Source: Hypomesus transpacificus
Taxonomy: Eukaryota > Chordata > Actinopteri > Osmeriformes > Osmeridae
Reading direction: 5' to 3'
DNA length: 64,000 nt
Assembly (NCBI RefSeq): GCF_021917145.1
Contig: NC_061071.1
Location: 5,960,037-6,024,036, forward strand
The translations under genes and the position numbers were made by a program. How positions within the stretch are numbered: the first letter of the stretch is position 1; every line of letters starts with the position of its first letter. The notes beneath the pieces are model-generated. The model was given only the letters and a program-made list of their open reading frames with translations, had not been told where the DNA came from and searched no databases. Shown piece after piece: positions 1 to 64,000 of this stretch.

Positions 1-65
1 GTAGGCCCCCTCCCTCTCTCTCCCTCATCTCCATGGGCCTCCCTCTCCCTCCCTCTCTCTCTGCC

Positions 66-345
66 CCAGCAGGCCTCCTCCCTCTCTCTATCTCTGCTCT
101 AGTGGCCCCCGTCCACCTCTCTCTATCTCTGCTCTAGTGGCCCCCCTCCACCTCTCTCTATCTCTGCTCTAGTGGCCCCCCTCCACCTCTCTCTATCTCT
201 GCTCTAGTGGCCCCCGTCCACCTCTCTCTATCTCTGCTCTAGTGGCCCCCGTCCACCTCTCTCTATCTCTGCTCTAGTGGCCCCCCTCCACCTCTCTCTA
301 TCTCTGCTCTAGTGGCCCCCGTCCACCTCTCTCTCCCTGCTCCAG
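66..345. repeat. 35-bp minisatellite
   Basis: A tandem array with an exact 35-bp period. The landmark agtggccccc recurs at 101, 136, 171, 206, 241, 276 and (start of the last unit) 311. Units differ mainly at one site, where ccccc is followed by g or c before tccac. The flanks (1-65 and 330-360) are degenerate CT-rich units. It lies just 3' of the last visible exon of the minus-strand ciliary gene, so it is probably intronic. Confidence 0.9.
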
Positions 346-364
346 CAGGCCTCCCCCAGCCCAC

Positions 365-1597
365 CTCTGAGAGCTGCGGTGCAGGCGCGTCTCTCTCAGG
401 CTCCTGATGAAGGTGAGGTAGAGCTGCCTGTGTCTCTGTCTCTGCTGCTCCTCCTCCTCGCTGTAGCTGTAGTCTGGGTCTGTGTAGCGGTAGCGCTCCA
501 CCCCTGTGAAGATGGTCCTGGAAGGGAACGCACACACACACACACTCAGGTGGATGGGCAAGCACACAGCAGGCCCATAGAGGATTCCTGTCCATATGGT
601 GTGTGTTGATGCGTGTGGATACGTTACCTGTGTGGTGTGTCAGGGAAGCCAGATCGAAGGCGGGCCATGGGCTTGTCTGGGAGGGCTAGTAGCCCCGCCC
701 CATTCTTTTCGCTCTGGCGGTGCCTGTGGAGGCGCGTCTTAGCCGAGCACAGAATGCCAGAAGGAACCAATCCTCGAGGGCCGGCCTTGGGGGCGTGGCA
801 GACAGCTGATAGGTGCAGGGTGACGGTGTGGAAGCTGCAGAGGCGGAGCTTCACGGAGGACGAGTTGACGTGAGCCACCTGTCCAATCACCTTCAGGGGC
901 TGGTGCACCTGGAACCGGCCCATCTGGTGAGGAGAAAAGGACAGAACCACATCCTGCACGCACGCACACACATTGACACACACACGCACGCACACAGACA
1001 CACGCACAAACGTAACCCCACGGGTATCAGACCAGTAATGATTCTCTCACCATTCCCCCAGACTAGATGATCTGGCCATTCTCTATTCTGTCCATCCATC
1101 CAGTACCAGGGACTGTCCAGGGGCAATGACGCCAGTGGGCGGGTCGCTGATGAAGTTGGCGATCTTGCAAAAGCGGAAGTTGAGTGGCAGCAGGTGGGAC
1201 TGGTTCTGGAGAACACACAGCATGGACACGCGCTGTCCCGGCGTACAGTCCTGGAAGCTGAAGTGGAGGGAGGGGCTGGGCACCAGGGCCATGGGCAGGC
1301 CTGAGCCCGTCACCGCCAGCTCCACAGCACCCCCACCTGGGGAGGAGGACCACAGCGTGACCACCAGTGGACGGGTGCACGTGTGTTTCGGGTTCAGCCT
1401 GCATGTTTCAGCTCTAGGGGAGTGTGTGTAGGGAGTCTCTGGTGTGTGAGTGTGTGTGGGTAAAGTGTGGTTTTCCGAATCAGGTTACTTTATCTGTACC
1501 TGTAGGTAGATTTGGTTTCCAGTTGGTCATGCATCTTGCCAGACATTTTACAGACTATGCAGAAGGTAGACAACACAGACCAAATGTGTGTGAGTGC

Positions 1598-1632
<35 letters not shown>

Positions 1633-4600
1633 AGTGTGTGTGTTATAGTGTGTGTGTGATAGTGTGTGTGATAGTGTGTGTGATAGTGTGTGTGATAGTG
1701 TGCGTGTGTGTGTGTGATAGTGTGTGTGATAGTGTGTGTGTGATAGTGTGTGTGATAGTGTGTGTGTGTGTGATAGTGTGTGTGTGATAGTGTGTGTGAT
1801 AGTGTGTGTTTGAGTGTGTGTCTGTCCGTGTGTGTGTGTGTGATAGTGTGTGTGTGTGATAGTGTGTGTGATAGTGTGTGTGTGTGTGTGATAGTGTGTA
1901 CCATTACAGAGTCTCTGATGTGTGAAGCCGTGTTTCCTTTCCACTATGTCAAACAACAGGAAGAGGGAATAATCTTGTCTGCTGTTGCCTTCGCTGTTCC
2001 TGTTGGACACACACACGTACGGGCCACACAAGACTACCATATTACAAATACCGTTGGTAAAATACATGGGAGGAGTAAGTACCCCCCCCACACACACACA
2101 GAGGTGGGCTACCTGCTGACTGGGCTGAAGCACACGGACAGGCTGGTGGCCTCGTAAGGGCCCAGGCCACCCTCGTTAGGCACGCAGGTGATGACGCGCC
2201 TGGCGTCCATGGTTACGGCTGCGTTCGTCGCGCTCCTCTCCGCAAGGGCAGCATCAGTGCTCTTTTGGATGTCCGTACCCTGAACACACGGGCATGACTC
2301 ACACCGATCAGTCTAGGTGCACACATTTACTGAGACTGTGCTGGGAGAGTAGCTGGTTACCAATAAAGGGGGGGTGATTTTTTGCTTTGTTTAGATGCAC
2401 GGCCTTCAAGATGGAACTTTGTCTGTGCCATAGAAGGTATACATCTCATTAGCACCCCCATAGTGAATAACAAGAAAACAAACAAAAAGCGCCCAATTTA
2501 AATCCAAAGCGGAAATAGTCAACTTTTGTGTGTTGGTGGGTGGTTGTTACTAAACTATTATATATTTTCCGGAGCAAAAAGGAACAACTTTTAAAGTGTA
2601 GGCCTGGTTATGCTTATGCTGTGTTATCTGGGCACTCTTTTCTGACAACAGACGCCATCGCAGTCCACTTCAATGAGTCTGGTCAAATAGAGACAATAGT
2701 TCCTCTGAGTGGTAGACCTACAGTACTTCTAGCAAATGTGATACAATACTCTAATTTGATCAGATGACCCCCTTATTAAACTGTCTATATATAAAATAAT
2801 GAAAATGGAAGATATTGAAGATAAAATAGTGAACCTTAACTTTGATAGTGGTTACAAGAGGCTTACTCAGTCATACCTCTTCTCAGTAATGCATTCAGCT
2901 TTGTTGACATCATTCTGGTTGATTCGGGATTTCACTTTGAAAACGCCCTGGGAGGGCTGGCATGTCACAGACTCGTTTAGCATGGTAAAACATGTACAGA
3001 GCGCGTGTGTTTACCAGTTCAGTTCCTGGAGCGTCCTCCAGCAACACCACAACCCAGTGGCAGGCCTGCGGTCCGCTGTTCCTCACAACCAGCGTCTCCA
3101 CAGCGGCTGTGCCAAAGTAGAGCGAGCCAAAACGCAGGCAGGAGAGAGGACGCCCCTCAGGGTCCCGGAGCTCCAGGCTCTGCTCCTGCACGTCGGCACA
3201 CACCCTCAGGACCACGTCCGCCCGCCCCTGCAGCTTCACTCTGGGGAAGGGGAGAGAAAGACGCCATTCAAGTCATTCAAGTTACAATTCGAACCCTGCC
3301 CTCAGGTAGAAGTCAGACAGATGTGAAAGGTTGGGGGGGGGGTACAGGTAGGGAAGGAAACAAGAGAAAGTGGAGGAGGGAAGGAATAAGGTAGAGGTAG
3401 GATATGGATAGGGAGGGATGGATGGTTAAGGAGGAGAAAGCAAGTGAAGGAGAGGTGGGTCTCCTCTTACAGTGCCTGCTCTCTGATGTGTCTGGCTCTG
3501 TTTGTACACAGTTCCACTTTTAGCCACTGGGTGGCGCCAGGAGACACCACACCGCTACAAGGAGACAGCCGGACAGATGTGTCTCCATTGTACAGTACCT
3601 CAAACACTCCTTGAGGACACAACATAGCACAAATAAATAGTCAATCATCTAGGCTAAGAAGCATTGAGACAGAGGCTAGGCATATATACAGTATGGAGTG
3701 AAGGTTGGTTGAGTGCGTGGTGAATTGGATAACATTGTAGAACTAGCTAAATTAAGTACAGCTACAAACTAATGAATAATTTAATAATATATTGTTTATA
3801 TATCAACTATGATAATGTATTGCGTTGGTCATGTTTAAGAAGTCATGTATTTCAGATTACAGAAGGTTGGTCCTCGTTAGTATAGTGGTCAGTATCCCCG
3901 CCTGTCACGCGGGAGACCGGGGTTCAATTCCCCGACGGGGAGACCTCCTTTTTATTTTTTTATGATAATATTATTACAATAACTTCCCATCTCAATCATG
4001 ACATGGATTACCCCACAAAATCATCAATTCATGCTTGTTAAAAACATTCTTATTTAAGGAGTTATATGATTCCCAAGTTTACATTTAGCAGCCGCTCTTA
4101 TCCAGAGCGACTACAGTAAGTACAGGGACATTCTCCCCGACGCAAGTAGGGTGAACTGCCTTGCCCAAGGACACAATGTCATTTTTGCCGGCCGGGAGTC
4201 AAACCAGCAGCCCTCTGATTACTAGCCCGATTCCCTAACCGCTCAGCCACCTGACTCCCCAAGTTGCAAACTGCTTTGTGAAAGCTGCTCACTAACAAAC
4301 CTGGAGCAGAGCCCTGGTTGGTGAGGGAGACCTCCTTACTGATCACCTGGCTGTTAGCCAGGACAGAACCAAAATCAACCAGGGACTCCATCTGGAGGGA
4401 GCAAGCCATCGGGAACCTGCAAACATACAAATCAGACAAGAACCCATAGAGAAGAAAACACACATAGACCTGTAACATAGGGGGAATTCGGCTAATCTGG
4501 GACATTGGGTAATGTGGGACACCTAAACTCCAGAGCGTTTTCTTTCCTGCTATCCCAATGTTTAGTCCACATAACTTTTACCCTAGGTTTAGCATGGATG

Positions 4601-5240
4601 TTATGTGACTGAAATCACAAAATGTGATTGGTGTGGTGTCACAGAAAGGCATTAGTTATTCAGGAAACTTCTGAATGAATAAGTATCATTTGTGTGTTAC
4701 AGGCATGCGTGTTGGTCCTTACGCTGACAGAGGGATCTCTGTAGCCTCATCTTCGAGGAGGAGCAGCAAACGGTCTCGTACCTCCTCTTCCTTGTCTGGA
4801 GAGAAATCCAGACAGCCAGTCATGGACAACCCAGGCGCTATGGAGGTGCATGGGTTGTTCACCTTCAATCTGAACAACTGGGAGGTTTGTGTGTGTTTTG
4901 AAGAGGGGTGGGGGTAATGTTAACACTTGTTATCATTTGAAGTTTGAAACATTTTGCAACAAAGATTAGGTTAGTTTAAAGCAGTCTTATGGTCCTCCGT
5001 ATAGTCTAGCTACCATGCACTTTTCTCTTTGCGCGGGCACGACAGTTATTAACAAGAATAACAACGCTATAATGACAGAAATTAATTTGACTTTACCTTT
5101 GATATGGGTTCAACCATTCGCATTCTTTTCGAGGACTTGCCAATGTTCGTTACCGTGACAGCTGTCTTGTAAACCTCTCCAACTTTTACATCGGTAAACT
5201 CAACAACGGGAGGACTGATCCGAACTGTATTTAGTGCCAT
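365..5240 (-). CDS. cfap47: Axonemal ASH/MSP-domain protein, CFAP47-like, 5' part (nine exons)
   Basis: Nine exons join in one frame on the minus strand: 5240-5097, 4877-4723, 4416-4301, 3609-3471, 3240-3015, 2279-2113, 1398-1107, 953-628 and 517-365. All have AG/GT borders and compatible phases. They give about 572 residues, and the gene continues past base 1. The start ATG at 5238-5240 begins MALNTVRISPPVVEF, a typical ASH/MSP beta-strand opening. Exons 2-3 read ...TEIPLSAFPMACSLQMESLVDFGSVLAN..., which matches my recollection of CFAP47 (CXorf22/CHDC2). Later exons repeat ASH-type strands (FSPHQMGRFQVHQPLKV, FRFCKIANFISDPP). Known role of the family: motile-cilium and sperm-flagellum axoneme assembly. 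No frameshift is seen. CFAP74, CFAP221, DLEC1 and HYDIN share the fold, so the family is firmer than the symbol. Confidence 0.72.
956..1013. repeat. Imperfect CA microsatellite
   Basis: Runs of cacgcacacacat, gacacacacacgcacg and similar just upstream (in gene orientation) of the acceptor of the exon starting at 953. It forms part of that intron's 3' end and replaces a normal pyrimidine tract with TG/GT-rich sequence on the minus strand. Confidence 0.8.
1592..1900. repeat. Compound TG/GATAG microsatellite
   Basis: About 300 bp of (TG)n interrupted at irregular spacing by gatag or tatag, with (TG)4-8 between interruptions. It lies in the intron between the exons 2279-2113 and 1398-1107. Open frames through it encode only His-Thr or Cys-Val-Ser repeats and are not genes. 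Confidence 0.95.
3871..3942 (+). tRNA. tRNA-Asp (GTC)
   Basis: A 72-nt cloverleaf. The acceptor stem is TCCTCGT paired with ACGGGGA, with discriminator G. The D-arm A box is TAGTATAGTGG. The anticodon arm CCCGC-CTGTCAC-GCGGG carries anticodon GTC, and the T-arm CCGGG/CCCCG region holds B box GGTTCAATTCC. A Pol III T-run follows at about 3949-3953. There is no intron. It sits in the CFAP47-like gene intron between exons 4416-4301 and 3609-3471, transcribed opposite to that gene. As remembered, metazoan tRNA-Asp differs at two positions (GTGGTgAG in the D arm and GGTTCgATTCC in the T loop). Both changes keep the stems, so it may be functional. Confidence 0.93.
4080..4257 (-). mobile_element. 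tRNA-derived SINE with 8-bp flanking repeat
   Basis: Read on the minus strand, the element begins with a tRNA-like head: A box tggctgagcgg and B box ggtttgactcc, about 45 nt apart. A central body follows (ttgggcaaggc...ttcaccctacttg), and it ends in gataagagcggctgctaaat, a tail shared by many fish SINEs and probably recognised by a partner LINE. The direct repeat cccaagtt at 4072-4079 and 4258-4265 fits a target-site duplication. It lies only about 45 bp before the exon ending at 4301, in that exon's downstream intron. Confidence 0.82.
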
Positions 5241-5379
5241 TATGTCGGCGAGCTAAGCGTTGTTGACCACAGGGCTAAATAGCAAAAAGGTTTGCGAAAG
5301 CAAGCTATTTATTTATTTAGTGGTCGACATACCTATAGAGCAGCCTTAGCAGCAACCATTGTCTAGTTGACAGTTTCGG

Positions 5380-5392
5380 GTTGCTAGGCACC
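5380..5392. promoter_or_regulatory. Candidate RFX X-box upstream of the ciliary gene
   Basis: The sequence gttgctaggcacc is one mismatch away from the imperfect palindrome GTTGCTAGGCAAC that fits the RFX X-box consensus. It lies about 140 bp upstream of the start codon at 5240. X-boxes at this distance are typical of ciliary genes, which RFX factors control. Binding itself is an inference. Confidence 0.45.
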
Positions 5393-6420
5393 GGGGAAGG
5401 GCAATATTGTTTTACGGTTGACAGGAAAAAGAGCGAATGACGATTTTTCAAGGTTTAGTCGCTGTGGCGTACAATAGCGAGAAATATATTTCATGAGGAC
5501 CGGGTGGCCAGATAGGTGACCGCCTAACAAATTTAAGGTGTGACAAATCTATATTAAAAAAATGTTTGCTGAGTAAAGGTGTGTTCAATACGGAGACCTT
5601 GAAGGGACCACGTTTCTGTGCGGACGAGAAAGTCTCAATGACTGTTTTTTGCACAGGTCCTCTCCAGGGGCTCCGTAGTTCAACAGCTGAATAGTTTCTT
5701 TTAGTTTTTTTATGGTGTTTGATTGATGTTTGTCAATCAACGCTTTTACATAATTTAAATACTTGGCACGTAACATAGAGTAGGCTAGCGTTTAACTAGA
5801 AACCCATTACTCTGAATTATTTAATATCAACAAAATATGTGACAAGATATAGGGTAAACTCTGTTAGAGAGCAATAATAAAGAACACAATTTGACATAAC
5901 AATTTCAAAATATCTTCTGTCATCCTGTTAAGTCTCCAGGGAAAGGGCTTCATGTGTGGCTGTGCTGGCCCATCAACTCTTGATTTGGAAACATTTGAAG
6001 AAAGATATGTATAGTATATAATAGGCTACATTAAATGCTCCTCAAATCTACTACTAAATCGCAACTTACAGAGCCACCCACTGCACTAGAGACCCCCACT
6101 GGGCCTGGCTGTGTAACAAGAGAGGTGCTCAGGCACAGAGATTAGGAGAGTACCCCTATCTTCACCCAGCTCAGAGGTTAGGAGAGTACCCCTATCTTCA
6201 CCCAGCTCAAATGTGAAGTGCTTCATCTTTCGTGCTTATCCTTAACAAAACTTTGATCAAAACAGTCCTCATTCATTTTCACGGACACGTTAAAAACAAA
6301 ACACGATACAACATTGTCATGTAGTTTAATGAAACTTTATTCATAGTTTAGGAAACTTATGTTTGTTTTATTTGTATCCAAGTAAACAGCCCCTATTTCA
6401 TTTGTAATAGCTATATATTT
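5393..6420. other. Intergenic stretch; 36-bp direct repeat at 6142-6212
   Basis: No gene is recognised between the ciliary gene and the GPCR. Short minus-strand frames at 5448-5776 match nothing I know. A tandem duplication with 36-bp period (ttaggagagtacccctatc...) occupies 6142-6177 and 6178-6212. The rest is AT-rich without clear repeat ends. Confidence 0.6.
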
Positions 6421-6424
6421 GATT

Positions 6425-7249
6425 TCATGTAATAGCTACCAGCATAAATATAGCTCTTAGCCCTGACAGTTGTTCATAAATGGCCGGTTTAGCTGATCTG
6501 ATAAAAATTGCAAAAATATCCATCAGATTGAGGATGTGAACTGGAATCCAGAGAACAAAGAAAGTGACTACAATAAGGGTCACCAGTCTGGTCAGTCTCT
6601 GGCTGCTGAAGAAGGACGTTTGGTTGACCTTCTTGTGGAGGTAACAATAAGAGGTGACCAGGATGGAGAATGGGACGACAAAGCCCAGCAGCGTCTCGCA
6701 CAACACGACTGCAGCTCTCCTCCGATCCGACATCGAGATTCTCCAGCATTTCAGTTTCCCTCCTTCTTCAAACACACTGTTGGTTACCACGGCGGCACTG
6801 GAGAGGACAGACGCTAGAACCCATAAGGAGAACAGCAGAACCCGTTCCCCCCTCCTGCCCAGCTTGGCCCAGTGATGAGGGTAGAGAACCACTAGGTACC
6901 TCTGGACACTCATCAGAGTTACGGTTAGTAGGCCATTGTACAGACTGGTGTAGATTAGGAAAGACAGGACCTTGCAGAGAGCAGTTCCCAATGTCCATCC
7001 ATTGAGCAGGGCATGCATGAAAGCAGGAAGAGGCAGCAGGCACAAGATGTCTGACACAGCCAGATTTAGGATCAGTCGCAGGGTGAAGTGGTCCTTCTTG
7101 AAGTTGCGGAGTATCACCACCACAACCATTATGTTCCCAGGCATGCCAAATAGAAAACACAGCCCCAGCACTGCACTGCTCACCTGGTTTGCCACAGGGA
7201 CGGCAGCCGCTCTTGAGTTGTTGTGCTGTTGCATGACTGCAGATCTCAA
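6425..7249 (-). pseudogene. Leukotriene-B4-receptor-like GPCR, truncated in TM7
   Basis: A 274-residue single-exon rhodopsin-family receptor. It has GMPGN in TM1 (N39), LNLAVSD in TM2 (D67), the C92/C168 disulfide pair, QRY in place of DRY at the end of TM3 (116-118), W143 in TM4, P193 in TM5 and FFVLWIP in TM6 (W234, P236). An NNS glycosylation site lies near the N terminus. Teleost LTB4R-like receptors resemble it most. The stop comes after ...RAIFMLVAIT, a few residues into TM7. NPxxY and the whole cytoplasmic tail are therefore missing, whereas family members usually run to 330-360 residues. The downstream DNA repeats tagctattaca with slight change, suggesting a local rearrangement at the break. 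It is probably a pseudogene. A spliced 3' exon is possible but unusual for this family. M at residue 6 is an alternative start. Confidence 0.75.
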
Positions 7250-7497
7250 AAGGCAAAATGTCCTTTTGACTGCTTGAGTAATATGGTTTTGACCTCAAAA
7301 AGAGGAACTGAAATGTCAGACTGCCAGAAGGTACTGTCAGAAGGTACAATTAGTGTAGTTTCTGGTTTTAGTCAGTTTCTAATGAAATGACCTCAGTTTT
7401 AGCACTCCAAATTTAGGGCATGAGCAAAATGACATGAGCAGAGCTTCCTGTTCAAGTCTGACCACATTCTCTCCACTTGCAGAAACCCTTGGCCTAC

Positions 7498-7498
<1 letters not shown>

Positions 7499-7530
<32 letters not shown>
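7499..7530. repeat. Poly-C run of 32
   Basis: An uninterrupted run of 32 C. Such runs are unstable in vivo and error-prone in sequencing, so the length should be treated as approximate. Just after it, cagggctctcaagtgtcac (about 7540) resembles the terminus of a common fish hAT-like repeat that extends to roughly 7660. Confidence 0.9.
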
Positions 7531-7532
<2 letters not shown>

Positions 7533-7660
7533 CCACACGCAGGGCTCTCAAGTGTCACACATTGAGTGTGACAGTCAATCATTTCGGTCTTTTGTCACGC
7601 ACTCCCGCCACACATTGGATTTCTTAAGCTGAAAAACTATTTATAATATATTCAATATGC

Positions 7661-8990
7661 CGTAGCGCCCAACCGAAATGTCTCTGGCCGCGCCGCTCTC
7701 ACTATGGAACCGGCAGGAATCAAGCGCGTCTCCCCTGGAGTTCTTAGTCCAGGCTGCCACTTATCAGCCAATCAAAAAACAGAAAGGGGCTACACAATAG
7801 CCAATCAGAAAATAGCACTATTGTATCTGGGTAAGATTTAACGCAACAACCAATGAAAAAAAGCATATCCTGGAATTGTTCACGTGATTCTGCTACAATA
7901 TCTTCCGAAATTCCAAGATGGCAATCAAATCATAAGCCTTAATGTTTAGACTTAAAAATTCTACAAATACTGTTTAGAGTAAAAGACAGAACACTTCCTG
8001 ACTTCATCCAAGGGTTTGTTTTCAGAGAAAGCAGGTATCCATTAAGGGGATTTAATACGTTTGACAAAAAAGAGGACAAATGTGAAAATAGATATGTGAC
8101 ACTAAAAGGGGTCAAATTTTGCAATTGTTTTAACAATTAACTAAAAGAATGTAGTAATATGTGTAAATTCAAGAACATTATCAAAACATTTTATCTTTGA
8201 AAGATACAAAAAAATTCTGACCAACTCTGAGATGTGACTGATACTTATGATCCGTCTTTGTTTGTCTATGTGTCTCTGTTTTATGGTCTTGTGTTTTGTA
8301 TTATATCATTATGAAATTATATTTATGTTTGTTTATCTAATTGCTCTGCTGGGTAGAGTAAGGAGAAGCACAATCTCAGGCTTCAGCCTAAACTATTTTT
8401 TTCGGTCAGAGAATATTAAGTTTGATTTTGTTTTATTGTTCATGTAATGATCAACCACTCCGTATGGTCAATCTGTTGTTTTGGTATATAGGCCTAATGG
8501 ACCAAAATACATATTATATTCTAAATATTTTATTCTAAATTAAAATATTCCATTCTATATGCAACTGTGTTTGTATACTGAATTGTTTTGAGCCTTTTTT
8601 CTTCAACTTCAAAGAATGTATCTAGTTTGTGTGATTGTTTTACAACATGATGCATTACTCCAGTGATTTAATAAACCAGATATTTCTCAAATTATATAAT
8701 TGACAGTAGCCTATGTGATGTACATATTTCAATTAATGTCGGTTTGTATATTTTGGGGGCCACATGTTTTGGGGGTGATATTTATACCAAAGCTCACTGA
8801 GTGATGCCAGACCGTCATGATAACTAAATGCTGCTTGTCATTTTCATCAACATAAACTGGAGGTTATAGACGTCAGATGCCTCCAACTTTCGTGACACTG
8901 AGATAAGTCTTTGATTGGTGTGGTGTACCCTTCAGAAGATAAGTACAAAATAAGAGCGCCCACTTAATCCTGTCCGGAATCGAGACAGGT
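7661..8990. other. AT-rich intergenic DNA, no gene seen
   Basis: About 1.3 kb between the receptor and the PKHD1L1-like start. It has no convincing coding frame, no RNA gene and no clear terminal repeats. Part of 7661-7860 has paired CCAAT-like motifs (ccaatcaaaa, ccaatcagaa, ccaatgaaaa). Confidence 0.5.
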
Positions 8991-9261
8991 GCTAACCACA
9001 CCCATCTTAGTCAAGCAATATTTAGTGAGCACGTCAGCTAAGCAGAGGCTGTGAAAGTTATGTGCTCTGACAGGTAAGCCAACTAATCTAAAACATTTTC
9101 ACGGGAGGTTGTTTTTTCCCCTCTGAGCGTTGTATTTGAACTTGATGTGGTAACATGTGTCCTTGGGAAACCAGTCTGAAAAGCTCGAATTACTATTTTA
9201 ATTGAAACATTCAACTATCGGAACAATGTTTTTGTACTAGAAAGTCCAGAAAAGATTTCAG

Positions 9262-9376
9262 GAAATTTGGGCTTTGATTTGAAGCACACGGAGCGCGCGG
9301 TCATCGGGGATGAAGCGGGAGAGAAGGCATCGGCACCTGCCGCTTGCTGTTTTCTTCGCGCTGTGGTGGTGTTCAG
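9262..9376 (+). CDS. pkhd1l1: PKHD1L1-like gene, first coding exon (signal peptide)
   Basis: An acceptor-like gatttcag ends at 9261 and a donor cag|gtacgg begins at 9377. The ATG at 9310 encodes MKRERRHRHLPLAVFFALWWCSG: a basic n-region, a hydrophobic core and a small-residue end, as in a signal peptide. The exon ends in phase 1 and joins cleanly to the exon at 9494. A likely untranslated first exon ends at about 9072 (ctctgacag|gtaagc). The product would be the N terminus of a large secreted or membrane IPT/TIG-repeat protein, identified from the next exon. Confidence 0.6.
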
Positions 9377-9452
9377 GTACGGAGCAGATAGAATTTAGAA
9401 AACATTGAGTTTTAATTATCAGTTTTCTACCCTGTACCCATTGTCAATCTTT

Positions 9453-9479
9453 TTATATATATATATATATATATATATT
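9453..9479. repeat. (TA)n microsatellite
   Basis: About 13 TA units in the short intron between the two PKHD1L1-like exons. Confidence 0.9.
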
Positions 9480-9493
9480 TATTGGATGCGCAG

Positions 9494-9573
9494 ACGCTCA
9501 AAGAATCACTGGAGTGACGCCAAGAGTCGGAAGCCTGAACGGAGCAACGAGGCTTACCATTGAGGGCAGGGCC
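9494..9573 (+). CDS. pkhd1l1: PKHD1L1-like gene, second coding exon (start of first IPT/TIG domain), cut by a transposon end
   Basis: The acceptor atgcgcag ends at 9493. Joined in phase to the previous exon it reads DAQRITGVTPRVGSLNGATR then LTIEGR, the opening of an IPT/TIG domain. This is very close to the first TIG repeat of fibrocystin-L, more so than to PKHD1. The family continues with GxGF, but here the sequence changes at about 9567 into cagggccgtacgcaggg, a transposon terminus. The only nearby donor, gcc|gtacgc at 9574, lies inside that terminus and would end the exon in phase 0 as ...EGRA. No further exon of this very long gene is found in the remaining 54 kb. The gene is either interrupted here or its continuation is displaced by later insertions or misassembly. 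Confidence 0.62.
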
Positions 9574-10808
9574 GTACGCAGGGCCCAAAAAATACTGAGG
9601 TCATGAGTCAGAACTTCTAGGCGGGTTCGGGGGCATGCTCCCCCGGAATTTTTTTAAATTACATTATTTAAATATGGCCATTTTCATTTTCATTTTTATT
9701 ATTATATGGCAACGACGGTACGAGCGTTCTGATTGGATAATGAGTAGTCACCCCAGCCGCGTATTGCCCTCCTCGCCGGTCAATACGGATCCGTATTGCC
9801 CTCTGACGTCAGCTTCAAAATGAGCGATATCGACGAATCAGCTGCTGAGTTTTACTATCCAGATGATGCTGAAAAGCTTTGTCATCGAAAGTGAGGATGA
9901 AGACCAGACTCTTTGAATCACTTGTGTCGTTATTTTGTGATGAAATTAAAGCCATTTTAGCAGAACCATGTTGTCCGCTTTCTATCAAAAGTAATGAGTT
10001 GCTTGGCAACACATGAAACACACCGTGAGAAGACTTGAGAGCTAGCTACAATTAGCCTAAAGGTACCATTTATATTCGTTTACAAAACGAAAATAATCTA
10101 AACTTGCCATATAATAAACTACTTACTAACCTCGACCGTTCGGTCATGCCGGGAAATATCAAACTGAGGCTGGAACGTATCGACCGAGCGATAGCGAGTC
10201 AGTTTGATATTTCCCAATTGCCACTGAATTTCATTTTCAATCAATCACATCAATGACATATCAATCGCAAAATGAATGTTGATTCAACCGGTGGAAATTG
10301 ATTGACAACCGGTACTGACGGAGTTAACCAAACTTTGATTTGATGTTTCCTTATCTGAGTAGTACGCTGCTGCAATACAAATATTTCCACATGAAAATGA
10401 ATCTTTCTTCTCACAGTCATCTGCCACTTAAACTTCTCTTAACCTACATGTTTAGTTTGCTGCGCTCCTCTTCCAGTGACTGTAACTAACATAGGCTATT
10501 CACTAACAGTAGCGGTATGTCTATGGCGGTAACATCAGCATCCGACTTGTGTTTGGTGGTTACCATAACGACAGTACGTTTTGTTGATGACGCGCAGCAC
10601 GTATGTCCAAACTCTTGAGCTACTCGGCTCTTCAAGTATAAAATCACGTTACGGTTTGTGGGAGACCAAGATCATCGTCCTGCAGTAAGTTTCACGTGTA
10701 CTTTATTTTGAGTTTATATACCACGATTTAAGCACAAAAAAAAACTGAAATACGAAAAAAAATACCGAGGACACGACCTCGGTGTCCTCAATGGTAGTTA
10801 CGGCCCTG
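9567..10808. mobile_element. hAT-like element with inverted termini, composite
   Basis: The left end cagggccgta (9567) is matched by the inverted right end tacggccctg (to 10808). Inside these, ctgaggtc and gacctcgg also correspond. No flanking 8-bp duplication is visible, so it may be a composite or deleted copy. Inside, 9778-9800 holds the palindrome-like motif gtcaatacggatccgtattg. The frame at 9820-9894 (MSDIDESAAEFYYPDDAEK, then stop) looks like a remnant of another fish DNA-transposon gene. Confidence 0.5.
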
Positions 10809-11709
10809 GTCGCATCAGAATTTTGAGATGGGTCACGAAGGTCTTGACATTTGAGTGAGAATGTTGCCCGGTACAGACCGCATAGTCGAGTGGCAACCAT
10901 GTCTTCGTCATGTCACCAAGTTCATAATTTAACAGTTCATAATTTAACAGTTTAACAGTCAATTTTACATTTTAAAAGTCGAGAAGGACAGCTTTCAAGA
11001 GATATGGGAATTCTGCTTTTAACCAGCTGGTCCGATTGTTTTTCTGATTTGTTCAAACTGGCCATGAGTGAAACTGCGTCCCCGTTACACTGTTTTGACG
11101 TTAGCCTCAGTCAGACTCGCTCACTGGCAGTGTGCACAATGTTGTGATTCACTAAATTTTACACCAGAAACGTCAGGGAGGACTGCCTAATGTAGATACG
11201 AGCCTGATGAAGATAGCCAGCATCTCGGATTTCTTTAACCAAGCCTGTTTAATTCGTCATTTGCCTGAGAAAGCGACCTCCGATAGCCAGGCTAGTTTTG
11301 GCTGATCACTTGGTCGACACTCCAAGTGTAATAGACCGGGGAGAAGTTTGTCTTTTACAACCGAAATGTGCAGTTGAGACTGCTTGACAGTTGTGTGACG
11401 TAGGGTGATAATTGGTCTATACAAATGGCGAGTTGAACAAACACGTCGGATGCGCCGTGTTTGGATGCCGATGTAGGTTCGCAAAACCATGAGCAACAAC
11501 AGCAACGAAACGTCCTCCATTGTTGATGTTGTGTTTGGCGCTAGCGTTGCTGAGAAATATGAGACGTATACAGTGACGTAATGACGTGGCTCTGTGGTGG
11601 CTCTCGCCCGTGGAAAAGCAAACCGGTTCTTAGTAAGCTCCGTTCTTGAACCAGCTTCGAACTGGCTCTAGCACCAGCTCCGAACTAGCTCCTGGTTCAC
11701 TTTGGTGGA
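10809..11709. other. Repeat-like intergenic DNA without a recognisable gene
   Basis: No convincing coding sequence. At 11,585-11,715, repeated gaaccagcttcgaactggctc and caccagctccgaactagctcc motifs, followed by tttggtggaaaggggg, look like the end of a small non-autonomous DNA transposon next to the LINE. Confidence 0.4.
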
Positions 11710-11724
11710 AAGGGGGTATCAGAT

Positions 11725-13178
11725 ATGTTCACGTCTGCTACCAACAGTCTGGATGAACTCACTGAGGCTGTGACATCATACAGTAGCTTCTGTGAGGACT
11801 GCTGTATACCAACACGCACCAGGGTGAGCTTCAACAACGACAAGCCCTGGTTCTCAGAGCTGAGAAGGTTGAGGTCAGACAAGGAGAAAGCTTTTAGGAG
11901 TGGGGATAGAGACGGATTCAAGGAGTCGAAAAACAGGTTTAGCAAGGCGGTGAGAGTGGCCAAACGACTGTACTCGGAGAAACTGAAGCGTCAATTCTCT
12001 GCTAACGACTCTGCTTCTGTCTAGAGAGGGCTAAGGCAGATTACCAACTACAAGACCAGAGCCCCCCACTCCACTAACAACTCCCACCTGGCCAACGACC
12101 TGAACAAGTTCTACTGCAGATTTGAAAGACAATTGGACAATCCTGAACTACCCCTTCCCATCCAGGAGGCCTCCCCCCCCCCCCCCCCCTCTACTGTGCT
12201 GACTCTCTCCATTCAGGAGGGTGAAGTCAACAGACTTTTCAAGAGGCAGAACCCCCGCAAAGCAGCTGGACCGGACTCTGTCTCTCCTGCCACCCTCAAG
12301 CACTGCGCTGACCAGCTGTCTCCTGTGTTAACAAACATCTTTAACACCTCCCTGGAGACATGCCATGTGCCAGCCTGTCTCAAGTCCTCCACCATCATCC
12401 CTGTGCCCAAAAAGCCAAGGCCAACAGGACTTAATGACTACAGACCCGTCGCCCTGACCTCTGTGGTAACAAAGTCTTTTGAGCACCTTGTGCTGGCACA
12501 CCTCAAATCCATCACAGACCCCTTCCTGGACCCACTGCAGTTTGCCTACAGAGCCAACAGGTCGGTGGTTGATGCCGTTAACATGGCCCTCCACTTCACA
12601 CACAGCATCAGGACTCCCCAGCATCCTACGCCAGGATCCTGTTTGTGGACTTCAGCTCTGCCTTCAACACCATCATCCCCGCCCTGCTCCAGGACAAGCT
12701 CTCCCAGCTGAACGTGCCCGACTCCACCTGCAGGTGGATCACAGACTTCCTGTCTGACAGGATGCAGTGCGTTAAGCTGGGAACACAAGTCTCTGACTCC
12801 CGGTCCATCAGCACCGGATCTCCTCAGGGCTGCGTCCTTTCTCCTCTGCTCTTCTCCCTGTACACCGACAGCTGCACCTCGAGTCATCCGTCTGTCAAAC
12901 TCTTGAAGTTTGCGGATGACACCACCCTCATTGGGCTCATCTCTGATGGGAACGAGTCTGACTACAGGTGGGAAGCTGACAACCTGGTGACCTGGTGTAG
13001 CCGGAACAACTTAGAGCTCAATGCTCTTAAGACAGTGGAGATGGTTGTGGACTTCATGAAGAACACAGCCCCACTCACCCCAATCACCCTGAGTGACTCC
13101 CCAGTCAACACTGGAGTCCTTCCGCTTCCTGGGCACCATCCTCTCCCAGGACCCCAAGTGGGAACTGAACATCAGAGG
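11725..13178 (+). mobile_element. Defective Rex1/CR1-like LINE (reverse transcriptase remains)
   Basis: A reverse-transcriptase reading on the plus strand broken into three frames. The linker region (11725-12024) ends at an in-frame TAG where the family has Trp (W-RGLRQITNYK). The frame resumes unchanged through NPRKAAGPDSVSP, PVPKKPRPTGLNDYRPVAL and QFAYRANRSV to about 12640. A frameshift then leads to DFSSAFNTIIPALL, STGSPQGCVLSPLLFSLY and the catalytic FADD box at 12909-12920. A second shift near 13100 gives ESFRFLGTILSQDPKWELNI. The 5' endonuclease and the 3' end are absent. A 17-C run near 12173-12189 lies in the coding region. It cannot be active. Confidence 0.9.
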
Positions 13179-14200
13179 GGTTATGCACAAAATAAATGTT
13201 TATAGCTTTCATGGAAAGCCAATTGGGAGCAGCCTGGGGCAGATAAGGGACCAAAGAAAACTGGGGGTAAAAAATAAGGATTGGAGCCTAAAATAAATAA
13301 AATACCAAATCGACATATCTCTGTCTGAAATCGGCAGTGTGGGCGGCCATACTGGGCGAGATCGGTAGTGCATATGGCGGCGGTCTGTTTGTAAGTGACG
13401 TAGGTGGCATCTATGAATACATTTAAGTGTTTTGCATGGTCAATGTTATAGGTCACTTTTAAAATAATGTCATATTTTATAATTATATCCTGGCCATGGA
13501 TGCATTAATCATTGCTGCCTTTGAAAGATGTCAGGTAAAAAGCAATTAATTCATTTTGATTGGGGGGGGGGGGGGAGAATGTCTACGCTTGCCCAGTAGC
13601 GGACTGGCCATCGGGAGAATCGGGAGAATTCCCGATGGGCCGAAGCACTTTTGGGAGGGCCGCCGGCCCTCCGACCCATAATTTTTTACTACTAATAAAA
13701 ATGTTGGAAGATTAGGCCGGGCCAGTTTGTCTATTCCAAATGAACGTCTATGCAGCCCTTAGTGCCGCTTATACACAACAGTGACACTTCGAAAGTTAGC
13801 TATAGAGACAATATTAAGATGGAAAACCAGGTTAAGAAACGTAAACGTAATAACCTTCACTAGACAATGTTTTACCAATAGACCAATTATATGTTTGTAA
13901 ACATTCGGGATGCGCGCGCACCGTGGTTGTCCCTGCTCTTGCCTGTTTTCTACCGGTCTGTTCCCCGAACCACCGCCTGGAGGTTGAAGTGTGAGAGGGC
14001 GAGGGAGATGGCACATCCCGTAATGTTTTTTCTTTTTGTATGTAGTTCATAATGTTGTGTTTTTGTGATAAATAAACCTTGAAAATGATTCAACTGTTTG
14101 ATTCCTGGCTATTATTCTGCTCATTCAATGGAAAAAGTCACCAGTCATCACAGAATTTAAAAAGAAAAGATTCATTTTAAAGCTAACACAAAAACACTAA
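13179..14200. other. Repeat fragments, including a hAT-like terminus at 13594
   Basis: A 14-G run lies at 13562-13575. From 13594, cagtagcggactggccatcg followed by an inverted gaatcgggagaattcccgat stem resembles a known fish hAT-type terminus. No matching right end was found. No gene is seen up to 14,200. Confidence 0.45.
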
Positions 14201-14280
14201 TAATGCTTTATATTGAACAACAAAGTGACACACTGCAAAACATGACATTTCGGGCCGTCCCTGCGGCCCAACAGCCTTTT

Positions 14281-14911
14281 TCAGGGCTGGCTGGTTGGGC
14301 CTTGCTGCGGGCAGAGCTTGTTGCCTGCATGCTGCAGGTAGGGCTTGGTGCCTGTGTGCTGGTAGTGCAGTGTCGAACAGCTACGGTTATGTCCTCTTCT
14401 TGGCCAGCCACTCTTCCATCGAGCGCCCAGCTGTGGACGAGCAGAAGTGTTCTGACCGAAAGCGGCTGTGGCCAAACTCCTTGGTCTTTGGCTGACCAGA
14501 GCTCGCAGGTGAACTTGATGAACCGACTCTCCTTCTTTGCAGGAGGAGTTGTACCCTCTGCGTGACATTGAACGTGGCCATGTCCGTCTTCTTTTTCCTC
14601 TCCCAGGCTGTTGTCTTGCAAACGGCTGATTCAGCCTGGACCTCGACCTGAGGAGGCTGCTGACCCCCCCTCAGTTCTGCCTGACCGGACGTATCCTCAG
14701 GTTCGAAATAGGGACGGGGGTTGTCTGGCTGTTCTGCAGACTGAAGTAGCGGCATGGCTGCAGGGAGTGGTGCTGCAGACACTGCAGAGGCGGAGGGCTG
14801 GTCCACCGACTGGACAAGCACCTGATGCTCGTTGGACTCGCAACGGTCCATGTGGCTGAGGAGAGGAGGAGGAAGAGGGGGGAGGGAGAAGGAGCAAAAC
14901 ACAAGTGCCAT
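14281..14911 (-). pseudogene. Second C-terminal zinc module, copy A side
   Basis: A minus-strand paralogue of the C terminus of the multi-exon family. It has a Pro/Gln-rich linker (PLLQSAEQPDNPRPYFEP), a basic KTTAWERKKKTD segment, then the zinc motif FIKFTCEL...GQPKTKEFGHSRF and HFCSSTAGRSMEEWLAKKR. Two bases are missing after the first Cys codon relative to the copy at 29,437-29,676 (CELCGQPK there), so the motif is split between two frames. It follows the main copy A and mirrors the module that follows copy B. Confidence 0.6.
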
Positions 14912-14979
14912 TAGTAATGAGCCTAGTAATCTTTACGGCTTATGTCACGCAGATAGATAACAACACCATCGTTAACGGT

Positions 14980-17900
14980 AAATAACTCACCACTGTGACA
15001 GGGTGCGCTGGTTCAGCTCGAACGGCTGTAGACGGTGTCCTCCAGGCAGTGGTACGGGAGACTGTCTCTGGAAGAGGAGGAGGGGTTCACCGACATTGTC
15101 CTGGGACAGAGCAGTTGAGGCTGGCGGTTGAGGCTGGCGGCTGGGCTGGCGGAATGGGCACTGGGGTGGGCTGTCGCTGCTGGGTAGCCTGGCGTGCGAG
15201 GTCCTGCGGCGTCACAAAGGCGAAGGGCTGCCGGTGTCCCTCCTGCTGATACTGAAGGGGCCTGGCAGCAGGGAGAGGCTGGGCAGCAAGGCTTGGTCCA
15301 GGAGCAGGGGAGACCAAGTCTTGTAGGAGGATGGCCCTCTCCCTCTCCTTCTGACGCATGCAGTACCTGTAACTCACAGACAGACAACATTGTCAGTCAT
15401 GTATTACACACAGTCATGTTTATAGACTGCCCTCCCTAAATACTGTTACATTTTCAGATATCTCACCATTGTGATAAGGTCCGCTGATTGAGCTCAAAGA
15501 GCTGTAGGTTGGTCTGGGCCATCAGCCTCGGGTTGTCCAGCACTGCGTCTCTGATGGCCACATAGTCCGCCATAACGAGGGACCACCTGGTCCTTTTGAC
15601 CCCGGCGGACTGCGTGGCAGATGGATGGAGACGACAGAGCTGGCTGCAAACGGCCTCCACGAGGGGACTCGTGTTTGGCCAGCTTGCAGGACCCGAGGCG
15701 GTACTGAGCAGGCAACTAGAAGAAAAAATGACTGTTGTAGACTCCCCCTATATTTAATATAAGCTGTAGATGCCTTTTCTGTATTATCAATTGAATGAAA
15801 ATAAAACATACCGCTTGAGTGAATCCCTGCCAGTAGCAACGGGAGACTTGGTTGCCTTGAACCTCCCCCTGACCAACCTCTCCTAGTGTCGCGCAGGGTA
15901 GACCAGATGTCGTTTGTCTGGCTCTGGTAGAGCCTGCCACAACTCTACCAGGCGGTCTACCCTGCTCTCACTCAGCCCTGGAAGGTGACACCTCTACCAA
16001 GGCCGTGGCCAGCCTGCAGACGTGCTGATAGCCAGGCTGACCATCGGGTCCTTTGCACTCCTGTAAGAGGAAAGACAAAACAAAAAAGGAAAAGTGAATA
16101 AAAAAAAAAAAGAATAAAAAAAAATCCAAAAAGAATCAAAAAATCAAAACACAGCAAAGTCTACAAAATCACTCCCTCGTACCTCAGTGTCTGAAGAGGA
16201 GTTCAGAGGTGCGTCAACCTCTAACTCCGGGGCCTCAGGAGGGTTGTTGCTGTCAGGGGGGGCGCCCGGAACGGATGGCCCAGACCCGGGTGCACCAGTG
16301 TGAACGCCTGACCGAGTTGCCACCACTGCTGTGCTGGAGGACGAGGCGTCGGGCAGAGGCAAGACGACGTGGACGGTTGGGTCATCCTCATCGTCGCCTG
16401 CCTCTTCAAAGCCCTCGTCCTCCACGTTGAGCTCCTGGATGGCGGGTTCCTCGTCCGGAATGTCAGGGTCCACGCTGGTGTCCTGCAGCAGGAGTTCACC
16501 TGTAATGACATAGAGAAAGGGGCGGTGGTTAGGAGGAGGGTGGGGAAATTTGGATGATAAACTCAGATACGTTTACACCGATGAGGAGTATGTTCAAATT
16601 ACACACCTGTGTACTCCCTTGGGGCGGTGTGATCCTTAACCAGACTCACACCAAGCACCCGTTGGCTGAGCTGGTTAAGGGAGTGCTGCAGGTGGCCACT
16701 GTAGGAGAGCAGAGGCTGCTCCCGTCCCTCCACTGCTGCTGCGGCGCAGTTCTCGTTCCACCTCACCAGTCCATCCAGCAGGAGCGCCTGGAAATGATGG
16801 GCGTTTGCTGATGTTCCTGAAGGAGGAAGAGAAAAAGGAGTGCGATCAGACAGAGAGCATAACATCTTCTATCTTTAACCGATTATACACAGAAAAAGAA
16901 AAAAAAGATGGTGTATGTCAATCAATTACCTGGAATGAACCGGTTGTTGTGGAGGTGGAACGACTCCAGCGACGTTGAACCGCGTGCGCAGCGATAAACC
17001 GGCAGACTGACGCTGCCCTTGGTCAGCCTGCCGGTCTCGGTGTACAGCTGTACAGCGGGTGGATCTTGAATGCAGTGGAGGTGACGCCTCTGCTCTCGCC
17101 AGATCGCCTGTATGCGGCTGCCGTCCAAAAGGGGGATGCCCAGGGTGTCGTGTCCTTTTTCACCGCCGAAAGGACCGTAGAGCTGGTGGCTCTCTGTGGT
17201 GACACCTGCTGCGAACCGCCGCATCAGGTGCCAGATGTCCAGCCGAACCACCAGTCGGTCCCAGTTGGCGAACAAGGCAGCTGTCTTTGATCCGCCGAAG
17301 CTGGAGCAACAGTCCCGGTCCACGTACATCAGCTGGGGTGGAGGCACCCCGGCGAGTCGGTACCGCTCCTGTAGCCCGACCGCCATGGGGAGCAGCAGGT
17401 CCACGCTCTCAGCGCTTGTGAGCACGCTCATGAGGACCTGCCCATGCTTGTTATCTACATTGGTAACCCAGGCGGCCGTGTTGGCAGCGGCACCGGCGAG
17501 CTTCTTGGTCACCTGGACACAAGGAGAGGGCAGGAGAGAGGGTAGAAAGGGAGAGACCGAGAGAGACAGAGAGACATTAAGTGACATGCATTAAAACAAC
17601 GTGTGAAAATCTGACAGATTGGTATTACAACAAGATGGAGCTAGTGAACACACATTACCTTCTTCGTTGAGTCCATCTTCAAGATGGACCCAAACACAGA
17701 GGTGACCCTGGCCTCCACCTCGTCCAGCCGCGACAGCACGTCCATGCTGTACACGGTCAGCAGCCAGACGGGTGAGGGCACCGGCGGCATGGCTGGTGGT
17801 GGTGGAAACTGCCGGTGCCCAAGGCCAGAAAGTGCTCGCACTCGCCAAGGTACTGCATCGCGCGCCGCATCCAGGCTTCGCTGTGGCTCTCGCACAGCTT

Positions 17901-20880
17901 TGTGTAGAGCTGAGTGGCGCTGTTCCCCAAAGCGCGCTCCCTCAGCATCGAAACAACCCGCAGGTCACAGGACAACCTGAACCAATACCTAATACAATAT
18001 TAAGCATTGAAAAACTTGTTTCTCGAGTTTTACGCTTACTTGTAAGTGAGGATAGCTGGAAATAGGCAGCGGTGGGCTGCATCCAGCTGCCTCACTATGC
18101 CCTGTGACCATGCCACAACCCTCTTCGTACACCGAGAGCATACCAGGTACTCAGTGGCCATGAGATACCAGGCATCGATGTCTAAGACCTTCCGGATGGT
18201 CTTGGTGTACACCCCAACCTTGTGCAGTTTGCCTTGGCAGGCAGGCTGGGGGCATGTCAGCTTGAATTCCCATAAGCGAACGGGCATCCAGAGGAACAGC
18301 CGACAAGCGAAGAAGGGTTCTGGCGATGCGGGTGGCTGGCTGTAGATCGGCCGGGGCTGCGGAGGCTCGTACCAGAGCTGGAGATCTGGCCGAACATCTG
18401 CTTTGTTGTTTTTCCACGTAAAGAGCACCCAGCCGATCCACTGTTGCTGTGCAGTGCTGAGCGCTCCCCGCCAGCCAGGGGGACACAACTGTGTAGAGAC
18501 AACAAAGACAGAGCACACACGTTTTCATATTAATTGATAATGATAATAATGTTTATATAAATTGATTGCAGAATTGTATAGATAATCACTTCATATAAAA
18601 CATAGCCAATCACTGACATAGCCAAGCACTGTCTTCAGGGGGCCCTGCGGGCAGGAGGGCTGGCAGCAGGGGTAGTTGCTGCCCCTCCTCCTCCCTCGGT
18701 GGAGCTGGGGGCGCCCTCACAGGAGGCACAGCTGCCTCCCTCGGTGGGGCTGGGGGCGCCCTCACAGGAGGCACAGCCGATGGAGGATGAGGCGCTTGGA
18801 CCTGTATGCGCAAGGCTTTAACATAAATAAAAATACAGAAGTTAGAAAAGCTATAAAAGCCTCACCAAAACGGATGGAAATATGAGATGTTAATTGTCAG
18901 TGCAGTGCTTTGTGTTATGAGAAGTTCATTTGCAGTGAATTGCTGCGTGAGTGAAGAAAAAAATGTTAGGAGAAGGAAGCAGGCCTCAGCAATTATTGAC
19001 ATAGAACATGCACCCTTCTGCAGCCAAGGAGTAATTATCTGGACATCAAGCCAAATGAAAAATGTAGTGTGAAATGTGGAAAGGTGATTGATGAAAGGGC
19101 AAGTCACTATAATGAAGAAGCACGGACAGACTACGTGAGAAGAGGACACCGCTACAAGACACTGCTACGAGACAGTGGAGTGATATTTAAATTTCTCTCA
19201 CCAACCTTACCCATCCTTTTTTTGATGTGTCAAAGGGAGGAGAAAAACATGTCAGACCGTTACATATCAATAAGAATAACACAAATACTTTCACTACTGC
19301 AAATACTACATTCAATAAAGTCTTTGACTTACAGTTCTCATATTTGTCAACGACTCCGACCAGCTCAGCGTCTGTGAAAGTGTCCTGAGCTGACTGGTGA
19401 GGAGTAGACACCGCTGCAAGACACAGGAAGAGAGAGAGAGAGTGAGACAGACACCATGGCAGGAAACCAACTATCCTCAATCATTCGAAAAAAATGACAT
19501 GAAAAAACGTCAGCGCTCACCTGGTGCTGCAGGCTTCAGGGAAGGCTTGATGACCTTCATCACCTTTGCCTGCAGCGCCTGGGGAGTCAGGGGTCTCTGT
19601 TGCCCTAAGCACTGAGAGACCACCGCACCAAGACGCCTACAAAACCACACAGGAGGGAAGAGACCAGACACTTAACTCTGCTACTCTAATAAAAAATTTA
19701 TTTATAAATAAATGGAGGCAGTTGGTCAGAACACAATTTGTGAGACATCATACCCCTTTTGAGCCTGGCTGGCCGGACGGGGGGAGGGGGGCGGCTGGAT
19801 GGGCACAGGAGCGGGGGCCGCAGGGGTGGATGTAGGGCCGCCTGAGGCCGCTGCCGCCGCCACCTCGTGGTCTCTCATGCGGATGTACTTTAGGGCAGCA
19901 TTCATTTGACTCCCCGGCTGCGGTGTCTTCCTCCTCAGCCACTTGACGAAACTGAAACGTTTGATGGCGTAAATAACAGTATAAATAATGGAATATACAT
20001 ATGTCATATTTATATAATCGCAGACATGTGACTTTCTTCTTAAAATAGTCAAAGTATGTGGGTGTGGATTGCCTTACCCGACTCTCTCCTTGTCCTTGGC
20101 GTCATACAGGTCCTGGAGCCGCTCTGCCTTGTGCTCGCCAAAGCCAACAAGGGCCTCGCCCTCATGTCCGGACTGGGAGGCCCGGACTCTCGCTACGTCA
20201 CACGCCTGGTGGAACCTGTGGAAGATGAGGTTTGAAACAGGGTTAAAACAGACAAGGGTTTTAACATGTCCATTGTCTGGTCTCATGCAGTTCCATAGCA
20301 TACTCCTTCCACAAACCTGAGTGCCTCCACAAACTCAGGGAAGGCATGAGCGTAGCGAGTGAGCCAATCATTTACCAATCAGCACTGTCATCAGGGGGCC
20401 CTGCGGGCAGGAGGGCTTGCAGCAGGGGTAGTTGCTGCAGCTGCCCCTCATCCTCCTCCCTCGGCGGGGCTGGGGGCGCCCTTACAGGGCAGAACAGCCT
20501 CCTTGGTATTAAAGGCGTGTGCGTAGCGGGTGAGGGCGTCCTTGTTGGCCATGAGCGCCGACTGAGAGCTGCTCCTCTCCCGCTCCTTCTGGTGGGAGTA
20601 TATGAGCGGGAGGGTGTAGCCCACGTCGTTCTCCAGTAGCCATTTAAAGGTCTGACCCCAGTACTTCCCTAACTGCAGCCGGTGCTGGCTCAGCACCAGC
20701 AGGTCCGTACTGGGGTCACCGCCCTGGGAGACGACGTGGGCCTGCGCCTCATCCTCAACCTCCTGTGCTGCTTTGGCCCTGGCTCCTGGTGGTGGTGTGG
20801 GGGCACTTGGGCTGCAGGTGTGACTCTGAGCACCAGACCCCCTTTCAGGGTCTTAACGAACACTGGGTTGCTATCCATCT
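14980..20880 (-). pseudogene. Copy A of a DUF6729/transposase-like multi-exon gene family, broken
   Basis: Approximate exons, 5' to 3' on minus: 20880-20500 (MDSNPVFVKTLKGG..., GKYWGQTFKWLL), 20350-20090, 19950-19755 (FVKWLRRK), 19637-19520, 19414-19337, 18813-18620 (Pro-rich), 18490-18044 (zinc domain: CPQPACQGKL, VLDIDAWYLMATEYL, CSRC), 17975-17655, 17515-16928 (RNase-H-like: VTNVDNKHGQ, YVDRDCCSSF, RLDIWHLMRRF, RCARGSTSLESFH), 16820-16610, 16500-16183 (acidic DPDIPDEEPA), 16060-15835, 15718-15467 (FELNQRTLSQW), 15365-15010. Known: families with this layout are numerous in teleosts and behave like transposons; function is unproven. Breaks: a frameshift near 20,800, a Pro-rich exon piece inserted near 20,400-20,500, a frameshift after HFLALG, loss of about 75 residues after HQLYGPF, and a TAG at 15883-15885. 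The 3' end re-uses a second FELNQRTLSQW. Confidence 0.68.
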
Positions 20881-21460
20881 ACACAAAACGGATAAGGATA
20901 AAAATAATAATAATGATAGTAACATGATATATTATATAGCTGTGGGCCTTTGGTCCAGTGCATGAGCACATGGCTAATTTACATATAGCGCATTTGATTG
21001 GTCTGCAAAGTTGCCGCCACCGCCACCACAGTTTAAACGTACAGGTTTCCCAAGAGCATCTTCCACTTGGTTTTCATTTCGAACCCAAGAACTGCTGTTG
21101 ACCTTAACTGAGCCAAAAGCACAACCTTTGAGACACTTTATATTGCAATTTGCTCCCCAGACTACACCTGGATTTTCGATTGGATTCTTGTCGACTTGGA
21201 TTTTGCAGCAACGCGTGAGTGTACCTTACCTATGTTCTAATAAAGTAAAGACGATTGCTAAAATATGTCAGTCAGATGGCACTGTCGCTAGCAACTGCTG
21301 CTTGCACATGGAGCTGGTAGCTAGGTGAAAAATATTTTATCAGGGGCTTGGTATTTAGATATTCACATTTTATATACCTGTTTTAGAGTTCGTCCGTCGG
21401 GCGCGCTCACCCTTCAGGCTTCAGCTACTGTCCAGCGAGGGCCGTCAGCAGCTGCATGGG
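20881..21460. other. Axis between the two head-to-head gene copies
   Basis: Noncoding DNA separating the 5' end of copy A (minus) from the first block on the plus strand. AT-rich stretches alternate with gttgccgccaccgccaccac. No terminal inverted repeat or RNA gene is recognised here. Confidence 0.4.
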
Positions 21461-22330
21461 TGAAGACCGCTGATGTTGTTGGCAGGTCACCAGCGAGAGA
21501 GGGAGACTGGCAACGTTTCACAGGTGCCGCTGATGGAGAACAAGGACGCCCTGGACCAGTATGCCCAGCTGTTTCCCCGGGTGGTGGCTGCGGTCCGCGA
21601 TTGGCGCGTGTTGGACAGGCACCCTGGACCTGCCACCAACAGACGACGAGGGACGTAAGCTGGTGGGCTTTGGCACGCATTCCGCGGTGCCTTTCGCTCC
21701 CCTCTACGAGTCTGTGGACAAGCAGCATGCATCGTAAGTACCAAACTTACAAAAAAGTTGAAATGAAACAATTGTTACATGTAAACACTATTAAGATTGT
21801 TGTCATGGGCAAAGTTACTGATTAAGTTACTTAATTTACTGACCATGATCATAAACTAAAGTTACTTACTGCAATGTACTGAGTATTGTAAGAGTAAGCC
21901 TTATTTGATGGAAAAAAAGTTGACCGTTCTCTGATGTCTTTCCATTATCCTACAGATACGTACAGTGGATTAAGAAGCAGGTTTCGCGTCCAGGCTCTCA
22001 GATGTCAATGCTAATTGAGTACATCAAGAGGAGGGATGAGAAGAAAGCGTCTTCTTCCTCTACCGCCTCCTTCCTCTTCTTCAGCGCAGCCTGTGTTGCC
22101 TCAGAGTAGGTCCATTTCACAGTGATAAACACTAATAACAATGTTTGTATGTGTGTCAGATATTTAAGTCATACCATTTGTCCTCAGCTTCCACTCAGTC
22201 TGCAGGCCGGCCCGTTCCCAGGCCTCCTCAGTCACCTGCCACACAGTCAGGAGCCACTGACATCCATGAGGACGTGCTCGTGTTGGCCGCCGCGGAGATG
22301 GACTTGGAAGGTGAGGGGATAATAAATACA
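21460..22330 (+). pseudogene. Type-2 N-terminal exon block of the same family
   Basis: Three exon-like pieces on plus: about 21484-21655 (HQRERETGNVSQVPLMENKD), 21958-22107 (YVQWIKKQVSRPGSQMSM) and 22196-22311 (SAGRPVPRPPQSP...DIHEDVLVLAAAEMDLEG). The same block recurs at about 26,340-27,210 inside copy B. It is a paralogous version of the copy A N terminus (SHQKERERSSSQSALMANKD; FVKWLRRKTPQPGSQMNA). The middle piece has lost the frame near its end. Confidence 0.55.
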
Positions 22331-22411
22331 ATACCATGTTATTACTCAAGCATAGTCGTTCCAAAAGTCTAGTATATTTGTCAGAGACCTTACACTAGTT
22401 GCCTTCCACAG

Positions 22412-23105
22412 CTCCTACCCCTTCTCTGCCTCCGCCACTGCAGTTGGCACCTCCCCCTCACAACGTCGTCCGTTGATTGCTGGAGGGTAAGCGGTCCCAG
22501 CTGGAGGTGGAGCAGGGGGTGTACACAAACACCATCCGGAAGGTCTTAGACATCGATGCCTGGTATCTCATGGCCACTGAGTACCTGGCATGCTCTCGGT
22601 GTATGAAGAGGGTTGTGGCATGGTCACAGGGCATAGTGAGGCAGCTGGATGCAGCCCACCGCTGCTTATTTCCAGCCATCCTCACTTACAAGTAAGCGGA
22701 AACCTCCAGAAACCAGTTTTTAAATACTTAATTTTCTATTAGGTTGATCATTTCTCATGTCTCCCCCTCACCGTCCCTTTTCAGGTTGTCCTGTGACCTG
22801 CAGGACGTTTCGATGCTGAGGGAGGGAGCTTTGGGGAACAGCGCCACTCAGCTCTACACAAAGCTGTGCGAGAGCCACAGCGAAGGCTGGTTGCGGCACG
22901 CGATGCATTACCTCAGCGAGTGCGAGCACTTTCTGGCCTTGGGCTCCGGCAGTTTCCACCACCACCAGCCATGCCGCCGGTGCCCTCACCCGTCTGGCTG
23001 CTGACCGTGTACAGCATGGACGTGCTGTCGCGGCTGGACGAGGTGAAGGCCAGGGTCACCTCTGTGTTTGGGTCCATCTTGAAGATGGACTCAACGAAGA
23101 AGGTA
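22412..23105 (+). pseudogene. Chimeric exons: linker + RNase-H piece + DUF6729 piece
   Basis: The exon at 22412-22694 is a fusion. A Pro-rich start (PTPSLPPPLQLAPPP) runs into LLEGKRSQLEVEQG, which belongs to the RNase-H-like exon. At about 22,517 it joins VYTNTIRKVLDIDAWYLMA, from the zinc-domain exon. The joint lies in a G run shared by both parents. The next exon, 22784-23105, is LSCDLQDVSMLREGALGNSA..., which normally follows the zinc domain; it frameshifts after HFLALGSG and resumes as LLTVYSMDVLSRLDEVKARV. Confidence 0.6.
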
Positions 23106-24515
23106 ATGTGTGTTCACTAGCTCCATCTTGTTGAAATACCCATCTCTCAGACTTTCACACGTTGTTTGCATGCATGTCACTTAATATGTCTCTCTCTCTT
23201 TCTCTCCCTGTCACATGTCTGCGATTATATAAATATGACATATGTATATTCCATTATTTATACTGTTATTTACGCCATCAAACGTTTCAGTTTCGTCAAG
23301 TGGCTGAGGAGGAAGACACCGCAGCCGGGGAGTCAAATGAATGCTGCCCTAAAGTACATCCGCATGAGAGACCACGAGGTGGCGGCGGCAGCGGCCTCAG
23401 GCGGCCCTACATCCACCCCTGCGGCCCCCGCTCCTGTGCCCATCCAGCCGCCCCCCTCCCCCCGTCCGGCCAGCCAGGCTCAAAAGGGGTATGATGTCTC
23501 ACAAATTGTGTTCTGACCAACTGCCTCCATTTATTTATAAATAAATTTTTTATTAGAGTAGCAGAGTTAAGTGTCTGGTCTCTTCCCTCCTGTGTGGTTT
23601 TGTAGGCGTCTTGGTGCGGTGGTCTCTCAGTGCTTAGGGCAACAGAGACCCCTGACTCCCCAGGCGCTGCAGGCAAAGGTGATGAAGGTCATCAAGCCTT
23701 CCCTGAAGCCTGCAGCACCAGGTGAGCGCTGACGTTTTTTCATGTCATTTTTTTTCGAATGATTGAGGATAGTTGGTTTCCTGCCATGGTGTCTGTCTCA
23801 CTCTCTCTCTCTCTTCCTGTGTCTTGCAGCGGTGTCTACTCCTCACCGGCCAGCTCAGGACACTTTCACAGACGCTGAGCTGGTCGGAGTCGTTGACGAA
23901 TATGAGAACTGTAAGTCAAAGACTTTATTGAATGTACTATTTGCAGTAGTGAAAGTATTTGTGTTATTCTTATTGATATGTAACGGTCTGACATGTTTTT
24001 CTCCTCCCTTTGACACATCAAAAAAAGGATGGGTAATGTTGGTGAGAGAAATTTAAATATCACTCCACTGTTTCGTAGCAATGTCTTGTAGCGGTGTCCT
24101 CTGCTCACGTAGTCTGTCCGTGCTTCTTCATTATAGTGACTTGCCCTTTCATCAATCACCTTTCCACATTTCACACTACATTTTTCATTTGTTTTCATTT
24201 TTTTTTTGTTTTCATTGATGTCCAGATAATTACTCCTTGGCTGCAGAAGGGTGCATGTTCTATGTCAATAATTGCTGAGGCCTGCTTCCTTCTCCTAACA
24301 TTTTTTTCTTCACTCACGCAGCAATTCACTGCAAATTAACTTCTCATAACACAAAGCACTGCACTGACAATTAACATCTCATATTTCCATCCGTTTTGGT
24401 GAGGCTTTTTTATAGCTTTTCTAACTTCTGTATTTTTATTTATGTTAAAGCCTTGCGCATACAGGTCCAAGCGCCTCATCCTACATCGGCTGTGCCTCCT
24501 GAGAGGGCGCCCCCA

Positions 24516-24640
24516 GCCCCACCGCGGGAGGAGGAGGGTCCACCGCGGGAGGAGGAGGGGGGTCCACCGCGGGAGGAGGAGGGGGGTCCACCGCGGGAGG
24601 AGGAGGAGGGTCCACCGCGGGAGGAGGAGGAGCAACTACC
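24516..24640 (+). repeat. In-frame coding repeat PPREEEG
   Basis: Five near-identical units of 21-24 bp (ccaccgcgggaggaggagg plus ggt or agggt) within the Pro-rich exon of copy B. They encode PPREEEG/PPREEEGG/PPREEEEG. Copy A has only a single unit in the corresponding exon, alternating with VPPVRAPPAPPRE, so the expansion is copy-specific. Confidence 0.85.
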
Positions 24641-26281
24641 CCTGCTGCCAGCCCTCCTGCCCGCAGGGCCCCCTGAAGACAGCCAATCATTTACCTCAGC
24701 ACTATGTTTTATATGAACTGATTATCTATACAATTCTGTTATCAATTAATATAAACATTATTATTATCAATTAATATGAAAACGTGTGTGCTCTGTCTTT
24801 GTTGTTTCTACACAGTTGTGTCCCCCTGGCTGGCGGGGAGCGCTCAGCACTGCACAGCAACAGTGGATCGGCCGGGTGCTCTTTACGTGGAAAAACAACA
24901 AAGCGGAGGTTCGGCCAGATCTCCAGCTCTGGTACGAGCCTCCGCAGCCCCGGCCGATCTACAGCCAGCCACCCGCATCGCCAGAACCCTTCTTCGCTTG
25001 TCGACTGTTCCTCTGGATGCCCGTTCGCTTATGGGCATTCAAGCTGACATGCCCCCAGCCTGCCTGCCAAGGCAAACTGCACAAGGCTGGGGTGTACACC
25101 AAGACCATCCGGAAGGTCTTAGACATCGATGCCTGGTATCTCATGGCCACTGAGTACCTGGCATGCTCTCGGTGTACGAAGAGGGTTGTGGCATGGTCAC
25201 AGGGCATAGTAAGGCAGCTGGATGCAGCCCACCGCTGCCTATTCCCAGCCATCCTCACATACAAGTAAGCGGAACACTCCGGAAACCAGTTTTTTCAATG
25301 CTTAATATTGTATAAGTGCCTCCACCCCAGCTGATTTACGTGGACCGGGACTGTTGCTCCAGCGGATCCAAGACAGCTGCCTTGTTTGCCAACTCTGACT
25401 GGCGGTTCGGCTGGACATCTGGCACCTGATGCGGCGGTTCGCAGCAGGTGTCACCACAGAGAGCCACCAGCTCTACGGTCCCTTCATGAGGCAGCTGTCT
25501 AGCTGCATCTTTGAGTGGGATGCAGCGGACGTCCGTCGATTGCTGGAGGGTAAGCGGTCCCAGCTGGAGGTGGAGCAGGGGATGGTCGGCCTGACCGATG
25601 GGGAGGTCTTCAGCCAGGTATCCAAGAAGGCGATGGGCCGCCACTGCCATCGCCGCACATGTGGAGCGGCAGAGACGGAACTGCGGCTCATCGACCTGCT
25701 GGAGGCCTTCAGCGGTGAAAAAGGACACGACACCCTGGGCATCCCCCTTTTGGACGGCAGCCGCATCCAGGCGATCTGGCGAGAGCAGAGGCGTCACCTC
25801 CGCTGCATACAAGATCCACCCGGTGTACAGCTGTACACCGAGACCGGCAGGCTGACCAAGGGCAGCGTCAGTCTGCCGGTTTATCGCTGCGCACGCGGTT
25901 CAACGTCGCTGGAGTCGTTCCACCTCCACATCAACCGGTTCATCCCAGGTAATTGATTGACATACACCATCTTTTTTTTATTTTTCTGTGTGTATAATCG
26001 GTTAAAGATAGAAGATGTTATGCTCTCTGTCTGATCGCACTCCTTTTTCTCTTCCTCCTTCAGGAACATCAGCAAACGCCCATCATTTCCAGGCGCTCCT
26101 GCTGGATGGACTGGTGAGGTGGAACGAGAACTGCGCCGCAGCAGCAGTGGAGGGACGGGAGCAGCCTCTGCTCTCCTACAGTGGCCACCTGCAGCACTCC
26201 CTTAACCAGCTCAGCCAACGGGTGCTTGGTGTGAGTCTGGTTAAGGATCACACCGCCCCAAGGGAGTGCACAGGTGTGTCA

Positions 26282-27210
26282 TTCGGTCTCAGCCAGTCGG
26301 TGCTCCAGTTCGGCAAGTATAAGGGAATCTCATTTCGCTGGCTGTTGGGGAACGATCTGGGGTATGTTGTGATGTTGTTGGCAGGTCACCAGCGTGAGAG
26401 GGAGACTGGCAACGTTTCACAGGTGCCGCTGATGGAGAACAAGGACGCCCTGGACCAGTACGCCCAGCTGTTTCCCCGGGTGGTGGCTGCGGCCCGCGAT
26501 CGGCGCGGGTTGGACAGGCACCCTGGACCTGCTGCCGACGGACGATAAGGGACGTAAGCTGGTGGGCTTTGACGCCCATTCCGCGGTGCCTTTCGCTCCC
26601 CTCTACGAGTCTGTGGATTAGCAGCATGCATCGTAAGTACCAAACTCCAAGTTGAAATGAAACTATTGTTATATTTAATCACTATTAAGATTGTTGTCAT
26701 GGGCAAAGTTACTGACCAAGTTACTTAATTTACTGACCATGATCATAAACTATAGTTACTTGCTGCAATGTACTGTGTATTGTAAGAGTAAGCCTTATTT
26801 GAAGGAAAATAAGTTAACCGTTCTCTGATGTCTTTCCATTATCCTACAGATACGTACAGTGGCTTAAGAAGAAGGTTTCGCGTCCAGGCTCTCAGATGTC
26901 GATGCTTATTGAGAACATCAAGAGGAGGGATGAGAAGAAAGCGTTTTCTTCCTCTACCACCTATCGGCCTCCTTCCTCTTCTTCAGCACAGCCTGCCAAC
27001 AAAGGCCTCAGAGTAAGTCCATTTCACAGTGATAAACACAAATGACAATGTTTGTATGTGTGTCAGATATTAAAGTCATACTATTTGTCCTCAGCTTCTT
27101 CTCAGTCTGCAGGCCGGCCCGGTCCCAGGCCTCCTCCGTCACCTGCCACACAGCCAGGAGCCACTGACATCCATGAGGACGTGCTCGTGTTGGCCGCAGC
27201 GGAGATGCAC
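26282..27210 (+). repeat. 930-bp block inserted into an intron of copy B
   Basis: In copy A the intron after PREYTG runs straight into catactcctcatcggtgtaaacg. In copy B the two halves are separated by about 930 bp carrying the type-2 N terminus (LQFGKYKGISFRWLLGNDLG, HQRERETGNVSQV, YVQWLKKKVSRPGSQMSM). The reading frame continues from PRECTG into this block. The same block stands at 21,460-22,330. No target duplication or transposon ends are visible, so a template switch or gene-conversion event fits better than transposition. Confidence 0.65.
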
Positions 27211-29030
27211 ACATACTCCTCATCGGTGTAAACGTATCTGAGTTTATCATCCAAATGTCCCCACCCTCCTCCTAACCACCGCCCCTCTCTCTATGTCATT
27301 ACAGGTGAACTCCTGGGGGTGGAGTACCTGTACTCCCAGACGGGCAGAGTGCTGCAGGACACCAGCGTGGACCCTGACATTCCGGACGAGGAACCCGCCA
27401 TCCAGGAGCTCAACGTGGAGGACGAGGGCTTTGAAGAGGCAGGCGACGATGAGGATGACCCAACCGTCCACGTCGTCTTGCCTCTGCCCGACGCCTCGTC
27501 CTCCAGCACAGCAGTGGTGGCAACTCGGTCAGGCGTTCACACTGGTGCACCCGGGTCAGGGCCATCCGTTCCGGGCGCCCCCCCTGACAGCAACAACCCT
27601 CCTGAGGCCCCGGAGTTAGAGGTTGACGCACCTCTGAACTCCTCTTCAGACACTGAGGTACGAGGGAGTGAATTTGTAGACTTTGCTGTGTTTTGAATTT
27701 TTGATTCTTTTTTGATTTATTTGTATTCTTTTTTTAATTCACTTTTCCTTTTTTGTTTTGTCTTTCCTCTTACAGGAGTGCAAAGGACCCGATGGTCAGC
27801 CTGGCTATCAACACATTTGCAGGCTGGCCACGGCCTTGGTAGAGGTGCGTCACCTTCCGGGGCTGAGTGAGAGCAGGGTAGACCGCCTGGTGGAGCTGTG
27901 GCAGGCTCAACCAGAGCCAGACAAACGGCATCTGGTCCACCCTGCGCGACACTAGGAGAGGTTGGTCAGGGGGAGGTTCAAGGCAACCAAGTCTCCCGGT
28001 GTGGCAGGCAGGGATTCACTCAAGCGGTATGTTTTATTTTCATTCAATTGATAATACAGAAAAGGCATCTACAGCTCATATTAAATATAGGGGGAGTCTA
28101 CAACAGTCATTTTTTCTTCTAGTTGCCTGCTCGGAACCGCCTCGGGTCCTGCAAGCTGGCCAAGCACGAGTCGCCTTGTGGAGGCCGTTTGCAGCCAGCT
28201 CTGCCGTCTCAATCCATCGGCCACGCAGTCCGCCGGGGTCAAAAGGACCAGGTGGTCCCTCGTTATGGCGGACTATGTGGCCATCAGAGACGCAGTGCTG
28301 GACAACCCGAGGCTGATGGCCCAGACCAACCTACAGCTCTTTGAGCTCAATCAGCGGACCTTATCACAATGGTGAGATATCTGAAAATGTAACAGTATTA
28401 AGGGAGGGCAGTCTATAAACATGGCTGTGTGTAATACATGACTGACAATGTTGTCTGTGTGTGTGTTACAGGTACTGCGTGCGTCAGAAGGAGAGGGAGA
28501 GTGCCATCCTCCTACAAGACTTGGCCCCCCCTGCTCCGGGTCCAAGTCTTGCTGCCCAGCCTCTCCCTGCTACCAGGCCCCTCCAGTACCAGCAGGAGGG
28601 ACACTGGCAGCCCTTCCCCTTTGAGACGCCGCAGGACCTCACACGCCAGGCTACCCAACAGCGACGGCCCGCCCCAGTGCCCATTCTGCCAGCCCAGCCA
28701 CCAGCCTCAACCGCCAGCCTCAACCGCTCTGTCCCAGGACAATGTCGGTGAACCCCCCCACCCTCCTCCTCCAGAGACAGTCCCACGTACCACTGCCTGG
28801 AGGAAACGACAGATGGAGGCGGGTGGCACCGACCAGCCCCGGAAGGCCCCAAGACAATTCCTGTGCAGCAAGTGTGGGCTGCCAAAGAGGAAAGACACAG
28901 GACACACCCAGTTTGGCGGCACCCACTTCTGCTCTGTGGCCTCTGGAGGGAAGAGCGTTGAGGTGTGGCTGGCAGAACAGAGAGACGCTACTAAGGGGGC
29001 AAAGTGACAGAGACACTGAGCATCCTGTTG

Positions 29031-29290
29031 GGTAAGTGGGACGTTTGCTTGTATATAGTTCCACGTTCTGGTTCACCTCTATAAGAACCAAGACCTTGGC
29101 GAGGTATAGAGACTTGTGTGTGTCGAAGACCCTCAGAGCTAGGTTGTCTGTAGTCTTAGGACTACTGGCAGGGACTCCCATGGCAAACAGGTCTGAGGTG
29201 AGACACCAGACAAACATTGGTTCAATGCATTCAATAAATTCAGGACAAGGACTGAATGAATACACTGTTCAGTGACTGTTCAGTGCACCA
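29031..29290 (+). other. Segment between the two C-terminal modules
   Basis: About 260 bp present in copy B and in the palindrome arms but absent at the corresponding place in copy A. It contains aggactactggcagggactcc, and cagtgactgttcagtgcacc marks its junction with the next module. No gene is recognised. Confidence 0.4.
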
Positions 29291-29822
29291 CTCCCTGCAG
29301 CCATGCAGCTACTTCAGTCTGCAGAGCAGCCAGACAACCCCCGTCCCTATGTCGAATCTGAGGATACGTCCGGTCAGGCAGAACGGAGGGGGGGTCAGCA
29401 GCCTCCTCAGGTCGAGGTCCAGGCTGAATCGGCCGTTTGAAGACAACAGCCTGCCGGAGGAAAAAGAAGACGGACATGGCCACGTCCAATGTCACGCAGG
29501 GTACAACTCCTACTACAAAGAAGGAGAGGAGTTTCATCAAGTTCACCTGCGAGCTCTGTGGTCAGCCAAAGACCAAGGAGTTTGGCCACAGCCGCTTTCG
29601 GTCAGAAAACTTCTGCTCGTCCACAGCTGGGTGCTCGGTCGAAGAGTGGCTGGCCGAGAAGAGGGCAAAACCGTAGCTGTTCGACACTGCACTACCAGCA
29701 CACAGGCACCAAGCCCTACCCGCAGCATGCAGGCAACAAGCTCTGCCCGCAGCAAGGCCCAACCAGCCAGCCCTGCAACAACTTCAGAAGGACAAGACAG
29801 GCAGTACACTTATCCTTCTTAA
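29290..29822 (+). pseudogene. Second C-terminal zinc module, copy B side (left arm 1)
   Basis: At 29437-29676 it encodes KTTACRRKKKTDMATSNVTQ, a TTPTTKKERSFIKF linker and the zinc motif CELCGQPKTKEFGHSRF, NFCSSTAGCSVEEWLAEKR. The CxxC and GHxxF...C residues are complete here, unlike in copy A. Upstream exons of this paralogue are missing, and a stop separates it from the preceding Gln/Pro-rich frame, so it is a gene fragment. The preceding copy B exons end with a diverged version of the same motif. Confidence 0.6.
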
Positions 29823-30074
29823 TGTGGCTTGTCACTGACTGAAGTGCCTACGTATCTATCTATTCTTCCTATGAACCCAGTTATGACTGCTTTAAACAAG
29901 TACCGGTTGGCTACACACCTCATGCCGGGCTTATACAGATGTGTGTATTGGCACTTTAATTATTATATCCACATATCAATGTATAATTATTAAATCCACT
30001 GCAACAATAGGACAAAGGAACACCAACAAAATGTGAATAGCCTACAAACAATAAGCATACTACTGTAACAGGCT

Positions 30075-30954
30075 TAGAGCCGCAACAAACGCTTATTATT
30101 ATTAATAATCGACTTATCTAACGATTATTAGAACCATAAGTCGACTAATCATCTATTTTTTTCATTGATTAATCAGAATGCTTTGAATGATTATTCAGCT
30201 TATACAATTTGTTAAAACACTGAGTTATAATTATTCTAACTAATAAATAAAACCAAGAAATCACTTCAGCTTTTGAAAAAAATATTTGTATTAAACTTTG
30301 AGCCAACTGAACAGGCTATTACATCTCTTTTTGTCCAATTTTGTCCAACCTAAATAAAAAAATCAAGTCTCTTGTTAGACAACAGGGTTCTGTTCAATGA
30401 AAAACAGTGAGTAACAGTATAATTTCTGGACTGGCTTTTTGTTTGTCTCATTACAATGGTCATATACACTGATCTGTCTAACTGCTGTCTGTGGACATGT
30501 TGCTACTGTGTTAGTATTCGTGAAATACTGCGTAATTTGTTATTACCAACTGGTGTAGCTAACTAGCCATCCAGCTTGAGCACGCTCACCTCTTGCAGTC
30601 TCCTCTCGTGCGGGGATGCTTTCGTTTTAAATGTTTATGCATGCACGTTGTGCTACCATGGAAAACAAGTTCGGCCTTGCACACATTCCATATGACAGTA
30701 TTTTTAGTTGAATCTTTGGTGAAACGTTCCCACACGCGACTTTATCAGGCCCGTTTGCACCCTAAAATGTTAACCGCTTTTTTCTTCTATTGGATAGCAT
30801 ACGGGAGGGCTGCTTTAGTCTACCGCTACAGCGCCGCACTGGTCAAATCACGTTAGTGCAGGCATTTAAAATAGGTCCTATGAGATCAAACGATTTGTCG
30901 ACAATTTTTTAATGTCGACGCTGTCGATAACGTCGAATTATCGTTGCAGCCCTT
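30075..30954. mobile_element. 880-bp hAT-like non-autonomous element (left arm 1)
   Basis: Termini tagagccgcaac and gttgcagccctt are imperfect inverted repeats of the TAGGGCTGCAAC type. They are followed by cgattatt/gtcgac-rich subterminal sequence that folds back on itself. The 8-bp duplication aacaggct flanks it at 30067-30074 and 30955-30962, as hAT transposases produce. The interior has no transposase. Confidence 0.8.
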
Positions 30955-30979
30955 AACAGGCTAGAGGCTATTCTAGGTT

Positions 30980-31084
30980 TTAAAACTGGTCGTAGCATTC
31001 ACTATCTAACCACTCGTTCAGGTGCTTTCTCGAGTGTTTGCAACCAACTACCGCACACGTCGTTCCCGAACCACTTTTCTTCAT
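30980..31084 (-). pseudogene. THAP-like N-terminal fragment (left arm 1)
   Basis: A 34-residue frame: MKKSGSGTTCAVVGCKHSRK, then HLNEWLDSECYDQF and stop. CAVVGC...LNEWLDSEC resembles the start of a THAP-type or P-element-like zinc domain seen in many teleost proteins. Everything after it is missing, so it is at best a relic or one exon. Exact copies occur at 43012-43116 (+), 48241-48345 (-) and 60273-60377 (+). Confidence 0.3.
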
Positions 31085-31089
31085 GTTGT

Positions 31090-31692
31090 AAATTGTATAT
31101 CCTCTTTGACACTGCAACATCAGTGCTTTGTCGGCAAAACGGAGCTAGCTAGCAAAACAAACCCAGCCCGCCAGAACGGAAGTGGATTGCATATAGGCAG
31201 ACATTAGTGAAGGTCAGAGGTCGAAGAGCTGGATGTTAAAGAATTAAGAATGGGCTTTTAGGGGTGCCAAGATTAAGATTAGGTAAGAGGTCGAAGAGTT
31301 AGGGTTAAGGACTCACGGTCAGGTATGGTTATCGACGGTTGACGTTAGGATAACCTACAGGTTGGGGATATTAGTTGTCACTAGGTGTAAAAAAGAGAGG
31401 GAGGACTTTTGGGTTGTGGTCATAAGTAAGTGGCCAATAAGTTATGATAAAGGATCTATGGTCAGATATGGCAGTGAAATTTAGGTTTAGGTGAAAGATC
31501 AGGGAGCTCGATTTCAGAAAACTAAATAATAGGAAGGCTGCTGAGAGTAGGTTAACATACGTGATTTAAACATCAGAATAAGGACTTAAGGTCAGATATG
31601 ACTCCTGATGGTCGAGGCTAAGATAGTCTACATATTAGGAACATGTATTGTCAAAATACGCAAGGGAGAGAGAAAAAATAGATTATGTACGT
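31090..31692. other. Degenerate internal repeats, no gene
   Basis: Loose repetition of aggtcgaagagttagg, ggtcaggtatggttat and ggtcagatatg motifs over about 500 bp suggests an old tandem array. No coding potential is recognised. Confidence 0.45.
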
Positions 31693-31700
31693 GTGTGTAC

Positions 31701-32514
31701 TAGGGATGTAACGATATTGACGAGATTGCGCTATCGCGGTGGTCAACGTGTCTCGATATCGTCGTGGTTGGGTTACAATATTAAAATGACAGGTGTCCGT
31801 CAAAAAGCAAGAGGAATAAACACAGTCCCGCGGAACAAATCATTGTTAATTACATAGACCATGATCCTTTGCGCTGCGTTGTCACAACAACCATTGTTAA
31901 GCCAATAGGATTGCCCGCTGCACGCTGTCCACACAAGCTCGCAAGCCAGCATGGTACTTGGATGAAAACAACAACCCCGAAGTTGAGATTGTGCCAGCCC
32001 CTGCAGCTTTTAAATCAGATGTCTGGAAACATTTTGGTTTTGCCGTGTCAAAAAACGCAAAAGGAGATAACGTGGCTATGTGCAAGCACTGCCACAGTAA
32101 ACTGCGATACAACACGTGTAACACAAGCAACATGCTAAGTCATCTGACAACCCATCATCCCGAAAAGTTTGCAGATTCTCTCACAAAGAAAGTAATCTCC
32201 GGTCAAAAAACCCTGAAGGAGGCATTTTTTATTATTATTATTATACAGAATATTGATGTTCCTGACTACAACTTGCACTTTAAAAGCACTATGTGATCAG
32301 CGTTTTATGTTGTCATTATCCATAAATACAACAATAAATTGCCTGTTGACTGGCAAAAGCAGAATAAATGTCGTATTTGTTTTGCTATTATCATCACAAA
32401 CACTATCGTGAGCTATTTAACAATACCGTGAGCTTTTCCACAATAAATATCGTACCGTGAGGTCAATATCGAAATTGTATCGTACCGTGAGATTTTGATA
32501 TCGTTACATCCCTA
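31701..32514 (+). mobile_element. 814-bp hAT element with BED zinc finger (left arm 1)
   Basis: Inverted termini tagggatgtaacgatat and atatcgttacatccctagt-type sequence bound the element. The 8-bp target duplication gtgtgtac stands at 31693-31700 and 32515-32522. This is diagnostic of a hAT (Ac/ZBED-like) insertion. Subterminal repeats of ctcacggtacgat and atcgtaccgtgag occur near the right end. Only the N-terminal BED finger of a transposase survives inside, so it needs a helper. Confidence 0.88.
31958..32296 (+). CDS. BED-type zinc-finger fragment of a hAT transposase
   Basis: 112 residues, left arm 1. The BED finger reads SDVWKHFGF, then C42 and C45 (MCKHCHSKL) and H62, H66/H67 (SNMLSHLTTHH), with the following LTKKVISGQKTLKEAF linker typical of ZBED proteins. 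BED fingers bind DNA. The RNase-H and dimerisation domains are absent. R50 (CGA at 32105-32107) is a TGA stop in both arms of the second palindrome. An identical open copy lies at 41800-42138 on minus. Confidence 0.7.
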   Translation: MDENNNPEVEIVPAPAAFKSDVWKHFGFAVSKNAKGDNVAMCKHCHSKLRYNTCNTSNMLSHLTTHHPEKFADSLTKKVISGQKTLKEAFFIIIIIQNIDVPDYNLHFKSTM

Positions 32515-32522
32515 GTGTGTAC

Positions 32523-35270
32523 GCGAGAGAGAGAGAGTGTGAGTTAGAGGTAGTGTGCATGTGTGTGTGGGGGAGAGAGAGAGAGATAGAAGAGCATAGT
32601 GGAGAGATCTGCAGGTCCCAGTGTTAGTAATTACCCAAATGGCCATTGTAGTGGCACCTAAGGTCAAAGGCTGTACCTTGGAAACGTATGGTTAGGAGCC
32701 AGGGACCAGATGGTAACCGAGAAGCCTGGAGGAGAATTAATTGGAGAAGGTATAAAATTAGTATGTATCAAAGACCAAGGAAGAGAAAATCATGAGAGGC
32801 AGTTATATTGAGTCAATGAGGTGTGATATGGTATGGTGTATGACTAAGGAATAAATGAGAGGCAGGGGGTAACATTGGATAATGATGACAAGGAAGACAT
32901 GAGGGTGTGACAACATGGAGCTGAGAATAACCCCAAAGGAAAAGAGGGAAAAGTAAAAACATTAATAGTGGAGGTGACAAGAGGGATAGTGAGGACAGAA
33001 AGTGAGACCTGATAACTGTCCTATTTTAGGAATAATATTATAGATTAAATTATCTAAAAGAAAAATTGTGAATAAATGTGATACCAGATCACTGTCACCA
33101 TATGGTGAAATATTGAATTAAAGTACTAAAGTAGATGATAATGAAAGAAAAAAGCATGATGGAGAAGAAGGTTCAAAATTTACGGGAGAAAATGGCTACC
33201 GAATGTAAGCCTCGTATGGTGGGGCCCAGTAAGAGACCGCATGTAGGTCTAAAATGGCTGCCAAATGCAGACCACGTGTATCAGACCGGGTCATGTAAGA
33301 TTGAGGGGAACAAAATGGTAGTCAACCGCTGAGCACATGTGTCGGGCTCCTTAAAGGAGAGAATGTGCTAGGCCTCAAAGACCGTAAGGGAAACCAAAAC
33401 CACTAACAAGGTCAGTAGAGAAAAATAAATACAATTAACATGGAGAGAATCCGATATAGTGTAAATAAAAAATAACATACAGTAAAATTAAGAAGGAAAA
33501 GGATTATCCTTTAACGGCTAATATCCATGTGGACGGAGTAGGCTATAACTAGGTAATTAAGCTAGCGCCATAGCACAGGTCCCGGAGATTCTTATTAACG
33601 TGTCCCAAGAGTGGGGGAACAATAACAAAAAGAGTAATAATAACAGTACACAGTGGAAGACAAGGGGAGACATAATGGGTTAGTGTATAACGTATGAGAG
33701 AAATAAATGTATGATGCCATGTGTAATTATTTAAGTTATGAAATCAGTAGGAGGCCCACACAAGCTAGCCCGTGGCATCGGAGGCTTATGGCTAAAGACG
33801 GAGCACGCACGGACAAAGAACCAAAATGGGTAACAAGCGCAGTGACAAGATAAAACGCAAACATTGATGGATAAATAGACTAATTTCAAAATTCTCTGAT
33901 TAGTGTAAACTTTAGGAAACTTACTGGAAAGCAACAGAGGCGGTGTAGGGATGGTTCGTGAGGGAGCAGGCGGTGGCCCCGGGAGACCCACAGAAGATCC
34001 AGTCAAGGGACGAAGACGAGGTTGTCAGAAGAGTTGGAATTTTTTTGAAAGAATAATAAAAATTGAAATATGAAAAATAATTTCGTTTTTTCAGGAACAC
34101 CGAGTTTTAGGATGCGAAACGGAGGTCGTAGAACACGGAGTGGTCGGTGAGAAAAATGAAATTTTGGTTAAAGATAATATAATTAGTCTAATTGAAGTGA
34201 GAAAAAAAGTTTTCTGAGGTCAAGTAAAGTTAAGCGGACTGGAAATGAATCCAAACGGTGAACAGCTAACAGAACTGGAAATAAATTCAAGCAAAGGTAA
34301 TCTAAGGACGGTGCACACGGGCAATATTAAAGAAAAGACTGAAGCCCTGAATCAAAATGGAAGACCGCTAGACTAATATCGACGAGTGCGGATGGAAGGT
34401 CCAATCAGGTGTAGGGGGCGGGAGCTCGGGTAACAGGTGCGTGGGATTGAAGGCAAACCCTTGATTGACACAACGAGGCCGGAAGTACCCGGCACCGATT
34501 GTAAATGAAAAGCAAGAAGCTAGCTTGTGAATAGCCATAATTAGGTGGAGCATGAAGACCAGAGATTGGGACACATCAATGGGTGGAAACGAAATTGCTG
34601 TAACAGTAATAGGTCGGAGAGATGAGGGTCATCCTAGAGTAAATACATTCATTAGTGAATTAAATAATGTGAAATGCGCGAAACCGGAAGCAGCAGTCGT
34701 CCGATTTAAACAGGAGGTAAAATGCTAACATACAAACAACCAATCCCAAGGGCAACGCAGACACCAGAGATTAGTTGAACGAGATATTAGGGGAATGTAA
34801 TTGTTATTATTGGGAGGGTTTGGAAAGGTGTAGACCAGTCCAGAAACTAGACGAGTATTACAAAATCCGATGTAAGATAATGGACAATGCAGTATATCCG
34901 AGGAGGTACGTGACGTCATAGGGAATCCCTGAGAAAGACCGGTCGGGGCATCTGTCACCCCGTGGAATTAAGGTGCAACGCATGCCATGGATGTACAGGG
35001 ATGAAATATTATGATCATTGAATGAATAAAGATATCAATATGTGAACATGTGTAGTGTATTGATTTGTTGGCAAATTACTAGGAGCCCCGTTAGGGCTGA
35101 AAGTATTGTATTAAAGTGACCCAGCGTGTATAAGTAGATTAAAAGTGGGTAAAGTCCGGGGTGAATCCAAGTAGAAAGGAATATGATCCATAAATATATA
35201 GTAGTACGGCCGGGTCCAAGAGACATTAAAATCCTTTTTAGAAACATATCCGCAGTGAGAACATTTGAAT
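32523..35270. other. Arm-internal sequence with no recognised gene
   Basis: GA/GT-rich simple repeats at 32,523-32,590, then about 2.7 kb of AT-rich DNA. Short frames (for example 33135-33332 on plus, 34368-34574 on minus) match nothing I know. The minus strand near 34,380-34,450 has a CCAAT-like cctgattggacc and a GC-rich gagctcccgcccc, which could be a promoter, but no reading frame follows convincingly. Confidence 0.4.
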
Positions 35271-35274
35271 AGAG

Positions 35275-36110
35275 GCCCAGTTAAAGGTGCATCTATTTGG
35301 TAGAAATACAATCTGTAATGTAAGTAAATTAGAGAAAGGCAAACTCCACATAGTGAAAAAGCCCATCTCTGTGAAAGTATACAATATAGCCAAGACCAGC
35401 AGGTGTAAAATCACTGGTAATAAACGTAATCAAGAGCAATCAACAATATAGACTGAGTTTAAGTGTACCAATTTTGTACCACCAGCATTGTAGTCATAGT
35501 GAGGTAAAGGGTCAACTCCATTTTATGAAAAGGCTAGTCCTGTTGAAGTATATAGTGTTGCCTAAATCAGTAGATGCGAGTTCACCAACCATAAACGTTA
35601 TAAACAGTATGAAATATTAATATTATAAATAGGCCAAATTAAAGGTGCATCCATTTGGTGGGTACACAACCCTTATTGAGGTAAAGTGAAAGGTTAACTC
35701 TATTTAGTGAAATAACTAACCCTGGTGAAAACATACCATATTGTCTGGACCCGCATGTATAAGATTACCCCACACCGACGTGATCAAGAGTAATAAATAT
35801 TATAGACTAAGTATAAGGTGTAGTAATACCGTACCATCAACATTGTAGTAATTAGTGGAGTCAAGGTTAACATCATTCTATGAGGGGGCTAGTCCTGTTG
35901 AAGTATATAGCATGGTCTAATTCAGCAGGCACACGGTCGCCAACCATAAAGGTTATAAATAGTATATAAATATTAATATTAATGGGGAAAGTTGAAAGTG
36001 TATCCATTATGTAAAGTAAACTACCTTGCAATAGGTTGAGTCAGAGGTCAAATCTATCCCATAAACACTACGTCCAGATAAGCTATACGGTTAAAGTTTG
36101 CAATTATAGA
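35275..36110. repeat. Degenerate tandem array, about 360-bp unit of two half-units
   Basis: The landmark taaaggtgcatc...atttggt occurs at about 35,282 and 35,641. A half-unit starting with aggtaaa/ggcaaactcc and ending with gtcctgttgaagtatata lies between. A third, more diverged unit runs to about 36,110. The palindrome edge (35,794) falls inside this array. The mirrored parts are at 38302-38821, 52536-53055 and 55247-56082. Confidence 0.75.
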
Positions 36111-36404
36111 AAAACTACTCATGTACGTAAACTACAGTATGTTATGGATTATAAAAAACAAAACATTGCAGAGATGTAGAGATACATATTGAGGTGGTTA
36201 GTGATCTCCTTGTACACAGGTGTTCCTCGTAGATCCAGGTGTGGTCCTTCGTCCTCTCGCATCCAGGTATATGGTGCACAGTGTGATGCAACAACATGAA
36301 CACAAGGATGGGGTGCCCCAGTAGGGGTAATATTGTACCACACAGGTAATGTGTGGGAGGAGATCCATTCTGAGAAGGTGTATTCAATAAACAACAAAGT
36401 TGAT

Positions 36405-36690
36405 AACATGATTCAGGGTATTGTCGCCTGAGGTATCACATGTTAGTATAAACTAGTAGCAGATGTATTTCAGAGTAAACAACATGGTTCAGGGTATTGT
36501 CACCTGAGGTATCACATGTTTGTATAAACTTGCAACAGATATATTTCAAGGTAAATAACATGGTTCAGGATGTTATTACCTGAGGTATCTCATGTTAGTA
36601 TAGACTTATAGTAGAAACATTTCAGAGTTGATAACATGGTTCAGGGTACTATACCCCGAGGTATCACATGTTAGAATAGACTTGTACCTC
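36405..36690. repeat. 76-bp tandem repeat, about 3.8 copies
   Basis: Units begin aacatg(g/a)ttcagg at 36405, 36481, 36557 and 36633, an exact 76-bp period. Each contains cctgaggtatcacatgttag. Similarity between units is about 80-90 percent. The mirror copy is at 54667-54952. Confidence 0.92.
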
Positions 36691-37460
36691 TCTCAACCAA
36701 AACCCTCAATGTAGACAAGGAAAAACTCCCAGTAAAACTCTTTTGAGAGAAATTTGGAAGACACCTTGGGAGGAGCTATTCAAAGAGGGATCCCCTCCCA
36801 CAGGGATGGTTGGTGACCAAGAGGTACAAAATCTATATTACTCAGTTATACATTGTGTCAATGTTAGTGAGTGTTGAAACATCAGAGTCCAGTGTATAAC
36901 ATGTGTTGGAGGTAGTGTTATCCGTTGAGGTAGAAGAGGTCAATGGTTTCGAGGTCGTGGTGGGCGTGGCCGTCCCAGCAGGAAGGTGAGGAGACCGGAA
37001 CGTCATTTGCAGGTCATCCCGGTTGTGTAGTGTCTCACGGACGTCATCAGTCCATGGTGAGGAGGGTGTTACGGTGAAGGATCCGTCGGCACGTGTGGGC
37101 CCGGGGCAGCCTGTACACGGTCGGCTCCCCAAACCACAGTCTCCGCCTCAGTGTCTGTGGATGTGAATCAGAAGGAGGAGAGGTAGGATAAGAGATCTGT
37201 AGGCTGTTGCAAGGGGAGACCCTCACAACAACAGGTTGTGAATAAACTCTGAGTAGTGGCTTCCGTATGCTAGGTTGACTTAGGTTGACTACTGTAAAAC
37301 CATGTCCTCTGACAACGCCTTTTGGACCTCTTCCTTTCTAAAAAAACAAAGACTTGTGTTAATCCCCATCAACACTGAGCAAAGGGGGGGGGGATGGATG
37401 TGTCACCACACAACTTGACCTTCTGAACTTGTCTCATCCTGCTGGTGTCCATCATGGTCA

Positions 37461-38180
37461 ATGGTCAAAGGCCCTGAGTATTCTAAATGTATAGTGTTTT
37501 GCTCCTGTCCTGTCCTATCCTCACAAAGGGATATTGAAATGCTAATTCTTTCGAGGTTCTTTTCACTCAAACCAACATTCCATGGTCTCGCCATGTTGTT
37601 CACGCCGCACCGACCCCGGCTCCTGAACCGTAGACTAAAACAGAACCTGGTTCAGCACCTGAGAGGCTCTGGCACTTTGGAAGGAGCCACCCTCAACTCG
37701 GCTTATAAGAAAAACTGCAGTGTTGGTGAGTTCCTGGTCCGAAGTGGCCTCAGACCACTTAGCCAGACTCCGCAGCCGACGCACACACACTTTTCACCCC
37801 TCGCTGCCATTCACTGTCGAACGCTCAAGGTCAGGCTCACAGTAGCCTCCCTGCCACCGTCGACCTGTAACGCAGTGTATGTGATCACGTGCAGTGCATG
37901 CGGCTTGCGCTATGTCGGTGAGACGGGTAATTCTCTCCAACAACGCCTCACCCAACATCTCTATAATATCAATAACCGCCGCAACTTAGACTCACACCTA
38001 GTCCCCCACTTCCTGAGACACGGAGCCGAATCTCTTAACATGAGCAGCCTGGAACACAACCAAGAGTGGACGCGTATACTAAGGCAGGCCGGCGAGAGAA
38101 AATGGATATGGAGGCTCTCCTCCTTATATCCTGGGGGCCTTAGTGTTCGGGATATCTTCAATGCTTGGACCCTGTACTGA
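37461..38180 (+). CDS. GIY-YIG endonuclease-domain protein, Penelope-like element C terminus
   Basis: 239 residues. The GIY-YIG core lies at about 138-220: AVYVITCSACGLRYVGETG gives the first Tyr (Y140) and the YVG (151-153). R162 and H166 follow in LQQRLTQH, and the acidic metal ligand E212 stands in AGERKWIWRL. Cys residues C119, C136, C144 and C147 fit the zinc-binding insertion typical of Penelope-like retroelement (PLE) endonucleases. The protein ends YPGGLSVRDIFNAWTLY. The residues before about 50 may be untranslated sequence. No reverse transcriptase is found upstream, so this is a truncated PLE or a captured endonuclease. The catalytic residues all look intact. Confidence 0.72.
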   Translation: MVKGPEYSKCIVFCSCPVLSSQRDIEMLILSRFFSLKPTFHGLAMLFTPHRPRLLNRRLKQNLVQHLRGSGTLEGATLNSAYKKNCSVGEFLVRSGLRPLSQTPQPTHTHFSPLAAIHCRTLKVRLTVASLPPSTCNAVYVITCSACGLRYVGETGNSLQQRLTQHLYNINNRRNLDSHLVPHFLRHGAESLNMSSLEHNQEWTRILRQAGERKWIWRLSSLYPGGLSVRDIFNAWTLY

Positions 38181-41100
38181 TCACAGCACTCAGACTCCTA
38201 TTTGACAACAGCCGTAGTAGTCTACTATTACCACTGACCTCATTATAATCTGAGGACGTTAACCTTGACCCCTTAGGGATCAGGGCCCGTATCTTTAAAG
38301 AATTACTCTTGATCACGTCGGTGTGAGGTAATCTTATACCTGCGGGTCCAGACAATATGGTATGTTTTCACCAGGGTTAGTTATTTCACTAAATAGAGTT
38401 AACCTTTCACTTTACCTCAATAAGGGTTGTGTACCCACCAAATGGATGCACCTTTAATTTGGCCTATTTATAATATTAATATTTCATACTGTTTATAACG
38501 TTTATGGTTGGTGAACTCGCATCTACTGATTTAGGCAACACTATATACTTCAACAGGACTAGCCTTTTCATAAAATGGAGTTGACCCTTTACCTCACTAT
38601 GACTACAATGCTGGTGGTACAAAATTGGTACACTTAAACTCAGTCTATATTGTTGATTGCTCTTGATTACGTTTATTACCAGTGATTTTACACCTGCTGG
38701 TCTTGGCTATATTGTATACTTTCACAGAGATGGGCTTTTTCACTATGTGGAGTTTGCCTTTCTCTAATTTACTTACATTACAGATTGTATTTCTACCAAA
38801 TAGATGCACCTTTAACTGGGCCTCTATTCAAATGTTCTCACTGCGGATATGTTTCTAAAAAGGATTTTAATGTCTCTTGGACCCGGCCGTACTACTATAT
38901 ATTTATGGATCATATTCCTTTCTACTTGGATTCACCCCGGACTTTACCCACTTTTAATCTACTTATACACGCTGGGTCACTTTAATACAATACTTTCAGC
39001 CCTAACGGGGCTCCTAGTAATTTGCCAACAAATCAATACACTACACATGTTCACATATTGATATCTTTATTCATTCAATGATCATAATATTTCATCCCTG
39101 TACATCCATGGCATGCGTTGCACCTTAATTCCACGGGGTGACAGATGCCCCGACCGGTCTTTCTCAGGGATTCCCTATGACGTCACGTACCTCCTCGGAT
39201 ATACTGCATTGTCCATTATCTTACATCGGATTTTGTAATACTCGTCTAGTTTCTGGACTGGTCTACACCTTTCCAAACCCTCCCAATAATAACAATTACA
39301 TTCCCCTAATATCTCGTTCAACTAATCTCTGGTGTCTGCGTTGCCCTTGGGATTGGTTGTTTGTATGTTAGCATTTTACCTCCTGTTTAAATCGGACGAC
39401 TGCTGCTTCCGGTTTCGCGCATTTCACATTATTTAATTCACTAATGAATGTATTTACTCTAGGATGACCCTCATCTCTCCGACCTATTACTGTTACAGCA
39501 ATTTCGTTTCCACCCATTGATGTGTCCCAATCTCTGGTCTTCATGCTCCACCTAATTATGGCTATTCACAAGCTAGCTTCTTGCTTTTCATTTACAATCG
39601 GTGCCGGGTACTTCCGGCCTCGTTGTGTCAATCAAGGGTTTGCCTTCAATCCCACGCACCTGTTACCCGAGCTCCCGCCCCCTACACCTGATTGGACCTT
39701 CCATCCGCACTCGTCGATATTAGTCTAGCGGTCTTCCATTTTGATTCAGGGCTTCAGTCTTTTCTTTAATATTGCCCGTGTGCACCGTCCTTAGATTACC
39801 TTTGCTTGAATTTATTTCCAGTTCTGTTAGCTGTTCACCGTTTGGATTCATTTCCAGTCCGCTTAACTTTACTTGACCTCAGAAAACTTTTTTTCTCACT
39901 TCAATTAGACTAATTATATTATCTTTAACCAAAATTTCATTTTTCTCACCGACCACTCCGTGTTCTACGACCTCCGTTTCGCATCCTAAAACTCGGTGTT
40001 CCTGAAAAAACGAAATTATTTTTCATATTTCAATTTTTATTATTCTTTCAAAAAAATTCCAACTCTTCTGACAACCTCGTCTTCGTCCCTTGACTGGATC
40101 TTCTGTGGGTCTCCCGGGGCCACCGCCTGCTCCCTCACGAACCATCCCTACACCGCCTCTGTTGCTTTCCAGTAAGTTTCCTAAAGTTTACACTAATCAG
40201 AGAATTTTGAAATTAGTCTATTTATCCATCAATGTTTGCGTTTTATCTTGTCACTGCGCTTGTTACCCATTTTGGTTCTTTGTCCGTGCGTGCTCCGTCT
40301 TTAGCCATAAGCCTCCGATGCCACGGGCTAGCTTGTGTGGGCCTCCTACTGATTTCATAACTTAAATAATTACACATGGCATCATACATTTATTTCTCTC
40401 ATACGTTATACACTAACCCATTATGTCTCCCCTTGTCTTCCACTGTGTACTGTTATTATTACTCTTTTTGTTATTGTTCCCCCACTCTTGGGACACGTTA
40501 ATAAGAATCTCCGGGACCTGTGCTATGGCGCTAGCTTAATTACCTAGTTATAGCCTACTCCGTCCACATGGATATTAGCCGTTAAAGGATAATCCTTTTC
40601 CTTCTTAATTTTACTGTATGTTATTTTTTATTTACACTATATCGGATTCTCTCCATGTTAATTGTATTTATTTTTCTCTACTGACCTTGTTAGTGGTTTT
40701 GGTTTCCCTTACGGTCTTTGAGGCCTAGCACATTCTCTCCTTTAAGGAGCCCGACACATGTGCTCAGCGGTTGACTACCATTTTGTTCCCCTCAATCTTA
40801 CATGACCCGGTCTGATACACGTGGTCTGCATTTGGCAGCCATTTTAGACCTACATGCGGTCTCTTACTGGGCCCCACCATACGAGGCTTACATTCGGTAG
40901 CCATTTTCTCCCGTAAATTTTGAACCTTCTTCTCCATCATGCTTTTTTCTTTCATTATCATCTACTTTAGTACTTTAATTCAATATTTCACCATATGGTG
41001 ACAGTGATCTGGTATCACATTTATTCACAATTTTTCTTTTAGATAATTTAATCTATAATATTATTCCTAAACTAGGACAGTTATCAGGTCTCACTTTCTG

Positions 41101-41581
41101 TCCTCACTATCCCTCTTGTCACCTCCACTATTAATGTTTTTACTTTTCCCTCTTTTCCTTTGGGGTTATTCTCAGCTCCATGTTGTCACACCCTCATGTC
41201 TTCCTTGTCATCATTATCCAATGTTACCCCCTGCCTCTCATTTATTCCTTAGTCATACACCATACCATATCACACCTCATTGACTCAATATAACTGCCTC
41301 TCATGATTTTCTCTTCCTTGGTCTTTGATACATACTAATTTTATACCTTCTCCAATTAATTCTCCTCCAGGCTTCTCGGTTACCATCTGGTCCCTGGCTC
41401 CTAACCATACGTTTCCAAGGTACAGCCTTTGACCTTAGGTGCCACTACAATGGCCATTTGGGTAATTACTAACACTGGGACCTGCAGATCTCTCCACTAT
41501 GCTCTTCTATCTCTCTCTCTCTCCCCCACACACACATGCACACTACCTCTAACTCACACTCTCTCTCTCTCGCGTACACAC

Positions 41582-42395
41582 TAGGGATGTAACGATATCA
41601 AAATCTCACGGTACGATACAATTTCGATATTGACCTCACGGTACGATATTTATTGTGGAAAAGCTCACGGTATTGTTAAATAGCTCACGATAGTGTTTGT
41701 GATGATAATAGCAAAACAAATACGACATTTATTCTGCTTTTGCCAGTCAACAGGCAATTTATTGTTGTATTTATGGATAATGACAACATAAAACGCTGAT
41801 CACATAGTGCTTTTAAAGTGCAAGTTGTAGTCAGGAACATCAATATTCTGTATAATAATAATAATAAAAAATGCCTCCTTCAGGGTTTTTTGACCGGAGA
41901 TTACTTTCTTTGTGAGAGAATCTGCAAACTTTTCGGGATGATGGGTTGTCAGATGACTTAGCATGTTGCTTGTGTTACACGTGTTGTATCGCAGTTTACT
42001 GTGGCAGTGCTTGCACATAGCCACGTTATCTCCTTTTGCGTTTTTTGACACGGCAAAACCAAAATGTTTCCAGACATCTGATTTAAAAGCTGCAGGGGCT
42101 GGCACAATCTCAACTTCGGGGTTGTTGTTTTCATCCAAGTACCATGCTGGCTTGCGAGCTTGTGTGGACAGCGTGCAGCGGGCAATCCTATTGGCTTAAC
42201 AATGGTTGTTGTGACAACGCAGCGCAAAGGATCATGGTCTATGTAATTAACAATGATTTGTTCCGCGGGACTGTGTTTATTCCTCTTGCTTTTTGACGGA
42301 CACCTGTCATTTTAATATTGTAACCCAACCACGACGATATCGAGACACGTTGACCACCGCGATAGCGCAATCTCGTCAATATCGTTACATCCCTA
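41582..42395 (-). mobile_element. BED-finger hAT element, right arm 1
   Basis: Mirror of the element at 31701-32514, with the same 8-bp flanks (gtacacac on this strand). The BED frame 41800-42138 is open and identical. Confidence 0.88.
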
Positions 42396-43141
42396 GTACA
42401 CACACGTACATAATCTATTTTTTCTCTCTCCCTTGCGTATTTTGACAATACATGTTCCTAATATGTAGACTATCTTAGCCTCGACCATCAGGAGTCATAT
42501 CTGACCTTAAGTCCTTATTCTGATGTTTAAATCACGTATGTTAACCTACTCTCAGCAGCCTTCCTATTATTTAGTTTTCTGAAATCGAGCTCCCTGATCT
42601 TTCACCTAAACCTAAATTTCACTGCCATATCTGACCATAGATCCTTTATCATAACTTATTGGCCACTTACTTATGACCACAACCCAAAAGTCCTCCCTCT
42701 CTTTTTTACACCTAGTGACAACTAATATCCCCAACCTGTAGGTTATCCTAACGTCAACCGTCGATAACCATACCTGACCGTGAGTCCTTAACCCTAACTC
42801 TTCGACCTCTTACCTAATCTTAATCTTGGCACCCCTAAAAGCCCATTCTTAATTCTTTAACATCCAGCTCTTCGACCTCTGACCTTCACTAATGTCTGCC
42901 TATATGCAATCCACTTCCGTTCTGGCGGGCTGGGTTTGTTTTGCTAGCTAGCTCCGTTTTGCCGACAAAGCACTGATGTTGCAGTGTCAAAGAGGATATA
43001 CAATTTACAACATGAAGAAAAGTGGTTCGGGAACGACGTGTGCGGTAGTTGGTTGCAAACACTCGAGAAAGCACCTGAACGAGTGGTTAGATAGTGAATG
43101 CTACGACCAGTTTTAAAACCTAGAATAGCCTCTAGCCTGTT

Positions 43142-44021
43142 AAGGGCTGCAACGATAATTCGACGTTATCGACAGCGTCGACATTAAAAAATTGTCGACA
43201 AATCGTTTGATCTCATAGGACCTATTTTAAATGCCTGCACTAACGTGATTTGACCAGTGCGGCGCTGTAGCGGTAGACTAAAGCAGCCCTCCCGTATGCT
43301 ATCCAATAGAAGAAAAAAGCGGTTAACATTTTAGGGTGCAAACGGGCCTGATAAAGTCGCGTGTGGGAACGTTTCACCAAAGATTCAACTAAAAATACTG
43401 TCATATGGAATGTGTGCAAGGCCGAACTTGTTTTCCATGGTAGCACAACGTGCATGCATAAACATTTAAAACGAAAGCATCCCCGCACGAGAGGAGACTG
43501 CAAGAGGTGAGCGTGCTCAAGCTGGATGGCTAGTTAGCTACACCAGTTGGTAATAACAAATTACGCAGTATTTCACGAATACTAACACAGTAGCAACATG
43601 TCCACAGACAGCAGTTAGACAGATCAGTGTATATGACCATTGTAATGAGACAAACAAAAAGCCAGTCCAGAAATTATACTGTTACTCACTGTTTTTCATT
43701 GAACAGAACCCTGTTGTCTAACAAGAGACTTGATTTTTTTATTTAGGTTGGACAAAATTGGACAAAAAGAGATGTAATAGCCTGTTCAGTTGGCTCAAAG
43801 TTTAATACAAATATTTTTTTCAAAAGCTGAAGTGATTTCTTGGTTTTATTTATTAGTTAGAATAATTATAACTCAGTGTTTTAACAAATTGTATAAGCTG
43901 AATAATCATTCAAAGCATTCTGATTAATCAATGAAAAAAATAGATGATTAGTCGACTTATGGTTCTAATAATCGTTAGATAAGTCGATTATTAATAATAA
44001 TAAGCGTTTGTTGCGGCTCTA
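43142..44021. mobile_element. 880-bp hAT-like element, right arm 1
   Basis: Mirror of 30075-30954 with the same aacaggct duplication in reverse complement. Confidence 0.8.
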
Positions 44022-44273
44022 AGCCTGTTACAGTAGTATGCTTATTGTTTGTAGGCTATTCACATTTTGTTGGTGTTCCTTTGTCCTATTGTTGCAGTGG
44101 ATTTAATAATTATACATTGATATGTGGATATAATAATTAAAGTGCCAATACACACATCTGTATAAGCCCGGCATGAGGTGTGTAGCCAACCGGTACTTGT
44201 TTAAAGCAGTCATAACTGGGTTCATAGGAAGAATAGATAGATACGTAGGCACTTCAGTCAGTGACAAGCCACA

Positions 44274-46274
44274 TTAAGAAGGATAAGTGTACTGCCTGTC
44301 TTGTCCTTCTGAAGTTGTTGCAGGGCTGGCTGGTTGGGCCTTGCTGCGGGCAGAGCTTGTTGCCTGCATGCTGCGGGTAGGGCTTGGTGCCTGTGTGCTG
44401 GTAGTGCAGTGTCGAACAGCTACGGTTTTGCCCTCTTCTCGGCCAGCCACTCTTCGACCGAGCACCCAGCTGTGGACGAGCAGAAGTTTTCTGACCGAAA
44501 GCGGCTGTGGCCAAACTCCTTGGTCTTTGGCTGACCACAGAGCTCGCAGGTGAACTTGATGAAACTCCTCTCCTTCTTTGTAGTAGGAGTTGTACCCTGC
44601 GTGACATTGGACGTGGCCATGTCCGTCTTCTTTTTCCTCCGGCAGGCTGTTGTCTTCAAACGGCCGATTCAGCCTGGACCTCGACCTGAGGAGGCTGCTG
44701 ACCCCCCCTCCGTTCTGCCTGACCGGACGTATCCTCAGATTCGACATAGGGACGGGGGTTGTCTGGCTGCTCTGCAGACTGAAGTAGCTGCATGGCTGCA
44801 GGGAGTGGTGCACTGAACAGTCACTGAACAGTGTATTCATTCAGTCCTTGTCCTGAATTTATTGAATGCATTGAACCAATGTTTGTCTGGTGTCTCACCT
44901 CAGACCTGTTTGCCATGGGAGTCCCTGCCAGTAGTCCTAAGACTACAGACAACCTAGCTCTGAGGGTCTTCGACACACACAAGTCTCTATACCTCGCCAA
45001 GGTCTTGGTTCTTATAGAGGTGAACCAGAACGTGGAACTATATACAAGCAAACGTCCCACTTACCCAACAGGATGCTCAGTGTCTCTGTCACTTTGCCCC
45101 CTTAGTAGCGTCTCTCTGTTCTGCCAGCCACACCTCAACGCTCTTCCCTCCAGAGGCCACAGAGCAGAAGTGGGTGCCGCCAAACTGGGTGTGTCCTGTG
45201 TCTTTCCTCTTTGGCAGCCCACACTTGCTGCACAGGAATTGTCTTGGGGCCTTCCGGGGCTGGTCGGTGCCACCCGCCTCCATCTGTCGTTTCCTCCAGG
45301 CAGTGGTACGTGGGACTGTCTCTGGAGGAGGAGGGTGGGGGGGTTCACCGACATTGTCCTGGGACAGAGCGGTTGAGGCTGGCGGTTGAGGCTGGTGGCT
45401 GGGCTGGCAGAATGGGCACTGGGGCGGGCCGTCGCTGTTGGGTAGCCTGGCGTGTGAGGTCCTGCGGCGTCTCAAAGGGGAAGGGCTGCCAGTGTCCCTC
45501 CTGCTGGTACTGGAGGGGCCTGGTAGCAGGGAGAGGCTGGGCAGCAAGACTTGGACCCGGAGCAGGGGGGGCCAAGTCTTGTAGGAGGATGGCACTCTCC
45601 CTCTCCTTCTGACGCACGCAGTACCTGTAACACACACACAGACAACATTGTCAGTCATGTATTACACACAGCCATGTTTATAGACTGCCCTCCCTTAATA
45701 CTGTTACATTTTCAGATATCTCACCATTGTGATAAGGTCCGCTGATTGAGCTCAAAGAGCTGTAGGTTGGTCTGGGCCATCAGCCTCGGGTTGTCCAGCA
45801 CTGCGTCTCTGATGGCCACATAGTCCGCCATAACGAGGGACCACCTGGTCCTTTTGACCCCGGCGGACTGCGTGGCCGATGGATTGAGACGGCAGAGCTG
45901 GCTGCAAACGGCCTCCACAAGGCGACTCGTGCTTGGCCAGCTTGCAGGACCCGAGGCGGTTCCGAGCAGGCAACTAGAAGAAAAAATGACTGTTGTAGAC
46001 TCCCCCTATATTTAATATGAGCTGTAGATGCCTTTTCTGTATTATCAATTGAATGAAAATAAAACATACCGCTTGAGTGAATCCCTGCCTGCCACACCGG
46101 GAGACTTGGTTGCCTTGAACCTCCCCCTGACCAACCTCTCCTAGTGTCGCGCAGGGTGGACCAGATGCCGTTTGTCTGGCTCTGGTTGAGCCTGCCACAG
46201 CTCCACCAGGCGGTCTACCCTGCTCTCACTCAGCCCCGGAAGGTGACGCACCTCTACCAAGGCCGTGGCCAGCC
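44274..46274 (-). pseudogene. 3' exons of the family, right arm 1
   Basis: Mirror of copy B from 27,822: part of the exon with ECKGPDGQ... is cut by the gap; then come SLVMADYVAIRDAV...FELNQRTLSQW (45,721-45,973), the YCVRQKERE exon and its zinc motif (45,089-45,635), and the second zinc module (44,420-44,659). It carries the same TAG (46141-46143) and the 13-bp duplication. Confidence 0.65.
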
Positions 46275-46374
46275 NNNNNNNNNNNNNNNNNNNNNNNNNN
46301 NNNNNNNNNNNNNNNNNNNNNNNNNNNNNNNNNNNNNNNNNNNNNNNNNNNNNNNNNNNNNNNNNNNNNNNNNN
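46275..46374. other. Assembly gap of exactly 100 N
   Basis: A run of 100 N, the conventional placeholder for a gap of unknown size between scaffolded contigs. The left contig ends at the equivalent of 27,822 of the arm. The right contig starts at the equivalent of 29,114. Open frames drawn across it are artefacts. Confidence 0.99.
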
Positions 46375-46516
46375 TTGTGTGTGTCGAAGACCCTCAGAGC
46401 TAGGTTGTCTGTAGTCTTAGGACTACTGGCAGGGACTCCCATGGCAAACAGGTCTGAGGTGAGACACCAGACAAACATTGGTTCAATGCATTCAATAAAT
46501 TCAGGACAAGGACTGA

Positions 46517-46937
46517 ATGAATACACTGTTCAGTGACTGTTCAGTGCACCACTCCCTGCAGCCATGCAGCTACTTCAGTCTGCAGAGCAGCCAGACAACC
46601 CCCGTCCCTATGTCGAATCTGAGGATACGTCCGGTCAGGCAGAACGGAGGGGGGGTCAGCAGCCTCCTCAGGTCGAGGTCCAGGCTGAATCGGCCGTTTG
46701 AAGACAACAGCCTGCCGGAGGAAAAAGAAGACGGACATGGCCACGTCCAATGTCACGCAGGGTACAACTCCTACTACAAAGAAGGAGAGGAGTTTCATCA
46801 AGTTCACCTGCGAGCTCTGTGGTCAGCCAAAGACCAAGGAGTTTGGCCACAGCCGCTTTCGGTCAGAAAACTTCTGCTCGTCCACAGCTGGGTGCTCGGT
46901 CGAAGAGTGGCTGGCCGAGAAGAGGGCAAAACCGTAG
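46517..46937 (+). pseudogene. Second zinc module, left arm 2
   Basis: Same as 29256-29676; the CELCGQPKTKEFGHSRF motif is in the frame 46698-46937. All upstream exons of the gene lie beyond the gap. Confidence 0.55.
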
Positions 46938-47335
46938 CTGTTCGACACTGCACTACCAGCACACAGGCACCAAGCCCTACCCGCAGCATGCAGGCAACAA
47001 GCTCTGCCCGCAGCAAGGCCCAACCAGCCAGCCCTGCAACAACTTCAGAAGGACAAGACAGGCAGTACACTTATCCTTCTTAATGTGGCTTGTCACTGAC
47101 TGAAGTGCCTACGTATCTATCTATTCTTCCTATGAACCCAGTTATGACTGCTTTAAACAAGTACCGGTTGGCTACACACCTCATGCCGGGCTTATACAGA
47201 TGTGTGTATTGGCACTTTAATTATTATATCCACATATCAATGTATAATTATTAAATCCACTGCAACAATAGGACAAAGGAACACCAACAAAATGTGAATA
47301 GCCTACAAACAATAAGCATACTACTGTAACAGGCT

Positions 47336-48215
47336 TAGAGCCGCAACAAACGCTTATTATTATTAATAATCGACTTATCTAACGATTATTAGAACCATAA
47401 GTCGACTAATCATCTATTTTTTTCATTGATTAATCAGAATGCTTTGAATGATTATTCAGCTTATACAATTTGTTAAAACACTGAGTTATAATTATTCTAA
47501 CTAATAAATAAAACCAAGAAATCACTTCAGCTTTTGAAAAAAATATTTGTATTAAACTTTGAGCCAACTGAACAGGCTATTACATCTCTTTTTGTCCAAT
47601 TTTGTCCAACCTAAATAAAAAAATCAAGTCTCTTGTTAGACAACAGGGTTCTGTTCAATGAAAAACAGTGAGTAACAGTATAATTTCTGGACTGGCTTTT
47701 TGTTTGTCTCATTACAATGGTCATATACACTGATCTGTCTAACTGCTGTCTGTGGACATGTTGCTACTGTGTTAGTATTCGTGAAATACTGCGTAATTTG
47801 TTATTACCAACTGGTGTAGCTAACTAGCCATCCAGCTTGAGCACGCTCACCTCTTGCAGTCTCCTCTCGTGCGGGGATGCTTTCGTTTTAAATGTTTATG
47901 CATGCACGTTGTGCTACCATGGAAAACAAGTTCGGCCTTGCACACATTCCATATGACAGTATTTTTAGTTGAATCTTTGGTGAAACGTTCCCACACGCGA
48001 CTTTATCAGGCCCGTTTGCACCCTAAAATGTTAACCGCTTTTTTCTTCTATTGGATAGCATACGGGAGGGCTGCTTTAGTCTACCGCTACAGCGCCGCAC
48101 TGGTCAAATCACGTTAGTGCAGGCATTTAAAATAGGTCCTATGAGATCAAACGATTTGTCGACAATTTTTTAATGTCGACGCTGTCGATAACGTCGAATT
48201 ATCGTTGCAGCCCTT
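47336..48215. mobile_element. 880-bp hAT-like element, left arm 2
   Basis: Same as 30075-30954 with its 8-bp flanks. Confidence 0.8.
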
Positions 48216-48961
48216 AACAGGCTAGAGGCTATTCTAGGTTTTAAAACTGGTCGTAGCATTCACTATCTAACCACTCGTTCAGGTGCTTTCTCGAGTGTTT
48301 GCAACCAACTACCGCACACGTCGTTCCCGAACCACTTTTCTTCATGTTGTAAATTGTATATCCTCTTTGACACTGCAACATCAGTGCTTTGTCGGCAAAA
48401 CGGAGCTAGCTAGCAAAACAAACCCAGCCCGCCAGAACGGAAGTGGATTGCATATAGGCAGACATTAGTGAAGGTCAGAGGTCGAAGAGCTGGATGTTAA
48501 AGAATTAAGAATGGGCTTTTAGGGGTGCCAAGATTAAGATTAGGTAAGAGGTCGAAGAGTTAGGGTTAAGGACTCACGGTCAGGTATGGTTATCGACGGT
48601 TGACGTTAGGATAACCTACAGGTTGGGGATATTAGTTGTCACTAGGTGTAAAAAAGAGAGGGAGGACTTTTGGGTTGTGGTCATAAGTAAGTGGCCAATA
48701 AGTTATGATAAAGGATCTATGGTCAGATATGGCAGTGAAATTTAGGTTTAGGTGAAAGATCAGGGAGCTCGATTTCAGAAAACTAAATAATAGGAAGGCT
48801 GCTGAGAGTAGGTTAACATACGTGATTTAAACATCAGAATAAGGACTTAAGGTCAGATATGACTCCTGATGGTCGAGGCTAAGATAGTCTACATATTAGG
48901 AACATGTATTGTCAAAATACGCAAGGGAGAGAGAAAAAATAGATTATGTACGTGTGTGTAC

Positions 48962-49775
48962 TAGGGATGTAACGATATTGACGAGATTGCGCTATCGCGG
49001 TGGTCAACGTGTCTCGATATCGTCGTGGTTGGGTTACAATATTAAAATGACAGGTGTCCGTCAAAAAGCAAGAGGAATAAACACAGTCCCGCGGAACAAA
49101 TCATTGTTAATTACATAGACCATGATCCTTTGCGCTGCGTTGTCACAACAACCATTGTTAAGCCAATAGGATTGCCCGCTGCACGCTGTCCACACAAGCT
49201 CGCAAGCCAGCATGGTACTTGGATGAAAACAACAACCCCGAAGTTGAGATTGTGCCAGCCCCTGCAGCTTTTAAATCAGATGTCTGGAAACATTTTGGTT
49301 TTGCCGTGTCAAAAAACGCAAAAGGAGATAACGTGGCTATGTGCAAGCACTGCCACAGTAAACTGTGATACAACACGTGTAACACAAGCAACATGCTAAG
49401 TCATCTGACAACCCATCATCCCGAAAAGTTTGCAGATTCTCTCACAAAGAAAGTAATCTCCGGTCAAAAAACCCTGAAGGAGGCATTTTTTATTATTATT
49501 ATTATACAGAATATTGATGTTCCTGACTACAACTTGCACTTTAAAAGCACTATGTGATCAGCGTTTTATGTTGTCATTATCCATAAATACAACAATAAAT
49601 TGCCTGTTGACTGGCAAAAGCAGAATAAATGTCGTATTTGTTTTGCTATTATCATCACAAACACTATCGTGAGCTATTTAACAATACCGTGAGCTTTTCC
49701 ACAATAAATATCGTACCGTGAGGTCAATATCGAAATTGTATCGTACCGTGAGATTTTGATATCGTTACATCCCTA
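48962..49775 (+). mobile_element. BED-finger hAT element, left arm 2 (frame broken)
   Basis: Same insertion as 31701-32514, but codon 50 of the BED frame is TGA (49366-49368), between the Cys and His zinc ligands, so no finger can be made. Confidence 0.88.
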
Positions 49776-52700
49776 GTGTGTACGCGAGAGAGAGAGAGTG
49801 TGAGTTAGAGGTAGTGTGCATGTGTGTGTGGGGGAGAGAGAGAGAGATAGAAGAGCATAGTGGAGAGATCTGCAGGTCCCAGTGTTAGTAATTACCCAAA
49901 TGGCCATTGTAGTGGCACCTAAGGTCAAAGGCTGTACCTTGGAAACGTATGGTTAGGAGCCAGGGACCAGATGGTAACCGAGAAGCCTGGAGGAGAATTA
50001 ATTGGAGAAGGTATAAAATTAGTATGTATCAAAGACCAAGGAAGAGAAAATCATGAGAGGCAGTTATATTGAGTCAATGAGGTGTGATATGGTATGGTGT
50101 ATGACTAAGGAATAAATGAGAGGCAGGGGGTAACATTGGATAATGATGACAAGGAAGACATGAGGGTGTGACAACATGGAGCTGAGAATAACCCCAAAGG
50201 AAAAGAGGGAAAAGTAAAAACATTAATAGTGGAGGTGACAAGAGGGATAGTGAGGACAGAAAGTGAGACCTGATAACTGTCCTAGTTTAGGAATAATATT
50301 ATAGATTAAATTATCTAAAAGAAAAATTGTGAATAAATGTGATACCAGATCACTGTCACCATATGGTGAAATATTGAATTAAAGTACTAAAGTAGATGAT
50401 AATGAAAGAAAAAAGCATGATGGAGAAGAAGGTTCAAAATTTACGGGAGAAAATGGCTACCGAATGTAAGCCTCGTATGGTGGGGCCCAGTAAGAGACCG
50501 CATGTAGGTCTAAAATGGCTGCCAAATGCAGACCACGTGTATCAGACCGGGTCATGTAAGATTGAGGGGAACAAAATGGTAGTCAACCGCTGAGCACATG
50601 TGTCGGGCTCCTTAAAGGAGAGAATGTGCTAGGCCTCAAAGACCGTAAGGGAAACCAAAACCACTAACAAGGTCAGTAGAGAAAAATAAATACAATTAAC
50701 ATGGAGAGAATCCGATATAGTGTAAATAAAAAATAACATACAGTAAAATTAAGAAGGAAAAGGATTATCCTTTAACGGCTAATATCCATGTGGACGGAGT
50801 AGGCTATAACTAGGTAATTAAGCTAGCGCCATAGCACAGGTCCCGGAGATTCTTATTAACGTGTCCCAAGAGTGGGGGAACAATAACAAAAAGAGTAATA
50901 ATAACAGTACACAGTGGAAGACAAGGGGAGACATAATGGGTTAGTGTATAACGTATGAGAGAAATAAATGTATGATGCCATGTGTAATTATTTAAGTTAT
51001 GAAATCAGTAGGAGGCCCACACAAGCTAGCCCGTGGCATCGGAGGCTTATGGCTAAAGACGGAGCACGCACGGACAAAGAACCAAAATGGGTAACAAGCG
51101 CAGTGACAAGATAAAACGCAAACATTGATGGATAAATAGACTAATTTCAAAATTCTCTGATTAGTGTAAACTTTAGGAAACTTACTGGAAAGCAACAGAG
51201 GCGGTGTAGGGATGGTTCGTGAGGGAGCAGGCGGTGGCCCCGGGAGACCCACAGAAGATCCAGTCAAGGGACGAAGACGAGGTTGTCAGAAGAGTTGGAA
51301 TTTTTTTGAAAGAATAATAAAAATTAAAATATGAAAAATAATTTCGTTTTTTCAGGAACACCGAGTTTTAGGATGCGAAACGGAGGTCGTAGAACACGGA
51401 GTGGTCGGTGAGAAAAATGAAATTTTGGTTAAAGATAATATAATTAGTCTAATTGAAGTGAGAAAAAAAGTTTTCTGAGGTCAAGTAAAGTTAAGCGGAC
51501 TGGAAATGAATCCAAACGGTGAACAGCTAACAGAACTGGAAATAAATTCAAGCAAAGGTAATCTAAGGACGGTGCACACGGGCAATATTAAAGAAAAGAC
51601 TGAAGCCCTGAATCAAAATGGAAGACCGCTAGACTAATATCGACGAGTGCGGATGGAAGGTCCAATCAGGTGTAGGGGGCGGGAGCTCGGGTAACAGGTG
51701 CGTGGGATTGAAGGCAAACCCTTGATTGACACAACGAGGCCGGAAGTACCCGGCACCGATTGTAAATGAAAAGCAAGAAGCTAGCTTGTGAATAGCCATA
51801 ATTAGGTGGAGCATGAAGACCAGAGATTGGGACACATCAATGGGTGGAAACGAAATTGCTGTAACAGTAATAGGTCGGAGAGATGAGGGTCATCCTAGAG
51901 TAAATACATTCATTAGTGAATTAAATAATGTGAAATGCGCGAAACCGGAAGCAGCAGTCGTCCGATTTAAACAGGAGGTAAAATGCTAACATACAAACAA
52001 CCAATCCCAAGGGCAACGCAGACACCAGAGATTAGTTGAACGAGATATTAGGGGAATGTAATTGTTATTATTGGGAGGGTTTGGAAAGGTGTAGACCAGT
52101 CCAGAAACTAGACGAGTATTACAAAATCCGATGTAAGATAATGGACAATGCAGTATATCCGAGGAGGTACGTGACGTCATAGGGAATCCCTGAGAAAGAC
52201 CGGTCGGGGCATCTGTCACCCCGTGGAATTAAGGTGCAACGCATGCCATGGATGTACAGGGATGAAATATTATGATCATTGAATGAATAAAGATATCAAT
52301 ATGTGAACATGTGTAGTGTATTGATTTGTTGGCAAATTACTAGGAGCCCCGTTAGGGCTGAAAGTATTGTATTAAAGTGACCCAGCGTGTATAAGTAGAT
52401 TAAAAGTGGGTAAAGTCCGGGGTGAATCCAAGTAGAAAGGAATATGATCCATAAATATATAGTAGTACGGCCGGGTCCAAGAGACATTAAAATCCTTTTT
52501 AGAAACATATCCGCAGTGAGAACATTTGAATAGAGGCCCAGTTAAAGGTGCATCTATTTGGTAGAAATACAATCTGTAATGTAAGTAAATTAGAGAAAGG
52601 CAAACTCCACATAGTGAAAAAGCCCATCTCTGTGAAAGTATACAATATAGCCAAGACCAGCAGGTGTAAAATCACTGGTAATAAACGTAATCAAGAGCAA

Positions 52701-53055
52701 TCAACAATATAGACTGAGTTTAAGTGTACCAATTTTGTACCACCAGCATTGTAGTCATAGTGAGGTAAAGGGTCAACTCCATTTTATGAAAAGGCTAGTC
52801 CTGTTGAAGTATATAGTGTTGCCTAAATCAGTAGATGCGAGTTCACCAACCATAAACGTTATAAACAGTATGAAATATTAATATTATAAATAGGCCAAAT
52901 TAAAGGTGCATCCATTTGGTGGGTACACAACCCTTATTGAGGTAAAGTGAAAGGTTAACTCTATTTAGTGAAATAACTAACCCTGGTGAAAACATACCAT
53001 ATTGTCTGGACCCGCAGGTATAAGATTACCTCACACCGACGTGATCAAGAGTAAT

Positions 53056-55562
53056 TCTTTAAAGATACGGGCCCTGATCCCTAAGGGGTCAAGGTTAACG
53101 TCCTCAGATTATAATGAGGTCAGTGGTAATAGTAGACTACTACGGCTGTTGTCAAATAGGAGTCTGAGTGCTGTGATCAGTACAGGGTCCAAGCATTGAA
53201 GATATCCCGAACACTAAGGCCCCCAGGATATAAGGAGGAGAGCCTCCATATCCATTTTCTCTCGCCGGCCTGCCTTAGTATACGCGTCCACTCTTGGTTG
53301 TGTTCCAGGCTGCTCATGTTAAGAGATTCGGCTCCGTGTCTCAGGAAGTGGGGGACTAGGTGTGAGTCTAAGTTGCGGCGGTTATTGATATTATAGAGAT
53401 GTTGGGTGAGGCGTTGTTGGAGAGAATTACCCGTCTCACCGACATAGCGCAAGCCGCATGCACTGCACGTGATCACATACACTGCGTTACAGGTCGACGG
53501 TGGCAGGGAGGCTACTGTGAGCCTGACCTTGAGCGTTCGACAGTGAATGGCAGCGAGGGGTGAAAAGTGTGTGTGCGTCGGCTGCGGAGTCTGGCTAAGT
53601 GGTCTGAGGCCACTTCGGACCAGGAACTCACCAACACTGCAGTTTTTCTTATAAGCCGAGTTGAGGGTGGCTCCTTCCAAAGTGCCAGAGCCTCTCAGGT
53701 GCTGAACCAGGTTCTGTTTTAGTCTACGGTTCAGGAGCCGGGGTCGGTGCGGCGTGAACAACATGGCGAGACCATGGAATGTTGGTTTGAGTGAAAAGAA
53801 CCTCGAAAGAATTAGCATTTCAATATCCCTTTGTGAGGATAGGACAGGACAGGAGCAAAACACTATACATTTAGAATACTCAGGGCCTTTGACCATTGAC
53901 CATGATGGACACCAGCAGGATGAGACAAGTTCAGAAGGTCAAGTTGTGTGGTGACACATCCATCCCCCCCCCCTTTGCTCAGTGTTGATGGGGATTAACA
54001 CAAGTCTTTGTTTTTTTAGAAAGGAAGAGGTCCAAAAGGCGTTGTCAGAGGACATGGTTTTACAGTAGTCAACCTAAGTCAACCTAGCATACGGAAGCCA
54101 CTACTCAGAGTTTATTCACAACCTGTTGTTGTGAGGGTCTCCCCTTGCAACAGCCTACAGATCTCTTATCCTACCTCTCCTCCTTCTGATTCACATCCAC
54201 AGACACTGAGGCGGAGACTGTGGTTTGGGGAGCCGACCGTGTACAGGCTGCCCCGGGCCCACACGTGCCGACGGATCCTTCACCGTAACACCCTCCTCAC
54301 CATGGACTGATGACGTCCGTGAGACACTACACAACCGGGATGACCTGCAAATGACGTTCCGGTCTCCTCACCTTCCTGCTGGGACGGCCACGCCCACCAC
54401 AACCTCGAAACCATTGACCTCTTCTACCTCAACGGATAACACTACCTCCAACACATGTTATACACTGGACTCTGATGTTTCAACACTCACTAACATTGAC
54501 ACAATGTATAACTGAGTAATATAGATTTTGTACCTCTTGGTCACCAACCATCCCTGTGGGAGGGGATCCCTCTTTGAATAGCTCCTCCCAAGGTGTCTTC
54601 CAAATTTCTCTCAAAAGAGTTTTACTGGGAGTTTTTCCTTGTCTACATTGAGGGTTTTGGTTGAGAGAGGTACAAGTCTATTCTAACATGTGATACCTCG
54701 GGGTATAGTACCCTGAACCATGTTATCAACTCTGAAATGTTTCTACTATAAGTCTATACTAACATGAGATACCTCAGGTAATAACATCCTGAACCATGTT
54801 ATTTACCTTGAAATATATCTGTTGCAAGTTTATACAAACATGTGATACCTCAGGTGACAATACCCTGAACCATGTTGTTTACTCTGAAATACATCTGCTA
54901 CTAGTTTATACTAACATGTGATACCTCAGGCGACAATACCCTGAATCATGTTATCAACTTTGTTGTTTATTGAATACACCTTCTCAGAATGGATCTCCTC
55001 CCACACATTACCTGTGTGGTACAATATTACCCCTACTGGGGCACCCCATCCTTGTGTTCATGTTGTTGCATCACACTGTGCACCATATACCTGGATGCGA
55101 GAGGACGAAGGACCACACCTGGATCTACGAGGAACACCTGTGTACAAGGAGATCACTAACCACCTCAATATGTATCTCTACATCTCTGCAATGTTTTGTT
55201 TTTTATAATCCATAACATACTGTAGTTTACGTACATGAGTAGTTTTTCTATAATTGCAAACTTTAACCGTATATCTTATCTGGACGTAGTGTTTATGGGA
55301 TAGATTTGACCTCTGACTCAACCTATTGCAAGGTAGTTTACTTTACATAATGGATACACTTTCAACTTTCCCCATTAATATTAATATTTATATACTATTT
55401 ATAACCTTTATGGTTGGCGACCGTGTGCCTGCTGAATTAGACCATGCTATATACTTCAACAGGACTAGCCCCCTCATAGAATGATGTTAACCTTGACTCC
55501 ACTAATTACTACAATGTTGATGGTACGGTATTACTACACCTTATACTTAGTCTATAATATTT
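53056..55562 (-). repeat. Palindrome 2 spacer (2,507 bp, inverted relative to spacer 1)
   Basis: The exact-length reverse complement of 35,795-38,301 (coordinate sum 91,357). It contains the 76-bp repeat at 54667-54952 and the GIY-YIG frame on minus. Confidence 0.92.
53177..53896 (-). CDS. GIY-YIG endonuclease-domain protein, second copy
   Basis: 239 residues, identical in sequence to the frame at 37461-38180, including Y140, YVG 151-153, R162, H166 and E212. It lies next to left arm 2 because the spacer is inverted. If the two palindromes are alleles, this is the other allele of one gene, not a paralogue. Confidence 0.72.
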   Translation of the reverse strand: MVKGPEYSKCIVFCSCPVLSSQRDIEMLILSRFFSLKPTFHGLAMLFTPHRPRLLNRRLKQNLVQHLRGSGTLEGATLNSAYKKNCSVGEFLVRSGLRPLSQTPQPTHTHFSPLAAIHCRTLKVRLTVASLPPSTCNAVYVITCSACGLRYVGETGNSLQQRLTQHLYNINNRRNLDSHLVPHFLRHGAESLNMSSLEHNQEWTRILRQAGERKWIWRLSSLYPGGLSVRDIFNAWTLY

Positions 55563-58500
55563 ATTACTCTTGATCACGTCGGTGTGGGGTAATCTTATAC
55601 CTGCGGGTCCAGACAATATGGTATGTTTTCACCAGGGTTAGTTATTTCACTAAATAGAGTTAACCTTTCACTTTACCTCAATAAGGGTTGTGTACCCACC
55701 AAATGGATGCACCTTTAATTTGGCCTATTTATAATATTAATATTTCATACTGTTTATAACGTTTATGGTTGGTGAACTCGCATCTACTGATTTAGGCAAC
55801 ACTATATACTTCAACAGGACTAGCCTTTTCATAAAATGGAGTTGACCCTTTACCTCACTATGACTACAATGCTGGTGGTACAAAATTGGTACACTTAAAC
55901 TCAGTCTATATTGTTGATTGCTCTTGATTACGTTTATTACCAGTGATTTTACACCTGCTGGTCTTGGCTATATTGTATACTTTCACAGAGATGGGCTTTT
56001 TCACTATGTGGAGTTTGCCTTTCTCTAATTTACTTACATTACAGATTGTATTTCTACCAAATAGATGCACCTTTAACTGGGCCTCTATTCAAATGTTCTC
56101 ACTGCGGATATGTTTCTAAAAAGGATTTTAATGTCTCTTGGACCCGGCCGTACTACTATATATTTATGGATCATATTCCTTTCTACTTGGATTCACCCCG
56201 GACTTTACCCACTTTTAATCTACTTATACACGCTGGGTCACTTTAATACAATACTTTCAGCCCTAACGGGGCTCCTAGTAATTTGCCAACAAATCAATAC
56301 ACTACACATGTTCACATATTGATATCTTTATTCATTCAATGATCATAATATTTCATCCCTGTACATCCATGGCATGCGTTGCACCTTAATTCCACGGGGT
56401 GACAGATGCCCCGACCGGTCTTTCTCAGGGATTCCCTATGACGTCACGTACCTCCTCGGATATACTGCATTGTCCATTATCTTACATCGGATTTTGTAAT
56501 ACTCGTCTAGTTTCTGGACTGGTCTACACCTTTCCAAACCCTCCCAATAATAACAATTACATTCCCCTAATATCTCGTTCAACTAATCTCTGGTGTCTGC
56601 GTTGCCCTTGGGATTGGTTGTTTGTATGTTAGCATTTTACCTCCTGTTTAAATCGGACGACTGCTGCTTCCGGTTTCGCGCATTTCACATTATTTAATTC
56701 ACTAATGAATGTATTTACTCTAGGATGACCCTCATCTCTCCGACCTATTACTGTTACAGCAATTTCGTTTCCACCCATTGATGTGTCCCAATCTCTGGTC
56801 TTCATGCTCCACCTAATTATGGCTATTCACAAGCTAGCTTCTTGCTTTTCATTTACAATCGGTGCCGGGTACTTCCGGCCTCGTTGTGTCAATCAAGGGT
56901 TTGCCTTCAATCCCACGCACCTGTTACCCGAGCTCCCGCCCCCTACACCTGATTGGACCTTCCATCCGCACTCGTCGATATTAGTCTAGCGGTCTTCCAT
57001 TTTGATTCAGGGCTTCAGTCTTTTCTTTAATATTGCCCGTGTGCACCGTCCTTAGATTACCTTTGCTTGAATTTATTTCCAGTTCTGTTAGCTGTTCACC
57101 GTTTGGATTCATTTCCAGTCCGCTTAACTTTACTTGACCTCAGAAAACTTTTTTTCTCACTTCAATTAGACTAATTATATTATCTTTAACCAAAATTTCA
57201 TTTTTCTCACCGACCACTCCGTGTTCTACGACCTCCGTTTCGCATCCTAAAACTCGGTGTTCCTGAAAAAACGAAATTATTTTTCATATTTTAATTTTTA
57301 TTATTCTTTCAAAAAAATTCCAACTCTTCTGACAACCTCGTCTTCGTCCCTTGACTGGATCTTCTGTGGGTCTCCCGGGGCCACCGCCTGCTCCCTCACG
57401 AACCATCCCTACACCGCCTCTGTTGCTTTCCAGTAAGTTTCCTAAAGTTTACACTAATCAGAGAATTTTGAAATTAGTCTATTTATCCATCAATGTTTGC
57501 GTTTTATCTTGTCACTGCGCTTGTTACCCATTTTGGTTCTTTGTCCGTGCGTGCTCCGTCTTTAGCCATAAGCCTCCGATGCCACGGGCTAGCTTGTGTG
57601 GGCCTCCTACTGATTTCATAACTTAAATAATTACACATGGCATCATACATTTATTTCTCTCATACGTTATACACTAACCCATTATGTCTCCCCTTGTCTT
57701 CCACTGTGTACTGTTATTATTACTCTTTTTGTTATTGTTCCCCCACTCTTGGGACACGTTAATAAGAATCTCCGGGACCTGTGCTATGGCGCTAGCTTAA
57801 TTACCTAGTTATAGCCTACTCCGTCCACATGGATATTAGCCGTTAAAGGATAATCCTTTTCCTTCTTAATTTTACTGTATGTTATTTTTTATTTACACTA
57901 TATCGGATTCTCTCCATGTTAATTGTATTTATTTTTCTCTACTGACCTTGTTAGTGGTTTTGGTTTCCCTTACGGTCTTTGAGGCCTAGCACATTCTCTC
58001 CTTTAAGGAGCCCGACACATGTGCTCAGCGGTTGACTACCATTTTGTTCCCCTCAATCTTACATGACCCGGTCTGATACACGTGGTCTGCATTTGGCAGC
58101 CATTTTAGACCTACATGCGGTCTCTTACTGGGCCCCACCATACGAGGCTTACATTCGGTAGCCATTTTCTCCCGTAAATTTTGAACCTTCTTCTCCATCA
58201 TGCTTTTTTCTTTCATTATCATCTACTTTAGTACTTTAATTCAATATTTCACCATATGGTGACAGTGATCTGGTATCACATTTATTCACAATTTTTCTTT
58301 TAGATAATTTAATCTATAATATTATTCCTAAACTAGGACAGTTATCAGGTCTCACTTTCTGTCCTCACTATCCCTCTTGTCACCTCCACTATTAATGTTT
58401 TTACTTTTCCCTCTTTTCCTTTGGGGTTATTCTCAGCTCCATGTTGTCACACCCTCATGTCTTCCTTGTCATCATTATCCAATGTTACCCCCTGCCTCTC

Positions 58501-58842
58501 ATTTATTCCTTAGTCATACACCATACCATATCACACCTCATTGACTCAATATAACTGCCTCTCATGATTTTCTCTTCCTTGGTCTTTGATACATACTAAT
58601 TTTATACCTTCTCCAATTAATTCTCCTCCAGGCTTCTCGGTTACCATCTGGTCCCTGGCTCCTAACCATACGTTTCCAAGGTACAGCCTTTGACCTTAGG
58701 TGCCACTACAATGGCCATTTGGGTAATTACTAACACTGGGACCTGCAGATCTCTCCACTATGCTCTTCTATCTCTCTCTCTCTCCCCCACACACACATGC
58801 ACACTACCTCTAACTCACACTCTCTCTCTCTCGCGTACACAC

Positions 58843-59656
58843 TAGGGATGTAACGATATCAAAATCTCACGGTACGATACAATTTCGATATTGACCTCAC
58901 GGTACGATATTTATTGTGGAAAAGCTCACGGTATTGTTAAATAGCTCACGATAGTGTTTGTGATGATAATAGCAAAACAAATACGACATTTATTCTGCTT
59001 TTGCCAGTCAACAGGCAATTTATTGTTGTATTTATGGATAATGACAACATAAAACGCTGATCACATAGTGCTTTTAAAGTGCAAGTTGTAGTCAGGAACA
59101 TCAATATTCTGTATAATAATAATAATAAAAAATGCCTCCTTCAGGGTTTTTTGACCGGAGATTACTTTCTTTGTGAGAGAATCTGCAAACTTTTCGGGAT
59201 GATGGGTTGTCAGATGACTTAGCATGTTGCTTGTGTTACACGTGTTGTATCACAGTTTACTGTGGCAGTGCTTGCACATAGCCACGTTATCTCCTTTTGC
59301 GTTTTTTGACACGGCAAAACCAAAATGTTTCCAGACATCTGATTTAAAAGCTGCAGGGGCTGGCACAATCTCAACTTCGGGGTTGTTGTTTTCATCCAAG
59401 TACCATGCTGGCTTGCGAGCTTGTGTGGACAGCGTGCAGCGGGCAATCCTATTGGCTTAACAATGGTTGTTGTGACAACGCAGCGCAAAGGATCATGGTC
59501 TATGTAATTAACAATGATTTGTTCCGCGGGACTGTGTTTATTCCTCTTGCTTTTTGACGGACACCTGTCATTTTAATATTGTAACCCAACCACGACGATA
59601 TCGAGACACGTTGACCACCGCGATAGCGCAATCTCGTCAATATCGTTACATCCCTA
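58843..59656 (-). mobile_element. BED-finger hAT element, right arm 2 (frame broken)
   Basis: Mirror of 48962-49775 with the same nonsense codon. Confidence 0.88.
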
Positions 59657-60402
59657 GTACACACACGTACATAATCTATTTTTTCTCTCTCCCTTGCGTA
59701 TTTTGACAATACATGTTCCTAATATGTAGACTATCTTAGCCTCGACCATCAGGAGTCATATCTGACCTTAAGTCCTTATTCTGATGTTTAAATCACGTAT
59801 GTTAACCTACTCTCAGCAGCCTTCCTATTATTTAGTTTTCTGAAATCGAGCTCCCTGATCTTTCACCTAAACCTAAATTTCACTGCCATATCTGACCATA
59901 GATCCTTTATCATAACTTATTGGCCACTTACTTATGACCACAACCCAAAAGTCCTCCCTCTCTTTTTTACACCTAGTGACAACTAATATCCCCAACCTGT
60001 AGGTTATCCTAACGTCAACCGTCGATAACCATACCTGACCGTGAGTCCTTAACCCTAACTCTTCGACCTCTTACCTAATCTTAATCTTGGCACCCCTAAA
60101 AGCCCATTCTTAATTCTTTAACATCCAGCTCTTCGACCTCTGACCTTCACTAATGTCTGCCTATATGCAATCCACTTCCGTTCTGGCGGGCTGGGTTTGT
60201 TTTGCTAGCTAGCTCCGTTTTGCCGACAAAGCACTGATGTTGCAGTGTCAAAGAGGATATACAATTTACAACATGAAGAAAAGTGGTTCGGGAACGACGT
60301 GTGCGGTAGTTGGTTGCAAACACTCGAGAAAGCACCTGAACGAGTGGTTAGATAGTGAATGCTACGACCAGTTTTAAAACCTAGAATAGCCTCTAGCCTG
60401 TT

Positions 60403-61282
60403 AAGGGCTGCAACGATAATTCGACGTTATCGACAGCGTCGACATTAAAAAATTGTCGACAAATCGTTTGATCTCATAGGACCTATTTTAAATGCCTGCA
60501 CTAACGTGATTTGACCAGTGCGGCGCTGTAGCGGTAGACTAAAGCAGCCCTCCCGTATGCTATCCAATAGAAGAAAAAAGCGGTTAACATTTTAGGGTGC
60601 AAACGGGCCTGATAAAGTCGCGTGTGGGAACGTTTCACCAAAGATTCAACTAAAAATACTGTCATATGGAATGTGTGCAAGGCCGAACTTGTTTTCCATG
60701 GTAGCACAACGTGCATGCATAAACATTTAAAACGAAAGCATCCCCGCACGAGAGGAGACTGCAAGAGGTGAGCGTGCTCAAGCTGGATGGCTAGTTAGCT
60801 ACACCAGTTGGTAATAACAAATTACGCAGTATTTCACGAATACTAACACAGTAGCAACATGTCCACAGACAGCAGTTAGACAGATCAGTGTATATGACCA
60901 TTGTAATGAGACAAACAAAAAGCCAGTCCAGAAATTATACTGTTACTCACTGTTTTTCATTGAACAGAACCCTGTTGTCTAACAAGAGACTTGATTTTTT
61001 TATTTAGGTTGGACAAAATTGGACAAAAAGAGATGTAATAGCCTGTTCAGTTGGCTCAAAGTTTAATACAAATATTTTTTTCAAAAGCTGAAGTGATTTC
61101 TTGGTTTTATTTATTAGTTAGAATAATTATAACTCAGTGTTTTAACAAATTGTATAAGCTGAATAATCATTCAAAGCATTCTGATTAATCAATGAAAAAA
61201 ATAGATGATTAGTCGACTTATGGTTCTAATAATCGTTAGATAAGTCGATTATTAATAATAATAAGCGTTTGTTGCGGCTCTA
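60403..61282. mobile_element. 880-bp hAT-like element, right arm 2
   Basis: Mirror of 47336-48215. Confidence 0.8.
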
Positions 61283-61534
61283 AGCCTGTTACAGTAGTAT
61301 GCTTATTGTTTGTAGGCTATTCACATTTTGTTGGTGTTCCTTTGTCCTATTGTTGCAGTGGATTTAATAATTATACATTGATATGTGGATATAATAATTA
61401 AAGTGCCAATACACACATCTGTATAAGCCCGGCATGAGGTGTGTAGCCAACCGGTACTTGTTTAAAGCAGTCATAACTGGGTTCATAGGAAGAATAGATA
61501 GATACGTAGGCACTTCAGTCAGTGACAAGCCACA

Positions 61535-64000
61535 TTAAGAAGGATAAGTGTACTGCCTGTCTTGTCCTTCTGAAGTTGTTGCAGGGCTGGCTGGTTGGGC
61601 CTTGCTGCGGGCAGAGCTTGTTGCCTGCATGCTGCGGGTAGGGCTTGGTGCCTGTGTGCTGGTAGTGCAGTGTCGAACAGCTACGGTTTTGCCCTCTTCT
61701 CGGCCAGCCACTCTTCGACCGAGCACCCAGCTGTGGACGAGCAGAAGTTTTCTGACCGAAAGCGGCTGTGGCCAAACTCCTTGGTCTTTGGCTGACCACA
61801 GAGCTCGCAGGTGAACTTGATGAAACTCCTCTCCTTCTTTGTAGTAGGAGTTGTACCCTGCGTGACATTGGACGTGGCCATGTCCGTCTTCTTTTTCCTC
61901 CGGCAGGCTGTTGTCTTCAAACGGCCGATTCAGCCTGGACCTCGACCTGAGGAGGCTGCTGACCCCCCCTCCGTTCTGCCTGACCGGACGTATCCTCAGA
62001 TTCGACATAGGGACGGGGGTTGTCTGGCTGCTCTGCAGACTGAAGTAGCTGCATGGCTGCAGGGAGTGGTGCACTGAACAGTCACTGAACAGTGTATTCA
62101 TTCAGTCCTTGTCCTGAATTTATTGAATGCATTGAACCAATGTTTGTCTGGTGTCTCACCTCAGACCTGTTTGCCATGGGAGTCCCTGCCAGTAGTCCTA
62201 AGACTACAGACAACCTAGCTCTGAGGGTCTTCGACACACACAAGTCTCTATACCTCGCCAAGGTCTTGGTTCTTATAGAGGTGAACCAGAACGTGGAACT
62301 ATATACAAGCAAACGTCCCACTTACCCAACAGGATGCTCAGTGTCTCTGTCACTTTGCCCCCTTAGTAGCGTCTCTCTGTTCTGCCAGCCACACCTCAAC
62401 GCTCTTCCCTCCAGAGGCCACAGAGCAGAAGTGGGTGCCGCCAAACTGGGTGTGTCCTGTGTCTTTCCTCTTTGGCAGCCCACACTTGCTGCACAGGAAT
62501 TGTCTTGGGGCCTTCCGGGGCTGGTCGGTGCCACCCGCCTCCATCTGTCGTTTCCTCCAGGCAGTGGTACGTGGGACTGTCTCTGGAGGAGGAGGGTGGG
62601 GGGGTTCACCGACATTGTCCTGGGACAGAGCGGTTGAGGCTGGCGGTTGAGGCTGGTGGCTGGGCTGGCAGAATGGGCACTGGGGCGGGCCGTCGCTGTT
62701 GGGTAGCCTGGCGTGTGAGGTCCTGCGGCGTCTCAAAGGGGAAGGGCTGCCAGTGTCCCTCCTGCTGGTACTGGAGGGGCCTGGTAGCAGGGAGAGGCTG
62801 GGCAGCAAGACTTGGACCCGGAGCAGGGGGGGCCAAGTCTTGTAGGAGGATGGCACTCTCCCTCTCCTTCTGACGCACGCAGTACCTGTAACACACACAC
62901 AGACAACATTGTCAGTCATGTATTACACACAGCCATGTTTATAGACTGCCCTCCCTTAATACTGTTACATTTTCAGATATCTCACCATTGTGATAAGGTC
63001 CGCTGATTGAGCTCAAAGAGCTGTAGGTTGGTCTGGGCCATCAGCCTCGGGTTGTCCAGCACTGCGTCTCTGATGGCCACATAGTCCGCCATAACGAGGG
63101 ACCACCTGGTCCTTTTGACCCCGGCGGACTGCGTGGCCGATGGATTGAGACGGCAGAGCTGGCTGCAAACGGCCTCCACAAGGCGACTCGTGCTTGGCCA
63201 GCTTGCAGGACCCGAGGCGGTTCCGAGCAGGCAACTAGAAGAAAAAATGACTGTTGTAGACTCCCCCTATATTTAATATGAGCTGTAGATGCCTTTTCTG
63301 TATTATCAATTGAATGAAAATAAAACATACCGCTTGAGTGAATCCCTGCCTGCCACACCGGGAGACTTGGTTGCCTTGAACCTCCCCCTGACCAACCTCT
63401 CCTAGTGTCGCGCAGGGTGGACCAGATGCCGTTTGTCTGGCTCTGGTTGAGCCTGCCACAGCTCCACCAGGCGGTCTACCCTGCTCTCACTCAGCCCCGG
63501 AAGGTGACGCACCTCTACCAAGGCCGTGGCCAGCCTGCAAATGTGTTGATAGCCAGGCTGACCATCGGGTCCTTTGCACTCCTGTAAGAGGAAAGACAAA
63601 ACAAAAAAGGAAAAGTGAATTAAAAAAAGAATACAAATAAATCAAAAAAGAATCAAAAATTCAAAACACAGCAAAGTCTACAAATTCACTCCCTCGTACC
63701 TCAGTGTCTGAAGAGGAGTTCAGAGGTGCGTCAACCTCTAACTCCGGGGCCTCAGGAGGGTTGTTGCTGTCAGGGGGGGCGCCCGGAACGGATGGCCCTG
63801 ACCCGGGTGCACCAGTGTGAACGCCTGACCGAGTTGCCACCACTGCTGTGCTGGAGGACGAGGCGTCGGGCAGAGGCAAGACGACGTGGACGGTTGGGTC
63901 ATCCTCATCGTCGCCTGCCTCTTCAAAGCCCTCGTCCTCCACGTTGAGCTCCTGGATGGCGGGTTCCTCGTCCGGAATGTCAGGGTCCACGCTGGTGTCC
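61535..64000 (-). pseudogene. 3' exons of the family, right arm 2
   Basis: The fullest arm copy. It runs from the acidic exon (DPDIPDEEPAIQELNVEDEG, 63,661-63,990) through ECKGPDGQPGYQHICRLATA (ends at TAG 63402-63404), the FELNQRTLSQW exon (62,982-63,234) and the zinc motif exon (62,350-62,896) to the second zinc module (61,681-61,920). It is identical to copy B over the compared stretches, including the TAG and the 13-bp duplication. Confidence 0.65.

Follow-up and report, generated by a model that had tools for sequence, protein, structure and literature searches.

A probable young palindrome with near-identical arms, partly repeated by the assembly, in Hypomesus transpacificus

It is on sex chromosomes that large, almost perfect palindromes have been studied best. 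Is the inverted repeat in the middle of this stretch of Hypomesus transpacificus DNA such a palindrome, how far does it extend, and why does the assembly present parts of it twice? The window, meaning the whole analysed stretch of 64,000 nucleotides, lies at C12:5960037–6024036. It was compared with one assembly of 437,198,280 bp in 376 contigs, and 140 kb were added rightward. The sequences to the left and right of the N gap in the window are called contig 1 and contig 2.

In contig 1, 27822–35794 pairs in reverse complement with 38302–46274 along 7,973 bp; the BLAST alignment has three mismatches (33024, 35756 and 35770), no gaps and an identity of 99.962%. A chance origin is excluded by this length and identity. 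In a base-by-base comparison along the mirror sum of 74,096, 31 bins of 250 bp, out of 32 across 27750–35749, contained no mismatch and the remaining bin contained one. Bins outside the arms differed by 68–80%, the level of unrelated DNA. The arm alignment thus bears out the preliminary description, which had claimed a near-perfect palindrome with two mismatches less than 40 bp from the spacer (35756 and 35770). By our own cut-offs for a large palindrome (arms of several kb, at least 99% alike), the locus as assembled has long inverted arms of sufficient identity around a short spacer. The GC and AT skews switch sign around the spacer, and the same switch is seen again after the N gap. In the inner arm at 31000–36000, one strand is strongly enriched in purines (GC skew reaching +0.29 and AT skew +0.28 per kb); the bias is reversed in the mirror at 38000–43000.

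The extent first given, 27822 to 46274, holds a real match and is ruled out as the true extent. The gap of 100 N begins directly after 46274, and 27822 is only the partner of this contig end. The right arm of contig 1 stops at 46274 because the contig ends, and contig 2 extends the match. Within the window, contig 2, from 46375 onwards, matches contig 1 in reverse complement, starting at 44982 and reaching 27357 at the window end (17,626 bp, 8 mismatches). With the right extension, the mirror continues to window-numbered position 68147, the partner of 23210, covering 21,773 bp with 11 mismatches and no gaps (99.949%). Past 68147/23210 the flanks, L on the left and R on the right, are unlike each other apart from copies of a local family at 89–99%. 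Since the mirror ends at this pair and the flanks then differ, the full arm corresponds to 23210–35794; the arm is probably 12,585 bp and the spacer 2,507 bp long. Arms extending beyond the entire left portion of the window are ruled out by the same end of the match. The two gap-side arms end in mid-arm at different points (the equivalents of 27822 and 29114), both exactly at the gap, and the gap-side arm of contig 2 has one mismatch to 62243–55563. The coordinates are collected in Table 1. The window is preceded by 2,500 N, and contig 2 runs from 46375 to window-numbered 86374, exactly 40,000 bases, followed by 10,000 N.

Table 1. Features of the palindrome locus, in window coordinates.
Feature	Position	Strand	Remarks
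Leukotriene-receptor-like frame	6425–7294		Left flank
Left arm, A	23210..35794	+	Probably 12,585 bp; 7 differences to the contig 2 reverse match; copy of the DUF6729 family in the outer part and two hAT-like insertions
hAT-like insertion 2	30066..30961	+	8-bp TAACAGGC duplications at 30066–30073 and 30954–30961
hAT-like insertion 1	31693–32522	+	Perfect 16-bp ends; target duplication GTGTGTAC; mirrored at 41574–42403
BED-finger frame (zf-BED) in hAT-like insertion 1	31901–32296		
Unit of about 352 bp, two copies	35273..35981	+	Copies 74% alike; the second spans the arm/spacer edge 35794|35795
Spacer, S	35795..38301	+	2,507 bp, contig 1 orientation; two full copies for query 36000–37400 (40 of 1,020 candidates scored)
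76-bp tandem repeat in spacer	36403–36686		
GIY-YIG frame in spacer	37419–38180		
Gap-side arm of contig 1	38302..46274	-	63% of the probable arm, cut by the contig end; 3 mismatches to 35794–27822
Gap of 100 N, separating contigs 1 and 2	46275..46374	.	Sole N run in the window
Gap-side arm of contig 2	46375..53055	+	6,681 bp, 53% of the probable arm, cut by the contig start; 5 mismatches to 29114–35794
Contig 2 spacer	53056..55562	-	Orientation opposite to contig 1; differs at 2 of 2,507 positions
Flank-side arm of contig 2	55563..64000	-	Runs past the window to window-numbered 68147

The reading that we prefer, and consider fairly probable, is one real young palindrome of the order L-A-S-A'-R, homogenised by conversion, perhaps segregating for an inversion of the spacer, and partly repeated by the assembly. 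The arm, the spacer and the inverted second arm would lie in repeat-rich DNA between a side with CFAP47-like and leukotriene-receptor-like sequences and a side with AIG1 and homeobox sequences. The palindrome would have arisen when an inverted copy of A was added beside S. The arms would later have exchanged sequence by gene conversion, as the patterns of variable sites suggest, and crossing over between them would probably flip the spacer and thus give rise to both orientations. Coming from either flank, the assembler may have failed to get through the second arm, producing two overlapping contigs, one for each spacer haplotype, which the scaffold would then abut with the 100-N gap. Parts of the arms and the entire spacer would appear twice because two overlapping contigs of one palindrome were abutted.

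The numbers of copies in the assembly bear on this reading. The inner-arm queries 35000–36000 and 32530–34900 were each found in four places at 100%, all at this locus (all candidates scored); two of the four places for the former cover 795 of the 1,001 bases because the query passes the arm edge. For the outer arm (query 25300–27800), two full copies were found among 43 matches, and the rest were partial and at most 98% alike (35 of 35 candidates scored). The spacer query 36000–37400 gave two full copies among 43 matches, both at this locus (40 of 1,020 candidates scored). The flanks gave one full-length copy each: the R-flank query among 96 matches, the others being partial (40 of 2,182 candidates scored), and the L-flank query 7800–9400 among 40 matches (40 of 212 candidates scored), where the next match was 1,477 bp on C4, followed by 38 shorter partial matches. 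The C4 match is part of a 1,645-bp stretch (window 7924–9566 against C4:10404610–10406254, 99.8%) and is probably a recent transposition. A duplication of the L flank on C4 is ruled out, because the compared 20 kb of C4 contain no strong match beyond these 1,645 bp. Counts of four, two, two, one and one fit two overlapping contigs of one palindrome.

The queries found no full copies of the arm or the spacer elsewhere in the assembly (spacer query: 40 of 1,020 candidates scored), and inspection by eye of the sequence outside 23210 and 68147 revealed no target duplication common to both sides. A mobile element with long terminal inverted repeats was rejected on these two grounds.

Arms and spacers together contain 10 variable positions, at 9 of which contig 2 departs from reversed contig 1; the 11 mismatches over 21,773 bp correspond to these 9 distinct sites, two of them being counted in both arms. 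The outer-arm sites 23541, 25671 and 27122 are readable only in the left arm of contig 1 and the right arm of contig 2. Five sites are readable in all four arms. In the order left and right arm of contig 1, left and right arm of contig 2, their bases are C, C, T, T at 32105; T, G, G, G at 33024; G, G, A, A at 34065; T, G, G, G at 35756; and C, T, T, C at 35770, which adjoins the spacer and goes with its orientation. Two sites are therefore concerted (32105 and 34065), one is opposite (35770) and two are private to one arm, a reading that presumes that the contigs are haplotypes and rests on few sites, of which 32105 is a CpG. When 32105 or 34065 is combined with 35770, all four combinations are present, hence the arms exchanged sequence, barring recurrent mutation.

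Gene conversion between the arms is thus supported by few sites. The earlier suggestion that it keeps the arms alike is strengthened by the identical breakpoints in two non-identical contigs and by the two concerted sites, with which the opposite pairing at 35770 is in keeping, and weakened in that no more than two of the five sites readable in all four arms are concerted. The differences between the contigs are unlike raw long-read consensus error, because there is no indel in 21,773 bp in spite of 42 homopolymers of 6 or more within 27357–44982. Some of the variable sites may nevertheless be consensus errors, since five of the 10 are transversions.

The spacers of the two contigs differ at 36083 and 36956. 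The flank of each contig is joined to the same spacer end (the 35795 side), and the contigs thus hold opposite spacer orientations. As a single palindrome on one chromosome permits only one orientation, either the two haplotypes differ by a flip of the spacer or one of the arm paths is wrong. The paths from flank to spacer cross a 12.6-kb arm and were possibly misjoined; the orientations may then be a choice of the assembly and not a polymorphism. We regard flipping of the spacer as plausible, but unproven. The two spacer haplotypes, with 2 of 2,507 sites differing, suggest that the locus is present on both homologues, which speaks against hemizygosity. The hint of a sex chromosome in the preliminary description is not supported. 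The only mobile-element frame recognised in the spacer is the GIY-YIG frame, presumably Penelope-like.

The edges of the palindrome give some indication of the ancestral order. The edge 35794|35795 looks ancestral because the 352-bp repeat spans it; a periodicity scan of 31.0–36.4 kb found only a weakly raised lag of 354 bp. A diverged relative at C376:11034–16354 has pieces in the order of 32537–37325, 59–81% alike, which lie on both sides of this edge, while nothing in it matches 34830–36207; this relative also suggests that the edge is ancestral. On the R side, 68148–68476 matches 20033–20363 at 99.1%, followed by pieces to 69760 at 89–97%, and contig 1 beyond 23210 carries a different fragment of the same local family. 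The edge between R and A' looks ancestral because the R side carries on the family copy that matches 20033–20363. The other two edges of the palindrome would then be derived. Placing a single inverted copy of A between L and S would most simply yield the order of contig 2, and contig 1 would then hold the flipped one.

The DUF6729-bearing family forms a local cluster of shuffled copies in both orientations, about 80–98% alike, at 14279–20363, 22516–29778 and in the R flank at 68148–77849; long relatives outside this cluster are few (C9, C10 and C56). The inverted blocks of 91–98% identity at 14.3–20.0 and 22.5–29.8 kb were considered as an outer palindrome and rejected, being shuffled copies of this low-copy family. 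Two copies keep a DUF6729 frame of 162 codons open; they differ at 12 of 486 nt, and dN (0.014) lies below dS (0.064). Among five arm frames compared with Pfam, one matched DUF6729 (PF20499) and one zf-BED, and three had no match; none of the arm frames scanned was recognised as a complete host gene. Both arms carry the hAT-like insertions at the same place and the arms are gapless. The insertions thus predate the inverted duplication, as had been proposed from the first inspection.

A bolder form of the preferred reading is more tentative. It takes the locus, on the evx1/HoxA side of a fish chromosome, as a young and possibly autosomal palindrome whose arms convert and whose spacer flips in one diploid individual, or, bolder still, as a real nested array of four arms. 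We hold this to be possible and rather doubtful.

Taken literally, the scaffold describes two opposite palindromes on one chromosome, with four arms and two spacers, that is, a nested inverted duplication of the breakage-fusion or template-switch kind. The presence of four inner arms and the two differences between the spacers agree with such an array. However, it would require four full outer arms, or losses in the assembly, and the assembly has two (35 of 35 candidates scored); furthermore, both gap-side arms stop in mid-arm at different points, exactly at the gap. We therefore consider the array unlikely.

It is also quite improbable that contig 2 represents an allele of contig 1 (a haplotig) that escaped purging and was put next to it in reverse, or that separate loci were misjoined via a shared palindrome. 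The near-identity of contig 2 to reversed contig 1 (99.949% over 21,773 bp) and the same spacer end facing the flank in both contigs would be expected of such an error, but the flanks beyond 68147/23210 are unlike save for the local family copies at 89–99%, and the L and R queries have one full-length copy each (212 and 2,182 candidates, 40 scored each). That fold-back chimeric reads or mirroring by the assembler created a palindrome absent from the genome is very improbable: palindromic chimeras are common after whole-genome amplification (PMC6218980) and the contigs do end inside arms, but breakpoints should differ between independent events, and here two contigs with different bases share base-exact breakpoints, the 2.5-kb spacer and the arm-to-arm difference at 35770, which independent chimeras are not expected to share.

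The single palindrome that we prefer resembles several known systems. The flip/flop region of Saccharomyces chromosome XIV, which recurs across species, is 24 kb long and enclosed by arms of 4 kb that carry sporulation genes (PMC9731477). It shares with the present locus a near-identical inverted repeat, which in Saccharomyces is continually homogenised and known with both orientations of the middle; here the arms are 12.6 kb, the middle is 2.5 kb, and the orientation polymorphism is only presumed. Palindrome P6 of the human Y chromosome was typed in 378 chromosomes, and its inversions are rare (PMC3723533). Human Y palindromes also have arm identity above 99.9%, homogenised by conversion, with inversion possible via crossover between arms; P6 is Y-linked, whereas here two spacer haplotypes come from one assembly. 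In Atlantic herring, also a fish, inverted duplications of 8–60 kb lie at three of four inversions and are thought to drive inversion by non-allelic recombination (PMC11499932); there the inversions are megabases long and the duplications 85–99% alike, whereas here 2.5 kb are flanked by arms more than 99.9% alike. False duplications in assemblies retain haplotype-specific sequence as a second locus (PMC9516828). The present case is similar in this respect and differs in that an unresolved palindrome is the likely cause and only the overlap would be repeated. Our search of the literature on KDZ elements and autosomal palindromes found nothing specific.

The kind of structure is thus already known, and the locus is a candidate for a self-homogenising, flip-flopping locus and not proof of a sex chromosome. 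Were such a locus to lie outside the sex chromosomes, with readable arm edges, junctions of both ancestral and derived type and two haplotypes, it would make conversion and spacer flipping measurable in diploid meiosis. The case also illustrates how an assembly can contain the same stretch twice, with its middle inverted, where a palindrome is left unresolved, a pattern that could be mistaken for a larger amplicon.

The left flank contains dystrophin/utrophin-like sequence and, weakly, CFAP47-like sequence. The right flank contains Tc1-type and DDE transposases, AIG1, a DUF3528 frame, which we take to be of Hox type, a homeodomain and bZIP. Six of the nine flank frames scanned had matches; an evx1-like frame and two frames on the dystrophin side had none. 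With Rfam gathering scores, one tRNA was found at 3871–3942. A long open Tc1/mariner-type transposase frame of 358 codons was observed at L012:1591–2664. The R-flank query also revealed an interspersed repeat at nine places in one orientation, about 9–28 kb apart, at G000:C14:3085436–3221969 (40 of 2,182 candidates scored), a spacing that suggests a large tandem array.
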